A stretch of DNA of 64,000 bases from Planoprotostelium fungivorum. Taxonomy: Eukaryota > Evosea > Variosea > Cavosteliida > Cavosteliaceae. The notes beneath the pieces are model-generated. The model made no database searches. It was not told the DNA's origin and saw only the letters and a list, made by a program, of their open reading frames with translations. A program made the translations under genes and the position numbers. Numbering within the stretch: position 1 is the stretch's first letter; each line of letters opens with the position of its first letter. Location of the stretch: the NCBI GenBank assembly GCA_003024175.1, contig MDYQ01000257.1, positions 124,001-188,000 of the forward strand, given 5' to 3'. This document shows, piece by piece, positions 1 through 64,000 of this stretch.

Positions 1-1613
1 GGGTCGTATTTGTTCCAGCCGAAAAACGCGCCTGAAATTGATTTAATTCATTTTGATTCGACATTGAAAGCGTCTCGTTGTAGATGAACTCACCGGCACG
101 GTAAGGACCTAGGCCAACCCAATCGGAGACGAATTCAGACCAGTACTTGGTGATGTCGGTCAGGTTACCGTTGGCAACGCCAACCATCTGAGCACCGTAG
201 TGGTTCTGCATGTTCTTACCCACTTCCTCGTTGTTGTAGACGATATCCTTGACACCCAGAGTGGTAAGCCTGGCGGCATTACCCACACCGGAACGTTGTA
301 GAATGGCGGGAGTCAAGAAGGCACCAGCAGAGAGGATGATCTGTATCGGTCAACTCTTCTCTGTCTTCCTTCATAGTCTTCACCTCCTTCTTCACTCGAA
401 CTTGGTACCCGACGTTATCCTTGACGTATCTTACACTCTCGGCCGTCTGTTGTCCTCCCTTCTTCTTAAATTCGATCTTGCTGACGGCAGATCCCCAGGA
501 GATCTGTAGGCGGGACAGAGACCCCTTGCCCCTTCCGGTAGCTCTGTTCATGACAGCAGAGGGAAAGAGATCTTGAGCGAAGGTTCGACGAGCGAAGGTG
601 GAATTCTGGACGCGGTTGAACATCTGGAGCTGACCGAAGACGGTGACTGAATTGACTCCATCTACATCGTTGTAGTCGACGGTGTTGGGAGAATGCTGAG
701 GCTCGATTGGGGTGTAACCGGGAGTGGCTCGGTTGATGAGGTAGTCATCGACTATGTATCACGTGAGTCTAATAATAGCATATCGAAATATAGACTCACC
801 TCCGGCAGCATTCTGCCTCGCAGCGATGTTCGAAGCTGCCTTCAGCCAAGCTTCTTGAGGACCGGTACGTCTGACGCCGACGTAAGGTTCCACCCACTCT
901 GTGACGCTCTTCACGTTGTCCTTGATCTTGTTGTACGCCCAAGAGGCCGGCCAGAACTTGTCGAAGACGTAGCTACCTCCCACGACGAACATCGCGGTGT
1001 TGATGGCAGAGCTTCCTCCCATTCCACGACCAGCACCGATGGAGGCTCTGGAGCCGTAGATCGTGCGATCGGGGGCTAAGAAGGTGGGGTAAGCATAGCG
1101 GTTGTCAACGGAAGGATTGATGTTGTTCTCGAAGCTGATCACAATCAGCATCACCCAGAGAATTACCACGATGGACATGATGATGATGGTGACGATGGAT
1201 GTATATAGCACCTGTTACGAACGCCCTTCCATCCAGCCCAGTCAACGAAGTTGATGTCGTCCCAGTTTGCTTGACCTGCTTCCAGGAGCAACACCGTACT
1301 ACGAGTGTTGACGGCCAGGTCGTGAGCCAATTGGCTTCCAGCAGGCCCAGCGCCCACTACGACGTAATCGAACTCTTCGTCTGACGTTCGCGTCAGTCTC
1401 TTCTTATTTTAGAATTACGATCATTTCACCCTTTGATTTAGGACCAGCGTGATCAGGAGGACCAGGGGCAGCAGGGCCAGATTTTCGGTCGTTATCCTCT
1501 GATAAGATGTTACGACCAGAAGAGATCGTTTGGGCGGGAAAATCGCGGTAGAGAGTACAGAGGGAGAGGAAGAGGACCAGAGGTAAGAAGAGGGCGAGGC
1601 GTGACACAGCCAT
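1..1613 (-). CDS. GMC-family FAD oxidoreductase, 3' end outside the window
   Basis: FAD-dependent alcohol/choline oxidoreductase of the glucose-methanol-choline family, probably secreted or membrane anchored. The start at 1613 opens with a hydrophobic leader (MAVSRLALFLPLVLFLSLC). Exon 2 carries the dinucleotide-binding motif DYVVVGAGPAGSQLAHDL and the LLLEAG strand. The next exon has the first GMC signature (GAGRGMGGSSAIN). The last visible exon has the second signature region (SAGAFLTPAILQRSGVGNA). Introns fall near 1387-1411, 1121-1211, 756-797 and 343-384; the last joins KKE to IILSAG cleanly. The C-terminal half with the catalytic His lies beyond position 1, so substrate class cannot be told. 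Aryl-alcohol oxidase and choline dehydrogenase types remain possible. No obvious frameshift in the visible part. Confidence 0.9.
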
Positions 1614-2759
1614 GATGATGGTACGAGAGCTTGAGCTCTATCGGTGGTGGTAAAGAATGATAGTCAGGAAGAACCTATCTCGACGCCAGGTGTGGTAGCA
1701 TATATCGCATAGATGTAGGAGTGCACTGCTCCCGTCTGAAGGATTAAATATCACCATTTATTTTCCGATGTCTGTCTTGACGTTTTCATTGGGGATGTTA
1801 TACCATCCTATTTGATTGTGATGATAACAATGAACTCCTATGCTCCATAAGGTTCGCCGGAGGGTTTCAATCACGATAGCTTGACGAGTCAATCACGCTG
1901 AAATGATGAGAAGGAGAAGTAGGACAGACCCGACGTTTTAGGTGAATGAAACCAAAAGAAAGGGTCGTGATGGGTTGGCATTCTCAATCATATCAAAAAG
2001 GTGATCATCGAAAAAGATGTGAGACTGCATGTTGTGCAGTTGGAAGATTTTGAAGAATATATCGTGAGATCACAGGCTTTTGTGATGAGCTTGACGCCAT
2101 ATTTTGGTGAAGGTGACTTGTTCACAAGGTTCAGCAGCTTTCTATATTCCAAGTCCATCTTTGCAGAACATCGAAGATCCACGTGATGACATCAATCGTT
2201 TCGTGTCGCCAAATAAGCAGAGACGCAGGTGGGATGATGCAATTGGTGTTTCAATCTGATTGATGATTAATGTTTTGGGACGACGTTCTCTACAATAAGG
2301 CCAAGGCACGACAACGAATTCACTATCATGACAAAGCCAACATCATTTTCTTGTCTGGAACCGTGAAGATGTGGTGATGCGATGACATATTAACATTCTC
2401 AGCTTATCACACGCTATAGATCTGGCAGAATGAAAATCTGCGTCTTCCTACCACGATCGTCCTTTGCCACGAATTCTGTCACCTCCGCTTCTCGCGTGCA
2501 TTTGGGACCGCAAACATCACACACCCATGAAATACCTCGTCTTGGATAAGCAAAACCCTAGAGAATTGGCACGCAACCATGGAGAGGTTGGACGATGCTT
2601 GTGGTCGGTGGATTTGTTCCGGGAGAGCAGAGCGTGGACACGGAATGACAATGTGCATGCGATGACAGGATCTCTCTCGGCGAATATTCGTGTACGCGTG
2701 GCCAGTTTTGTATCTACAGCGTTCAGATGACGAGGGAAGAATACCACCACGCGATTCAT
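1614..2759. other. Intergenic stretch, no convincing gene
   Basis: About 1.1 kb between the start of the GMC gene and the end of the small membrane-protein gene. Short open frames occur on both strands (about 2001-2186 and 2464-2730), but none has a good ATG, neighbouring splice signals or a recognisable domain. The part next to 1613 should hold the GMC promoter. I see no repeat or RNA gene here. Confidence 0.5.
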
Positions 2760-3150
2760 CTATATTTCCTCTTGGTCATCAGTCAGAAGATTTCCCGTTT
2801 GTCTGTATACATTTGTATGACGCCTAGCTTTGATGACGCTGGCCAAGATGCAGCCACAGCCACATAAGAGGACGAGACCTCCGATCACACCCGCTGCGAT
2901 TCCGACTGCGCTCTTGGCTTGCCTATAGTCGTGTGAATTCGAGACGAGACGGATGATCCGTCTGGTGATAAGTTTCAATATCGTCCCACCTGTCGGGGTG
3001 AATTAAGGCAAAGAGAAGCAACAAGCCCGCTGCGTCTTCAGTCAGTGCCGCTATTCGTCCAGAGGCGAGTTTGTAAGAGCTGATGCAGCCGACAAGGACA
3101 AAGATGAGCCAGATTGTGAGTGCGACTCCTCCGCAGATCTTCAAGAACAT
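2760..3150 (-). CDS. Small two-helix membrane protein, unknown
   Basis: A short hydrophobic protein of about 107 residues in two exons. I chose ATG at 3150 (MFLKICGGVALTIWLIFVLV) because the codon just upstream is TTG. A first membrane segment follows at once. An intron of about 60 nt (2931-2991, donor GTGGGACG, acceptor CTATAG) joins LIHPDR to QAKSAVG in frame. A second Gly/Cys/Leu-rich membrane segment (GIAAGVIGGLVLLCGCGCIL) comes next, then a polar tail ending DDQEEI. No family was recognised. A Gly-rich second helix and a short acidic tail are common in small eukaryotic membrane proteins and do not show a function. Confidence 0.6.
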
Positions 3151-3153
3151 CAA

Positions 3154-3624
3154 GACTCCCCTTCTTGTTGGCGTTGACTATGTCTCTCTTACAGAGCCGT
3201 TCTCTCTCCGTCCTCTCTCCGTCCCGACCTCTCTTTGTCGTGTCATTGCTTGATTCATCAGGACTCTTTAACGCGAGAGATGGCTGCTATGATGCGATAC
3301 GAATGACATTTATTGAGGAATTTGGATGATATTCCACCACATACACGACCTTTAACCGCTCTCTACTTTTTTATGCCGGAGGTTTTTCGTTAAGGGCTCC
3401 TGTGTCTCTCACATCTACACGGACAATACAGGGAGATCCTCTCTAGTATTTCCTTTCTCTCACCCAGAGAGGGGCAGTGAAAAGAGGAACGATGTGTCTG
3501 TGTCGGCAAGAGGTGTACTCCCTTACAAAGACGGCAAGATCGCCAATACAGAGGAGAACACCACTCTAACTCCTCAATCATGGAACAATCGTCTATGTGA
3601 TGATTTTGTCTTTCGTTTATCCAT
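3154..3624. other. Intergenic gap
   Basis: About 470 bases between the small membrane protein and the 3' end of the receptor kinase. It probably holds the kinase 3' UTR and the promoter of the membrane protein. The short open frames here (for example 3390-3581) have no supporting splice structure or domain. Confidence 0.45.
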
Positions 3625-6600
3625 TCACTCCTCTCCAGTCATTGTCTGTTGTGTACTTCCACAGATGTTCGCCTCATCGTAGATGTCCACCTCATCGCAG
3701 ATGTCTTGATGTGCAGGCGCGGAATAATTCGATGCAGGGGGAGCCCTCTTCTCATCTCTGATGAAGGTCTGGTCATAGATGTTTGTCTTTGTACCCGCCT
3801 TGAGTGTGTGGTACTCGATTCGATCGGGTGAACCGACAATCTTCATGTCTTCATCGTCCATTGACTTGGTGCTGGTCCCTTCATTGAAGACAGTGTCAAG
3901 GTAAGAGCATATCTCTCCCATGTTGGGACGGTCCGCTGGTTCTTGTTGCCAGCAATCTGTGACATCTTTCAGTGTCTCACTCTCCACGACATCGCACCTG
4001 TCATGATCTTGACGTAGAGTGGATCCAATCCATCCAGGGGTAATCTCTCTCCATTCAACACCTGAATCGCGTGAGATCAACGGATGAACGACAGCGAACA
4101 GAGTAACGGATGACATACCTGCATGGCAACGTCTACCGGGGACATCGTTGGCCAAGGTTCCTCCACCATCAAGATCTCCCAAACGAGAACGCCGAATGAA
4201 AAGACTGCACTCTGTCAGGGTCACCGTGGAGATGATCATCTCACCGTCTGATTTGTTCGAGTACTGTCGATATCGAATGGCTGCGGGGAGTGAATAGACG
4301 CAGGGGACACGGTCTTCACCTTCAGGAGCCATCCATTTGAGAGGACCGATGGATGTCTGAGTCACCGAGGCTTCGTCTGTGTTCTGTTGTTCTCTGCTCA
4401 TTCCGAAATCGGCAACCTGGATGCTGTCGGCGTGACACTCTCTCCTCTGTTCACCTTTGCTTCCTTCCATCGAGTCAGCAGGATGTTCCTGACGGCAAGA
4501 TCTCTGTGGATGACCTTCTCCAAGTGGAGATGGAGCTGCAGTCTCTCAGTCTCAGATCCTCTCGTTTCCCCTCACCATTCCCCTGGCGATGCCGACGATG
4601 AAATTGAGTTTCTGAAGGTGACTCACGGGCTCTCTCCTGAGATAATTGTACAGTGATCCACCCTCGCAGAATTCACTGTTGTTCATCAATGGATGGATGA
4701 ATAAGAATGACTCACGTGACTAAACTGAGAGGCGAAGGGGGGTATGTGATTCCCTGTTGATGAGTTTAGATTCATCTCAAGTTCAACACGATTTCGATTT
4801 CGTGATGGACTTACCACGAAGGTGACGACGTTAGGATGGGCTCTCAGACCCTGTATGATGCCGACCTGCGAGTCCTTTCAATCTTTCCGTGGTGAATGCC
4901 GCGCTCACCTCTCTCAAGAAATCGACCACCTGTCCCTCCGTCACACTTTCACTTCGAATTTGCTTGATCTATTCTCTGTCATCCACCATCACTCGTTCGA
5001 CCTTCTCACCGCAACAGATAACTCCCTCCATTCGGCCTTGTAAACGACTCCGAATGATCCACTGCATCACGTCGATATCGATGAACACGATCATCGATGA
5101 TGATGATGATGATGACCTCTCACCTTCCGATCTCGTGGACGCTCTTGAATTCCTATCCATCTCGATCAATCGACACATAAAACTTTAAAGACTCACACTC
5201 CAATCTAAGATGGATTTCTTGGCGGCTCCCAACTGGATAGCAGAGAAATCGACGCTGGAGAATTGGGACTTCATCCCCCTGTGAATGTGATATCTCCTCA
5301 CGAGAACTACAGCGAGGGCGAGGACAACCAAGACGAACAGTCCGATACCTGGTCGTAGTCAATCGTGGTGAATGATTCACGAAGAGATCTCACCGATAGA
5401 TACACCCAGAACGAGAGGCCTGTTCGTACCGTTGATGTATCGATCTACAACGAGGGCAGATGTTGCATTGGTGGGTTTCAGGACACAAATCACACTTCCG
5501 TTGCTGTAGATGGGCTGGCTGTCGCTGGGGCAGAGGAGGAAATCGCTGCTGGTGGAATTATTCACAAAGACACTCGCCATCGGTGAAGCATAAACCTGAT
5601 GAATATCATCCTTTCGTCTCTCCTTTCGTCTCTCCATTCATCTCTCACCTTATCTGCCGAGCTGAAATTGACACGAGATAAATCAAGTGTACCAGTCTGT
5701 TGACTGACAGCCGTGCCGTTGACGGAAGCATGATTATTATCGAAAGAAGAATCAGACAGTGCCAACTATTCAACGTCAAATGACCTCATTTGTAGCACCC
5801 ACCGCATTGACAGAATAGATTCCTCCTCCGTTTCCATCGTTCGCAGTGTTGTTACTGAACGTACATCCCGTCACGATTGCACTCCTTCCACTCCTCTTCG
5901 TCGTTCCATTGATGTGAAGCGCCACCGCACCACCTATCGCTCGTCAGCTTCTACCTCTGCCCCCCCACCTTGACTCGCATCGTTTGATTTGAAGATGGAA
6001 TCGACGATGACCACGTCGGAATCTGCCGATGCGTACAGAGCACCGCCTTGATTGGTGGCGGTGTTTTCATCGAAAAGACAAGAGGAGATGTTATTCTGGG
6101 AGGTGCGGCTGAGGGATAAGATGATTGCAGCACCGTTGTCTCCTCGGTTGGAATGGAAGGTGTTGTTGTGCACTCGTACGTTCTGTACGTCTCCACTCAA
6201 CCACAGTCCACTTCCGATGTTCCGAGATATGTCAGAGCCGTCTATGCTGATCTACAACGAGTCAGAAGGAGGAGTAGAATGGTGAACATCTCTCACGTTC
6301 CCGATATTGAAGCGAGTCGCATCGAAGTAGATGGCACCCTTCTGTTCAAATGAGTCTTTCACTTCTCTTTAACTCACCTGAGACGATATGTTGTCTGTCA
6401 CGGTACTATTACTGATTTGAATGTCGTTCGTGGAAGAAGGAAAGCTGAATCCAGCACCAAACTGTGCCTCGTTTTGGGTGACCACCGTGTCGATAATTCT
6501 CATCTGTTCTTCACGTCAGCTCCCTCCATGCTTCTCTCCTCACCCTTCCAATGATCGACGAAGCTTGAATACCGATCCCACCGCCCTGATAGCCGGCGTA

Positions 6601-9440
6601 ATTTCTCGATATGATGCTGTCACTGATGTTGATCTCCCTGACGTTGGCTCGAATCGCGATCGCGCCGCCCGAGTAATCATTGCAGACGTTCGAATCAAAG
6701 GTGGAATTATGGATGGAGATGTGATCCATCGACCCACTGAGGAAGTATGCACCGCCTGGGAGTATGAGAGGTGGTGAGAATGGACGACGTACCGATAGAA
6801 CCTGCGGTGTTTCTGACGGCGGTGGAATTGATGATGGAGAAAGAAGAGGAACTGTCTCCGTTGAGGAGATAGATGGCACCTCCCAACACGATCGCTTCGT
6901 TCTCACTCATCGTGAAAGACTGTCACATCGATGAGCGATCCGATCGGTCCGACGATGAATGATGTGATGAATGATGTGATGAATGACGTGATGAATGACG
7001 TGATGATACACACATTGAAACATATGGTAGAAGAAGATCCAGTGATGAACATGAACCCTCCTTGATTGTCTGCGCTATTGTGAAAGGCAGATCCTCCGTT
7101 TAGAACGATCTGATCGACCTCTGCAGCAGATATGGCACCACCATTAGATGTAGCTCGATTGTTCCTACCAACGATGAACATCTTGCAAGTGAATCACCGA
7201 TGTACGATTATTATTCCCACCTGTACACGCTATTCTCATCGACCAATTTGTTGACGGATAGAAAGAAATACATGGCCCCTCCATCTGTGGCGCTATTGTT
7301 CTCGAATACATTGGATGACATGTTTAGAGTGTCCACAATATCTGCGCCGATTCGAATCGTTCCACACGTTCTTGATGGATGACTCACAGGTGGAGAAGAA
7401 GATGGCGCCTCCACTTCTGGCCGTGTTACCGTAGAATGCACTGTTGTTGATGTATATGTACCCTCCATCGTGTTCCATCGATATAGCTCCTCCACTCACT
7501 CTTCGGTGTCAGTTTTCATTCTCGCGTATGAGCTCACCAGCTTGGTTGTTGATGAATTGACATCCATCGATGATCACCCTCTTCGTCGCGCCCGGTATAT
7601 CATACATGATCCCTTCAAAGTCGGTATTCAACTATGACCGAGTGAGTGGCGATCTAGTTGTAGATGAACGATACGTACAGAGAAAAGGCCTTCCGTTGGT
7701 GGAGCTATATCGTGGAGCATGACGGCTCCTACCTCCTGGGCGACATTTCCGATGAATTTACATTCCACCATCTGTCGTCTCTTCAATACGAATCGATCGA
7801 ACTTGTAGATATTCAAGAGATGATGATACGGGATGATGGATCGAGTTAATGTAAATGAGTATACCTCGACGTGATCGAGGCGAGCGTAGACGGCAGAACC
7901 CTTCGTACCGTTAAAATGGAGGAAAGTAGAGTTGTAGATGAACAATTGAGGCTGAATGGAATAGATTCCCAATCCCGCAGCTTCGTCTAAGATGTCAGCT
8001 TGCGAATTCCCGCCCACGAATCTGATTTGAATTTCAGATCTCGTTGGATGACGTTCCCACGTATCAGAGATGCTGGTGTACATGTTAATGCTGGGATCTC
8101 CATCCGAATAGACGGAATGGCCGACGTTATTCTCAAACAGACATCCGATGGTTTTCACTCTCAGATCTGTCATCATCAGTCATCAGTTATCCTCACCGTC
8201 ATCGTGTACACCGTCACGAGAGACTCACATGGCAAACACTCTAGATTGAACCAATTTCCTTTCGGATATTTGGGTGGTCCATAGATCTGAAATTGGAAGG
8301 CTCTCTTCATCGGAACTAAATTGCTATCCCTTCCTTGACCTCCCAGATAAGATTGGATGCTGAGAGCTGAGCCGTAAGAAGAGGGCAGGGATCTGAACCC
8401 GGGCGCTTCTCCTACCATCTGTCCGTTGTTGCTGAACGTGCAGTTCTCAAAGGTGACGTCTCCCACGTTGTTCAGCTCGACGGCCGGTTGTAGACCGGAT
8501 ATCGAAACGTTCTTGAGGTGAATTTGATTCGAACCGATGAACCAAAATCCTGATCAAAAGTGAGAAATAAAGAGGAGGGGAGACATTGGATGTCACCTCT
8601 TGGATAAGATATGGAGAATGGTAGGCTATTGGACGGACTTTCCACACTCTTGTTGAAGCTGACCACACTATCGTACATGTCCAGTGAAGAATAATCTCCA
8701 GTCATGACCGCCAGGGTGCAGCTGTAGAATTCGTCTCGTGAGGAAGTGATGGAGCTGTTGTCGTAACTGATCATGGCCCCACGGCTGAACAGAAACAGAT
8801 TGTCGTTCGAAGTCAAGTTGCTGATTCCGTTGGTTGTTACACCGGCACATTCGAAATAGTTGGAAGATAAGGTGAGAGACGTTTCCATGAGAGAGATACC
8901 ATCCACGGGGTCCAGGATGTTGCCTATGAAGATGAGACATGATGATTGAAAGAGAGTCACCTATGAATTGACAGCGATCGACGATAGAATTGTTACATCC
9001 ATAAAGAGAGACTCCTACTCATCCGTCAGATGACATGATGGAGCTGAACATCATCATACAGAAGGATTGAAGATGGGGTTATGTATTACCCGGATAACTG
9101 GACGAAAGAGCTGGAAATGAGTCGTAAATAATTGAGACATTGGAGTGATCGATCTTGAGTGAATACGGAGGATAATCGGATGAACTATAAGCGGGATTGT
9201 AGGTGTTATTCATGCTGAAGAGATCTACGTAGCTCAACGAAACCGTGTTGGAGTCAAAGTTACAGCTGAACGATATGAGAGGTGATACAAGGGAGGGTCT
9301 CACAAAGCGAATTGGACGCGTCCGTCCACGATGTTCAGAGGACCCATCGTGAGAGAGATGCTGAGGTAAGAGAAGAAGACATCCACACTCGTCAACTCAA
9401 AGATGGTATCGTTGATGTAAACCGAAGAGGACTCGTTGTA
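3625..9440 (-). CDS. Receptor tyrosine-kinase-like protein with parallel beta-helix ectodomain
   Basis: Large intron-rich membrane kinase. Positions about 9440-5390 encode a long extracellular region made of repeated N/S/G-rich turns such as SSCLFDENTATNQGGALYAS and ISRNYAGYQGGGIGI, the pattern of right-handed parallel beta-helix (pectin-lyase-like) repeats. A single membrane helix follows near 5345-5290 (GIGLFVLVVLALAVVLVRR). The kinase then shows GSFGVVY and VAVKQI (about 5050-4960), HRDLAVRN (about 4510), VADFGMSR (about 4425), GPLKWMAPEA (about 4340), the LMVEEPWP region (about 4180) and RPNMGEI. HRDLAxRN plus the KWMAPE block is the tyrosine-kinase type of loop. The tail after 3900 is Tyr-rich (IYDQTF, DIYDEAN). 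The 5' end is unclear: the exon ending near 9440 begins at a splice acceptor and no signal peptide was found directly upstream on this strand (see 9787-10292). Confidence 0.82.
6953..7004. repeat. 12-bp tandem repeat in an intron of the beta-helix kinase
   Basis: Four copies of a GATGAATGAYGT unit in a row, lying in an intron between two beta-helix exons. The length does not matter for the reading frame because it is spliced out. Confidence 0.75.
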
Positions 9441-9637
9441 ACTGGAGAGGAGTCACAACACTCTTTAAGGCGCTTAAGTAGACTGAAAGACCTTCCGCTC
9501 GCGTCTCAGGACTTCAGAAGACGAAGGCGGTGTCACCAATCTGTCGTTGCGGGGGCCACCATGCGACCGCAGTCCCTATAAATGAACTTTTTGTCTTTAC
9601 TGGTGCTCAATACCATAGAGAAGCCTATGGCAAAATC

Positions 9638-9670
9638 CATAGATTTCAATGACCTTAGATGGAAACTTTC
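9638..9670 (-). repeat. Inverted repeat copy A (31 bp, partner at 10293-10325)
   Basis: Read on the minus strand this holds AAGTTTCCATCTAAGGTC followed by ATTGAAATCTATG. The same 31 bases occur on the plus strand at 10293-10325. The two copies bracket about 620 bp. Identity is perfect in this core and lost immediately outside it, which suggests a recent duplication or rearrangement junction. Confidence 0.8.
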
Positions 9671-9786
9671 GTGCGAATGAGATCAGCTAGTCAGTAGTAA
9701 ATGAAGACATCGATATACCGCTCACCTCGTGTTTTACCGCTGTCACTTAGCCAAACGGCCACACCAAACTTCGACCGACAACAAGC

Positions 9787-10292
9787 ATGGGGTCAGCGTC
9801 GGTGTGGGAGGTACTCCTCATCTGCTTTGTCTTATCGGTCTCTAGCGAGAGGGTCATAGAATGGACTTTGTCGGACCAAAACTACACCTCTGGTGACAAA
9901 CATTTTATTTTTACACATGATGATGAAAGAGGACAGTTCAGTGGAGTTTCAGCGAGCCCACGATGTTGAACGTCACTCTTCTAGATGGTCAGTATACGAA
10001 TCTGCCTATGAATTTCTCATCTACCAACATCACCAGATTGGCCGTGAGCAGATGATGGATCGGACGGACAAGGGTACATGTCAGCCCGATCGGCATGGTA
10101 ACCCGACGTCATTCGTAGAAATATTCGCTGCCGATTTTTGTCGGCGCGAGGATTCGATAGAAGTGAGCAGTCATCTTATACTCCTGCTTCTTTAGAGATG
10201 AAATCTTTCATTATTCGAGGGTTGATGTGATGATCCGTCAGATCTGCAATGTCCGATGGTGATGTTGAAGAATCACCGATCTGAACTTTACA
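9787..10292 (+). pseudogene. Signal-peptide exon block, probably a displaced 5' part of a beta-helix gene
   Basis: ATG at 9787 opens a clean signal peptide (MGSASVWEVLLICFVLSVSS). Two in-frame introns can be placed: one joining NYTS to QWSFSEPT (donor at about 9891), one joining NITRLA to PDRHGNP (donor about 10039). This gives an Asn/Thr-rich secreted N-terminus resembling the neighbouring beta-helix ectodomain (NVTLLDGQYT, MNFSSTNIT). Beyond the donor-like GTAAGTTTCC at about 10293 I cannot find a convincing continuation before the antisense Sec14 gene. The block lies between two inverted 31-bp copies, and the minus-strand receptor lacks such a leader, so I read it as a gene fragment. A short independent secreted protein is the alternative. 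Confidence 0.45.
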
Positions 10293-10325
10293 CGTAAGTT
10301 TCCATCTAAGGTCATTGAAATCTAT
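10293..10325 (+). repeat. Inverted repeat copy B
   Basis: Plus-strand partner of the repeat at 9638-9670. It begins with GTAAGTTTCC, which fits a splice donor placed at the end of the open exon block 9787-10292. Confidence 0.8.
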
Positions 10326-10470
10326 GCCCTCAAAACAAGATTGAACCGATTATCGACGTTGTGTTCCTTTGGCTGCGTTTGAGATATTTGATAATAATCG
10401 AACCGTGTTCTTCTCACGGTCCACTGTCGTAAAAAAGTCAACTTGTACAGTGATGGCATTCAAAGATCAT

Positions 10471-12023
10471 CTATTGCGATGGTCGATCCACATTCCTCCA
10501 TACATCGTTACAGTCTTCATCCTCCGTGAGAGATCTCATTCCCCTCTGTCTCCTCCACTCGTTCAGCTGCTCTCGTGCGGGTCCCTCTGATTCTAAACCT
10601 TTATATTGAGGAGAGTGTCTGATGTAGGAAGGTGTGGGTTCTACATCTCTCGCCAGACAAGCCTTCCCTTCTCCTGCAATGCATCGTGAGATATAGATCG
10701 TGGTGAAGACTATGAAGGATGAGATGAGCACCTTTGCACTGACATTTGCCTCCATATTCTGCCGGTACGTTTTCCGCTCCCAACTCATCACACAAGAGAG
10801 TATCATATCCTACACCCGATCAGCATCATCATCGTCACGATCCGAGTCATCGTCCATACCTGACCATCCTTTGATCTGAATCTTATCCGTCGTGTTCTTG
10901 TGCAACATTGGACGAATGAGAGACCATATTCCACTGAATAGCATCGGAGAATTAAACATGAAACTCTTTGACAGCATCTCCGGGTAATAATCTTGATCGA
11001 TCTGCGATACCAAGGTGAAGAGGTGAGCTACCTTCCTGAGGTACGTCAGCGATCGTCTACAACGTTGTAGATGGATGACCTGTGACCGATGCCACAGCCT
11101 GCCAGATCGATGAGAGTGACGGTTCGGTCGACTCTTCTCTTCATTTTCATCGAATTTTCATCCAGTTTCTGGGTCTGACTCTCCATGGTCCAGACGTGAG
11201 TGAGTACCACCTGGAAGTTTCAGATACCTTTTCGTACGTACTTTACGTCTCACTTCGTCGGGGGTAATGTTCTGGCTGAAGAAGTGAGGGTCAATTTTGC
11301 CAGACTTTTCCCAGTATGTAGTCCTTCCATTTTTATCTCTGTGAGACGAAGAGTTATCTGCCACTGTCCTCCAAAACCTGATCGTGTCGGGAGAAGTCCA
11401 TCACGATGATGATCAGAGCGTCACCTTCTGTAGGGTTGCTGGAGGGTCAGACACATCTCACTCGCGCCGTAGCAGTCTCTCCAGATGCACATCTTCAAGA
11501 ACATGTCGGTGGCCTGAGTGACCTGGATTCGTATTGAGATGGTGATCATTGGATCCGTTTCATCCTCACGTCTAGATTTCTCGCCTTAAGGTAACGCATG
11601 AGGAGACGATCTGGCCAGGGGGAATCGAGTGCTGACACTTTTGGGTCCCAAGGATAAGCGGGGGGCTGAGGAACTGCTGGTGCTGCGTCTGTGAGAGTCA
11701 GATCGCATCATCGGGCGACGACATCATCACCTTCTCCTTCGTCGTTAGGTAGATTCTGAAATCGAGGCGATGTCTCTCTCCAATGCTTCACGTGTTGAAT
11801 TCCGTGGCTCTTCAGCCATTGCTGTTGACGATCAACATCGTACGTCGCGCTGTCATCTCACCTCGTCCTTCTGATTCTGTCTGTACTCTTCCACTCGATT
11901 CTTCAAGAGCTCTCTCATCTTGATTAAGAGCTCCATCTCTTTTTGTGTTATAGGGAATTCCTCGATGCCATGTTCCACGGAGGGATCTTGTCGAGGGAAG
12001 AGAGGTGCCTGCATCGCTACCAT
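10471..12023 (-). CDS. Sec14-like CRAL-TRIO lipid-transfer protein
   Basis: Phosphatidylinositol-transfer-type protein. A charged helical N-terminus (KEMELLIKMRELLKNRVEEY) leads to a CRAL-TRIO N domain (DRLLMRYLKARNLD, then TDMFLKMCIWR). The lipid-binding fold follows: DKNGRTTYWEKSGKID, TVTLIDLAGCGIGH, DYYPEMLSKSFMFNSPMLFS, IWSLIRPMLHKNTTDKIQI and VPAEYGGKCQCKG, all in family order. About seven introns of 33-60 nt join cleanly. One at about 11043-11087 contains a perfect TCTACAACGTTGTAGA palindrome. The start is uncertain: I take the ATG at 12021-12023 in the frame of the first sure exon, but that frame is open up to about 12100 and an extra 5' exon is possible. It is head-to-head with the plus-strand gene at 12124, so the promoter is shared or very compact. 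Confidence 0.88.
11056..11071. repeat. Intronic palindrome TCTACAACGTTGTAGA (Sec14 gene)
   Basis: Perfect 16-bp self-complementary word inside a 45-nt intron of the Sec14-like gene, starting about 7 nt after the donor in the sense direction. Confidence 0.9.
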
Positions 12024-12123
12024 GATGGTGTTGTGAGAATTGATAAGCTGGAGGAATTCCTTCTCGTGCCGACGGCACTGTGTTTTCCTCCAGTTTTCCA
12101 GTTTCCATTACGACAACACGATC

Positions 12124-13971
12124 ATGTCGGATCGCAAGAGCATCGCATTGATATCACCCTATTCCCTGGAGAGGTATGGTCAGGTGTCAGCTTTCATATT
12201 ATACCACGTCCTGGTCTGATGTTCAACTAGTTGTTATTGGAGGGGTTTCAGCAGCTCATCACAGAAGGATTAGAGGCGGAAGTCCATCACTACTTTTTAA
12301 ATCAGTCACAATCCCTCTCGGAGTAAACATTATAGAACATGAATCGATGGTGACGACAGACAGTTTCTCAACCACTGTGCCTCCCTGCGATCTGGTGTTG
12401 TTACAACTGCATGGCTCGCACACTGAAATTCCTGTCGCCTTTGAGAGGTACCCTGTGAAGGATAACGGCCGCGTTGCCCTTCTCCTCCATCGACCAGAAG
12501 AGGTGTTTGATCCTTGATAAAGAGAAGCACATCGGTGTTCATCGTCTCAGATCCTCAAACGTCTTGAGAGAGGACTGTACGGCGATCTCGATGTCAGAGG
12601 AACATTTCGCAGAATGAGCTGTCTCGTCTTGATGGGCCCCGCGATGTGCGATGACTATAAGAGTAAACACACATCGCCACTCCATCTCACTCAGCGACAG
12701 GCTTCTGCTCGAGAGTCGTATCCGTCCCCCACGGTTTCTTCGCGTTAGACGATGTGATGTGACGTGTCGCCGTCTCGATCTAATGGACATCAGGTGTCCA
12801 CCGAGAAGAAGGCGATGAGGGACGTGGCATGTGTTGGTGCCATCACAACCTTCTCTGACATGAGATGGGTGTCTGACGTCATGAAGATGCACGCGAAATA
12901 TTCTGAGATCTCTTCGAACGGTCAGGGGTGAGTGTGGGGGAGAGGCGGGAGCGGTCTCAACTTTTCTCAGAAAATTATTGTTCTACATCACCGGATTGTT
13001 TGTACCGTATCGTGCGTACGGTAGTACGGTAGTTGTCGACGAACTACAATGCATTAGGGGATGTTTAGAAACAGATCCAAATTACCCGGTAAAAATCTTT
13101 GAGATCACAGAGATAGAGGAGAGGCTGAGTGAAGAGATTTTCTGCGATGTTGGCAGGTGGATAGATGACTGATCAAGTATATCGCACGATCATCACATGA
13201 TGATCAATCGACCATATTGTATCATCACCAGATCACTGCACGACCATCCAACACAGATCATGCTTGATCATCGCAAGATCATCTCACGATATCTTGAACA
13301 GCTACAAAAGATGGCTCATGGACCAATCAGATAAGGGAAAGAAGATGATCATCGTAAGAGGAAATACCACGTCATCGCAGGTGAGACATTACGAGAGATC
13401 AAACGACTCATCCGTAATAGATGAAGAAGATTCATTTCGAACTCATCGATTTCAATCTACAATTGTACAGAGAGCTCATGAACGATTTCAAACCAAAGGT
13501 AAATCAATCGTCTTATTTCATTTCATCATCTCACCATCTGATGATCATCTCATCACCATCTCATGTCGAACATCTCGAGATGATGAAAGATTCCAGGTAG
13601 AATATTCTGGGAGTCTACATGCAGCTCCAGGTCTATCTCTTCCAATTGTCTTTGACAGCCCCGCCATGACCGATGTCCTCTCAGAAGGTCTGCACACGAT
13701 ACCCGTCAGACTGGCCGAATTTAAACCTTTAAATCCAAACGAAGATGCGAAGATGGCCAGCGATAACTTGTGGTGGCCCGATTACTATTATCCTGATTTC
13801 ACTCCCGCAGTACAGGAGATGATGAGGTGATGATGTCTTTGTAATGACGAGACTCAATGTCAAAGGTTGCAAGAGAACGAAGAAGAGTATGAAGAGTTGA
13901 GAAGGAAAGAGCTGGATGCTGCGAGGGAGCTGACTTTCAAGCACGTGGCACAGCGATATTTAGCGTTGTAG
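12124..13971 (+). CDS. Possible GT-B-like glycosyltransferase, weakly recognised
   Basis: Multi-exon gene of roughly 440 residues. ATG at 12124 (MSDRKSIALISPYSLERYG) is followed by in-frame exons giving LLLEGFQQLITEGLEAEVHH, LVLLQLHGSHTEIPVAFERY, RRMSCLVLMGPAMCDDYK, SRVVSVPHGFFALDD, EKKAMRDVACVGAITTFSD, KLLFYITGLFVPY, FELIDFNLQLYRELMNDFKP, VEYSGSLHAAPGLSLPIVFD and a charged tail ending HVAQRYLAL with TAG at 13969-13971. Phases match at every join, including GG|A at the donor about 12928, so I merge what could look like two short genes. The VPHGFF segment and the late PGLSLPIVFDSPAMTDVL segment resemble GT-B sugar transferases, but no diagnostic E-x7-E pair is certain. The stop codon itself lies in a CGTTGTAGAT word. 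Confidence 0.5.
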
Positions 13972-14098
13972 ATGGCGTACTTTCTCTCGAATAAAACAGT
14001 TTGTAACAAACATAAGACAGTGCTATGGAGAGGAAAGCTGTGAGAGAGACAGATGTCTATGCGTGCTTGGCGAGAGTGATCCACCTGCACCGTATGAC

Positions 14099-15003
14099 AT
14101 GACTCAAACCGATCAGGCATGCAAACCACTAACAGTCCAATCGATCGCAGAAAGTCTTTCTCAATTCGACCCAGGTATACGAATCGATCTCTCTGCCCGT
14201 TTGTCACTGATCTTGACAGTGGACGTCATCAGTACCGTGTTAGACATGGCAAGGGAAGGCAAGTTGGCCTCTCTCGTCTTCTGTAAAAAGAGTGGAGAGA
14301 AGGTGTTCGCTCCAGCTCTGCAGGTGATGATGCACACATCTCCATCTGAAAGTTTTTTCAGAACCAAGATTACGCACGAGTCGCAGAGTCCATCCCCAGC
14401 AGAGGTGACGATTTCTCTTTCGTTCTCCTTTCTTCAATTCATCTTTCTTCAGACAGACACGAATTGCTTAGACGAGTCCTCTCATCGAGAGAATATCGCC
14501 TGCAGGTACGTCGCAGTGTCTCTGCATTCTTCATCTCTGAAACTCCCATCAGATGGCCGAGTGGAACATCAAGTGTAGAGAGATCCAAGAGAAAATGGCC
14601 GTCGAGATGTGGAATGAAGGAAGAGTGAGCACAGAGAGGTACTTCATATCCACTGAGACCACCATCTCGACTGATGGAAGAGACAGTATGCAGATGTTAG
14701 AAGAATTAGAGGGAGAGATGAAGACAGATTGGATGGATTGCCTTCGTGAACAAGCGGACAAGAGAAGGTGACATTTTCTCGTATAAACGACACCATCGTA
14801 TCGTTCATCATGATAGGAGAGAGCTGGACAACGAGAGAGAAAGCATTCAGAGGGCGACGAACACACTCAAGAGAGAATGTTCAGATCTTTCCTCCCTCAT
14901 TCAGAGGTGACCTCCGCCGATGGACGGATCATCTTCATCTTTTATCTCACATCGAGGCAGGTTGAACGGTGAAGTCAAGAGGCACAGATTCGAATCTTTT
15001 TGA
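14099..15003 (+). CDS. Coiled-coil protein of about 240 residues, unknown
   Basis: Exons join in phase to give an N-terminal folded part (TVQSIAESLSQFDPGIRIDL, LILTVDVISTVLDMAREGKL), then NQDYARVAESIPSRDRHELL and a long charged helix (EWNIKCREIQEKMAVEMWNE, LEELEGEMKTDWMDCLREQ, RRELDNERESIQRATNTLKR) ending HRFESF. I start at ATG 14099 (MTQTDQACK); the frame is open a little further upstream without an ATG. Five introns of about 40-50 nt. No family recognised. The 3' end stops 12 bp from the URM1 stop codon, so the transcripts must overlap in their 3' UTRs. Confidence 0.6.
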
Positions 15004-15015
15004 GATGAGAGCCAT

Positions 15016-15439
15016 TTAACCACCGTGAAGTGTGGAAATGAAGACGAGCTCATCTTTGTCTTCGACTTTGTAGTCTAATCCTCCCATCAACTCCCAATCG
15101 CAATCATTGATGAGAACCAAGATACCGGGACGCCTGCATGTTGTCATTCTCATCGTCGTTCGGAAATGGAACAGATCGTCTCATGTTTTGAAGAAAATGA
15201 TGGTGATCTGATGTGATTTCGCCGCTCACACTGTCTGTTGACTGAGAAATAATTCGGGTCTCTCTTTCAATAGATTTTCTTTGATCCATTGCAGCAGATC
15301 CCTCAGTACGATCTCCTTCTTGTCCACCTCCACACTGTGCTGCTTCTTCTTCCCAAACAACAACTCTAAACCACCACTGACATACACATTAGTAACCAGA
15401 CAGAGACATCACGAACCTGAATTCGATGGACAAGCGCAT
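15016..15439 (-). CDS. URM1: URM1, ubiquitin-related modifier and tRNA thiolation sulfur carrier
   Basis: A 95-residue protein in three exons. [19 protein letters not shown] opens the beta-grasp fold; [18 protein letters not shown] and [18 protein letters not shown] follow, and it ends [12 protein letters not shown]. The terminal Gly-Gly is what E1-like UBA4/MOCS3 adenylates and thiocarboxylates, so the chain needs no processing. Both introns join exactly (AG|T before GGLELL; GT|G before RPGIL). Length and every block match the family. It acts in cytosolic wobble-uridine thiolation and in protein urmylation. A CGTTGTAGAT word sits about 40 bp upstream of the start (15481-15490). Confidence 0.95.
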
Positions 15440-15909
15440 GATGAGTTCCAAAAATGAGAATGAAAAGTGGAAATCGAGCGTTGTAGATCGAGTCTGTAAC
15501 TTTCGTACCAAGTTTTTCACCTTAGAGGAGGACAATAAGAGTTCCCACCCCTCCTGATGTTCAGTGTGTTCCCTGTCTCTAGTCTCCAGTTTTCTGTGAC
15601 TTTCTCTCCTTCTCCTCCCACTATGTGATCTGACACGGTGGACGAGACGAAAATGCACCCAAAAACAGGTACATTCACGACGTATCAGGGAGACAATTTA
15701 GAAGGTCGCAGCTCGGAAGGTCGACTTCTGTTGCTGTTACGAGATCCTCTAAAGTTCGTGCCACCTTTCTCGGTTTGACGAGAAAGGAACGGATAACACG
15801 CGAGTTTTCCACCTGTTTCCCACATCCTTTGCAATGAAATCTACACACTCAAGACCACAGAGAACACAATTCTAAGAAACCAAACAGCAACAACCACACG
15901 AACGCCAAC
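15440..15909. other. Intergenic region between divergent genes
   Basis: About 470 bases between URM1 (-) and the repeat protein (+), so it should hold both promoters. No gene seen; the short minus frame 15389-15658 overlaps the URM1 start and has no support. Just before the ATG at 15910 there is an A/C-rich leader (ACAGCAACAACCACACGAAC) of the kind also seen before both ubiquitin-like/Cys-rich genes. Confidence 0.5.
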
Positions 15910-16812
15910 ATGCAGAAGATCAAGAACCTCCTCCACAGACACCACGAAGAGCCCCACCACGCTCCCGCCCACACCACACACACTCACGCTCCCCTCGCTC
16001 ATGTCGAGCCCGTCCCCGTCGTAGAGGTCATCGCCAAGAAGGACATGCACGACGACCTCTTGGTCAAGAAGACCGAAGTTGTCGAGAGAGATCTCTTGGA
16101 CGTCAGCCGCCCCGCTGAGGTCACCCACGTCGAGCTGATGGAGGCTACCACCGCCACCGTCAGAGCCGAGCCCGTCAACGTCCAGCACCTCGAGAAGGTA
16201 CATCCATACACATGACCATTTTCAAGATCGTTTCGTCTGATCGTATTTCCCAGGAAGTCGTTGTCCACGAGCACATCCACCCCGTCGAGAAGGAAGAGAT
16301 CCAGCCCATCATCCACAGAGAGAGAGAACAGATGGAGGTCAAGCAGATCACCGAGAGACTCCACGAGACCGAGATCGCCCCCACCCTCGTCGAGAAGAGA
16401 GAGCTCGCCCCTGAGGTCAGAGAGGTCATCGTCGAGAAGGCCGCTCCCATCCCAGAGAACCTCGTCGTCCCCACCGTTGAGGTCGATGCCACCCTCAGAT
16501 CCGTCGAGATGCACGCCCCCATTGTCAACGAAGTGTGAGTCTTAGACGATGCATTCGATCATCGACTCATGTTCGAACAGTGTCAAGAAGACCATCATCG
16601 AGGAGATCCAGCCCGTCCTCGAGAAGGACGTCATCGTCCCCACTCTGGTTCAGAAGACACTCCCCATCTACGAGAAGATCGTCGAGGCCCCAGTTGTCAT
16701 CCGTGAAGAGCTCCCCGTCAGAGAGATCACCCACGTCTCTGAGGTCAAGGTTGTTGAGACCGAAGTCCTGAAGGGAAAGAGCCACGTTGCCACCGTTCCC
16801 CTCGTCCTCTAA
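15910..16812 (+). CDS. Val/Glu/His-rich repeat protein, LEA-like, resembles a fungal stress-associated family
   Basis: Three exons of about 280 residues. The N-terminus MQKIKNLLHRHHEEPHHAPA is amphipathic then His-rich. The rest is a string of charged half-repeats such as VVHEHIHPVEKEEIQPI, HREREQMEVKQITERLHETE, PVLEKDVIVPTLVQKTLPIY and EAPVVIREELPVREITHV, with strong Val/Glu periodicity. Similar VHEHVxPVxxEEIQPVI proteins are known to me from fungi, where they are hydrophilic and stress linked; the function is not established. Introns at about 16198-16253 and 16538-16580. Codon use is very C-ending (GTC, GAG, AAG, CCC), as expected of a highly expressed gene. The first 30 residues resemble the start of the histidine kinase gene at 40793. 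Confidence 0.75.
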
Positions 16813-17342
16813 ATTATATAAACCTGCATCGATCTTTCTAGAGTGTCTTGTATGATGAGTGCCTTGTGTACGATTGTTTCGTGGTGTCTCTGGAAGGTGG
16901 GTGTGACGATGGATCAGAATGTGATGATGGAACATTAGACATCAGGGTGATGTTCACCCTGTTCTGAGATTGAGTACGAAGAGACGCAGGCGACGTTCAC
17001 CGATTACTTGTTCATCTGCTCACGCGGTGTGAACCTTGACTTGAAAATACCTTCATATCTTTGTCCATTGACTTGCATTCTTCTGAAGGGACTTCAATCA
17101 ATCATTCCATTCACTTCACAACCGCTCGGTCTACGGTAAGTTAACGCGACGTTCTATCGTTATCTATGATCCATCCAATGGGTTCAAGTAAATCAGCTCC
17201 ATTGACTTCTATTTCCTTTACTCGAATTCACTGCACTGATTGACGTCTTATGAGTCGGAATGCAAATTTTCCGAAGAGGTACCGTACAGCTCAAGGTATA
17301 ATCTCTTCGCACCAGCAGCAGCGACACACACCAGACTGTAAC
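16813..17342. other. Intergenic region with a short perfect hairpin
   Basis: About 530 bases. It contains CAGGGTGA-TGT-TCACCCTG at 16943-16961, an 8-bp stem with a 3-nt loop about 130 bp after the stop of the repeat protein; this may be a 3' UTR structure. Further on there is an AAGGTATAATC box near 17294-17304, about 45 bp before the ATG of the ubiquitin-like gene. Nothing else recognised. Confidence 0.4.
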
Positions 17343-17657
17343 ATGGCCATCAAAGTTGTACCCTTAGCCACCGGCGAGGTATAGACGCGCGATCATCGTG
17401 ATCATCACCAGCTCATACAACGCCAGATCATCGACATCGAAGCGAGCGATGTTGGAATGGTAAAGAGTCAGATCTTGGCCATCAAGGGAATCCCGATGGA
17501 TCATCAAGACATCATCTGTGAGGGAAAGGCATTAGAGGACGGAGTGCAATTAGAAGACGGTAGCACGGTGCACTTGTCCATGGGCCTGTACGGAGGTTGC
17601 GGCTGTGGATGCAAGATCTGTGGCTGTGGAGGAAATTGTAAATGCCAGATCATTTGA
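17343..17657 (+). CDS. Ubiquitin-like domain with cysteine-rich, CaaX-ending tail (copy 1)
   Basis: Two exons, 17343-17378 and 17427-17657, 88 residues. Residues 1-69 align by eye to ubiquitin: VKSQILAIKGIPMDHQDIIC matches the helix and GIPxDQQ turn, GKALEDGVQLEDGSTVHL matches the GKQLEDG region, and it ends SMGLYGG where ubiquitin ends LRLRGG. A 19-residue tail, CGCGCKICGCGGNCKCQII, follows directly, with seven Cys in CxC spacing typical of metal-thiolate proteins. The last four residues CQII place a Cys at -4 with an aliphatic residue before the end, as in prenylation motifs. The protein may be cleaved after Gly-Gly to free a metallothionein-like peptide, or remain whole and be lipid anchored like plant MUB proteins; the sequence does not decide. 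The paralogue is at 48033. Confidence 0.85.
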
Positions 17658-17768
17658 AGGTCTGAGATAAATCATGTGCTTGTATCATTCAGCGCAAATT
17701 TGAGTCAGTGCGATCGCTGTGATGATCATAGGTGATGACTGGATTTCATTCGAACACGAGCTTTATCT

Positions 17769-19975
17769 TCAGAATTCCATCTTCTCTTCTCTCCCCACAG
17801 TCGCCTCCTCTATCATCCCATCCTTCTTGTCTATCTCTTCCTTCTTAACCTCTTGTTCATTCGATGTCTCTTGTTCGTTCGCTATTTCTTGTTCGCTCGT
17901 TATCTCTTGTTCATTCGATGTCTGTTGTTCGCTCGTTATCTCTTGTTCGTTCGCTATTTCTTGTTCGTTCGATGTCTCTCGGTCATTCGGTGCATCTCCT
18001 TCCTTCATCACGAACATCTCATCCTCCGAACCCCCTCCATCTTTCTCTGTCTCTTTCCTCTCTTCTACACCCGTCTCCTGTCCTTCTACATCCATCGTCT
18101 CCTGCCCTTCTACATCCATTGTCTCCTGCCCTTCTACATCCATCGTCTCCTGTCCTTCTACACTCTCTCCCTCCTTCTCTCCCCTCTCTACATTCTCTTG
18201 TCCATCCATCGTGTCTTCCTCGTCCAGATTGTCTTCCCTCCCATCGTTCGTCCCCTCCTCTCCCCTCGACTCGTCAAAGGTCTCATCGTCTCTCGTGTTC
18301 TCTGACATGTCTTCTGAACCATCCGGTGAGTCTGTTGCCATGATGTGGAAATCTTCCACGGTGTCCACGTCTCCCTCTCTGCCTCCTTCTCCTCCTTCTT
18401 CTCCATCTGATGATCTCCTCTTCTTGTCTTCTCTTCCCTCCTCTTTCTTCTTGTCTGTGTTGACTTTTAAGTTACATCCTCTCGCGTAGGCTTGGAGTTG
18501 AGCTTCGATTTCGGGTGGGATGTGTGGATCATCGTTGAGAGAGTATAGACCTTTTCCCACGCGAACGAAAATGGATCGATCTCCTTCGCTCCTGATCGTG
18601 ACCGTTAGCTCCGTGATCGTGTGATGATCATGATGATGATCGCGATGACTCACTGGATGTGATTGGAGATGAAGGAAGCGAGAGAGAACTGAGGTGTTCT
18701 AGATTCTGAGTTGATGTGTTCTTTGATGCCTTCGTACAATTTTCCGATACCCAGCGTGGTCACACCCTTGTCCTGACATCACATCAGCTGCGATGTAGAG
18801 ATTCATTCACCCTCTGGGTTCGCATGAAGTGGACAAAAGGTAAGAAGAAACGGCTCTTGTAACCGTTTCCCTCTCTCGATGTCTTTTTGTCTGGGTAATG
18901 ATCTCCATTCGATCCGGATGCCTGGCCTCTGATGGTGGAGCTGCGTCTCTTACGCTTCACATTCTGCTTCGAGGTCGAGGTTCTGTGGCGTTTCGATTGG
19001 TGGTTGCGATTAGAGAGTGGGTTGTTGAAGTTCTTAAAGTAGTCGGTAAAATCTACGGGGACATGCTCGGCGATACAGATAGAACACCTCCATTCTCCTG
19101 ATGAATGTCAGACGGAGAGGGGATATAGATGATGGATCTCCCACCCTTTGGCATGTATGGTAGCTCCGGACGTAGACAGTAGATGTGATACGGTTGATCG
19201 CATCCCTTTCCATCGCATAAGATGATCTCTTCTGGGTTCTCCGTCTTGTTGCAGAGATTGCATGCCGTCTTGAGAATGTCCGAAGATTGGTCACCATCAT
19301 CTGTCCCATCACGATCTCCTCGAGCATGGGCTTTGGTTGTGGCACCCCCGCCCTTTCTTTTCACAATGGGATCCTCATCTGATTCGAAGAAGAATTCTTC
19401 TCTGTCTGAATCCTCGTCCCTGGGTTGTCCTCTCTTTCTCGATCTCTGCTTCTTCGCTTGTGGTTGAGGTTCAGGTGGTTGATATCTCTCCTCTTTTTTA
19501 ACCCCACTTGGTTGCCAGACGACAGTACCTTGTATCACAGCCTGATCGTTCTTTAGTGAACGAACGATAGAGATGACAGACCTTTTTGAATGAGATGGGA
19601 TCGTGCGAAAGGACAGCCAAAATTCTCCTCAGCAAGTCGGTGGGATCGAGATTGAGACTGGAGTTCGTGTTCAAGAGAGAGCGCATGATCTCCAGACAAG
19701 TTCTACGGCCACGAAGATGTTGCAGTACCTGCCATGTCTGTCACCATCATCCATACATCACATCAGATCTCCGATGTGAACTGTCTGTTTACCTCCGTTA
19801 GGGTTTCAGAGTCAATTTCATCGATTAGATTCTCGTCTTCTTGTGCGATAAAATCAAACGGCTCTTCTTCGCTGTGTCCATCATCACGTACCTCCAGATC
19901 CCTGGCGGTGTCCTGCGGCTCCTCCATATCAGGGACATCGTATTGAGGGTTGGTATCTTCGTCAGCCGCTTCCAT
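17769..19975 (-). CDS. PHD-finger and HARE-HTH nuclear protein with acidic repeat tail
   Basis: Chromatin-type protein of about 640 residues. The N-terminus is acidic (MEAADEDTNPQYDVPDMEE). A helical stretch follows (LDPTDLLRRILAVLSHDPI), then a basic linker (KKQRSRKRGQPR). A PHD finger lies near 19285-19060: CNLCNKTENPEEIILCDG, GCDQPYHIYCL, then WRCSIC after an intron, giving the C4HC3 order. Around 18750-18520, GKLYEGIKEHINSESRTPQF, SLASFISNHIQ and GDRSIFVRVGKGLYSL fit the HARE-HTH winged helix. The C-terminal 200 residues are disordered Glu-rich repeats: VEGQETMD three times, then NEQEI/TSEQ units. A 256-codon Ser-rich frame on the other strand is just the antisense of this tail. PHD fingers read histone tails and HARE-HTH is a predicted DNA-binding module, so a role in transcription is inferred. 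Confidence 0.8.
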
Positions 19976-20634
19976 GGTGGGCTAACTGTGAGGATGCTTG
20001 TTGATGAAGACTGAGATGACCGTCGCAAAATGCCGTTGATGGCAGGAAAATCATCATAATAAATGAAGACACTGGTGAAGATGGCTCGATAGCCTCTGAT
20101 AGATGGATTCACCGCGAGGTTTTATCCTAGAGATCACAGAGATCGTTTTGGGCGGTTGCGCATTGTGGTCATTGGATCGCCAGCTGTGATGTTCTTGACC
20201 AGTTGTCTCTGTGTGACCTTTACCTTTCAATGTAGAACGTCCTCGTCTTCCCCAACAAGGTCTGATCTTGCGGCCCAATGTCTTTCCGGAACTAATGATC
20301 CTCTATAAAATTGCAATCTAAGGAGTTTCTCCACAGTGAGGCATTATTGAAGAAGAACTTGCGAGAGAAATCAGTCTACCGCTCCAAAGTCTGATAATCA
20401 GAAGCATGTGATAATGAATGAACACACCGCTGATCGAAGTCCTCTTCCATATTCGTCCATCGAATGCACATGCTGTTCCATTTGAACATCCCATAAGCCA
20501 ATGCGGCCGCGTCTGTACTCCCCTCCGTTCAGTGACATCATCTGGTCCAATCATCTTCAAAAAGATGTCCACTGCATTCGATGGACATCCAAAACTCATC
20601 ATCTCAAGGGAAAGATCATCTGAAACGAAGAGAT
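19976..20634. other. Unassigned stretch between two minus-strand genes
   Basis: About 660 bases upstream of the PHD gene and downstream of the ABC transporter stop. Moderate frames exist on both strands (20318-20602 minus; 20418-20675 plus), but I could not join either to neighbours through credible introns, and neither shows a domain. It should contain the ABC 3' UTR and the PHD promoter. A small unknown gene cannot be excluded. Confidence 0.4.
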
Positions 20635-23600
20635 TTATTTCTCGGCCTTCGCCGTGCCCGATTGAGAGGTCATAGAGTAGAAGATACCCTTTGGATTGGC
20701 CAGAAGGTTATCCGGTGTATCAAACTCGGCAACTCTTCCCGCATCCAACACGACGATGCGATCGTAATCCATGATGGTGTGGATGCGATGTGCGATGGTC
20801 AAGACCGTCGTGTTCTTGAACTCTTGACGAATCGTCTGCTGGATGAGCGAGTCCGTCTCGAAATCGACCGCAGCCGTCGCCTCATCCATGATGAGAATCT
20901 GAAAAATAAATTCAGCCATCTACACTCGTGTAGATCCCCATCACCTTCGATTTCCTCAAGATGGCGCGAGCGAGACACAGCAACTGCCTCTGTCCCACGG
21001 AGAAATTCTCTCCTCCCTCCGTCACTGGTGCGTCTAATTTCTCCGGCAAGGTCTCGATGTCTCTGGCCAAGTGGACACTCCTCAACGCGTCCCAGATCGA
21101 GCCGTCTGACGATTCAGTGAACGGATCCATGTTCGACCGAACGGTTCCGGTGAACAATGTCGGATCTTGCGGGATGATGGACAATCCCCGACGTAACTGG
21201 AGGAGGTTCGTCCGAGAGATGTCGTGTCCGTCGATCGTGATGGAGCCAGAGTCCAGCTCCACGAAACGGAAGAGGGCGAGCATGAGGGAGGATTTTCCCG
21301 CGCCGGTTCGACCGACGACGCCGATCTTCTCTTTCGATTGGATCTTCATCGTCACTCCCTGGTGGGGTCAATCACGTGTGATGATTTCAAGTGATGTGAT
21401 GATGTGACGATGTGATTGGGTTGTGATTCGATGTGTTGGAATTGTGATGATGAAGTGATGAAGTGATGAAGTGATGAAGTGATGATGAAGTGATGATGAA
21501 GTGATGATGAAGTGATGATGAAGTGATGATGAAGTGATGATGACGATGATCACCTTCAACACGAGGTCTAGACCAGGTCTGTATCTCAACTTGACGTCCT
21601 TGAACTCGATGACACCATTCTCTGGCCAACCGTGTGGTGGTCTCTCTCCCTGATCCACTGCAGTCTCTTCACTGTCGATGGCAGCATATCCGTCGATTCT
21701 CTCCACCGAAACCATCTGAGTCTCCGTGTCCGTAACCGTACGTACCAACCAACTGTACACGTCATCACACGTCATCACGTACGACATCGTGACTGATCTT
21801 CACGACATCTCACCTGAGGGTGCCGGTCATGGATAGACCGTAAGACAACATGAGTCCAACAGATCCAGGGTCCAAATTCTCCCTCTCGATCACAGCAAAG
21901 ACAGTCGATATCGACACCACGGTCGCTCCAATGAGATCCAATCGAAGTGATAGCCACCGATTGGCCACCTGACGATGACGTCATCTCTTGAAATCTCCGT
22001 GAAATTTCACCTGTCCGCAGTAGAAGGCCTGGTTGTTCGTGTCCAATCTTCTGTTGTTGATCTCGATGAAATCAGACCTCCTGTCGTAAGGCTTGATCGT
22101 GTGTACACCGGCCAGTGTCTCTGAAAACTGAGCGTAGATGGGAGATTTCGAAATGGATTCCAATCTCTTGAGTTCTCTCGAAGAGAAGAGGTAATACTTT
22201 TGGATGTAGCGGTAGACGTAAGCTGGAGGGGTCAATCTACAACGGTGTAGATGGACTCACCGAGGGGAATGAGAGCGGTGAGGAAGGGTGGGATGATGTA
22301 ACTGATGACGAAGATGGACGAAGCCGTGTTCATGATGGAGCCCAGGGACATACCTGAGCACGTCAATCTACAACCCGCCAGGATTTTCCTTACCGATCGA
22401 TCTTGGTAGGGCATCATCCAGCACGTTGACGTCTCTTGAAAAGACATTTAGAACTCTTCCGACCGGTGTCGTGTCGAAGAAGGCCGAGGGTGCTCTCACA
22501 ACTGAGTTTTCGATGAGTTTTCTGTGGAATTTTGTGCTGTAGGTACACACCTCTCTGGAGGATACGGTTGTGTAGGGCCGTTGCCGACGTAATTCCGGCG
22601 TAACTCACGCCGTAAGCTCGGATGAATACGAGAACGGAGCATCCCATGGAGAGTCCGACGTAAATTCCCAGGTAAAAGTACGGACCGTGTATACGCTCTG
22701 CGATGCTGGAGGCCCAGTGGGACAACCAGAAGTCACTTGCCACGCGACCCGTCTGTTCCAAGAACTGATGACGTCATCACGGGAGATCTCGCGGAGATTT
22801 CTCACCTGGTTGATCAACACACCGAGAGGCAGTATGACGAAACCCATGGACAAGAAATAAATCTTCCACAGTCTCCAGCCGATGCTACCGATGCCTGGGA
22901 AATTTCAGAGATTGTTCCGGATATTTTCCAAGAAATTTCACCTCTCTGTTCGTCGGAGATGATGCGAAGTCCTCCCTTGGCAGGCCCTCCGTTCTCTTCT
23001 TTCTTCTGTTTTTATTTTAATTCAATTTATTCAATTTTCATCGTTTGATAAATTCTCACGGCTTCTGGTTTCTTGTGGACTCCGTTTCCACTCTTTTTCA
23101 ATCCGTTTCCATTCGAATTTCCGTTCGAAATTCCGTTGGATTTTCCGTTGGATTTTCCGTTCGTAGCTTCCACCTGAACGCCGTCAGTGACGTCATCGAT
23201 CTACAACGCTACCTCTTCCACGTGATGCTCAGGCTCGGGCGATTTGACGTGGGCCGTAATCAGACCGGAGAAAACTCCTTGAGAATCCATCAACTCCTTG
23301 TACGTCCCCATCTCCGCCACTTTTCCCTCCTTTTTCCGTCAGATTTCTCCCAATTTTCACCGAGTTTCACCTTCATCACCACGATGAGATCGGCCTTGCT
23401 GACAAATTGGAGCTGGTGAGTCACGAGGATTCTGCTCTTCCCTTCTAATTCTCCCGTGATGCAATTGTCAAAGATGGATTTACCAACGTGAGCGTCTACA
23501 GCAGATAGACAATCGTCCATCAGGTAGATGTCTCTGTCTGCGTAGACGGCTCTCGCGAGGGAGACCCTCTGCTTCTGTCCACCGGACAAATTGATACCTG

Positions 23601-26521
23601 GACCCCCGTCATTTCTCCGGAATTTCCGCGAAATTTCACCCTTCTCTCCAATCTCGGTGCTGTCACCGTGGGGTAACATGTCGATGTCGGCACGTAACTC
23701 GCACACTCTCAACACCCTCTCGTACTTCTCTTGATCAAAGTGTGAACCGAAGACAATGTTCTCTCTCAGCGTTGCATTCTGCACCCAGGCCTGCTGAGCG
23801 ACGTAGGCCTTCGTTCCGTTCAATTGGGCCGTGCCCTTGAGTTTGGGAATGTCACCCAGTATGGCGGACAGGAGGGAAGATTTACCGCATCCCACGGGGC
23901 CCACCACTGCGACGAGTTTCCCGCGCTTGAAATCGATGGTGATGTGACTCAAAACGGGCGGGAAAACATTCTCGTCCCAATTCCAAGAGCCTGATCCGTG
24001 TGAAATTTCGACGAAATTTCGACTCACCGTCTTCCAATTTGACAGCCGAGGGAGTGTTACGATCAGAAGTGACGCGTACAGCTTGTGGATCTGATTCTTC
24101 GCTGGCCAAAAATTTGATCAATCTGTCGGTCGACACTTTGGCTTCGATGAGAGAAGTGATGATGTTGGGCAGCATGTTCATGGGGAAACGCAGGATATTG
24201 AAGAGAGCCAGGGCCGAGAAAGCGACCTGTACCGTTGAGCGTTGTAGACGGAAGATTCTAGGAAATTACCTCGGCTGACAGGTCGTTACCCAGCAGGGTG
24301 TAGACAGCGAAGGTTACCGTGGATACTAATAGAGGAGAGGCCATCCAGAGGAAAATAGCGACAGCACGGACCAATAGACCCTTCATCATGATATTCACCT
24401 GTTTTGCGTGAGTTTTCCACGGAATCTTCACAACTTTTCACCTCCGCCTGACGAATGTTGGCGATTCGCTGAATGAACGAATCTTCCCAGGCGAAGAATT
24501 TGATGATGCGAATTCCGTTGAGGATCTCGTTCATTCCCTTCGTCCTCATATCTCTCTGCTTCATGACCTGGAGACGTAAATCGAAATCTCCGTGACATTT
24601 CACCCACTTCCTTGTGTAGATTGGCCAGGTACTTGGATATCCTTGCGTTGAGTGGAATGAGTAGAGCCATGACACCGATACCGGCGAGAGCGGAAACTCC
24701 GAGGAGTCTCCACAGCAAGAAGAGCGACCCAAAGATTTGGAACGGGGCAGACCAGATCATGTGCAGGAAGGGAATCAATTCCTGGAATTTCTGTGCGTCG
24801 ATCGATTGTAGATTGACCATTGCACCGATCGATTGGGACTGGCGGGATTTGTTCGAAAGGTCGAACGACTTTTCGTACACGATGTTCGTCGTGGCCGTAC
24901 GTACCTCGAAATTTCCGTCAATTTCACGCGAGATCTCCCCCTCTCTTCACCTGCATTCCCACGTTGTAGCATTCGTAAAAGTATTGATTCTGGAAGAAAG
25001 AAGTCAACAGCATGGAGCCTGACAGAGCTGCGACTAATAATAGACCCTGATAGGTTTCCCCCGCGTCTTCCTCTTTTCCACTCGATTGGATGAAGGCGAC
25101 GACTTTCCCAAGCATGATGGGGCCGACAAATTGGGACAGATCGTTGCCCAATTTAAAGAGACCGCCGAGGACGAATTTACGACCGAAAGATCTGGCAATG
25201 ACCTTCCAGAAGGATGGCCTGGGGGTTTCAATCGAATGAAACGTTGTAGATACATACTTGGGTCTGTCCTTTTCGTTCACCCATTGGTCACGGAAGACTT
25301 GGTTGACTTCCGCGGATCTGAGATACTGGGAACATCAATGTCACGTCAATATCATGTCTGGATGCGTATTACGTATGGACCGTGTACGTACCTTGCTGAG
25401 TATGGGGAGATCAGGTTGTTGTAGAGCTCTTCTGAATCCCAATTTCAACAGTGGGTTGATAAATTGGAATAAAACCCTGGATATGATGTTACTCTCTCCC
25501 GCGATGTCTCTCTGCGATACGGTCAATCTACAACGCTTCATTCGAATGAAACCCACTCCGGACGTCTTGCTCAAGAGCTTGTCAGTGACACTGTCATCTC
25601 CTGTGTCTAACTGTTCGTATCCCTTTGGTTTCTTATCGACAAAGGTGGCGATGATGGCCAAGATGGTGGAGGCAGCGACGTCCATGATACTGATGGTCAG
25701 ATCGTATCCGGACTCTTGACCCTGATTGGAATGAGATGACTCATCTACAACGTTATAGATGGGATTCACCCTGCGAGTGAGAGCGAGGGTCGATTGGAGG
25801 TATAGAGAGTTGATGACAAAGGTGGTGATGCACCAGATGCGAACGACTCCCGTATTCTTCATGCCGCGAGAGTATTCTGCGGCGACTAAGAAGAGGGCGA
25901 AGAGCTGTAGAGGATGAGATGATGGTGTTGAGAAAATGGGATGAATACCCATGTCAGGGAGATGTGAACATTGGCTACGGTTTCGTAGAGATAGAGTCTA
26001 CCGGCGAAGAGGTGATAGATGGTCTGAACGGCGGGAAAGATGGAAAGGGCTGTAATCAACAACATCTGAGCGACGTGATGAGTATGATTACGAGTTGAAG
26101 AATGTGATCGGATGACGGGGTTCACCTTTAACGCTTGTGTCTTCGAGTATGGGATACTGTGCTGTGTCTGTCTCCTAATGCTGAGATACTTCCATCCACC
26201 CAAAACGATCAGAGCGAGGGAATTGACACCAAATAGAACTCTGTAACATGTATCAGTGCCGTCCATGTTCTCTCGATCTCGCTTACGTGTCTATGAAGCA
26301 CAATGGAAGGACTCCATCATGGACAATGGTCTGCATATCATGTCAATCTAACCTACACATATAGAATCCCACCAATTTAGAGTCACCACAGTAACTAGGC
26401 ATGTGATGCAGTGTCCCTTGCGATTCGAAAAATTGACCAAGACCTCCCACGATCTACAAACGTCCCCGAAAATACCCGACCCGAACATCGTCACGATGAC
26501 ACCAGCCGTGTGACACAGCAT
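20635..26521 (-). CDS. ABCC/MRP-type full ABC transporter
   Basis: Membrane efflux pump of about 1,450 residues with TMD0-TMD1-NBD1-TMD2-NBD2 order. The N-terminus [15 protein letters not shown] and the helices to about 25750 form the extra TMD0. TMD1 spans about 25280-24290. NBD1 (about 23990-23390) has Walker [10 protein letters not shown], signature LSGGQKQR and Walker [14 protein letters not shown], with Asp where a catalytic Glu would be, as usual in ABCC proteins. A low-complexity linker ([20 protein letters not shown], about 23160-23100) precedes TMD2. NBD2 has [17 protein letters not shown] and [12 protein letters not shown] and ends at 20635. Substrates are likely organic anions or conjugates. 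The start is tentative: ATG 26521 gives [16 protein letters not shown], and an ATG slightly upstream is possible. There are about 20 introns, many built from the palindromic words described in the findings. Confidence 0.93.
21445..21550. repeat. GATGAAGT / GATGATGAAGT microsatellite in an ABC-transporter intron
   Basis: About 105 bp of tandem 8-mers and 11-mers, spliced out between the NBD2 exons carrying GLDLVLK and MKIQSKEK. It makes this intron several times longer than its neighbours. Confidence 0.85.
22235..22252. repeat. Intronic palindrome ATCTACAACGGTGTAGAT (ABC gene)
   Basis: One mismatch from a perfect 18-bp palindrome. It fills almost half of a 38-nt intron whose sense strand reads GTGAGTCC, the palindrome, then TGACCCCTCCAG. 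Confidence 0.9.
25743..25760. repeat. Intronic palindrome ATCTACAACGTTATAGAT (ABC gene)
   Basis: Near-perfect 18-bp palindrome (one mismatch) in a 48-nt intron of the transporter, again beginning 8-9 nt from the donor. Confidence 0.85.
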
Positions 26522-26610
26522 TTCATCATAAAGGGCCTCGATCATCACCGACACCATCATCACCACCGTCTATGGTTGTCAAAGATGAGAGGACGAACGT
26601 GAGAATGTCT

Positions 26611-28888
26611 TTATTTTCGTCTCGTCTGTGGGGTGACGTTGGCTGGCTTTTCACCACAAGAGTACGATCCCAATATCTCCAAATAAACCGTCGCCTGTCT
26701 CAACTCCTCGATCGCCTTATCGAAGTGCGGCGAATCAGAATGTCCTTGCACCTACACCATCGTCAGCGATCATCGACACCATCGTCAGCGATCATCGACA
26801 CCATCGTCAGCGATCATCGACACCATCGACATCATCGTCCGTAGGACGCTCACCTCCACGTAGAATCGATAGTTGAACTTGGACTCCTTGTCTGGGTACG
26901 ATTGGATGATGGACAAGTTCAATTCGTACTTGGCAAAGATGTTGAGAGCGCTAGCGAGGGCTCCGGGTTTGTCGGTGGTGTCCAACAGAACCGAAGTCTT
27001 GTCGTTTCCACTGGGAACGAGATTTTTGACGTGACGGGAGATGACCAGGAACCTTTTCCCGTCAGATTTCCCACGGATTCTCCATGGATTCTCCACGAGT
27101 ATCTCACCTCGTTACGTTGGTGGAAGAGGTCTCGATGTGGTTCTGAAGGACGTGGAGGTTGTAGTTGCTGCCCGCAATCGTGTTCGCGACGCAAGCTGCG
27201 GTACCGGTGGTGTCTTCGGCTACCATCTGAGCTCCTCTTGCTGTGGAGTTGACTGGAATGAGAGCTTTACCGTTGGCGTGACTGTCTAACCATTCTTTAC
27301 ACTGCTCTAATCCTTGCGAATGTGAATAGATTCTGTTCCAAGGTGAATAAAGAGTTGTAGAATGGAAAGAATGAGAAGATGAAATGGTTCACGAGTGATG
27401 GTGAGAGAGGTACAAATCGACATGAATGGTCATATGACAGACGAGAACGATGCATCACAGAATCAATGAAACGTCTCACGTTTGTACTTGTGATAGAGTG
27501 ATGGATGGATCTTTCACCATGAAGGCGAAGGAGATAGGGAGATAGATCTCTCCACAGATCTTCACTCCCTCTGATTTCGTCAATAGATCCATGTGTCGAT
27601 GCACTAGACCCGTCTTGCTATTCTCCACCGGTACCATGCCGTACACCGTCTTGTTCGATAGCACGTTGGAAAACACCTGGAATTTTGAGTTGACGAGTTG
27701 TAGACGGACGGATTTGGGACCTCCTCGATGTCACCGCAGGGCAGGTAACGGACTTGGTTCATGTTCTGTCCCCGTCCGAAATATTTGAGCGCAGATTGTT
27801 CAGAGAAAGTTCCGGGGGGGCCCAGGTAGGACACCTGGGGTCCCTTTGACCTCTCGATCAAGTAGAGAACCTGCAGAAATTCGACGGAAATTTCGCATTC
27901 GAGTGAAATTCACCTCTACCTCCTTGGTGAGAGGTACAACGTATTCTCTGTACAATTCTTCGATTCTTCCTGGTTCCAACTTGTACTTTTTGTCTGAGTC
28001 CTGCACACCAATCTCTTGTCCATAAGTGGATGCCTTCATGTGAACTCTTCTAAGCAATTTCGCCTCCACCTTCTCTCTTCAGTTGCATCTACAACGAGCC
28101 ATTTCACCTCCGCGTTGGTCAACTTCTTCATGATGCCATCAATGTTACCCTCCTCGGCCAATTTGGTGTAACCCTGTGGATCTTCGCGAAATTTCACCTC
28201 GGCTACGTATTTTCCAAAGTGAATCCGCTTCGATAGAGCTTGGAGGACGGCGATGTCAGTCGTGACGGCAGAGCCGTACCTATTGTAGATGAGCACGAAT
28301 ATTTGGAACGCTGAGGGTGTCATGACTCACTGTCCATCGTCGCCTTCTTCGAAGAAGCGGGGGACCATGAGCTTGAGGTAGATGTCTTTGATGCGATCGT
28401 TGATGTTGATGGTGTTGGGATGCATCGGACCGGTGAAAGCGAAGAGGGGAAGGAGTGGTTTGGGTAGAGCTGCGGGATAGAAAGGATTTTCGTCTGGACT
28501 CTCGTACCTTCTCACGAGAGAGTGAAGCTTTTCTGTTTCCTGAAGGAGAAATCAGATGAACAGAAGCATATCATCACGTGATTCCACTCGATAACTTGGA
28601 TATCCAAGACATAGAAGTGCAATCGTCACCTCGAATAGATAATCTAAGAAACTCTTGCTGCTAGGTAATGGAGTATCTGTGAAGTGAACTCCACCTATGG
28701 AGGATGTCAATTTTGATTGATCACAAGATCGATGTACCTGCTTCATAGACGATCTTATTCTGCTTCCATTGAGCTCTCTCAATCAGATTGAAGATTATCG
28801 TCTCTTCTTGACGAATCAATTGTTCTCTCAGAAAACTGAGATTCAAAGCGTCCTCAGACACAGAAGAACTTCCCACACGTGCTGTCAT
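26611..28888 (-). CDS. Fused chorismate mutase - prephenate dehydratase with ACT domain
   Basis: Phenylalanine-pathway enzyme: chorismate to prephenate to phenylpyruvate. ATG at 28886-28888 gives [20 protein letters not shown]. The first half is the eukaryotic ARO7-type allosteric mutase: [79 protein letters not shown]. From about 27850 it becomes prephenate dehydratase: [47 protein letters not shown]. An ACT domain ([20 protein letters not shown]) follows, ending at TAA 26611-26613. The ACT domain should give feedback control by phenylalanine. All introns join in frame. This is not the bacterial P-protein layout, in which the mutase part is a short helical domain of about 90 residues. Confidence 0.9.
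26755..26820. repeat. 22-bp minisatellite, three units
   Basis: CACCATCGTCAGCGATCATCGA repeated three times plus a partial copy (unit shown is the full 22 bp split as CACCATCGTCAG and CGATCATCGA). It lies in the last intron of the mutase-dehydratase gene, between the ACT exon ending FYVEV and the exon beginning QGHSDSP. Confidence 0.85.
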
Positions 28889-29030
28889 GATGATGGATTG
28901 TGCTCTCGATGTTCCCCTACATGGTTGACATTCTACAATGCAGCGGAAGATTCTACACGTGGATGACGCAATAATTTGAGAAGTCCACCATTTTCCTCCT
29001 TGTCCACGAACACAACGAAACGGGACAAAC

Positions 29031-30904
29031 ATGCAGCGTCACGCTCTACTCGCACTACTTCTCGTCTTTCAGGTCCTCGCTGCGCCGCAGTCAGACCTCA
29101 TCACGTCTCTTCCTGGAGCACCCAGTGGGGGTTATTCATTCAAACAGTACTCGGGCTACCTCGACGTAGGAGACTCCTCTCACTATCACTATTGGTCAGT
29201 CTCATTCACATCTCGTTCGTCTCTTCTATTACGTATGATACATCGATTGATCAATGATTATAGGTTTGTGGAGGCAAAGACGAACCCTACCGCTGCACCT
29301 CTGATCTTGTGGCTCAATGGAGGTCCAGGTTGCAGCAGCATGGATGGTCTGTTAGAAGAGAATGGACCTTTCTCCGTCGCAGAGAACGGTACTCTTCTTA
29401 CGAATCCATTCAGCTGGAACACCGTAAGCTTTCATCTCGTCCTCACATCCTCTAATCGAACACCAGTTGGCCAACATCATCTACCTCGAATCACCAGCTG
29501 GGTACGTTCAGAACTTTTCAACGACGTCACACTCCTCATGATCTGATCATCTCGCAGAGTAGGTTACAGCTACAACGATGATGATCAAGGATATGACGAT
29601 CGTCTCACTGCCTCAGAGAACTACCAAGCCCTCGTTGCTTGGTTCAAGAAGTTCCCCGAGTATGCAAAGGTAATGTCCGATCCTTCCATCATCAACTCAC
29701 CATCTCAGAACCCCTTCTACATCATGGGAGAGAGCTATGGTGGACATTACGTACCTATGGTGAATATCGATTCATCACATCGCACGCCATGTTGATGTGT
29801 GGCAGTTGTCTCAGTTGATCGTGAAGGCAACCGCTTCGAACCCAAATGACGCCCCCCAATCCAACTTCAAGGGATTCGCTGCAGGAAACCCTCTGACAGA
29901 CGTAAGACCATCATCTCCATCATCATCTTCTCTCCGCTCACCCAAACAGGCCGACTACGACCAAGGAGACTACTGGATCAACCAATATCTGTGAGATCCT
30001 CATCATCACAATCTCATCTCATCCATCCAGGAAATACCACGGAATGATCCAACTCGATGATGATGATTCCACATCGGCACAGGGACCTTACGACGTAAAT
30101 TCCATTTCAACACCGAAACGACTCACATTCCACAGCCCTACGACATCTTAGTCGATGTCTGCCCCGACGGATCTTCTCTGAGTCTATCGGACAGGATCCG
30201 CTTTCCTCATCGTCTGAACGGTTACAAGGGCATCGACCGAAAGGGATTCAATCCTCTGAAGCAGCTGCGCGTGAACAACAAACGCTACGTTGCCAATCCA
30301 CCGGCCTGCGCCGACGATTGGACCACAACCTGGGCGAACGTGAGGAATTTCACGTGAGAAGTCGTCTGACGCGGCCGCAGCAAGACGGTGTTAAGTCTGC
30401 CCTCCACGTCAACAGCGACATCAACTGGCAGATCTGTGGAGGACCCTCTTACACGTTCGGTGATGAGTCCATGCTGCCCATCTACAAGAACATTCTCTCC
30501 ACGAACAAATACAAGGTGAATCGTATTGAGAGGATGAAATTGACTTGAGAAGGTTCTCGTTTACTCTGGAGATGAAGACACCGTCTTAAACTTTCTGGCC
30601 ACCGAGAGATGGGTTTTGGACCTCAAGTACCCCATCAAGAGTGAGTGGCACGTTGTAGAACGACGATCTCACGCTCGACAGCTCAGTGGAAGCCATGGTA
30701 CTACGATCAAGGTTACGGCAGTCAAGTCGGAGGCTACAATATCGCCTTCAACGGTGAGACATTTCATTCTCGAGTTCACATGATGACATCGATGCAGCCG
30801 GTGCTGCCTTCAACTTCACGACGATCAAAGGATCAGGTCACATGGTACCCTGGTTCCAGCCCGCCTTGGCTTTACAGCTTCTCAACAACTTCTTGTTCCA
30901 CTGA
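29031..30904 (+). CDS. Secreted/lysosomal serine carboxypeptidase (S10)
   Basis: Peptidase family S10. ATG at 29031 opens a signal peptide ([20 protein letters not shown]). The fold follows in order: [51 protein letters not shown], then the catalytic Ser block [10 protein letters not shown], the Asp region ([19 protein letters not shown]) and catalytic His in [17 protein letters not shown], ending LLNNFLFH. Nine or so introns of 40-55 nt; one near 30640 holds a CGTTGTAGAA word. Length (about 480) fits the family. It likely digests engulfed food in the phagolysosome of an amoeba; that role is inferred from lifestyle, not sequence. Confidence 0.95.
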
Positions 30905-30932
30905 GAGGAGAAATAAATATTACGATATCTTT

Positions 30933-31842
30933 TTATTCACACTTTACATTTCTTCGTAGCATACTTACATGAGACACTCGGATGGGCGTGTCTCTACTTC
31001 TCTCGCGAACCAGATGGAAGACGTTGGAGGTCAGCCAAACCTGATGGGTCGTTCCATCTTCTGTGTCATAATCCACGATGAAGCCCAATCGGAGAGAGCG
31101 TGTCTCGATCTTGCCGATCAATTTGACGCAGATGGGGGCGGTTCGGCAGTGGGCGATGGACAAGACGGCCTTTTTGCCGTTGGGGCTGGATAGGAGATCT
31201 TGATCTTCTGATTGGAGGGGGCAACCGTCTTTGTCCAATAAACTGAAGGAGACCGTGCAGCTCTTCAGATTATTGACCAGGGGTGATGCCTGAAGGGAGT
31301 CGTAAGATGTATGCTGAGACGTAATCATAATCACCGAGTTGAGAATGATGACTGGCTTGGGAGATAAAAATCGGCTCTCTCCAGAATAGGACTTTCTTTG
31401 GTTCAGTCGCAGAGGTTCTAACAGTTGAAAGTCTTCACAAGAGTTGAAGAGGGATAATTCCTTGGGACTGACTGCCTCGTCAGTCGTTGCGTCCACCGTT
31501 GTTCTCTGAGAAGACTCTTGAGCCCACAACTCGTCTATCCACTGTAATACGAGTCGCATCGGTGGACCGTAGTCGAATGGAGAACTCTCCGTAGCTTCTG
31601 CCTCGTCCATGTCGTTCACTGGTGGGTGTTTGTTCTGTGCGAATTGTGATTGTCCTCGCATAACAATGGGAACATCCAAGCACAGGGCAGAAGACCAGAA
31701 CCTAGAGAGGGATGCACAGGCCAACAGACAGATGAGGGCACTAATAATAAAACACAGCGGCCCACGTTCCTGATCATAGAGACGTGAACGTCACTCACAT
31801 CACCTTATCACCGAAGCAATACGCTGATTTTTCGTCTGGCAT
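30933..31842 (-). CDS. Single-pass membrane protein, unknown
   Basis: ATG at 31840-31842 (MPDEKSAYCFGDK) is followed by an intron of about 36 nt and then a hydrophobic anchor, CFIISALICLLACASL, which makes a type II signal anchor. The remaining 240 residues form one long exon with mixed beta-rich sequence: PVIILNSVIMITSQH, SCTVSFSLLDKDGCPL, KAVLSIAHCRTAPICVKLIG, LRLGFIVDYDTEDGTTHQVW. The frame is open further upstream (to about 32010 and, in another frame, to 32201), so the start could be more distal. The 3' end lies 28 bp from the carboxypeptidase stop, a convergent pair. No family recognised. Confidence 0.6.
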
Positions 31843-32254
31843 GTCAGAGATTGATCCAGTTCTCGAAACAGATGACTTTTTCCAGTGAAAGTCTGGGAAC
31901 GCCGTGCTGGAGAAGTGGTATAAACCGTATCGGCATGGTGTGTGACGCAACCAGTGGGAAGAGGCATAGCAGGAGCTGACAGGGCAGGGAGTTCGAGATA
32001 TTGTGCACCCCAAGCGAATGCCCTCAATTCGAAAAGGGCGTTAAGAAGACGAGATTTTGAGTTGTCATACTGTGTTAAGGAAGTCCATTCGCTTGAGCTG
32101 CACAACATCTCGAACTCCAACCTTCCGTCGATTTTTCCATCTCCATGAATGACGTCTCGGTGTTGTTCGAATCCGAGGCTGCCGCAGCTGGACTCAGGCA
32201 CCTGCCTATGAGTCGTTCAACCCTTCCTTTTCTCTCGAATCATTTTAAGCTGTG

Positions 32255-33944
32255 ATGCATTCGAAGGGCACATACGACTTCATCATTGTGGGGTCAGGAC
32301 CTCAGGCACTCGCTGTGGCGGCCAGATTATCTGAAGGTAGTTCCGATGCTTTCTCTGACTTTCAGCGGGAGAGAGATCTACAATTGCCAAGAGAAGAGAG
32401 CAGACAGGGGTCCATATTAGTCATCGATAAGACAGGTGGAACCATCATCATTGGACACGACATCATCGTGGAATGGATGAGTGAAGCGAGATAGGGGAAT
32501 GGATGGGACAATGGAATCGAATTTTTGAGAAGATGGACATTCAGTACCTGAGGTCACCCTCGTCCTTCCACATGGACCCCTCTGACGTTCACTCACTCCA
32601 CGCCTATTCCGCCCAACAGAAGAGGCGTGACGATTATCTCGACACGAGTAGACTCTTCTCGAACCTTCCAAGAGGGTGGGGTGACATCGATACGAGTTAC
32701 TCATGATCTATCGCAGCCTCAAAAAGTCCTTCACTTATTCGCAAGATTATCAAGAATTCGATCGCCCTTCATCCAAGTTATTTGCAAACTTTGCCCGCCG
32801 CATCGTGAAGGACTACAAGCTTGGAGACTGCATCATTCGAGATGAAGTCGTAGCGGTGCGACCAGTGTTTTGTGAGGGATCTGCTGTGGTGGAGGGTTTC
32901 GATGTACATACAAAAGGGGGAAGAGAATGTAGAGGGAAGTCTGTCATCATGGCGACCGGGTTGACGCAGATGCAAGTACCGAAATGGGTGAACGTAGTGT
33001 GTATTTCAGTTCATGTGAACTTTCTGCAGGTATCGGAGATTTCGTCGGATTATCCCCACGATCATCTACAATTCGCTCTATCGGCCCAATTTTCTACATT
33101 ACCAGATATGAGTTCGAAGACTGTCACGATCGTGGGTGGTGGCCTTAGTTCTTCTCATCTGGTCATGCTGGCCGTGAAATATGGCGCCAAAAAAGTTCAT
33201 CTCGTCAGCCGCAAGAAGCTTCGCGTCAAGCTCTTTGACTTTGATTTAGAATGGGTGGGCCGAATGAAATCGAAGAAAATGTCAGAGTTCTACCGTCTGC
33301 CTTTCGATCGTGAGCTGAATCAGACTAAGTATGGGCTGATCTACCTCAGAGAGATTACACACGATGAGAAAGGCCCGGGAAGGAGGTAGTTTGACTCCAG
33401 AGATGATGGAGAAATTGAATATTCTCGTGGAGAAGAATGCGTTAGATCTATTGGAATGCACCGAGGTCAATCGAGCTGAATGGGTCGATGGTTCGTGGAG
33501 AATCGATCTGTCCAATGGCAACACGCTCCAATGTAACTACGTTTGGATGGCTACTGGATTGTGAGTTAACCGACCGCCTGTGTTGGAGCTAAAGTCGACG
33601 TAGCAAACCTGATATCATGGCTGAGCCGATCCTCCACGATATCTCCACACGATTTCCGATCGATTGTACGGGAGGTCTACCTCACCTCACACCAGGTGAT
33701 GACGAGCGACAACTTTTAAGACGAACTCATCGCTACAGATCTGAGATGGACGGACGGAGTGGATTTGTTCTTCGCAGGCGCTTACGCCGCATTACAAGTG
33801 GGGCCGGATGCATTCAATCTCGCTGGTGCAAGGAGGTCCAGTTCGAGGATTGTCGAGGCCATCGGGAGACGAAGAGAAGAAGACGAAGGAGTGGAGGGGT
33901 ATTTTTCGGGTGCCAATATATACAGCGTGCTGAGCTCAGAATAA
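32255..33944 (+). CDS. FAD/NAD(P)-binding oxidoreductase, N-hydroxylating monooxygenase-like
   Basis: Flavoprotein of about 500 residues. The N-terminal FAD motif is YDFIIVGSGPQALAVAARL. The next exons carry WNRIFEKMDIQYLRSPSSFH, a pattern seen in lysine/ornithine N-hydroxylase-like proteins, then KSVIMATGLTQMQVPKW. A second Rossmann motif (TVTIVGGGLSSSHLVMLAV) followed by KVHLVSRKKL suits NADPH. The end, DLFFAGAYAALQVGPDAFNL, is the usual C-terminal FAD contact (GAxxxLQxGP-like). Introns near 32435, 32675, 32990, 33386, 33560 and 33695. The true ATG is 32255, after a GTG in the same frame. The substrate is unknown; siderophore-type hydroxylation is one option and unsupported by neighbours. 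Confidence 0.8.
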
Positions 33945-34647
33945 AGGAGTTCATAGAGGTCATCAATTTTCGGTTTCATAAGAGGTCCTCATTGTATCTT
34001 CCTTCCATTGAAAGGTTCAGGAGAACCTCATCCGTAATGTTTGACGGAATCTTCAGTTCTCAAGTCGATATTGCGCCGTTGCTTCTTCTTTCAGTGGTGT
34101 CGCACAGAGCCTACGCAGAGTATTAATAGTACATTTAGACACATCTTCTTGTCACCTCCCCTTATAACAGAGAATCCCCTTGACATCAACATGTTGCCCG
34201 CCCTGTCACGTATTGGGCTGACGACCATGGGTTGGGCGCCCACAGACCAGAGGAATGGTTATTTTAAGGGTGGTGCCTCTGAACACTATAGGATGATGCA
34301 TTGTGCTCTGAAAGTACTCTATGTGCTGTTGGATTGATTTTTTGAAAAGTTTTTTGGTACTCTTGGTGATGATTTTTACAAAAAGCTAAACAGCAGAAGC
34401 GATTTAACTCTGGGAGTGCTTATTTTAATGTCCATCGACAGTGCAACTCATGCTGCGACCCCTCTCGGCCTCACAATTGCTGCAGAAAGTTAAGGATCGA
34501 CTCACCACCGCACCTTCTATACAGAACGTGGGTGATGGTGCTATCAATGAGATCACCGGATGGGGTTATGGAAATCATTATACACGAAGAGTGGTCATCA
34601 GACAGACAAGGAGACAATACATACAAAACACACTGACAATCTTCTCT
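33945..34647. other. Gap between convergent genes
   Basis: About 700 bases between the ends of the flavoprotein and the helicase. Plus-strand frames at 34041-34337 and 34441-34653 have possible ATGs (for example MLPALSRIGLTTMGWAP at about 34191), but I could not connect them or see a domain. The stretch 34340-34440 is T/A-rich, as expected of 3' UTR. Left unassigned. Confidence 0.4.
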
Positions 34648-37600
34648 TTATAGAGTGAAGGGAGGTTGATATTGCCTGACCAACGCCGCTTGGCTTTGGA
34701 TGTATTGTATGACGAGATCGAACCATTGTTCCTGCTCTCCCCTCCATTTGTTTTTTCCTTCCTTCAGAAACAGAGAGAAAAGGGAGCGAAAGTGTCTCTG
34801 CAAGAGTCCTACCCCAACGGCAGCCTGAGGGTGTTGCAGACGCATCCTAATGCGACCTGTATCCATGGATACGATGCCAGACATGACTTTCACATCGACT
34901 CCGTTGCATGTGATGATGATGGTGCTGATGTCGACCAGTCCACAATCGAATGCAGTGAGCCTCGCTCCCTTCTGCAGGCTGTGGTACATCAACCACTTGG
35001 TTCCAAATCTGTTTCCCGCATCAATTTTGAGACCGTACGACGTCACGGCATTACCCTTGTGCGTAGGTGGGTCCCCTCGCCGTGGAATTGACAGAGTTGC
35101 CATGGATACTGACTGGCTGATTGTTCATGGTGTGATACTGATTTCCCTTGTACTGCATCAACTTGGGGTAAAACGAAGCGGCGATGCATGCATCTACAAC
35201 GCTGGGGTCACGTGACCATCGGTCGTACTCCAATGGAACCACGAAGAAGGGCGATCTGGGTCCTTGAAAACGGCTCCTAGGGTGATGTCACCTTTTACGT
35301 ACGACATCTCACGAGATATCTCACCTCTGGATCAGTCTGGCCTGGTGTGGATCATCTACAACGACTAGATTACAATCGATGAGTAGAGACATGAACTGCT
35401 GTCTCAATTCTTCAACTGATACGAGGTTTCGACCGTTTAGGTACAATTTCCTGCAGAATTCTCCTTCTTCTGATGGACTGTTTCGACACACATCACGCCA
35501 GCGGTAGTACGTGTGACACATCGTCAAAAAGTCACTGTCACCTATCGCGTGTCATCGTACGTACAAAATGGGGTGAAAGCGTATACCCTTTCGGAAGAGT
35601 AGTTTCGCGTTGTACGCTTCGTTTTCGCTGCCGAGTGGCGAGTTGTAGATGGACTTGGAGGAGCAAACGGCGGCGATGGTGAGACCGGCATCGAGACATC
35701 TCGTGAGATGTCATTTTCTTCCATCTACAACGCGATATTCACCCGAACATGGTACAGTAAATCAATAATTTTCCCAGATAAACGTCCAGTGGAAGCTTCG
35801 ACAGATGAACTCCCAAAGGGGTCAGATTCTGCATCACGTCAATCTACAACCAGCCACACCCGCCTCACCTGCTCTGCATCCAACGCATCTACCTGGATTA
35901 GACTCTGTATGGCTCTCTGTATGTTCTCTTCCAACGGAGGATCCAGAGCTCTCGACAGAACATATTGAATGTCCCCCATCTGACAACTCTTCACTCTCAA
36001 TATGAGATCTTGCAACGACAATCGCAGCATCTCCGGTTGTTGATTCTCCATCATCTTCTTATCGTGTCTCTCCTTCGTGTACAAGTGGAAGGCAACTCCG
36101 GGCTGTACTCTTCCCGCCCTTCCCCTCCTCTGTGCGGCATTTGCGCGGGAAACGAATCCCTCTACCAATTGGGAGATCTGTCTCTTCTCATCAAAGTAGA
36201 TCTCCTTGTGTTTTCCCGTGTCAATGACGCAAGTGATGTCCGGTATAGTGATACCTACGTACGTAAGACCGTGCGACACGGTCGCATTCGAATGTCACCC
36301 GTCTCGGCGATGTTGGTTGCCAGGACGATCTTTCTCTTTCCCTTGGGAGGGGTTAAGAAGGCTTCCTCTTGCTTCTCGGTAGGGATGGAGGAGTGCATGG
36401 GGTACAGCAGCCACGAATAACCGCCGAAAACTCGATGACTCTGGAGCGCCTCGTGCATCCTGCGGATCTCGTGGATACCGGGGAGGAAGATGAGAACGGC
36501 TCGATTGAAGGAAGAAAACTGGGGATCGTTATCGATCTACAACGAGTCAGTGGCAGGTTGTAGATGGATCGCACCCTCTCCAAAAGACGTAAAATGAGGT
36601 CGTAATTGATCTTGTAGGGATCCATGATGTCGAGCGTACGGTACGTAGACGGTGAGTATTTCTGAGAATTTTCCTGGGATTGTGCCACGAAGTCTTCCTC
36701 TTCCCCTGGTTTGACTCGATTCTTCTTGTACTTCCTCCTCGCATACTCCGAATCTGATGACGTCATCACTCGAAATCTCGTAGAAATCTCACCGACTGAC
36801 AGGTTGTAGTGCGTCACCTCTACGACATCTTCCAGGAAAAAAGAATCCACCGGGAAAGTTCTACCCGGCACCTGTCGACATTTCATATCATGTCGACACG
36901 ATGTACCCCCTCACCCTGATGATGCTCGGCTTGGCCACATCTCTCATGTAATTCATCACACGCTCTTCATCCATGGTGGCAGACATCAGTATGACCTTCA
37001 GATCTCTCCTCTTCTTCATCAGTTCTTTCAATCGAATGAGGATGAAGTCCGTGTCTAGGTTACGCTCGTGGATCTCGTCTACAATGAGATGTGTCATCTC
37101 TCTCATGTCGGAATGTTCTAGATCTTCCATCATTCGTAGTACGATACCAGTGGTGGCAAAGATGATGCGGCTGTTTTTTCCCGCCTTGCGTTCCAATCGA
37201 ATGGAGTAACCGACGTTGCTGCGGTGATTGCCGACGCTATTTTTAGGCTCTCCGAGCTCGGTGGAGACTCTGTGGGACAGAGATACGGCGGAGATACGTC
37301 GGGGTTGGGTGCAGTAGATCTTCGGTGCTTTCCCTGGGAATCCCGTGGCGATCCAATTCTCCAGTACGTAAATGGCCGTCTGGGTCGATTTTCCACATCC
37401 TATCCCCGTCAGAATTTTCCGAGAATTTTCCACGTCGACACACCCGTAGCACCAGATATGATCAGTAGTCTCCCCGTACTGTTATCCACTCTCGACAATA
37501 GTTCATCGTCATCTCTCGAATCGTTCAGGACCTCCATGGCTTCAGATAAGAATGGCTCTTCGTTGAGAAAGTGATCGATCTCTCTCTTGTACTGATAGAT

Positions 37601-40103
37601 GGGGAGAGCTTTGCGGTACTGCAGCATCTCTTGGTACGATTGACGATCGAACAGATCGGAGAGTCCGTGGTGGGATGACGTCATCGTCTACGTCGAGGTT
37701 ACGTCGGAGTTACGTCGGAGTCATCACCTCTCGATTCTCTGAAATTTCGTTGTCCGTTGCGATGGAAGATTGTTCCGTAGATTTTTCCGGTTTCTTCGCT
37801 CTCGTCGGTGCTTCACTCATGATCTGCACCTCGTCATGACGATCATCCACCTACAACGAGCCACACCCCCTCGGTCAGCTTCATGACCGTCTCTAGTTTT
37901 TCCCGCCTCTTCTTTCTCGCTTCTCTGTCCCTCTCCTTCTCGAGGCTATCCCACAGTTGACGGTAGTGCTTCGGTAACAGCCTCTGGGGCTGTTCGCGGC
38001 TCATTTTAGGTTCGTATTGTACCATCCAAAATAGGGCCAGAGTGCATGCGTATTGTCGTGCCTGATCTTTCGTACGACAAGCTTCGTTCTCTTTCATCTC
38101 GAAGACTTGATACTGAAATCTTTGTGAGTTTTCCACGAGATCCACGTCACTCTCACCTGCTTCGTCTTGTGTCGCTTGAGGATCAATCTACAACGATGTC
38201 AGTGAAATTTCGGTGAAATTTCGTTGTCACTTGGATCGGAAGGACTGGTAACCGATGGGACGATCTTCCCACACAGTGTCCACGCCGGAAAAATATTTCG
38301 TCAAATTATCCTGCATCAATCGAAGGGGAGTGTAGCCGGTGGTACCCGTGGGTAGGTCGTGGACGACGGTCTACAACGAGTCACTTTCTATTCGTGAGGA
38401 GTACGTCACCTTGGTCACGCTGCTGCTGGTACTCTCTTCGGTCTCATTGGATTGAAATAGTTCTCCCAACATATCTCCCTCTTCTATTCCAACTCAATTT
38501 CCAGTATTTTTCTACGAGATTTCACCTTTACCCTCAGGTATAGCTGGCTCCAATGGGGTGTCGACATTTGCGTCTTCTGTCGACGCAGGTACATCTTCCT
38601 TCTTCTCTTCCTCGATCAACTTCTTCTCAGCAAAGACATCGCCGAACTCTCCCTCTTGACTCTCTCCCTCTTCTGTCTTGTACTTGCTCTCTTCCGCTTT
38701 CAATCTGTCTACGTCACATGACGTCATCGATCTACAACCGACCTTTTCATCATCTTTTTCTGTCTGATTTGGTTGAGATGGTCTTGGTATGCCTTCTCTG
38801 CTCTCTTCTTATCGAAGAGATAATCAGAAGTCGTGTCGTCCAGCTGTTCAATCGTGAGACATAGTAGAAAATATATATCGCGGAGATCGATCATCTACAA
38901 CGCATACTTCACCTTCGTGCGGAATTCTCTGATGACGTCATCACTCGCTCTCGCCTTCTGCAACTTGATGATGTGCTTTCTCAATCGAATGAAACGCTGG
39001 GTCAGTATCTCTTCAGGGTCCATGTTGTCCTCTTCAGCTCATGAGTCTCTGTCTCATGTGCATCTCTCACCCTCATCTGGACTATCATATTCTGGCATCT
39101 TCACTTGTCTGGTTTCTTGTCCATCCTCTTCATTCTTGTTCTGACGAGTGACAGCTCTGACCACCGCCTTCTGCTCCCTCTTGATCTGCCTCGTTGTAGA
39201 TGGAATCACCTCAGGTACTCCTTCCCGCCACTCGCCCTCGGGTGATACTCTATCGTCTTCACGTATCGATGCGTACTCCTTGTACATCCACTGGTTCGTT
39301 CCTCCCTGGGCCTGTACAACGGCGTACTCTACGACCTGCGAAATTTCAGCGAATTTTGCGTGTTACGTACGGACCTGTTCCACGGAACCGTTCTTGCTGT
39401 CACGTATGGACTGCAGGACTTCCTCTTGTGTCATGCTGGAGGTAAGAGGTGTCTCTCGTAAGAGGTTGAGGGAGTGGTAAGCTTGTGCGATCTTCTTCTC
39501 TCCTTCGTTCAGATCAGTGACGCCGCTGATGTCATCTTCGCCATTTGTGAGCACGATGATCTGTCGCTTGGCCATCTGAAGAACTTGTTCCATCATGGAG
39601 GTGTCCGTTCGTAGAAGGTTATCTTTGAGTAGACCGTTGTGGGCTCTCATGTCTCTCTCTAAGAAGGAAAGTTCTCTGCAGGTGTTGGTGATGCAATGAT
39701 CATATGGAACAACGGTGTTGTGTTGAGAAATCATACCTTGTGGTGACACGTTCGGCTTTGGGGACGATTCGTTCCAGATAGTCCTTCAATTGAAGATCTT
39801 CATCTTCCCAACTATCCGCCGAATCTGAATCTGAGTAAAAAACGGTTCGGCGTCACATCCATTCCATCGACTTTGAATAGATATCATCTCTCCTCGATGC
39901 AACATATGGAAGAGGTGTTCACCTGCAGCGCCCGCCTTTGACGTCGCACTGTCTGTTACAGATACTGGCTGTGCCTCTACCACTGGTTCTGGTTCTGGCT
40001 CTGGTTCCTTGGCCAGCACAGCTTTCGATGCCACAGAAGTAGTGGCGAACCCTCTGGGGTCAGGTCCTTTCTTCTTAGCACCTGCCTTCTTCTTTGGTCC
40101 CAT
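34648..40103 (-). CDS. DHX29/DHX57-like DExH-box RNA helicase
   Basis: Long translation-type RNA helicase. The N-terminus MGPKKKAGAKKKGPDPRGFA with GFATTSV is characteristic of DHX29/DHX57 relatives. A charged, coiled N-terminal half (about 39750-37850) precedes the core. Core motifs: SGATG|CGKSTQ (about 37440, split by an intron), HLIVDEIHERNLDTDFILI (DEIH, about 37085), LMSATMD, IVLATNIAET plus GITIPD, and QRRGRAGRVQPG (about 36130). The winged-helix and OB-type C-terminus follow (KSCQMGDIQYVLSRALDPPL, DACIAASFYPKLMQYKG, GTKWLMYHSLQKG), ending at 34648. DHX29 helps 40S subunits scan structured 5' leaders; the same job here is inferred. More than 15 short introns, at least eight with an ATCTACAACG or CGTTGTAGAT word. 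Exon borders in the N-terminal third are approximate. Confidence 0.85.
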
Positions 40104-40792
40104 GATGATATGATCTGATCATTCGGGTTTCACAGAGAAAACTCCGCTGTCAAGCTGGATAGATTGTGCGATGAGGCACCAGTGATGGTAACTCAAGAGA
40201 AGAGATCCGTGGTCGAGCCATTCTGTGCTTAGAAGTTGTCTAGACGCCAGCGAGGGCAAATTTGACCTCTGTTCATTGATCATCGTGTTGTAGCACTACC
40301 TACGTGATCCTAATGATCACTCTATGTAGTACGACAACTTCTAAGCGTTGTCAGTGATGACTCTTCACGCGTATGATGCTCATCATCTTCAACTCAATAG
40401 AATCACTGTCTCATCTGACACCCCAAACGCTCCGGCTTCCCAGAGTGCACCACTCCAATATCGTGGCTACAATCTTAGTCTCCACCACCATCGCCTCCCT
40501 CTCTTGCTCATCACCACTCCATCGTACCACCTCTCGTCATCGTGTGTGGGTCAGAAAAGTGGGATATTGCACCCAAAATCGGTTGAGAACTCTCCTCTTC
40601 TTCAAAGATGAAGATGGTAGTCGAGTCTGCAAATCAAAGTAGAGGAGGCAACGGTGCGTAATGAATGAAGGTGAATCGGTGGCTCGTTCAGTCGATTTTC
40701 TATCAATTCCACGGAATCGATATTTTCGATCGCCTGTTGGACATCTCATTATCCACACACATTATACTCACGAAGACGTATACATTGACACG
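40104..40792. other. Divergent promoter region with a long hairpin
   Basis: About 690 bases between the helicase start (-) and the kinase start (+). Plus frames at 40348-40642 lack support. The main feature is the inverted repeat at 40227-40346, listed separately. Confidence 0.45.
40227..40346. repeat. 120-bp element with perfect 14-bp ends and a near-perfect inner hairpin
   Basis: GCTTAGAAGTTGTC at 40227-40240 is the exact reverse complement of GACAACTTCTAAGC at 40333-40346. Inside, about 40287-40310 (GTTGTAGCACTACCTACGTG) pairs with about 40315-40338 around a CTAAT loop with a few mismatches. This could be a tiny non-autonomous inverted-repeat element, or a structured regulatory RNA in the 5' region of the helicase. 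Confidence 0.65.
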
Positions 40793-43700
40793 ATGCCTAT
40801 GAAAGAGAGGCTGAAGAATCTTCTGCATCACCATCACGAAGATCATCATGCCTCTCATTCGTCCACCACTCCTCCACACAAAACACGCTCACGCCAAGTA
40901 AGTTACGAAGTCCCAGCATTTCGCACGGCTGAACAGGTACAAATCATCTTTTCAATCATCATCTCTGATTGGATCCATCCAGATGTTAGCAGCGACACAA
41001 GTGAATTTCAAATCCGAAGACGATTCGGGAGACAAAACAGAAGACGAAGAGACAACCACCTATGCGAGAGAAGATGGGATCGCTCAAAGAGATGAAAGGT
41101 GATTAACCGCGAGTAAAGTGAAATCGGTTTTCATTCCGCGTGCAGCAGACCAAGCCAAGATTCCTCTAGCCGTTGCCAGCCTCAGTGAGTACAGGTCTCA
41201 CACTCGCGTTAACATGCTCGCAGAAACTGGGCTCTGAAGAGAGATGCGAGCAGCTCTGTCATCAGTGACACCAATCTCGTTCGCAGAGAGGGGCAAGCTA
41301 TGGAGAGAAGTGTATGAACGACGAATAAATCCCCAAAATGAGCTTTGTCGCTTTAGAGGGCACTTTTTGCTGCGGGGTAAGGTGTCACCGAAAATCCAGC
41401 GAGAAATTATCAGAGTCTCTACGGCCATAGAACAACAGCAACGCATCAGCTGTCTCTTTAAGGGGGGCTGATGGAGTCTGTGACGAAGAAGAGGAGACTC
41501 TATAAATCAGAGTGAGCGTGATGGGTGTAATTTGGAGGTAGCTGATATGGCGAAGATCTCTTCTAGATGCGGGGTCAGAAGTTAGTATAGAGGAGTTTGC
41601 ATTAGATTGCATCGCTGACCCTCTTGTCATTGCCAATGGTGATCAACGATTCGACTTTGTCAACAGGTCTTTTCTGTCTAGATTTGGAGAGGTAAGCATC
41701 GGGCACGCACTCAATCCAAATGCCAACGCAGACAGGTGACCAATGTCAATGAATTATTGGACCTTCTCTGGGATCCCTCGAGTCAAAGGGATACATTTTT
41801 GAACATGTTCTCGTCTTCTAGAAGGTTTGTCTGCTCATCGTTCTGTCGAAATCAATGATTGATCAGCGCCTCAGATTTAGCGTGACGGAACAATCATCAG
41901 AACAGATGACAGACCCACACAACTTCATTTTCATGTTTTACCTGCGCAGAAGATCAACCGAGCTGAGCTTTGGGTGTGAATCACACGATTCTGATGTGTC
42001 ATTCATGTCTAACCGTCTCCTTCGTTCTCAAACTACTCGAATGACAATTGAACCTTCCCTCACTCCATACCAGATCTGACTTAAATTCGTCCGGGGACAG
42101 TGGCATGCTTGGGGAGGGAGGTGATCGAAATCCCTTTTTGTCCAACATCCATTCTCACTCTCTTCAGTTTCCAGACACGGGATATATCGAGCTCGTGTTC
42201 ATTTCCATCGATATAAACACGGTCCAGGTGACCTCATCTCATCATCCATCCGCATCGACATTCCATCGTGTATCTGACGATGCATCGCAGGTGTCGTGTT
42301 GACTTTCAAAGAGATTACCAGATCGAGTTTCGTCGGTACAGTTGTCCACACTCGCCGAGCTTCAGTCATGAACTGCAGTCCACTCGCAGATGCAAATTAC
42401 GTCGCAGTTCTGCGACACAACAAGTACAAGTTCCTGGAGGTGAAATCTCGCGGAGATTTCAAAAGAAATTGATTCGTACAGCAAGTCGCGCTGACTACAA
42501 AAGTCATGTCGTGTTGCATTGAGGCCGATTCAGATAAAAATACGATCACGAGATTGTGGTGCAACACTGCTTTTGCCAATCACATCAAAATGCACCCGGG
42601 TGAGTCATCCAAAATCTGCGAGTGCGAAACATGACGTGGGCAGATGATGTCGTCGGCACGAGGATGACGTCAGAGGACCAACCTGGATTGTCCGATCTCA
42701 TCGCGAAATTATCGCAGATCTCAGACGGCGCGCCACTCATCCTCTTCAGCCCCACCTCCATCTTCGCTTCTTCTTCATCCGGTGATTCATTCATCTACAA
42801 CCCTCCCGTTCTATTCTTAGATCCTTCTCCCCTCGCATCACCGTTGACTCTAAAAATAGAAGAAGGAACAGAATACATGATCACCATCCACTTATCGGAA
42901 GTGGACAACAACTCCAACGTCAGGAGATACGTCACCTACACTTCAGACGACACGCAAGAGCTGAAGAAGCTGGTTCAAGAGCGTGAAGACCAACTGCTGA
43001 TGATGAACACCATCTTCGAGAACCATTCCATCGTCATGGGTGAGTCTACAACGTTGTAGATGAAGGAAATGTTGAAGGGGGTAGCGGCTGTCGACGTCGA
43101 CTTTGAAAGGAAGGATTTCACGTTCGTGGTAGCCAATGATGCTCTCACGAGTTATTTTCCGGAATTTGACGAGAAGAAATCTCTCGTCGGGGCCCACGCA
43201 GGTGACATGCGTAATACGTACGTACCGACGTAACGGTTTCCCAGCGGATCTCCAGATGTCGGAGAGGGAGATCTCTCTGTGGATCGATCAATTCCGAATC
43301 GCAAAGGAGAGTTCTAAAACGGTGAAGCACGAAGTCCAAGTGAGAGATCGACTGTTGGACATCAGCGTAGTGTACGTACCGGGTTCCACGAACCGATTCG
43401 TCTATTTTGGTGGGTGACGTCACGTGACGTGATGATGACGTCATCAGCTCAAGACATATCCGAGACGAGGAGACTGCAGGAAGATTTGAGGAAGAAGAAG
43501 GAGAATTTAGAAGACGAAGTATCAGAGAGAACGAAAGAATTAGAGATGGCATTACAAGTCAAGACACGTTTCCTAGCCACCATGTCCCACGGTGAGTCCA
43601 CATCCAAGTCACGTGACCCGCTACGTCACGTGACAATACGATGACGTCATAACTCACGCGTTGTAGAGATCAGAACGCCCCTCTTCGGTATCATGGGCAC

Positions 43701-45859
43701 GTTGACTCTACTGGGGGAGAAACACTTGGACCCAAAGGCTTTGGAGATGCTCCGTATCGCCGCAGTCTGTGGAGAACAACTGTTGGTTGTCATCAATGAT
43801 GTCTTGGATTTCTCAAAGACAGAAGAGAACAAGATGGAAGTAGAAGCGAACCCGTTTTCTCTTCAACAGGTGAAATTCCGTGGAAAATTCGAGTGAAAGG
43901 CGGGTTGTAGATGATCGATGGATAGGTCATACAAGATGCCATGGAGCTCGTTTCGGCCGATCCTCTGAGAAAATCCGTGGAAATTGTCTACGATTATTAC
44001 AACAGTATTCCCAATCAGATCAACAGCAGCAACAACCATCTACAACCCTCCGAATTGACCAAAGTCATCGTGCCGGACAATATCGTCGGGGACATGACGA
44101 GGGTAAGACAGGTGAGGTCACGTGATCGTGACGTGTGATGACGTCATCACAGGTACTGGTCAATCTATTCACGAACGCCGTTAAATTTTCCATATCGGGA
44201 GCCATCGTACTGCGAGTGACATCCAATACGACGGATGATGGCTTTACTCTCATCGAGGTATGGCTCGTTGTAGTCTGAACTTTCCCCGATTTTTCTCCAG
44301 ATTTCCGTGGAAGATTCGGGCATCGGAGTCGGAGTTCGGACGAAAGATCGGATTTTTCAACCCTTCGTTCAAGAAGACATCTCTACCACGAGGAGGTGAA
44401 ATATCTCGTTGTAGACAGAGGTAACCGTGCGTACAGATACGGTGGATCTGGTCTGGGCCTGTCGATCAGCAAGAGACTCTGCGAGTTGATGGGAGGCAAC
44501 ATGTGGTTCGATTCCATCGAAGGAAAAGGATCGAGTGCGTATTGTCGACATTCTTTCTCCTCCTCACCCCCTTCCAGCCTTCTACTTCACCATCCGGGTC
44601 AAATCGTTAAAAAACGTCGACGAATTAGAGAGGATCACTCGACCGGGCCACATCTCTCACATCGCCTTGTGTATACAGAACGACACTCTGGGAAATGTGA
44701 TGACGTCATCACTGCAGAGATGGGGCTTCGTTGTGCATCGGATCACCACGAGGGTGCAGCTCATGACGGCCCTGGAGGGTCAGAAGAGGGACAAAGAGGG
44801 CCCAGGGAAGTTTGACCTGCTGATGGTCGATCAGAGTTTCTTGGTGGCAGAGGTGAGAGGAATGAAAGAGAAGAGAAAATTGATGGAAAAAGGTGGAGGA
44901 GAACACCGTGATGAACCCCGACGACGTCAAATTGTCCACGGCCTCGTTCTTCAAAATCAAAGTGAAATCATTTTATTCTGTTTTATTGTTGATCACGTGA
45001 CTGATCGGCCGACAGATCGTTCCCAATGAAGAGATCATTCTGACAGCCGCTAAGATGCTAAATCTTCCCACGATCGTTCTCATCAACGGTAGAACAACCA
45101 AAGTACCAGAAGACGTATATCACGTGACCAAGCCCGTACGTACGGATCACCTGCACAGAATCGTGACGAAGGCGCTAAAAATAGAACCAAATCCGACGGC
45201 GTCGAAATTGAAGCCGTCGGTTGTACATAATGTGGGAGCGGTGGAGGTGAGTTGTAGATGGTGAATTAATGGGTGAAAGGATAACAGATCGATCCCGGGA
45301 CGATTTCGGTTCTCGTCGCGGAAGATAACGGTCTGAATCAGAAGGTGAGATTCAAATTTTGAAAGAGGCGCGCTCTGAAGGTGGCCAGGTGATACGGAGG
45401 TTATTAGAGAGTATCGGATTCAAAGACATCACGATGGTGTGGAACGGAAAGGAGGCTCTCGATATTTTACACAGTCGATACTTTGATATCGTTCTCATGG
45501 ATGTCATGGTGATCTCATCTTACATCGTCACATCGACATCGCGACACCATCATCGTCATCGACACATGATGGACGTCTTTCGTCTTCTCACCTCCACCAG
45601 ATGCCCGTGATGGGTGGTATCGAATCTACCGAGAAGATACGAAAAGAGGTGAAGACATCACCTCCCCCTGCCTCTAAACTCATGTCAGGTGTCGACTCAG
45701 CCGGGGTCCATCATCGGTCTCACGGCCGATGCGTTCGATGAGAACAAACAACTCTGTCTCGCCGCTGGAATGGATTTTTTTCTCACCAAACCCATCAATA
45801 GAAACTTTCTGTGGAGCACCATCCAGGACATGATCAAGCGAAAGAAGGCAAAGACGTAG
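40793..45859 (+). CDS. Hybrid sensor histidine kinase with PAS domains and two receiver-like domains
   Basis: Signalling kinase of roughly 1,300 residues. It starts [20 protein letters not shown]; exons to about 41470 are polar and of unknown role. PAS-like blocks follow ([20 protein letters not shown] at about 41620; [18 protein letters not shown] at about 43115), then a coiled coil ([20 protein letters not shown]). The dimerisation helix has the phospho-acceptor His in [11 protein letters not shown], split by an intron at about 43592-43667. The ATPase has [26 protein letters not shown] and [10 protein letters not shown] first receiver-like domain ([19 protein letters not shown], then [10 protein letters not shown]) looks degenerate. 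The final receiver is intact: [36 protein letters not shown]. It should feed a His-Asp phosphorelay. Whether the first exons belong to this gene is likely but not certain. Confidence 0.85.
43045..43060. repeat. Intronic palindrome TCTACAACGTTGTAGA (histidine kinase)
   Basis: Perfect palindrome directly after the GTGAG donor of a roughly 45-nt intron between ENHSIVM and [11 protein letters not shown]. Confidence 0.88.
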
Positions 45860-46129
45860 AGGACATCGTGTCGAAAGTTGTTCGTATAAAGTTTGAAGTG
45901 CTCGACTGCATGTGATGTCTTCTCATCCGAGTGGGCTGACTCAGGTCTGTCTGTCTAGTTGACACACCGTCAAGGTAGTGAGACAGCCGACGGAAATGTG
46001 AAGGGAGGAAACAGCCCCACAACAAGAAGACATGCGGGTGACTCGCGTGTCTGGAGGAATTACAAGTCATTCTCTCTCGAAACCAGGTAAGAGGAGGAGG
46101 TATTGCAGAGAGGATGACGGAAGTGCAGG

Positions 46130-47753
46130 ATGAAGGTTCTCTCCTTGGTTCTCGTCGCCCTCTTCTGTGGTGTGGCACATGCTGGTTGCCCCCCACAGTT
46201 AAAGAGCTGTGGTGATGCGTGTTACTCTGGTGAGGACATCGGATGATGGAATGCATTCCACCTCCGCCGATTGACATCATCTTAGACAGTCTATACTGCT
46301 GTGTGAATAACGTCCTCACCCAAAAGTCATTCTGTAGCAGTAGCACCGGTGGTTCCACTACCAGTGGTGGTAACACCAACAACAACTGTCCATACAAGAC
46401 AGGTTCCATTTGGACCGGATGGAACTTGTACGATCAGGTGCACATCTCGCAAGACATTGTCCTTCGCTCATCTTCCCAGTTCAACTTCTTTACGGCTGGA
46501 GATCCCACTCATGGATTCGTCCAATTCGTAGACCGCAACACAGCTACGAATAGCAGTCTCGTCTCTGTGAGACACTATCACATCCGTGTGTCATATGACT
46601 GATAGACATCAGGTCAATGGAAAGGGACAAGCCTACATGGGAGTCGATGTCACCAACATCGCCAACAATGGAAGAAGAGCCATCCGTCTTGAGTCAAAGA
46701 ACCAGTATCGCGAGGGTATGGTGATGATGTAGAGGATGGTGATCTGATGGAGTGTGCAGGTCTCTACATCTTAGATCTCGCTCACATGCCCGGAAGCGTC
46801 TGCGGTACCTGGCCCGCCTTCTGGACAGTCGGAGTGAGTCATCTTCTCCTCTAATCATCTCCCCATTCCGCACATGTGCGATGACTCACCTCTTCTTCAG
46901 GACGACTGGCCCAACAACGGAGAGGTGATACACTCAATTCAAGTCGTCCATCTAAAGTCCACGGACGGTGGAGACATCACCGTCCATCCATGTCCATGAT
47001 CTAATGGTCCATCAGATCGACATCATCGAAGGAGTCAACAAGGGCGACACCAACGCCATGACTCTCCACACCAACGCAGGGTGCAGCCTCAACGGCCAAT
47101 CTCAGTCAGGAAGGACCATGCAGTCTAACTGGTGAGTCCATCTACAACGAGCCAAACCTCACCCCTCCCAGCGACGTCGTCGCCACCGGTAACGCCGGCT
47201 GCGGTGAGTCCCGTTGTAGATGGAACTTTCCACGAAATGTCTGACGTCGACAGGTGTACAATCTTCCAAGGCCAACTCTTACGGCGACAACTTCAACCGT
47301 AACGGTACGTAATTACGTCCCATCCTTCCCTGACCTTCCCAGGCGGTGGTATCTACGTCATGGAGCGTACGTCTACCTCCATACGTATCTGGAATTTTCC
47401 CAGAAATTCCATTCCCGCGGATCTCCTCTCGAACAACCCAAACCCTTGCAGCTGGGGCCAGCCAGATGGTGACTACCCTTTAGGTGGCAGCTGCCCCGCC
47501 AGCCACTTTGGCGCCCACAGGATCGTGTTCGACGTGAGGAGAGGGTGGTGCCGAGGGGGGATTGACTCGTTGTAGATCACCTTCTGCGGAGACTGGGCCG
47601 GAGCCGTCTTCGGTCAGCAGGTGAGGATTCTGGGGGAGGAGAGTTGACGCGTTGTAGTGCCAAGGAAATTGCGTCGATTTCGTCAAGAATAACCCGGCGG
47701 CATTCAAGGAGACTTACTGGCTCATCAACTCCCTTCGCTTCTTCACCAAATGA
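46130..47753 (+). CDS. GH16 endo-beta-1,3(4)-glucanase, secreted
   Basis: Glycoside hydrolase family 16. Signal peptide [18 protein letters not shown], then a short Cys-rich module ([20 protein letters not shown], six Cys) and a Ser/Thr/Gly linker. The catalytic domain starts at [18 protein letters not shown] and carries [18 protein letters not shown] and EIDIIEGVN, the ExDxxE active site, near 47013-47035. Later blocks ([68 protein letters not shown]) match fungal mixed-linkage glucanases in order. About eight introns, four with CGTTGTAG or CTACAACG words. It would cut beta-glucans of fungal or yeast walls, fitting a fungus-eating amoeba. Confidence 0.93.
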
Positions 47754-47995
47754 GATTCGATGTCTACTGCACACGAATCTTCGTGATAAAGAGAACTTGT
47801 GTTTTATCTTTACGCACGATGTAGTCATCGCGTTTTTGTGTTTGGAGATGACCCCGTGTATTTCATGAGAGCGTGAAGGGCATCAGCAGCTGCAACTGTA
47901 TAGAATCACGGAAATATCGATTCTATTCACATAAAGACTGAGGCGGGTACCACCTGAGATCTCTGAATTTCAGGCAGGACAGGAACATAAATCAA

Positions 47996-48002
47996 TCCAC
48001 GA
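47996..48002 (+). promoter_or_regulatory. Shared upstream box GAACATAAAT
   Basis: GAACATAAAT occurs about 37 bp before the ATG of the ubiquitin-like/Cys-rich copy 2 and again at 48723-48732, about 45 bp before the ATG of the next gene. It may be a core-promoter element close to the transcription start. No experiment or wider count supports it. Confidence 0.3.
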
Positions 48003-48032
48003 ACAATCGAACAGCAGCAACACACGAAAAAC

Positions 48033-48347
48033 ATGGCAATCATCAAGGTCACATCTGTATCCACCGGAGAGGTATAGAGGATGAGCTCGTGTGGCAGTTG
48101 CTCATGTTCCTTTCAGATCCTCAACGTCGAGGCATCCAACGTTGCCGAGGTCAAGAGCCAGATCTTGTCCCTCAAAGGTATTCCCACCTACCACCAGACC
48201 ATCCTGTCCAATGGAAAGGCTTTAGAGGATGAGGCTCTACTGGAGGACGGAAGCAAAGTGCAGATGTCCATGGGACTTCACGGAGGATGTGGAATGGGCT
48301 GCGACATCTGTGGATGCGGAGGTGGCTGCAGATGCGAGATCCTCTAA
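48033..48347 (+). CDS. Ubiquitin-like domain with cysteine-rich, CaaX-ending tail (copy 2)
   Basis: Paralogue of 17343-17657. Exons 48033-48071 and 48117-48347; the second exon is 231 nt in both copies and the intron sits at the same codon (after TGE) with the same GTATAGA donor. The protein is 89 residues: ILNVEASNVAEVKSQILSLK, GIPTYHQTILSNGKALEDEA, LLEDGSKVQMSMGLHGG, then the tail CGMGCDICGCGGGCRCEIL with six Cys. Relative to copy 1, the third tail Cys is Met and some Lys are replaced. CEIL keeps Cys at -4 with a final Leu, the residue preferred by geranylgeranyltransferase I. Position and intron identity show descent from one duplicated gene. Confidence 0.85.
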
Positions 48348-48771
48348 GACTCTCTGCGAGACCTATTTAATGAATAAACGATGCTCGAAGGCAATGAAGT
48401 GATTTCGTCGATCCCCTCATCCTGACACCTCGTTGTTAGTCTATTGTAAGTATTTTCAGAATACTGAGACATAAGACTCTGTTTGCATCTCTTCACGAAG
48501 AACATATGATCCCTGAAGATCAGAGATTGAATCTTCCAACTCGTCTTCATCGTCCACGAAGCTATCTATTTACGACCATCTAGATCGAGCTGCTCATCCC
48601 TGGTCTCCTTGCAATTCAAATTTCAAATTCGCATTTCCATTCGCAGAGCGAAACATATCTCTGTCCTCTCATTTTCGGCGGGAATAACAGCCGTTGAAAT
48701 TTTCAAAAACAGAACCTCCTTGAACATAAATAACCACTCGCCACAAGGAAAAGACCAACCCTTTATCCAAC
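48348..48771. other. Intergenic region
   Basis: About 420 bases after copy 2. AT-rich 3' sequence with an AATAAACG-type box at about 48372 (possible poly(A) signal AATAAA), then promoter sequence with the GAACATAAAT box at 48723-48732. No gene seen. Confidence 0.5.
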
Positions 48772-49434
48772 ATGAGCGGATTCAACATTTCTTTCGAGCC
48801 CGATGATGACTCTCTCCTCGAGAGATATCTGAACGAATACGGACCTCCACTGCGCAGCCCCCTCACCGTCGAGAAGGACATCGAATCACCAGTCGGCTCC
48901 ACAAAGTCCGTCAAGAAGGACAAGAGGAAGAGCGTCTTCGAAGATGTGACCAATCAGACACCATCCCCATACGATACCGTCAAGCTCAACGCTCAGACCA
49001 CGCCCTCTAAATCGTCACCCTCCAAGACAGTGAAGGAGGCTTGGAGACAGAGCATCATGGGCATCGCTTCCATTGGAGGTAGAGACCGCTCCGCATCAGT
49101 CTCCACAGAAGAGAAGACCAACACAACTCCCACAAAGAAGAGAGATCGAAAGGACATGCAGAGAGAGATCAACGCCCTGCACGCTCGTGTGGCTGAGATG
49201 GAAGTCAAGCAGGTCCAACAAGACAACCAAGTTCACAAGCTCGAGACCGATCTGACCAAAGTCGTCCAAGAGAGAGATCGCTTGGCTCAGGAGAACAAGA
49301 AACTGAAGACAAAGGTGATCACCATCAGAACATACGACAACCGATTCTGAACTCCTCGACAGACCGAAGAGTTGCAAACGCAGCTGGATCGTTACGTATC
49401 ACGAAAGTGGAAGACGTTTGTAGCTGATCTGTGA
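48772..49434 (+). CDS. Coiled-coil protein of about 200 residues, unknown
   Basis: One long exon plus a short second exon. The first 120 residues are polar and Ser/Thr/Lys-rich (MSGFNISFEPDDDSLLERYL, SVFEDVTNQTPSPYDTVKLN) with several S/T-P sites that could be phosphorylated. From about residue 125 a heptad coiled coil runs (MQREINALHARVAEMEVKQV, KLETDLTKVVQERDRLAQEN). An intron of about 48 nt joins LKTK to TEELQTQLDRYVSRKWKTF, ending VADL. It resembles small cytoskeletal or cell-cycle adaptors (TACC- or geminin-like in outline), but I cannot assign a family. Confidence 0.7.
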
Positions 49435-49515
49435 AGGGTCAACACAATCACCGTCCGGTTATTTCTCAGGTTGGAGGGCTTTTCAGCCCTACCGGACGCA
49501 GCCCTGTACAGACTC

Positions 49516-49524
49516 TATATAAAT
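49516..49524 (+). promoter_or_regulatory. TATA-like box upstream of the cortexillin-like gene
   Basis: TATATAAAT at 49516-49524, about 130 bp before the ATG at 49656, preceded by a GC-rich stretch. It is a good match to a TATA box at a plausible distance if the 5' leader is about 100 nt. Confidence 0.45.
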
Positions 49525-49655
49525 TTTCCCACTCGTCTTCTAAACCTGCGTCTTGTTGTTTGATGTTCATCCATTTTAAACGTCAACGGCGGTTTATCGG
49601 AAATGTAGACAAGCACGAACGAAAGTCTGAGACCATTTTACAGCCGATCCACAGC

Positions 49656-51850
49656 ATGACATCAGCGGATTCAGAGAGGAAGTGGGAGCTCATCCAGATC
49701 AAGGTGGGTTGAATGTCTAGTTCGTAGCGTCAGAGACCTTCGCGGGGTCTGACGTACATTAAAGGCGTTCACGGCATGGTTGAATGAGATCCTGAGCCAT
49801 CGGGATACATCTGTGGTCGACATCAAGACTGATCTGAGTGACGGAGTGAAACTCATCTACTTCCTCGAGACCTTGATTGGAAAGAAGGTGAAAATGCGGT
49901 TGCTTTGAATCATCAAAGACGCTAAATCCGAAAAAGGTCACCCAGAAATGGGATCTGAAACCACCCTCTCGTATCCAGTGCGCGTCCAATGTTCACATTG
50001 CGTTAAACTTTCTGGGTAGAGAGAGTGACGTCCGACTTGTTGGAATCGGAGTCGAAGGTGAATGAGAGTGGCCATTCTATAAGCATCTTCTCTCTCGACC
50101 ATTGTTGTATGAAAAACCTGATCCTCGCAACAGATTTCGTCGATGAGAACTTAAAGATGATCCTTGGATTCCTCTGGAGTTTATACAAGAAATATCGTAT
50201 TGCCAACATCAAACAAGGAGGTAATGACGTCTCATTTTTCAATCAACATCTGATCCAACCATTCAGACAAATCATCCGAAGAGGGTCTTCTGCAATGGGT
50301 GAGAGAGACAACCGATGGATACAAAGACGTGAGAATCGAGAACTACAGGAACAGGTAATCAATCATCTTCCATCTCCCAATGTGATTCGTCCCAGTTTCA
50401 AAGATGGCTACGCTTTCTCGGCTCTCATCGACAAGTTCATCGGCAACAGAGAACTCTTCGACTTTGACAATTCTGCATCGAAAGATGATCCCGTTGGCTC
50501 ATTAGAGAGAGCCTTCACCGCCGCAGAGAAGAACGCCTCCATTCCTCGTCTCTTAGACCCTGAAGAGGTGAGGAGGTTTCAGAACGTGAGATGTAGATGA
50601 TGACCGTGTCAGGTCGCAGCCGGAGGCGTCGATGAGAGATCCATGGTTCTATATCTCTCTCTATTCTTCCACGCCTTCCAGGCCAAGCAACAGAGAGAAG
50701 CTCTTCTGTTGGAACAGAACCGTATCTCCGATCAGATGAAAGGCTTAGAGGGAAGAGCAGGCGAGACCGCAAAGAGGGCCGAGCAGCTGTTAGAAGAGAA
50801 GCAACAGTTGGAATTGCAGGTGTTTATTCACGATCTTACATCTACAACCCGCTCAAACCATTCATCTACAACTCTTCCGTCTGAATTCCGAAATTTCATT
50901 GATTCGTATTTATTTATTTCTAGGTTTCTTCTCTCGAAAAATCAAACAAAGAGGCCACAGAGAAGATCGCCGCCCTCGAGTCCCATCTACAACGTCAATC
51001 TGAAACACATGAGAGAGAGAAGGCTGAGATGCAAGAGAATCACGACCGACAACTGGCTAAAGAGAGATACGACAACGAAGAATTGAGACGTCAACTGGCC
51101 GAGCTGCAAGGAAAATACGACTCCGCCATGGAGAGGGAAAAGTCCAACAAGTTGGCACACGACAAGGCATTGAGAGACCTTCAGATCAAATTAGACGCTT
51201 TAGAAGGGGCCAACGCTGCCAATGGAGAAGAAATCCAGAAGCTGAGGGAGCTCGCCGAGGCTAAATTAGCCCTGGAAGCTAAACTGGCCGAGCTGCAGCA
51301 GGAACACTCTGAAGTGTCTTCCAGCTTCGAAGCTTTCAAGAGGGGGCAGGACAAGTGAGTCACGTGACCGTTGTAGACGAGCTGAAGCGTGACAGGAAGA
51401 AGCAAGAGAACGACGAGAGGAACGCAGTGCAAGTGTCGGGCTTGGGCATCTTGGCTCAGCATCTGACAGATCACATCGAGGATCTACACCGATGGGAGAG
51501 CTATCTCGATCTCGGTGAACTACCTCCAATGGGAGAGGTGATCTATATTTAGTTCCTTGCCATCTACAACTCGTTGATGATTCGGGCAGCTGCGAAGAAA
51601 TACGATCGCGGACATCAAGAACGAAAACTTTGAGGATCAGCTGAAGTCACTCTCTGACAAATTGGACAAAGAGAACGCAGCCCTCCTGGAGGTACTGAAG
51701 ATCAAAGAGTCGGAAGCCAGAATCAGGAGAGAGCAGGAACAGAAGAGAGCGGCCAGACAACAGGTGGTGAGATCTCGATGATGATGATGATGATCGCACG
51801 AACTGAGACGAGAGCAGAAGGGTGGAACGGACATCAACGTCAGTCTCTAG
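49656..51850 (+). CDS. Cortexillin-like actin-bundling protein (two CH domains plus coiled coil)
   Basis: Actin cross-linker of about 540 residues. MTSADSERKWELIQIK is followed by CH1 (AFTAWLNEILSHRDTSVVDI, LSDGVKLIYFLETLIGKK, RIQCASNVHIALNFLG, DFVDENLKMILGFLWSLYKK) and CH2 (EEGLLQWVRETTDGYKDVRI, NSFKDGYAFSALIDKFIGNR, ASIPRLLDPEEVAA, ERSMVLYLSLFFHAF). From about 50680 it becomes one long heptad coiled coil (EALLLEQNRISDQMKGLEGR, LAELQGKYDSAMEREKSN), ending with a less regular tail GTDINVSL. CH1-CH2-coiled coil without EF hands or spectrin repeats is the cortexillin layout; cortexillins dimerise and organise the cortex and cleavage furrow. The protein is longer than Dictyostelium cortexillins. 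The family is an amoebozoan marker and supports the taxonomic call. Confidence 0.87.
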
Positions 51851-51899
51851 TGTAATCTGAACAATAAATAGTCGAATTTCTATTTCTTTTCTTTTATCT

Positions 51900-52845
51900 T
51901 TAGACGAAGAGGGCGTTCTGTTGCAGGTTGGCAGACATCGAGCGGAGGTGCTGCGAGTAGAAGGACCTCGCCGTCTCTGTCTTTCTCATCACCTCCTTTT
52001 GATAGAGGGGAGTGGTGGGTTCGAGAATAGACACGGAGCCCTCATCGATCTGTCCGTCCCATAGACTCACGAAGGATGTCACGTTGTTTGCCTTCGCTTG
52101 ACACTGGACAGTGTGAGATGAAGAGGTGATGATGATGACGTCACATAGGTGAGGACGGCTGCAGGTGCACCGCTAACGATCGTTACACTCTCTAAAAACG
52201 GACAGATGGTCTTGTCTTCTTCCTTTCATCACATTAGCAGTCATTGATCTGTTTTGGAGAGCTCACCTGTGGTTGAGTGGAGTGTTGGATCTTTCTCAAA
52301 ACGTTTCTCTCTCCCTCTTCCAGGAATTTAGACAGTTGACCATGTAGGGTGTATGTCTGTCTGGGTGAAACGTGATCGAAGAGAGTTTCAACCCATTCGA
52401 AAGCTCTCTCGGGTGTGATTTCGTATTGACATAAGACGAGGAGAGTGTCCTCTATGAGGTATAAAATGCATGTACGAGACGATGTGTTATGTGACAGTCG
52501 ATCATTTCTCTGAAGAGGGTAAGATATGTGTTTTAGCAGTTCGAGTCACCATGTCGACTTCAGGCAGAATGATGGTTCCGACGATGTCTAATCGATCGAG
52601 ATCATAATGTGATGATAGAAAGACAGTGCCTACGCCATTGAATCCTACGACCATCTTGTCCACAGAAAGTTTTCCCTCTATATGGTGTTTCGATGACCAC
52701 TACATCCTTCAGATAAAGGTAATCAAGATTATAAACGAACCATGAAGAGAGGTGCTCTCGGTGGCGTGAATTGTTCGTCATCTTCTGGCTCCTCCCAATC
52801 ATTTCTAGACCACGATGCTGCCTCCAGTGAAAAGTGATTCTGCAT
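51900..52845 (-). CDS. PSMG1/PAC1-like proteasome assembly chaperone
   Basis: About 240 residues in five or six exons. ATG at 52843-52845 gives MQNHFSLEAASWSRNDWEEP, an acidic region (EEPEDDEQFTPPRAP), then KMVVGFNGVGTVFLSSHYDL and TCILYLIEDTLLVLCQYEIT. The best family cue is CPFLESVTIVSGAPAAVLTY followed by CQAKANNVTSFVSLWD, which parallels the PSMG1 segment ending IVSxLPAAVLSYCQ. The end is SMSANLQQNALFV at 51900. PSMG1 pairs with PSMG2 to build the 20S alpha ring. The remaining sequence is divergent, so this rests mainly on one motif. Confidence 0.6.
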
Positions 52846-53008
52846 CCTCCTGTTCAGTCGAAATGAAATGTCTTTGCTTCTTGTGGACTCACCATCTCTT
52901 ACGACGTATGACGTATCGCGTTATGTGATGTTCGGAAATTTGCGGGATGATTTGTCGGTTGAATCACATCGGTCCTGAACATCATCACATCAGGCCAAGA
53001 GAAACATC

Positions 53009-53532
53009 ATGTCTGACGATGAAGGAGGCGGTTATGATGGAGGAGATGTTGGACCAGAGTATGAGGACGTCGAAGAGGCCCCTGAAGAGATGGAGGAAAG
53101 CGAAGAGAACAGAATGGAAGAATCTCAAGTGATCAATCCTGAGGATACAGATGTCATTGTGAGTGGTAGAGGGCAAGAAGTCAGAGATAGAAAGACCTCA
53201 CGATACATGACAAAGTATGAACGAGCTCGTGTCTTAGGAACGAGAGCCCTACAGATCAGGTGAGAGAAAGACGCGATGTCTTCATCTGAGAAGATGGCGG
53301 GAACTAAAAGAATGTAGCATGAATGCACCCGTTATGGTCGAGTTACAGGGAGAGACCGATCCACTACAGATCGCCATCAAAGAATTGAGAGAGAAAAAGA
53401 TTCCACTCATCATTCGAAGGTACATCCACATCATTTTTTAATCAATGATTCCTGACGAATCACAACAGATACCTTCCAGACGATTCTTACGAAGACTGGT
53501 CTGTCTCAGAACTGGAGGTTAGTTTATTATAA
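53009..53532 (+). CDS. RPB6/ABC23, shared subunit of RNA polymerases I, II and III
   Basis: About 140 residues in three exons. An acidic N-terminus ([20 protein letters not shown]) precedes the conserved core: [20 protein letters not shown], then after an intron [20 protein letters not shown] and [19 protein letters not shown], ending [17 protein letters not shown]. Both introns (about 53261-53316 and 53420-53468) join in frame. The usual ending is SYEDWxxxEL plus a few residues, so the gene is complete. The ATG follows an A-rich leader. Confidence 0.95.
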
Positions 53533-53566
53533 AGTGTGAATCAAAAGTCTCTTCATACATTCACCA

Positions 53567-54942
53567 TCACAATTTATTGAGACTCTTCTGTCCTGCGATC
53601 CAATCGTTGGCCTCTTGTCTCTCTTCTGATGTGCAATTATTCCACTTCTTTCCACTCATGTCTTCCCACTGCAATGATGGTCAACATCACGCGACCGATG
53701 TGGAGGAGACTCACCACTTTGATATCTTTCGTCGAGTACTTGCGTGGCTCGTAGGCAGACTTTGGTCTGTGCTTTCTGTTGTGCTCATCTAAAGACATCA
53801 GATGATGATGATGCTGAAAAGAATTGTCTCACTTATCATGGCCAACATTTCCTCCTCGAATGTCTTCTCATTCATCGCCTGAGCCTCATCAGCACCCATA
53901 TGCATGCGAAGACATCTCCATCACCTCCTTCTCCTTTGCAACTTGAGACGATTCTGTCTTCGCTTTCGATATCGTCAACTTTGTCGTCTGTCTCGATGTC
54001 TGTGTCTTGAGAGTGACCACTTTCTGTTGGAAGATCATGAAAAAGTCACATGAGGCGATCTCTCACCTTTGGTTCTGGAGGATTTGATGAGGCCATATCA
54101 GAAGGAGAAATTCGAGATGGTCCTATCAGATGTTCAGACATGAGATCCACGATGAGCGTGATTCTGACCTAGAGGACGGATACGAACAGGAGCTTCTTCA
54201 ACGACTTCTTTGACGGCCGGTTTGTATGAAACTGATGTTTGCATCAGTGTCTATGACTGCATGATGAATCTACCTCCTTCGGGTGTCGCCACCATCTTTG
54301 TGCTGATGTTCATTCGAAGAGACACGGAATCAGGGCTGTCAAACAAAGCTTCCTCTTGTTTCGTCTTCTGAATTATGTTAGCACCATGATCAGAGCGGTA
54401 TTTAAGCTCACATTCTCTGGTTTTTGAGGAGTGATTTCAGATGATAAAGGAGATTGCTTCTCAATGATGTTCTGCATGTTTCATCAACATCGAATCCATC
54501 ACATGTAAATGCATCTCACCCCCTCTGGACTTTCTGTTTTTACAGGACGGGATGGAAGTCTCTGTGGGAGGCGAGTGGTGACGGGACCGAATGGAGATCT
54601 GGTTTTAGGCACAAAGAGGGGAATGCTATCTCTCATATCCTCTGTTTCATGGAGACTATTGCTTCATTAATGGACGAGACATCCGACGATACTCACAGGT
54701 GTGGCCGTTGAAACCATTCTTCAGCCCTATTATAACATTACCAACACTTCAAAATGAATAACATACCCAGGAATAGGCACGAGATTTCGAGTGAGCTCTC
54801 CATCCTCCATCAGATTGCACCATTGTGGAACATCGAAGTCGAAATCGGCCTCGTTTTCAGGAGCATTCTCATCCTGTAAAGGAGAGAACTCCCTTTTAGA
54901 CGTGGTTTGATTCGATGTTGAACGATGGGCACCTCGACTCAT
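53567..54942 (-). CDS. Disordered multi-exon protein, unknown (weak TPX2-like start)
   Basis: ATG at 54940-54942 (MSRGAHRSTSNQTTSKREFS). FDVPQWCNLMEDGELTRN and AEEWFQRPHL recall the N-terminal PxFxDF...AExWF motif of TPX2 microtubule proteins, but only loosely. Next come Pro/Ser-rich exons (IPLFVPKTRSPFGPVTTRLP, EKQSPLSSEITPQKPE), FDSPDSVSLRMNISTKMVAT, and basic segments (VVTLKTQTSRQTTKLTISKA). The C-terminus is DEHNRKHRPKSAYEPRKYST and WEDMSGKKWNNCTSEERQEA, ending at TGA 53567-53569, only 35 bp from the RPB6 stop. Eight or so introns; several exon borders are uncertain. Confidence 0.5.
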
Positions 54943-55173
54943 CGTCTCTCGATCATGCACCGTGTTTGAAATCGGCAATTGGCGCCAAATTTGAAAATTG
55001 GAACGGCGAATCTGCCGGAATAGAATTCTATTTTTTAAATGTGCCGCTTGTTTTGGACTGTAGAGCGATACAGAACGCGGGCTACTGAGCTCATGAAACA
55101 TCCAATCACTTGCATCGCACAAATTCAGCATCGCACAACTCATCGACCCACAAAAGCAAAAGTCGATCGAAAT

Positions 55174-56631
55174 TTATTTCTTCTTTTTCCCCTTCTCCGA
55201 TCTCTTATCCACTCCACCATTCTCTGTTGATTCTTAACGATCACACACGTCGATTCACTCACCATTCTGGTATCTCAACACCATCTCTTTACCGACATTC
55301 GTGATGTCTTTGAATCGATCAGCTCCCAGCATGATCCCCCCGAACCATCTGATCTCGCGTCGGCACGATGATTCGATTCCAACTACGACAACTCACCTCG
55401 TGACCACGACGGCCACATTCTTTACATCTGTTCTCTGCATCATGAACAACAGCTTATCACCCGCTCCGGTTTCACCATCGTCATCTCGATCTTCGTTCTG
55501 TCGATCGATCATCAGCACGCCCACCATCTGTCGATCGCGATCTCACCATGATGATGCGGCCGTCTGCCAATGTCTTTTCGAATCGATAAGCCAGGATGTT
55601 GTGAGTCGCTTCTCGGATACGTTTGTTTCTCTTGAGTGTATATAACATCTGAAAGCATCAAGATGGTGATCGTGATGTTGATGAATGTAAAATACCTCAT
55701 CGACTTGTTCTTTGCTGGTGACAGGTGCGATAAAACCTTGAAATTTACCTGGATGACGTCAGTGTACCAGGTGGACAAATAGACACACTCTTGCGATCCA
55801 CAAAGGGCTCGCCGACCATGATGCGTGTGAAGTTCATGTCTTCTTCGTCTGATGACTCTTCTCTGTGTGAGGTAAGATTGGTGCAGAGATTGGATGACGA
55901 TGATGATCACATTACGGATTGGGTGGTAGATGATGTCTTGTCTGTCTGTTGCATTGCGCTCTGTGATGAGTTTCAGATGGATGAATGGAATCGTCCTCAC
56001 CTCCTGCTTTCTAAACTTTTCCTGTATCTTTGTCAACTCTCCCACACCGTCCAAATAAGCGAACAGATTCTCTTGGATGTAGGAGATCCACTGAAACATC
56101 ATGACCGAACCCTACGAAAACTTCAGTTAAACGTCTGTTGGCTGTGGTTGATGACCTCATTAGAGGGAAGTGCCTCTAACATCTGATCTGTCAGACCTTT
56201 CAACTCTCTGGGGGAGCACCAATAGAAGAATCTTCTCCCAGTGGTCTCATCGATCTCCTTCTCTGAGCAGCACAGTCGGCAATCGAGGTTAGCATAAGGG
56301 TAGCTGTCAAAGGTGAGGCTCGATTTGGCTGGACATCTCTACTCAGGGGTATATTTCCACTGGATCACGAGAGGTGACAGTGCGATTGTGTCAGACGTGA
56401 ATCGATCGTCTTCGATTGGAATGGTAATCTGAAATCACATCGTCAGCGAGATCACGATGATTATGAGATGACCTGATATTGAAGAAAATTGTCTTCTTCA
56501 ACGTTTTGTAGATCATCTCCATACAGTGATTGCAAGACTAGCAACTCCTCCTCCTGCAGCACTTTGCATTCTTCCTTACGATCAGCTGAATAAAGAGTCA
56601 CCGTCGATCGATGATGTTGCTCACATGGCAT
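55174..56631 (-). CDS. IMPACT/YIH1 homologue (RWD plus IMPACT domain)
   Basis: Regulator of the GCN2 kinase. ATG at 56631 (MPSDRKEECKVLQEEELLVL after a 39-nt intron following the third codon start) leads to an RWD domain: LLVLQSLYGDD, then SLTFDSYPYANLD. A helical linker follows (FQWISYIQENLFAYLDGVGE). The ancient IMPACT domain begins at FTRIMVGEPFVDRKSVFQGF and continues REATHNILAYRFEKTLADGR, DDDGETGAGDKLLFMMQRTD, VKNVAVVVTRWFGGIMLG, ADRFKDITNVGKEMVLR, ending in a Lys-rich tail. IMPACT binds GCN1 and so restrains GCN2; the same role is inferred. The order and spacing are complete. Confidence 0.92.
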
Positions 56632-56800
56632 GTGATTCTCTCGGTCACAAATTGTAGAGCTCCTCCCAAAAAAACACCGGATGATTTTGAACCTCAACCG
56701 CGTTCTTCCGTGTATATCATCCACCCTCTCTTCGGCTCAAGGTCATGCGAGAGAGGAAGGAGGTTTAGTAGTCAACTCGAGAGCGTGAGTGGCAAAAGAT

Positions 56801-56871
56801 GGCCCCTGCGAGGATCGAACTCGCGATCCCCAGTTTACAAGACTGGTGCCTTGCCGCTTGGCCAAGGAGCC
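56801..56871 (-). tRNA. tRNA-Thr (UGU anticodon)
   Basis: Read on the minus strand, 71 nt form a full cloverleaf. The acceptor stem pairs GGCTCCT with AGGGGCC (one G-U). The D arm is GCC/GGC, the anticodon stem is CCAGT/ACTGG around the loop CTTGTAA with anticodon TGT, the variable loop has five bases, and the T arm is GCGAG-TTCGATC-CTCGC. There is no intron and no encoded CCA. Boxes A and B of the internal promoter are in place. Confidence 0.95.
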
Positions 56872-56974
56872 GGATGTGTGGAAGTCTTTGGTTTAGGACG
56901 GTAAAGCCCAGTTGAGGACGAAATGCAATCAACACATCATCCACGTCCGAGATCAATCACCGACGATTGTGCGG

Positions 56975-59900
56975 ATGAATTCCCACGATGCAGAACTTTT
57001 ACACATCATCGCTCAGTATCTGAGCGATCTACGCTACGATGCGGTCGCTCACGAGTAATTTCAATCTGTTCATCCATCGATTGATCACAGATAGATTAGA
57101 GAAACAAAGTGGGTTTCATTTTGATTTGATTTACTTTCGGACGATCTTCGAGAACGGTGAATGGGAGGAGGTGATCGTCTTTCCATAGTCCCGTCTTCTA
57201 ATCACCGTAAGACCCACCGATACGCTGAAGCTTTTTTGAAACCAAAGGATGTTCCTTCCGTCACAGACACAAAGAAGATCAAGTGTCTCTTGTTCATCAG
57301 AGAGACCGAGTTCTACGAGCTCCTCTATTCTTCTTCCTCAAAGACAAATCAGTCGCTCGAGGCCATACGAGAGCTGTGTCAGGGACGTTTGGAATCTTCC
57401 ATCATCGAGAATTTAAAGAGAGACCTTCGTCAGGGAAGGTGAGAGCTTCGCCTCGTGTCTAGCGGTTGACATAATCAGGGAATGTGGTCAGCTGAGGAGA
57501 TATAATGGTGATCGAACGTGGAGACAGATCAGGTGGTATCAGGTAAATGATGTCCACGATGCGATGATGTCTGAAGATTCAAGATCGAACCCCTCTTGAA
57601 AGATCTATTGGGAGACAAGATGGACCGCCCCGAAATGCGCGACAGACGACTGGTCGAGTTGATCAATCAGAGGTGACCGTCATCACCTCCCAACTCTCAA
57701 CTCTTTCCAGTCAAAAGTGGCAACATAAAGAGTGCAGAGAGACCTGTCCCTCCTCTTCCCTCTACTTTGACGCACACGGCAGATATTCGAGATCGAACAG
57801 CCGGCATGCCAGCCGCAACACCAGCCCGAGCAGAAGATCTATCGATGTCACCCGCACCGTGAAGAGAGAGGTTAGTGTTTCAGATGCATTCGCGTGAGAT
57901 GGAGGTGAAATGTTTCAGAGGAGCACGACGACGGAAGAGCGTGGGGAGCGGACGAACCTGCCGGATCATGAGGTGACGAAGGGATTGATCACGAAGAGAG
58001 TTCCTACCTTCTGTTCGTTCGAGCCCACTCGGAGCACTTACCACTTGATGGGTGAGTCATGAAGATGACCTTCATCATCACCGTCATGATGACGACGATC
58101 ACCATCGCGTGCGGATGAACTGAGAGAAGCGTGACAGTTGGTACGGACAGTGGATACGTACAATACTTTGATGTCACAGAACGAAAGATGTTGTGGGAAG
58201 AGAATCTTTTCATCGGGGAGAATCACGAGGAGATCAGGGAGATCGTCTGGGACACTTCAAACGAATCGGACGTTCCGAACCAAGAGACATCATCCATCTT
58301 TTGTGGTACGTAATTACGTATCACGTAGCTCGACTGACTCCTGTAGGAATCAGAACTGACAATCATGTCTTTGTATTGAGAGTGTCGGCAGCCGGTGTAG
58401 AATCGAACATGCGATTGAACGCGAAGACAACTTGCATCTGCTTCATCTTTTATTCGGAAACAAATCTCCTCGTCACTGGTGATCACCGTGGAGACCTCGG
58501 AGTGTACGACGTAACAGACGTATCACCCACCAACCTGTCCAAGTGGGTCAGTACCAAGGTGATGGTTGATCTACGTCGTTGTAGATTGACATGTTACAGT
58601 CGAAAATCGAATCCCTGTGTTCCTCCGGTGGATACGTCTACTCTTCCTGCAAAGGTGGAAATATCTTCAAGTGGCATCTGGAGAGGACAGATCCACAGAA
58701 AATCGATACGAGGAAGCAGATCACCCGCCTCGGTACGTCGGGCCGACGTATTGTTTCCATGGGAATTGCGTACGATACGTTACGTTCGGCCGAGATGAGC
58801 GACGAGGCTGGGTCTTTGAGGAACTTGACCTGGGACGGGAGTTTCACTGGAATGAAACCCAGTAACATGATGGAAGTGAAGAAGCAACTCGCCGTCAGCG
58901 ATCGATTCGTCGTGGTATCGGATCATCTACAACTCGCCATCTGGCGAGACGATGGAGGGTAATGATGTGTCTACAACGATGTAGACTGATCTAACTCAGA
59001 GACCCACTGAAGATTGTGGAGGGAAAATTCCACGAGATTACGCAGATGTGCGTACATAGAAGGAAGAAGGTCATCGCTCTCGTCAGCAACCCGGAAGACT
59101 CTGTACAATGTGAAAATCCGACCAATTACATCCGAATTTTCACGACGGAAAAGAACAAGAAAAAGTGGGCTTCGTTTTACCCCAATGTCAACATCCATCC
59201 ACAATTCGAAGAGACCGTGGAAGCTCCTACGGTTTCGGACAACGTACAAGAGGAAGAGGTGGAGAGTGTATCTCTGTTGGATAGAAGGGCTCAAACAAAT
59301 GAGACGAGACCACCGAGCCGTGGAGGTATAGTGGTGAGGAGAAAAATCTGTGAAATTTCGTCGATGACGTGTACAGTTGTTAGAGACAACGACAACAGAA
59401 GATCGAGGAAGAAGGAGGAGGAGATCGATCACGGACTCAAGTGAGTTGAATCGATGATTTGACATCAAATCAACATCGTATCAGATTTCAACAAGAGAAG
59501 TCGGGTCGAGCCCAAGAAAGCAAACAATCCCATCCTCGCCGCGGCCAGACACACCACGTGAGGATCTACACCGTTGTAGATCGATTCACCCGACCAGTTC
59601 TTCCACACCGAAGACGGCCAGAGCCGTCAGTCGGGAGGGCAGTCGAGCCGCCAGCAGGGATGTCAGTCCCCTCGAATCAGAGGACGAGTCTGACACTTAC
59701 CACGACGTCTCATCTTACCTCATACCTCCCCCCAGTCAAAATACCATGGGAGGTGTACCGATAGAGGGTGTCCAATCAAATTACGCCGTAGAAGATTGCA
59801 GTCCTCTATCTTCTCCTTCTGGAGAAGAAATCACGATGGATCCAATGTTGATGAGTTTAGCTCCTCTCGTATCACCCATCATTCGATTCCAGAGAGAATC

Positions 59901-61993
59901 TGCAATTTCTCGGACACTCTCGGATTCCCCGGAACCGACGAGATTCCCGGCAAACGTCAATCCTCGAGGTGATGGGACCGTAGCGACCGCACCGTCTGAA
60001 GATGTGAACGAGTTGGTACCGGTGGGTTCATCTACAACGATGTAGAATGACAGGTCTCAGGATCGAGGAAATTCGAGGAGTTCTATACCTCAGCACGTTC
60101 GTACGCCTGGAGGTAGAGCCTTGGTCAGTCAGCAGAACCGAGAAGAGGAGAGACTAAGCAGACCGCCAGATCTCAATCTACAACGCACACTGAACCAAGG
60201 TGAGAGGTTTCACATATAGATGAGACTGATCCATTCAGTGAACGAACGATTGAGCCAACACATCCGAAATGATGATACGGGTGAGACATCGATCAAAAAT
60301 CCAGACGACTCATTTCAAAAGTTCCTTACGATGCTAATCTTCAAGCTTATCGTGTTCCACCACCTTCATTGCCTCCCGGTGAATCATCGTTCACATATTT
60401 GGACTCTGATTCGATTTCAGCCAACTTTCATTCTATCCAAATCCCCCATCCACGTCATCACCCGACGAGAGACCATCATGTGCAGAGATTAGAGGCCAAA
60501 GAGAATTCACCCGTACTATCTCTCACATTCACTCTTCTGGCGGGAACATCTAACCGTCTGGGTGGTATCGCGTGTCTATTGGCCAACGGCACGACTGTCT
60601 TACACAATTGGAATAAGGTGATTCTCATTCGAACGAGGAGATATTTATACCTGTGACAGAATGATGTCGCGGCGCCCATCAATTTAGAAGAAGAGAGCCA
60701 ATTGAAGGTGCTCGCTAAGAGATACGAGGCTACGAGAGGAGAGTTCATCGTGTTTTCTAAGACGAAGGTGAGGTGATGATCAGGTGGGTCACGTGACTGA
60801 CGAATATAGAACTTGAAATCGATCATAAAGAGTAACGGTGTGGGGGTGGGTGGTTCATTTGAATGAGATGGTCAAGCTTCATAGTTGCAACGTATAGACG
60901 CCATCACGTTAGAAGAAAACGAGACGAATAGCATCTACAACGGTGTAGATGAGCCTATGTTAGCCTGCGTCTGTCCTTATAACTTTTATCTCTCGGCCAG
61001 AGCAATCAAGAATTTAGAACGACAGACTGAACTTCGAGTAGAATGGTGAGATGAGAAAGAATTGAAAAAATTGAAACGATATAGGGTGCAATATGCGAAG
61101 AGAGGAGGGTTAGTTCCAATGATTTACGACGGATGACTGAAGAAAGATAGGAATGAGAGCTGCAGTGAGATATGTACAGTGAGAGACAGATTTCAACATC
61201 CAATCAAGCATCTGCTGTGGTTGGGCCAGCAGAAAGACTCAAGAAACATTCATTCCATCGTCTGTGGTGATAGTGCAGGGTGATCATTGTCATCGTGACG
61301 ATCATCTGACGTGATGATCAGAAACGTCATTTTGTGTTCTTTTCGATTGATCGAAGGGGTCGATGTCAATAAGCCCATCAAACAGGTAATCATTCGATGA
61401 TTCTGCAATAATTTGTTTAACAATAGCAGGGAGACCGTTGGCGGGAAAATGGCTTCCACAAGAGGGCCGTGGTGGAAGGTTCATCTACAACGATCATCAA
61501 TCTATCGTACAGGCCCACCACTCAACATCTCGTTGTGGCCACACACTTCACCATCAATATCCTCTTCTTTTCATCGTCTCTCTTTCTCTCCCTTAACTAA
61601 TTACCCCTCTACAGTTGTGACCAGAAAGCCGGTCAGCTGACTGTTCTCAGTCACATCGACACTCACGAGCGTTTTAAATTCCTCCCACTGATGTCGGCCA
61701 CATTCTCTGTGAGATCGATCCATCTCGTGAAGACCTTCTCACGATCGCAGTCCAACTTTGATCACATCGTGGCGTGTCTGAAGAATGGACTCAACGATGT
61801 CTACAAGATGATCTACCTGAGGAGTGACAACTTGGATATGGTCGGTGAAACGACAACCCATCCAGTAGAAGGAGATGGAAAGGATGTCACCTGCATGGCG
61901 GCGGGGGATCTGAAGACGGCAAGGGGAATGATTGCAATCGGATGCCAGGACGGAACGATTTTCGTCTGTCAGCCAAAAGAAGAGATCAAATAG
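56975..61993 (+). CDS. TOPLESS-like LisH/CTLH/WD40 corepressor
   Basis: Large protein, roughly 1,100 residues. The N-terminus MNSHDAELLHIIAQYLSDLR plus LEKQSGFHFDLIYFRTIFEN and GEWEE is a LisH/CTLH start. Further on, RRYNGDRTWRQIRWYQ, DRPEMRDRRLVELINQS and KWQHKECRETCPSSSLYF parallel the TOPLESS segment with RLxxLINQSxxWQHxxC. WD-type repeats follow (VTVGTDSGYVQYFDVTERKM, LLVTGDHRGDLGVYDVTD, SSGGYVYSSCKGGNIFKWHL, VSDHLQLAIWRDDG), then a long disordered part (about 59270-60300) and a second WD-like block ending ARGMIAIGCQDGTIFVCQPK. TOPLESS proteins tether repressors to chromatin. Many introns hold the CTACAACG palindromes. Exon borders at 60200-61650 are unsure and the 3' part could be a second gene. 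Confidence 0.7.
58970..58985. repeat. Intronic palindrome TCTACAACGATGTAGA (TOPLESS-like gene)
   Basis: In a 42-nt intron joining IWRDDG to PLKIVEGKF. Confidence 0.88.
59563..59582. repeat. Intronic palindrome GATCTACACCGTTGTAGATC (TOPLESS-like gene)
   Basis: A 20-bp inverted repeat with a short loop, immediately after the GTGAG donor of a 40-nt intron. Confidence 0.88.
60031..60046. repeat. Intronic palindrome TCTACAACGATGTAGA in a 32-nt intron
   Basis: Donor GTGGGTTCA, palindrome, then ATGACAG acceptor: the whole intron is about 32 nt and the palindrome is half of it. Joins NELVP to VSGSRKFEEF in phase 0. Confidence 0.88.
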
Positions 61994-62051
61994 ATGAATG
62001 CATGTCCACCAACTTTGTTCAGATGAAACGATCGAATCACGAGATGTAATT

Positions 62052-63799
62052 TTATTTATTTGGAGCAGACTCCAGAGCGGCGACGATCTCTTTCGCCTTC
62101 TCGTGGGACACACCACAGTGAATCCTGACGTATCCAGTGTTATCTGGATTGTTGGGCCAGAAGATGGAACCGGGGGCTGTACAATCTTCAGCTCGACGCT
62201 CCCTCCACTCTGACTCACCGACGCCGACACCTTTCGCTAAACCGTGAACGATGGCCTCCTTATCTGTCGACACGTGATGGTAGAACATTCCATACATGCT
62301 ACCAGAGGGCTCTAACGGTGTCCAGCCAAGAGCTAAATGCATCAATTAGCCACAATATCCAGTTGAAATGGAGATGTTGTAGAGGGGCTCACCCTTTTGC
62401 ATGGCGGGAGCGAGGATCTTCCAATTGTTTTGCATGAGGTCTCCGGTCTCTTTGATGTGTCGATCAAAGTCTTCGTATTCGTTCGTGATGTACCTGTTCG
62501 GACGTCAGTCTCATCATCACGACGCTGATCGTAAACGATGGACGGACAGATGATGGTGGACGTGGACGTAGACGATCAGATGAGAGAGAATGAGTAGAGG
62601 AGAGGATCACCTGCCGATGGCGTGTTGTAGCCATGGAACCGAGATGTAGATGGGATCGTGGATTTTCATCAATTTATCGATCATCTCTGGATCTCCCACG
62701 GCATATCCGCACCTCCACGATTGCGCGGCCAGACTGTGAAGATATCAATCGACATCATCAACCGACATCATCGCATCTCGCTCACCTCTTTGCGAATCCT
62801 CTGGCGACGATAACGTGTTTGGGAAGCTTGTCCATCTGAACGGGGGACCAGTAACCCTCTCGCCAGATGAGATCACAGTAGATCTCATCCATCAGCAAGA
62901 GACAGCCGGCCTTGCCGGTCATCTCGATGAGCTTCTCTAAATCGTCTCTGGCCCACAAGTTACCTGGTTTGAATGTTAGACGGCGTCATGTGATTCTCCG
63001 ATACGATGTGATTATGAGTAGTTTGATGTGGATTATTCGACTTGATGTGGATCGCGATGCAGTGAGATGGAGGTGATGAAGTACCTCCTGGGTTTCCTGG
63101 ATTGGTGACGATGAGTAGATCGAGTCCGTTGCCTTCAAAGAGTGCACGATGGATGGCTTCCCAGTCCGGTGTGAAGTCCTCTTTGCTGCTGACATAGACG
63201 GGAGTTCTCCCAAAGACGTCGGTGATCTGGATGAAATGAGTGAATGAAAATGGAATGAGTGATGGCAGACCTGCTTGGCATGGTAGGTATAGAAGGGTAC
63301 GATGAGTCCGAGGTCTCTGACTTTATCAGATCCTCCCTTCTCGTTCTTCAGGTAGATGAGTACAGAACATAAGACTCCCGTGACTCCGGCAGTCGCTGAG
63401 ACGATTTCAGATGGAGAAGATAAGAGATGACGTGTCACCCAAGATGTGGTCTCTCGTGATGTGAGGTGCTTCGTATCTCTTCTGCATGAGAGTGACGAGT
63501 GCGTCACGATAATCTTCCTCTCCAAACCTGACGTGTTGTGAGATGGAGCTGAGAGGAAGGGAAGAGTGTTACCTGTTTCTGTACTGGTGGATCTCATTTT
63601 CATCTCCAGCGCAGATGGTGGCCGCGATGTCTCTCAGTTTTTTAGGAGGTGGGAGTTCGATCATTCCTTGAGCTAAGCTGTGGATGTTGTTCCTCTTGCA
63701 GAAATCAAAGATGTCACGCATGGTAGCATTTTGTGGTAACTCCTTGATGAGTTCTTCGGCGCTCTTGTTAGGGACTGTGTCTCTCAGTACTTCCTTCAT
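62052..63799 (-). CDS. PLP-dependent class I/II aminotransferase
   Basis: About 430 residues in seven exons. It begins MKEVLRDTVPNKSAEELIKE, then NNIHSLAQGMIELPPPKKLR. Fold-type I landmarks follow in order: TAGVTGVLCSVLIYL (cofactor phosphate loop region), VPFYTYH, LLIVTNPGNPG (the NPxNPxG turn), LLLMDEIYCDLIW (Asp contacting the pyridine N), VARGFAKS with the Schiff-base Lys, and AQSWRCGY with the carboxylate-binding Arg region. A 42-nt intron at 62176-62217 joins GVGV to APGSIFWPN. The end is KEIVAALESAPNK. The preferred amino acid cannot be read from these motifs; aspartate/aromatic or kynurenine-type are options. Confidence 0.88.
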
Positions 63800-63927
63800 C
63801 CCATCAGCTCACCTGACATGATAATGGGATCACAATTTCTGACGACAATTTCATGGCTTTCCTTCGTTGTTTCGAGTCAACTGAAAATTAGCGCCTAATT
63901 TTCGTTTGATCATCACATCATCGCATC

Positions 63928-64000
63928 ATGGCTCAGCAGACGGCAGAGCCTAATGTCGATGATGGTGTTACATCAACACCAAAACGTTCATTCGATCAAA
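63928..64000 (+). CDS. Start of a further gene, truncated by the window end
   Basis: ATG at 63928 opens MAQQTAEPNVDDGVTSTPK and the frame stays open to the end. Too short to identify. It is divergent from the aminotransferase with a 128-bp gap. Confidence 0.5.
   Translation, partial: MAQQTAEPNVDDGVTSTPKRSFDQ

Follow-up and report, generated by a model that had tools for sequence, protein, structure and literature searches.

A short, often palindromic word in the introns of Planoprotostelium fungivorum is rare within about 800 bp of start codons

Genes and Gene Models

The window analyzed here is a 64-kb stretch of the Planoprotostelium fungivorum genome. The gene model at 20635-28888, whose translation is free of stops, fuses a prephenate dehydratase with an ABC transporter (Pfam E-values of 1.3e-56 and 5.3e-39, respectively). 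By our own reading of its sequence, the transporter probably belongs to the ABCC subfamily. The transporter and its five paralogues displayed 46-64% identity when aligned. Six other proteins of the window were compared with Pfam, either whole or by their first part, and five of the six matched at E <= 0.001 to the CRAL/TRIO, PAS, calponin homology, Topless zinc finger and serine carboxypeptidase families, with the PAS match just under the curated cut-off; the sixth gave no match.

The window was analyzed together with 200 kb of contig C1 (264 kb in total), five paralogue loci and 38 kb of held-out loci, while genome-wide counts were taken over the whole assembly of 36.9 Mb in 471 contigs. Genes were predicted using a purpose-written, iteratively trained semi-Markov gene finder, and the word described below was never used in the training. 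In the 264 kb, this ab initio procedure returned 77 genes with 1128 introns, of which 780 were 37-50 nt long (median 44 nt). The gene models are credible but imperfect. Nucleosome-spaced introns were considered and rejected, as exon lengths were broad and the spacing of all intron pairs was nearly flat.

Abundance and Form of the Word

Many of the predicted introns carry a word with a half-site of about CGTTGTAGAY and the core TGTAGA; in the palindromic form two half-sites have the CG in common. The word was counted as the 10-mer CGTTGTAGAT, as an 8-mer core (CGTTGTAG or CTACAACG) and as the palindrome ATCTACAACGNTGTAGAT. Allowing at most one mismatch, the 10-mer occurred 64 times in the window compared to 3.8 expected. 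The 8-mer core was identified in 32 of the 279 predicted window introns, distributed over ten gene models, which is in agreement with the first-pass annotation of about 30 introns in at least eight unrelated genes. Three gene-model settings were used, and 24 of the 25 places named there fell in a predicted intron in at least one of them, the exception being 25526; at some of the 24 the word is imperfect. Over the 264 kb the core was present in 124 of 1128 introns, and 130 of the 988 short introns (30-80 nt), or about one in eight, contained the word. Genome-wide (36.9 Mb), the palindrome was found 512 times in the forward and 485 times in the reverse orientation, and its reversed control was never found. 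Several window introns had been described as carrying a full palindrome, which holds for 11056 and 43045; the words at 22235, 58970, 59563 and 60031 are near-palindromes and the one at 25743 is imperfect (Table 1).

The concentration of the word in introns was borne out by counting the 10-mer, in either orientation, by compartment: introns (68.4 kb) had 69 copies, exons (173 kb) had 25 and intergenic DNA (22.6 kb) had 2. Exons nevertheless exceeded a synonymous-codon shuffle (17 vs 2.3 for ATCTACAACG and 8 vs 0.1 for CGTTGTAGAT), with enrichment in both orientations, and therefore "introns only" would be too strong a description. The exonic copies were positioned within coding sequence in all frames. 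A protein motif was rejected as their origin, since all reading frames were used; some of them may be missed introns.

Use of the word differed between classes of introns. It was present in 15.4% of introns of 37-40 nt and in 3.0% of those longer than 120 nt, and only one of 75 CATCATCA-type introns contained it, compared to 129 of 913 others. A spacing of 5-12 nt after the donor had been proposed and was not upheld. Among half-words in introns of 30-60 nt, with palindromes and 3'-end words excluded, 27 of 50 started in that interval compared to 22.1 if evenly placed, and this position mostly reflects lack of room.

Intron copies with zero, one, two and three mismatches to the 10-mer numbered 69, 72, 88 and 471, respectively, while 25 permuted control words gave 0.4, 6.5, 73 and 489. 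The 72 single changes in CGTTGTAGAT were concentrated at positions 1 (18), 3 (14) and 10 (29), with 0-4 at each other position, and the TGTAGA core was nearly invariant among these copies. This sharp mismatch spectrum and the position-specific tolerance therefore indicate a G-N-TGTAGA-Y site of defined tolerance, not an ageing repeat.

Table 1. Introns of the window that contain the word, by position within the 64 kb
Position	Strand	Length (nt)	Form of the word	Other features
6252..6296	-		3' end = CTGACTCGTTGTAG	exon then begins AT
11036..11079	-	44	full palindrome	
22223..22260	-	38	near-palindrome ATCTACACCGTTGTAGAT	ABC-transporter gene
22354..22393	-	40	half-word	position common to five family genes, word in two
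23174..23212	-	39	half-word	followed by TGACGTCA
24227..24269	-	43	half-word	
25219..25257	-	39	half-word	also TTTCATTCGATTGAAA
25722..25769	-	48	imperfect palindrome	
28070..28107	-	38	half-word	800 bp from start codon, closest in primary gene models
35700..35742	-	43	half-word	
36537..36574	-		3' splice site	ATCTACAAC near donor
37824..37866	-	43	half-word	1 mismatch to 10-mer
38188..38230	-		3' splice site	two GAAATTTC words 11 nt apart
38371..38409	-		3' splice site	
38844..38912	-	69	half-word	
43040..43084	+	45	full palindrome	
43592..43666	+	75	3' splice site	also TGACGTCA and TCACGTGA
44396..44436	+	41	half-word	
45247..45287	+	41	half-word	overlaps donor (GTGAGTTGTAGATGG)
47132..47171	+	40	half-word	
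47204..47253	+	50	half-word	
47534..47575	+		3' splice site	
47621..47657	+		3' splice site	
51355..51395	+	41	half-word	also TCACGTGA
58559..58599	+	41	half-word	
58959..58999	+	41	near-palindrome	
59558..59597	+	40	near-palindrome	
60022..60060	+	39	near-palindrome	

Distance from the Start Codon

Among short introns, none of the 236 located less than 800 bp from the predicted start codon contained the word, compared to 130 of the 752 located beyond. The onset was visible in the next two intervals: from 800 to 900 bp the word was present in 5 of 32 introns, and from 900 to 1000 bp in 4 of 25. When the labels were permuted within genes (37 genes), 18.5 near words were expected and the minimum in 5000 shuffles was 8. 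The rule, which was absent from the first-pass annotation and is new, also appeared in plain k-mer counts. Among 3664 strand-collapsed 8-mers, GTTGTAGA was the best discriminator between far and near gene DNA (p = 1.9e-23), with 225 copies in 182 kb of far and 3 in 59 kb of near gene bodies; it also headed the list for introns alone (0 near vs 65 far). The 9-mer CGTTGTAGA, counted on either strand, occurred 169 times in gene bodies, the first positions being 574, 792, 801, 808 and 854. Exonic 8-mer cores followed the same course: the 27.7 kb below 500 bp had none, the 10.1 kb between 500 and 700 bp had 3 and the 135 kb farther out had 51.

What matters is distance and not intron rank: none of the 57 introns that lay within 800 bp with a rank of 4 or higher had the word, and 3 of the 12 introns of rank 3 or lower lying beyond did. 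The rule is also directional and follows transcription, as 8 of 112 introns less than 400 bp from the stop codon still held the word and introns with a neighboring gene's start within 1 kb displayed no visible depletion (6 of 39). Among introns more than 1 kb from any start and less than 200 bp from the stop there were 0 of 22; the 3' end of genes is therefore not free of restriction either. For CATCATCA-type introns themselves, no significant dependence on start distance was detected (p = 0.5), though only 2 of 123 were located within 400 bp.

Word use increased with gene length (rho = 0.47), an effect due in large part to start-codon distance. Gene length still mattered when only introns at 1000-2500 bp were compared, of which 25% contained the word in genes longer than 4.5 kb and 11-12% in shorter genes. 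Genes also differed in word use beyond chance (dispersion 101 on 56 df). No link was found between word use and codon bias as a proxy of expression (rho = 0.08, p = 0.55).

Fused gene models could hide near words. When genes were split harder, with introns longer than 150 or 100 nt forbidden, near introns with the word numbered 3 of 304 and 6 of 373, respectively, compared to about 14-22% beyond 800 bp. The nearest of these words was located 221 bp from a start codon. One of the six exceptions is the window intron 25722-25769, which lies about 591 bp from the transporter start codon if the fused model is split. In the held-out loci, none of the 37 introns below 800 bp and none of the 24 between 800 and 2000 bp held the word, which was present in 11 of the 55 farther out, and two held-out genes of 3 and 5 kb were without any word; a further 62 introns (7 with the word) belonged to genes whose 5' end was unseen and were not fully placeable. 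Thus, the rarity of the word within about 800 bp of the start codon is firm, while it is less firm that full density is reached immediately past 800 bp.

Companion Words

The commonest companion words, TGACGTCA, TCACGTGA and GAAATTTC, are zero-spacer palindromes as well, and two of them, TGACGTCA and TCACGTGA, match palindromic bZIP and bHLH sites exactly. They follow the same distance trend more weakly, with 3 near vs 64 far introns for GAAATTTC-like words (p = 2e-5), 5 vs 53 for TGACGTCA (p = 0.004) and 1 vs 23 for TCACGTGA (p = 0.03; all p values uncorrected). Asymmetric variants of GAAATTTC were balanced between strands (16 GAGATTTC vs 17 GAAATCTC). When GAAATTTC-like words formed pairs inside one intron, 13 of 17 pairs were spaced 11 nt apart and the others 22 or 33 nt. 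Among 55 pairs of palindromic words, the center-to-center distance was 10-11 nt in 18 and 5 nt in 9, in part as overlapping repeats. A fixed spacing between the word and TGACGTCA was rejected, as the 3 of 12 pairs at spacing 3 were too few.

Alternative Explanations

The word could act in RNA as a splicing element, bound by an RNA-binding protein and required only far from the cap. Short introns are favored, the distance rule runs in the direction of transcription, and the word is used as a branch or 3' splice-site module. In 37 of 1128 introns, CGTTGTAG formed the 3' end, so that the word served as the 3' splice site, a use unremarked in the first-pass annotation. The consensus of these 3'-end words is CTGACTCGTTGTAG, after which the exon begins with A (frequency 0.97) and mostly continues with T (0.68). 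Genome-wide, TGACTCGTTGTAGA was counted 826 times and its control not once. The longer motif TGGCTCGTTGTAGATGGA leans to one strand, with 40 sense and 8 antisense copies in introns (3'-end words counted) and 1 and 11 in exons, and the TGGC-side prefix was found on 14 of 52 sense and 5 of 43 antisense half-words; these counts hint at some strand preference. Half-words in the free zone, however, were strand-symmetric (52 sense vs 43 antisense, p = 0.41), the forms are palindromic, and exons were enriched in both orientations. The donors of word introns were no weaker than others (5.33 vs 5.32, p = 0.83), and on the same scores compensation for weak splice sites was rejected. Introns with a free-zone word had a branch-like motif in 44% of cases, and the other introns in 48% (raw percentages). 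An RNA-level splicing element is thus unlikely. Of the splicing-factor site proposed in the first-pass annotation, the part that survives is a site for a sequence-specific factor; given the strand counts, the ordinary donors and the tie to start distance, it is not clearly a splicing factor acting on RNA.

Remnants of introners, or of other elements that create or copy introns, would account for near-identical words in thousands, for their TIR-like symmetry and for the words at intron ends, including the TGACTCGTTGTAGA counts given above. The inheritance of introns was analyzed by comparing the six ABC-transporter genes, with 80 introns within the aligned part. At four intron positions common to three to five of these genes, the word was present in only one or two copies each, and the introns with it were no longer. 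The words therefore differ between copies of old introns. At the position of the window intron 22223..22260, which is common to the window gene and four paralogues, only the window copy contained the word. Of the introns at shared positions, 5 of 38 held the word, as did 5 of the 42 at single positions, and unshared positions accounted for 5 of 10 word introns compared to 37 of 70 others (Fisher p = 1). Intron-creating elements whose ends remain as the word, as suggested earlier, thus fail the paralogue comparison, which can judge only the 5 of 10 word introns at shared positions. Such remnants would also be at odds with the missing tail of copies with two or three mismatches, and with exonic copies lying in coding sequence in every frame.

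In an all-against-all comparison of introns, 27 of 1195 pairs displayed similarity across 80% or more of each intron. Four of these pairs were tandem duplicates, while 23 were located at separate loci with 70-94% identity, seven of them with the word in both introns; for example, window intron 22223-22260 and C1 72972-73010 (numbered within L007-L026 joined) matched over 33 nt at 88%. The likeness of the 23 pairs exceeds what the word alone would explain, and some copying between introns may therefore have occurred. Overall, we regard remnants of intron-creating or intron-copying elements as improbable.

A recent biased writing of functionless words into late-transcribed DNA, for example by templated patching, would explain why several unrelated palindromic words have a common territory, why paralogues differ in word presence and why unrelated introns are partly similar. 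It does not fit with the position-specific tolerance and the missing decayed copies, nor with shared paralogous introns that carry the word without a change in length, and we give it little credence.

The palindrome could also form an RNA hairpin, with a 7-bp stem and an ACGT-like loop, drawing donor and branch point together within the intron. Introns with such words (200 of 209 sampled) were more stable when folded (-6.92) than shuffled sequences (-5.84). In introns without them (300 of 846 sampled), there was no excess of folding (p = 0.28) and sense equaled antisense, though palindromes and stems were mildly in excess (67 vs 42.5 for 10-mers and 85 vs 60.9 for 6-bp stems). The arms of the palindrome displayed no covariation. 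Considering the outermost pair only, genome-wide counts were 876 A..T, 684 mixed and 64 G..C, compared to 913, 609 and 102 expected by our arithmetic from arm frequencies of 0.75 and 0.25; mixed pairs were therefore in excess, and the outer positions were independent or anti-correlated. In oriented introns, A..C and G..T were found seven times each. Introns with the palindrome (n = 31) had the same median length, 44 nt, as introns without the word, and GAAATTTC and TGACGTCA have no loop. The hairpin put forward in the first-pass annotation is hence contradicted by both the missing arm covariation and the unchanged intron length, and we consider it highly improbable.

That mis-called starts or introns produce the distance rule as an annotation artefact is very unlikely, because the rule held in all gene-model settings tried, in the within-gene permutation and in plain gene-body k-mers, even though the genes were predicted ab initio and the models include fusions, such as that of the prephenate dehydratase with the ABC transporter.

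A Proposed DNA Site in Gene Interiors

The word is palindromic, its half-sites vary independently and it is symmetric between strands, as in the site of a dimeric transcription factor. Such a site would be expected in promoters or intergenic DNA, and the 10-mer was found only twice in the 22.6 kb of intergenic DNA. Our tentative preference, held with considerable doubt, is that the word is a maintained site in double-stranded DNA, likely that of a homodimeric protein, with a territory of use in the gene interior that starts some 800 bp downstream of the start codon. Observations in its favor are the enrichment, the sharpness and defined tolerance of the mismatch spectrum, the symmetry of half-words between strands, the missing covariation of the arms, words carried by only some paralogous copies of a shared intron, and the distance rule. 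A putative homodimeric DNA-binding protein would read the word on duplex DNA. The word is placed mainly in short introns, at no expense to coding sequence, and less in exons.

In yeast, elongating polymerase passes from Ser5P to Ser2P and H3K36me3. By analogy, the territory of the word may correspond to late-elongation chromatin. The distance at which the yeast transition takes place was not confirmed in the literature searched, including the portion of PMC5810148 that was available. The effect of the site could be to block transcription start inside genes or otherwise to support elongation. Suppression of intragenic initiation would be the most likely job, because such a protein would need to avoid true promoters on the transcribed side; a polymerase speed bump, or anti-silencing as for PATCs, would be alternatives. 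TGACGTCA, TCACGTGA and GAAATTTC, the last repeated at 11 bp, may be bound by additional proteins that share this territory.

Several observations count against this DNA site. The steep fall with intron length would not be expected of a plain DNA site and is accounted for by none of the proposed jobs. A bare site does not account for the 23 alike non-tandem intron pairs, and the strand lean of the long motif and of the TGGC-side prefix hints at some strand preference. The 0 of 24 introns at 800-2000 bp in held-out loci, the leak after harder gene splitting and the 0 of 22 introns near the stop codon also count against it, and the gene-length effect at equal distance and the dispersion between genes are both unexplained.

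More speculatively, and in our view doubtfully, a small vocabulary of palindromic words, located mostly in 40-nt introns, might constitute an address system for the gene interior that is read on DNA and defines the elongation territory. As part of this reading, the words would be rare in the first 800 bp or so and in intergenic DNA, and would occur every kilobase or so beyond. Tiny introns would then be kept in part because chromatin factors land on them. If a DNA site in gene interiors is the true explanation, minimal introns would hold a positional DNA code linked to the distance traveled by the polymerase, which would provide a sequence handle on the change from early to late elongation and a selective reason for keeping very short introns.

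Comparison with Known Systems

The portions of the literature searched (subscription journals and preprints being outside the scope) contained no description of a palindromic intron word whose use depends on start distance. The IMEter work, as far as the excerpt of it goes, separates promoter-proximal from distal introns and describes the proximal signals as diffuse (PMC6374622). The word resembles IME signals, as described in that excerpt, in that the use of an intron sequence depends on start distance within the first kilobase, downstream of the start (PMC6374622). However, IME signals in that description are proximal, dispersed and poorly conserved, while the word is distal, sharp, often palindromic and strand-symmetric. 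An IME-type signal enriched in promoter-proximal introns was rejected, as the opposite was seen (0/236 near vs 130/752 far).

The A/T clusters of PATCs recur with the helical period. According to the excerpt of PMC7725773, PATCs of C. elegans are non-coding clusters of periodic An/Tn that, when placed in introns, shield transgenes from silencing. Compared with that account, the present words are likewise a non-coding DNA feature of introns, and the GAAATTTC pairs at 11 bp resemble helical-period clusters. The ATCTACAACG word differs in being a discrete site with a CpG center.

Introners (PMC9860276) and the symmetrical stwintrons of fungi (PMC8469720) are also symmetric, but the excerpts of these papers describe whole introns. 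Judged by these, both cases have numerous introns that are internally symmetric and related in sequence, and a minority of our introns resemble one another along the greater part of the intron. Unlike introners as described there, the introns studied here have mainly a word of 18-24 nt in common, which at a shared position may be present in one paralogue and absent from another, and element boundaries were not seen in them.

As in bZIP and bHLH sites, zero-spacer palindromes occur together with free half-sites, whereas, unlike such sites, the words are scarce between genes and over the first 800 bp of a gene. Bacterial genomes contain highly iterated palindromes and DNA uptake words. The word resembles these in being short, present in thousands genome-wide in either orientation, and found in inverted pairs, but here it is located mostly in eukaryotic introns and in the interior of genes.

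Words and classes of short introns

The palindrome TGACGTCA was the commonest 8-mer palindrome in promoter-distal short introns (30-80 nt, beyond ~800 bp from the predicted start codon) of the window and of the 200 kb of contig C1 (L007-L026 joined), and 20 of its 60 short-intron copies were placed 3-5 nt ahead of the acceptor. In the same sample, TGACGTCATCAG formed the 3' end of 15 introns. Gene by gene, the use of GAAATTTC-like palindromes was correlated with that of the ATCTACAACG word, the recurrent word under study (rho 0.52). Their spacing inside one intron was 11, 22 or 33 nt in all 17 pairs.

A separate class of introns from the window and C1, rich in CATCATCA/TGATGATG, was also identified, in which the ATCTACAACG word was nearly absent and which was more frequent toward the 3' ends of genes.

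At separate loci, 23 intron pairs displayed 70-94% identity across at least 80% of their length, a likeness that may be due either to words in common or to copying.

Features located in the window and in C1 (C1 numbered within L007-L026 joined)
Feature	Stretch	Position
TGACGTCA intron	window	22765-22805
TGACGTCA intron	window	36754-36792
TGACGTCA intron	window	43410-43447
GAAATTTC-like intron	window	21969-22010
GAAATTTC-like intron	window	23991-24027
GAAATTTC-like intron	window	38188-38230
Look-alike pair	window; window	36754-36792; 21969-22010
Look-alike pair	window; C1	38188-38230; 40270-40308
Long 'intron', tRNA-like	C1	109694-110134
Long 'intron', tRNA-like	C1	152524-152795
Long 'intron', tRNA-like	C1	183205-183416
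Exonic TGGCGGGAA	window	37178, 61440

Three long predicted 'introns' of C1 had a ~90-nt tRNA-like sequence in common (about 95-98% identity). These probably represent tRNA genes lying in intergenic DNA bridged by the gene finder. About 6.6 kb without predicted genes was observed in the held-out loci L034-L035 (joined, 11128-17727); the genome is gene-dense elsewhere.

Enriched words in exons

In window and C1 exons, TGGCGGGAA, an E2F-like word, exceeded the synonymous-shuffle expectation, and GGCGGGAA occurred 26 times versus 3.2 expected, with one Gly/Asn-rich gene supplying about half of the TGGCGGGAA/GGCGGGAA excess. Exons of the window and L007-L026 also showed strong sense-strand enrichment of purine-rich AGAAGAGA-type words, which resemble exonic splicing enhancers.
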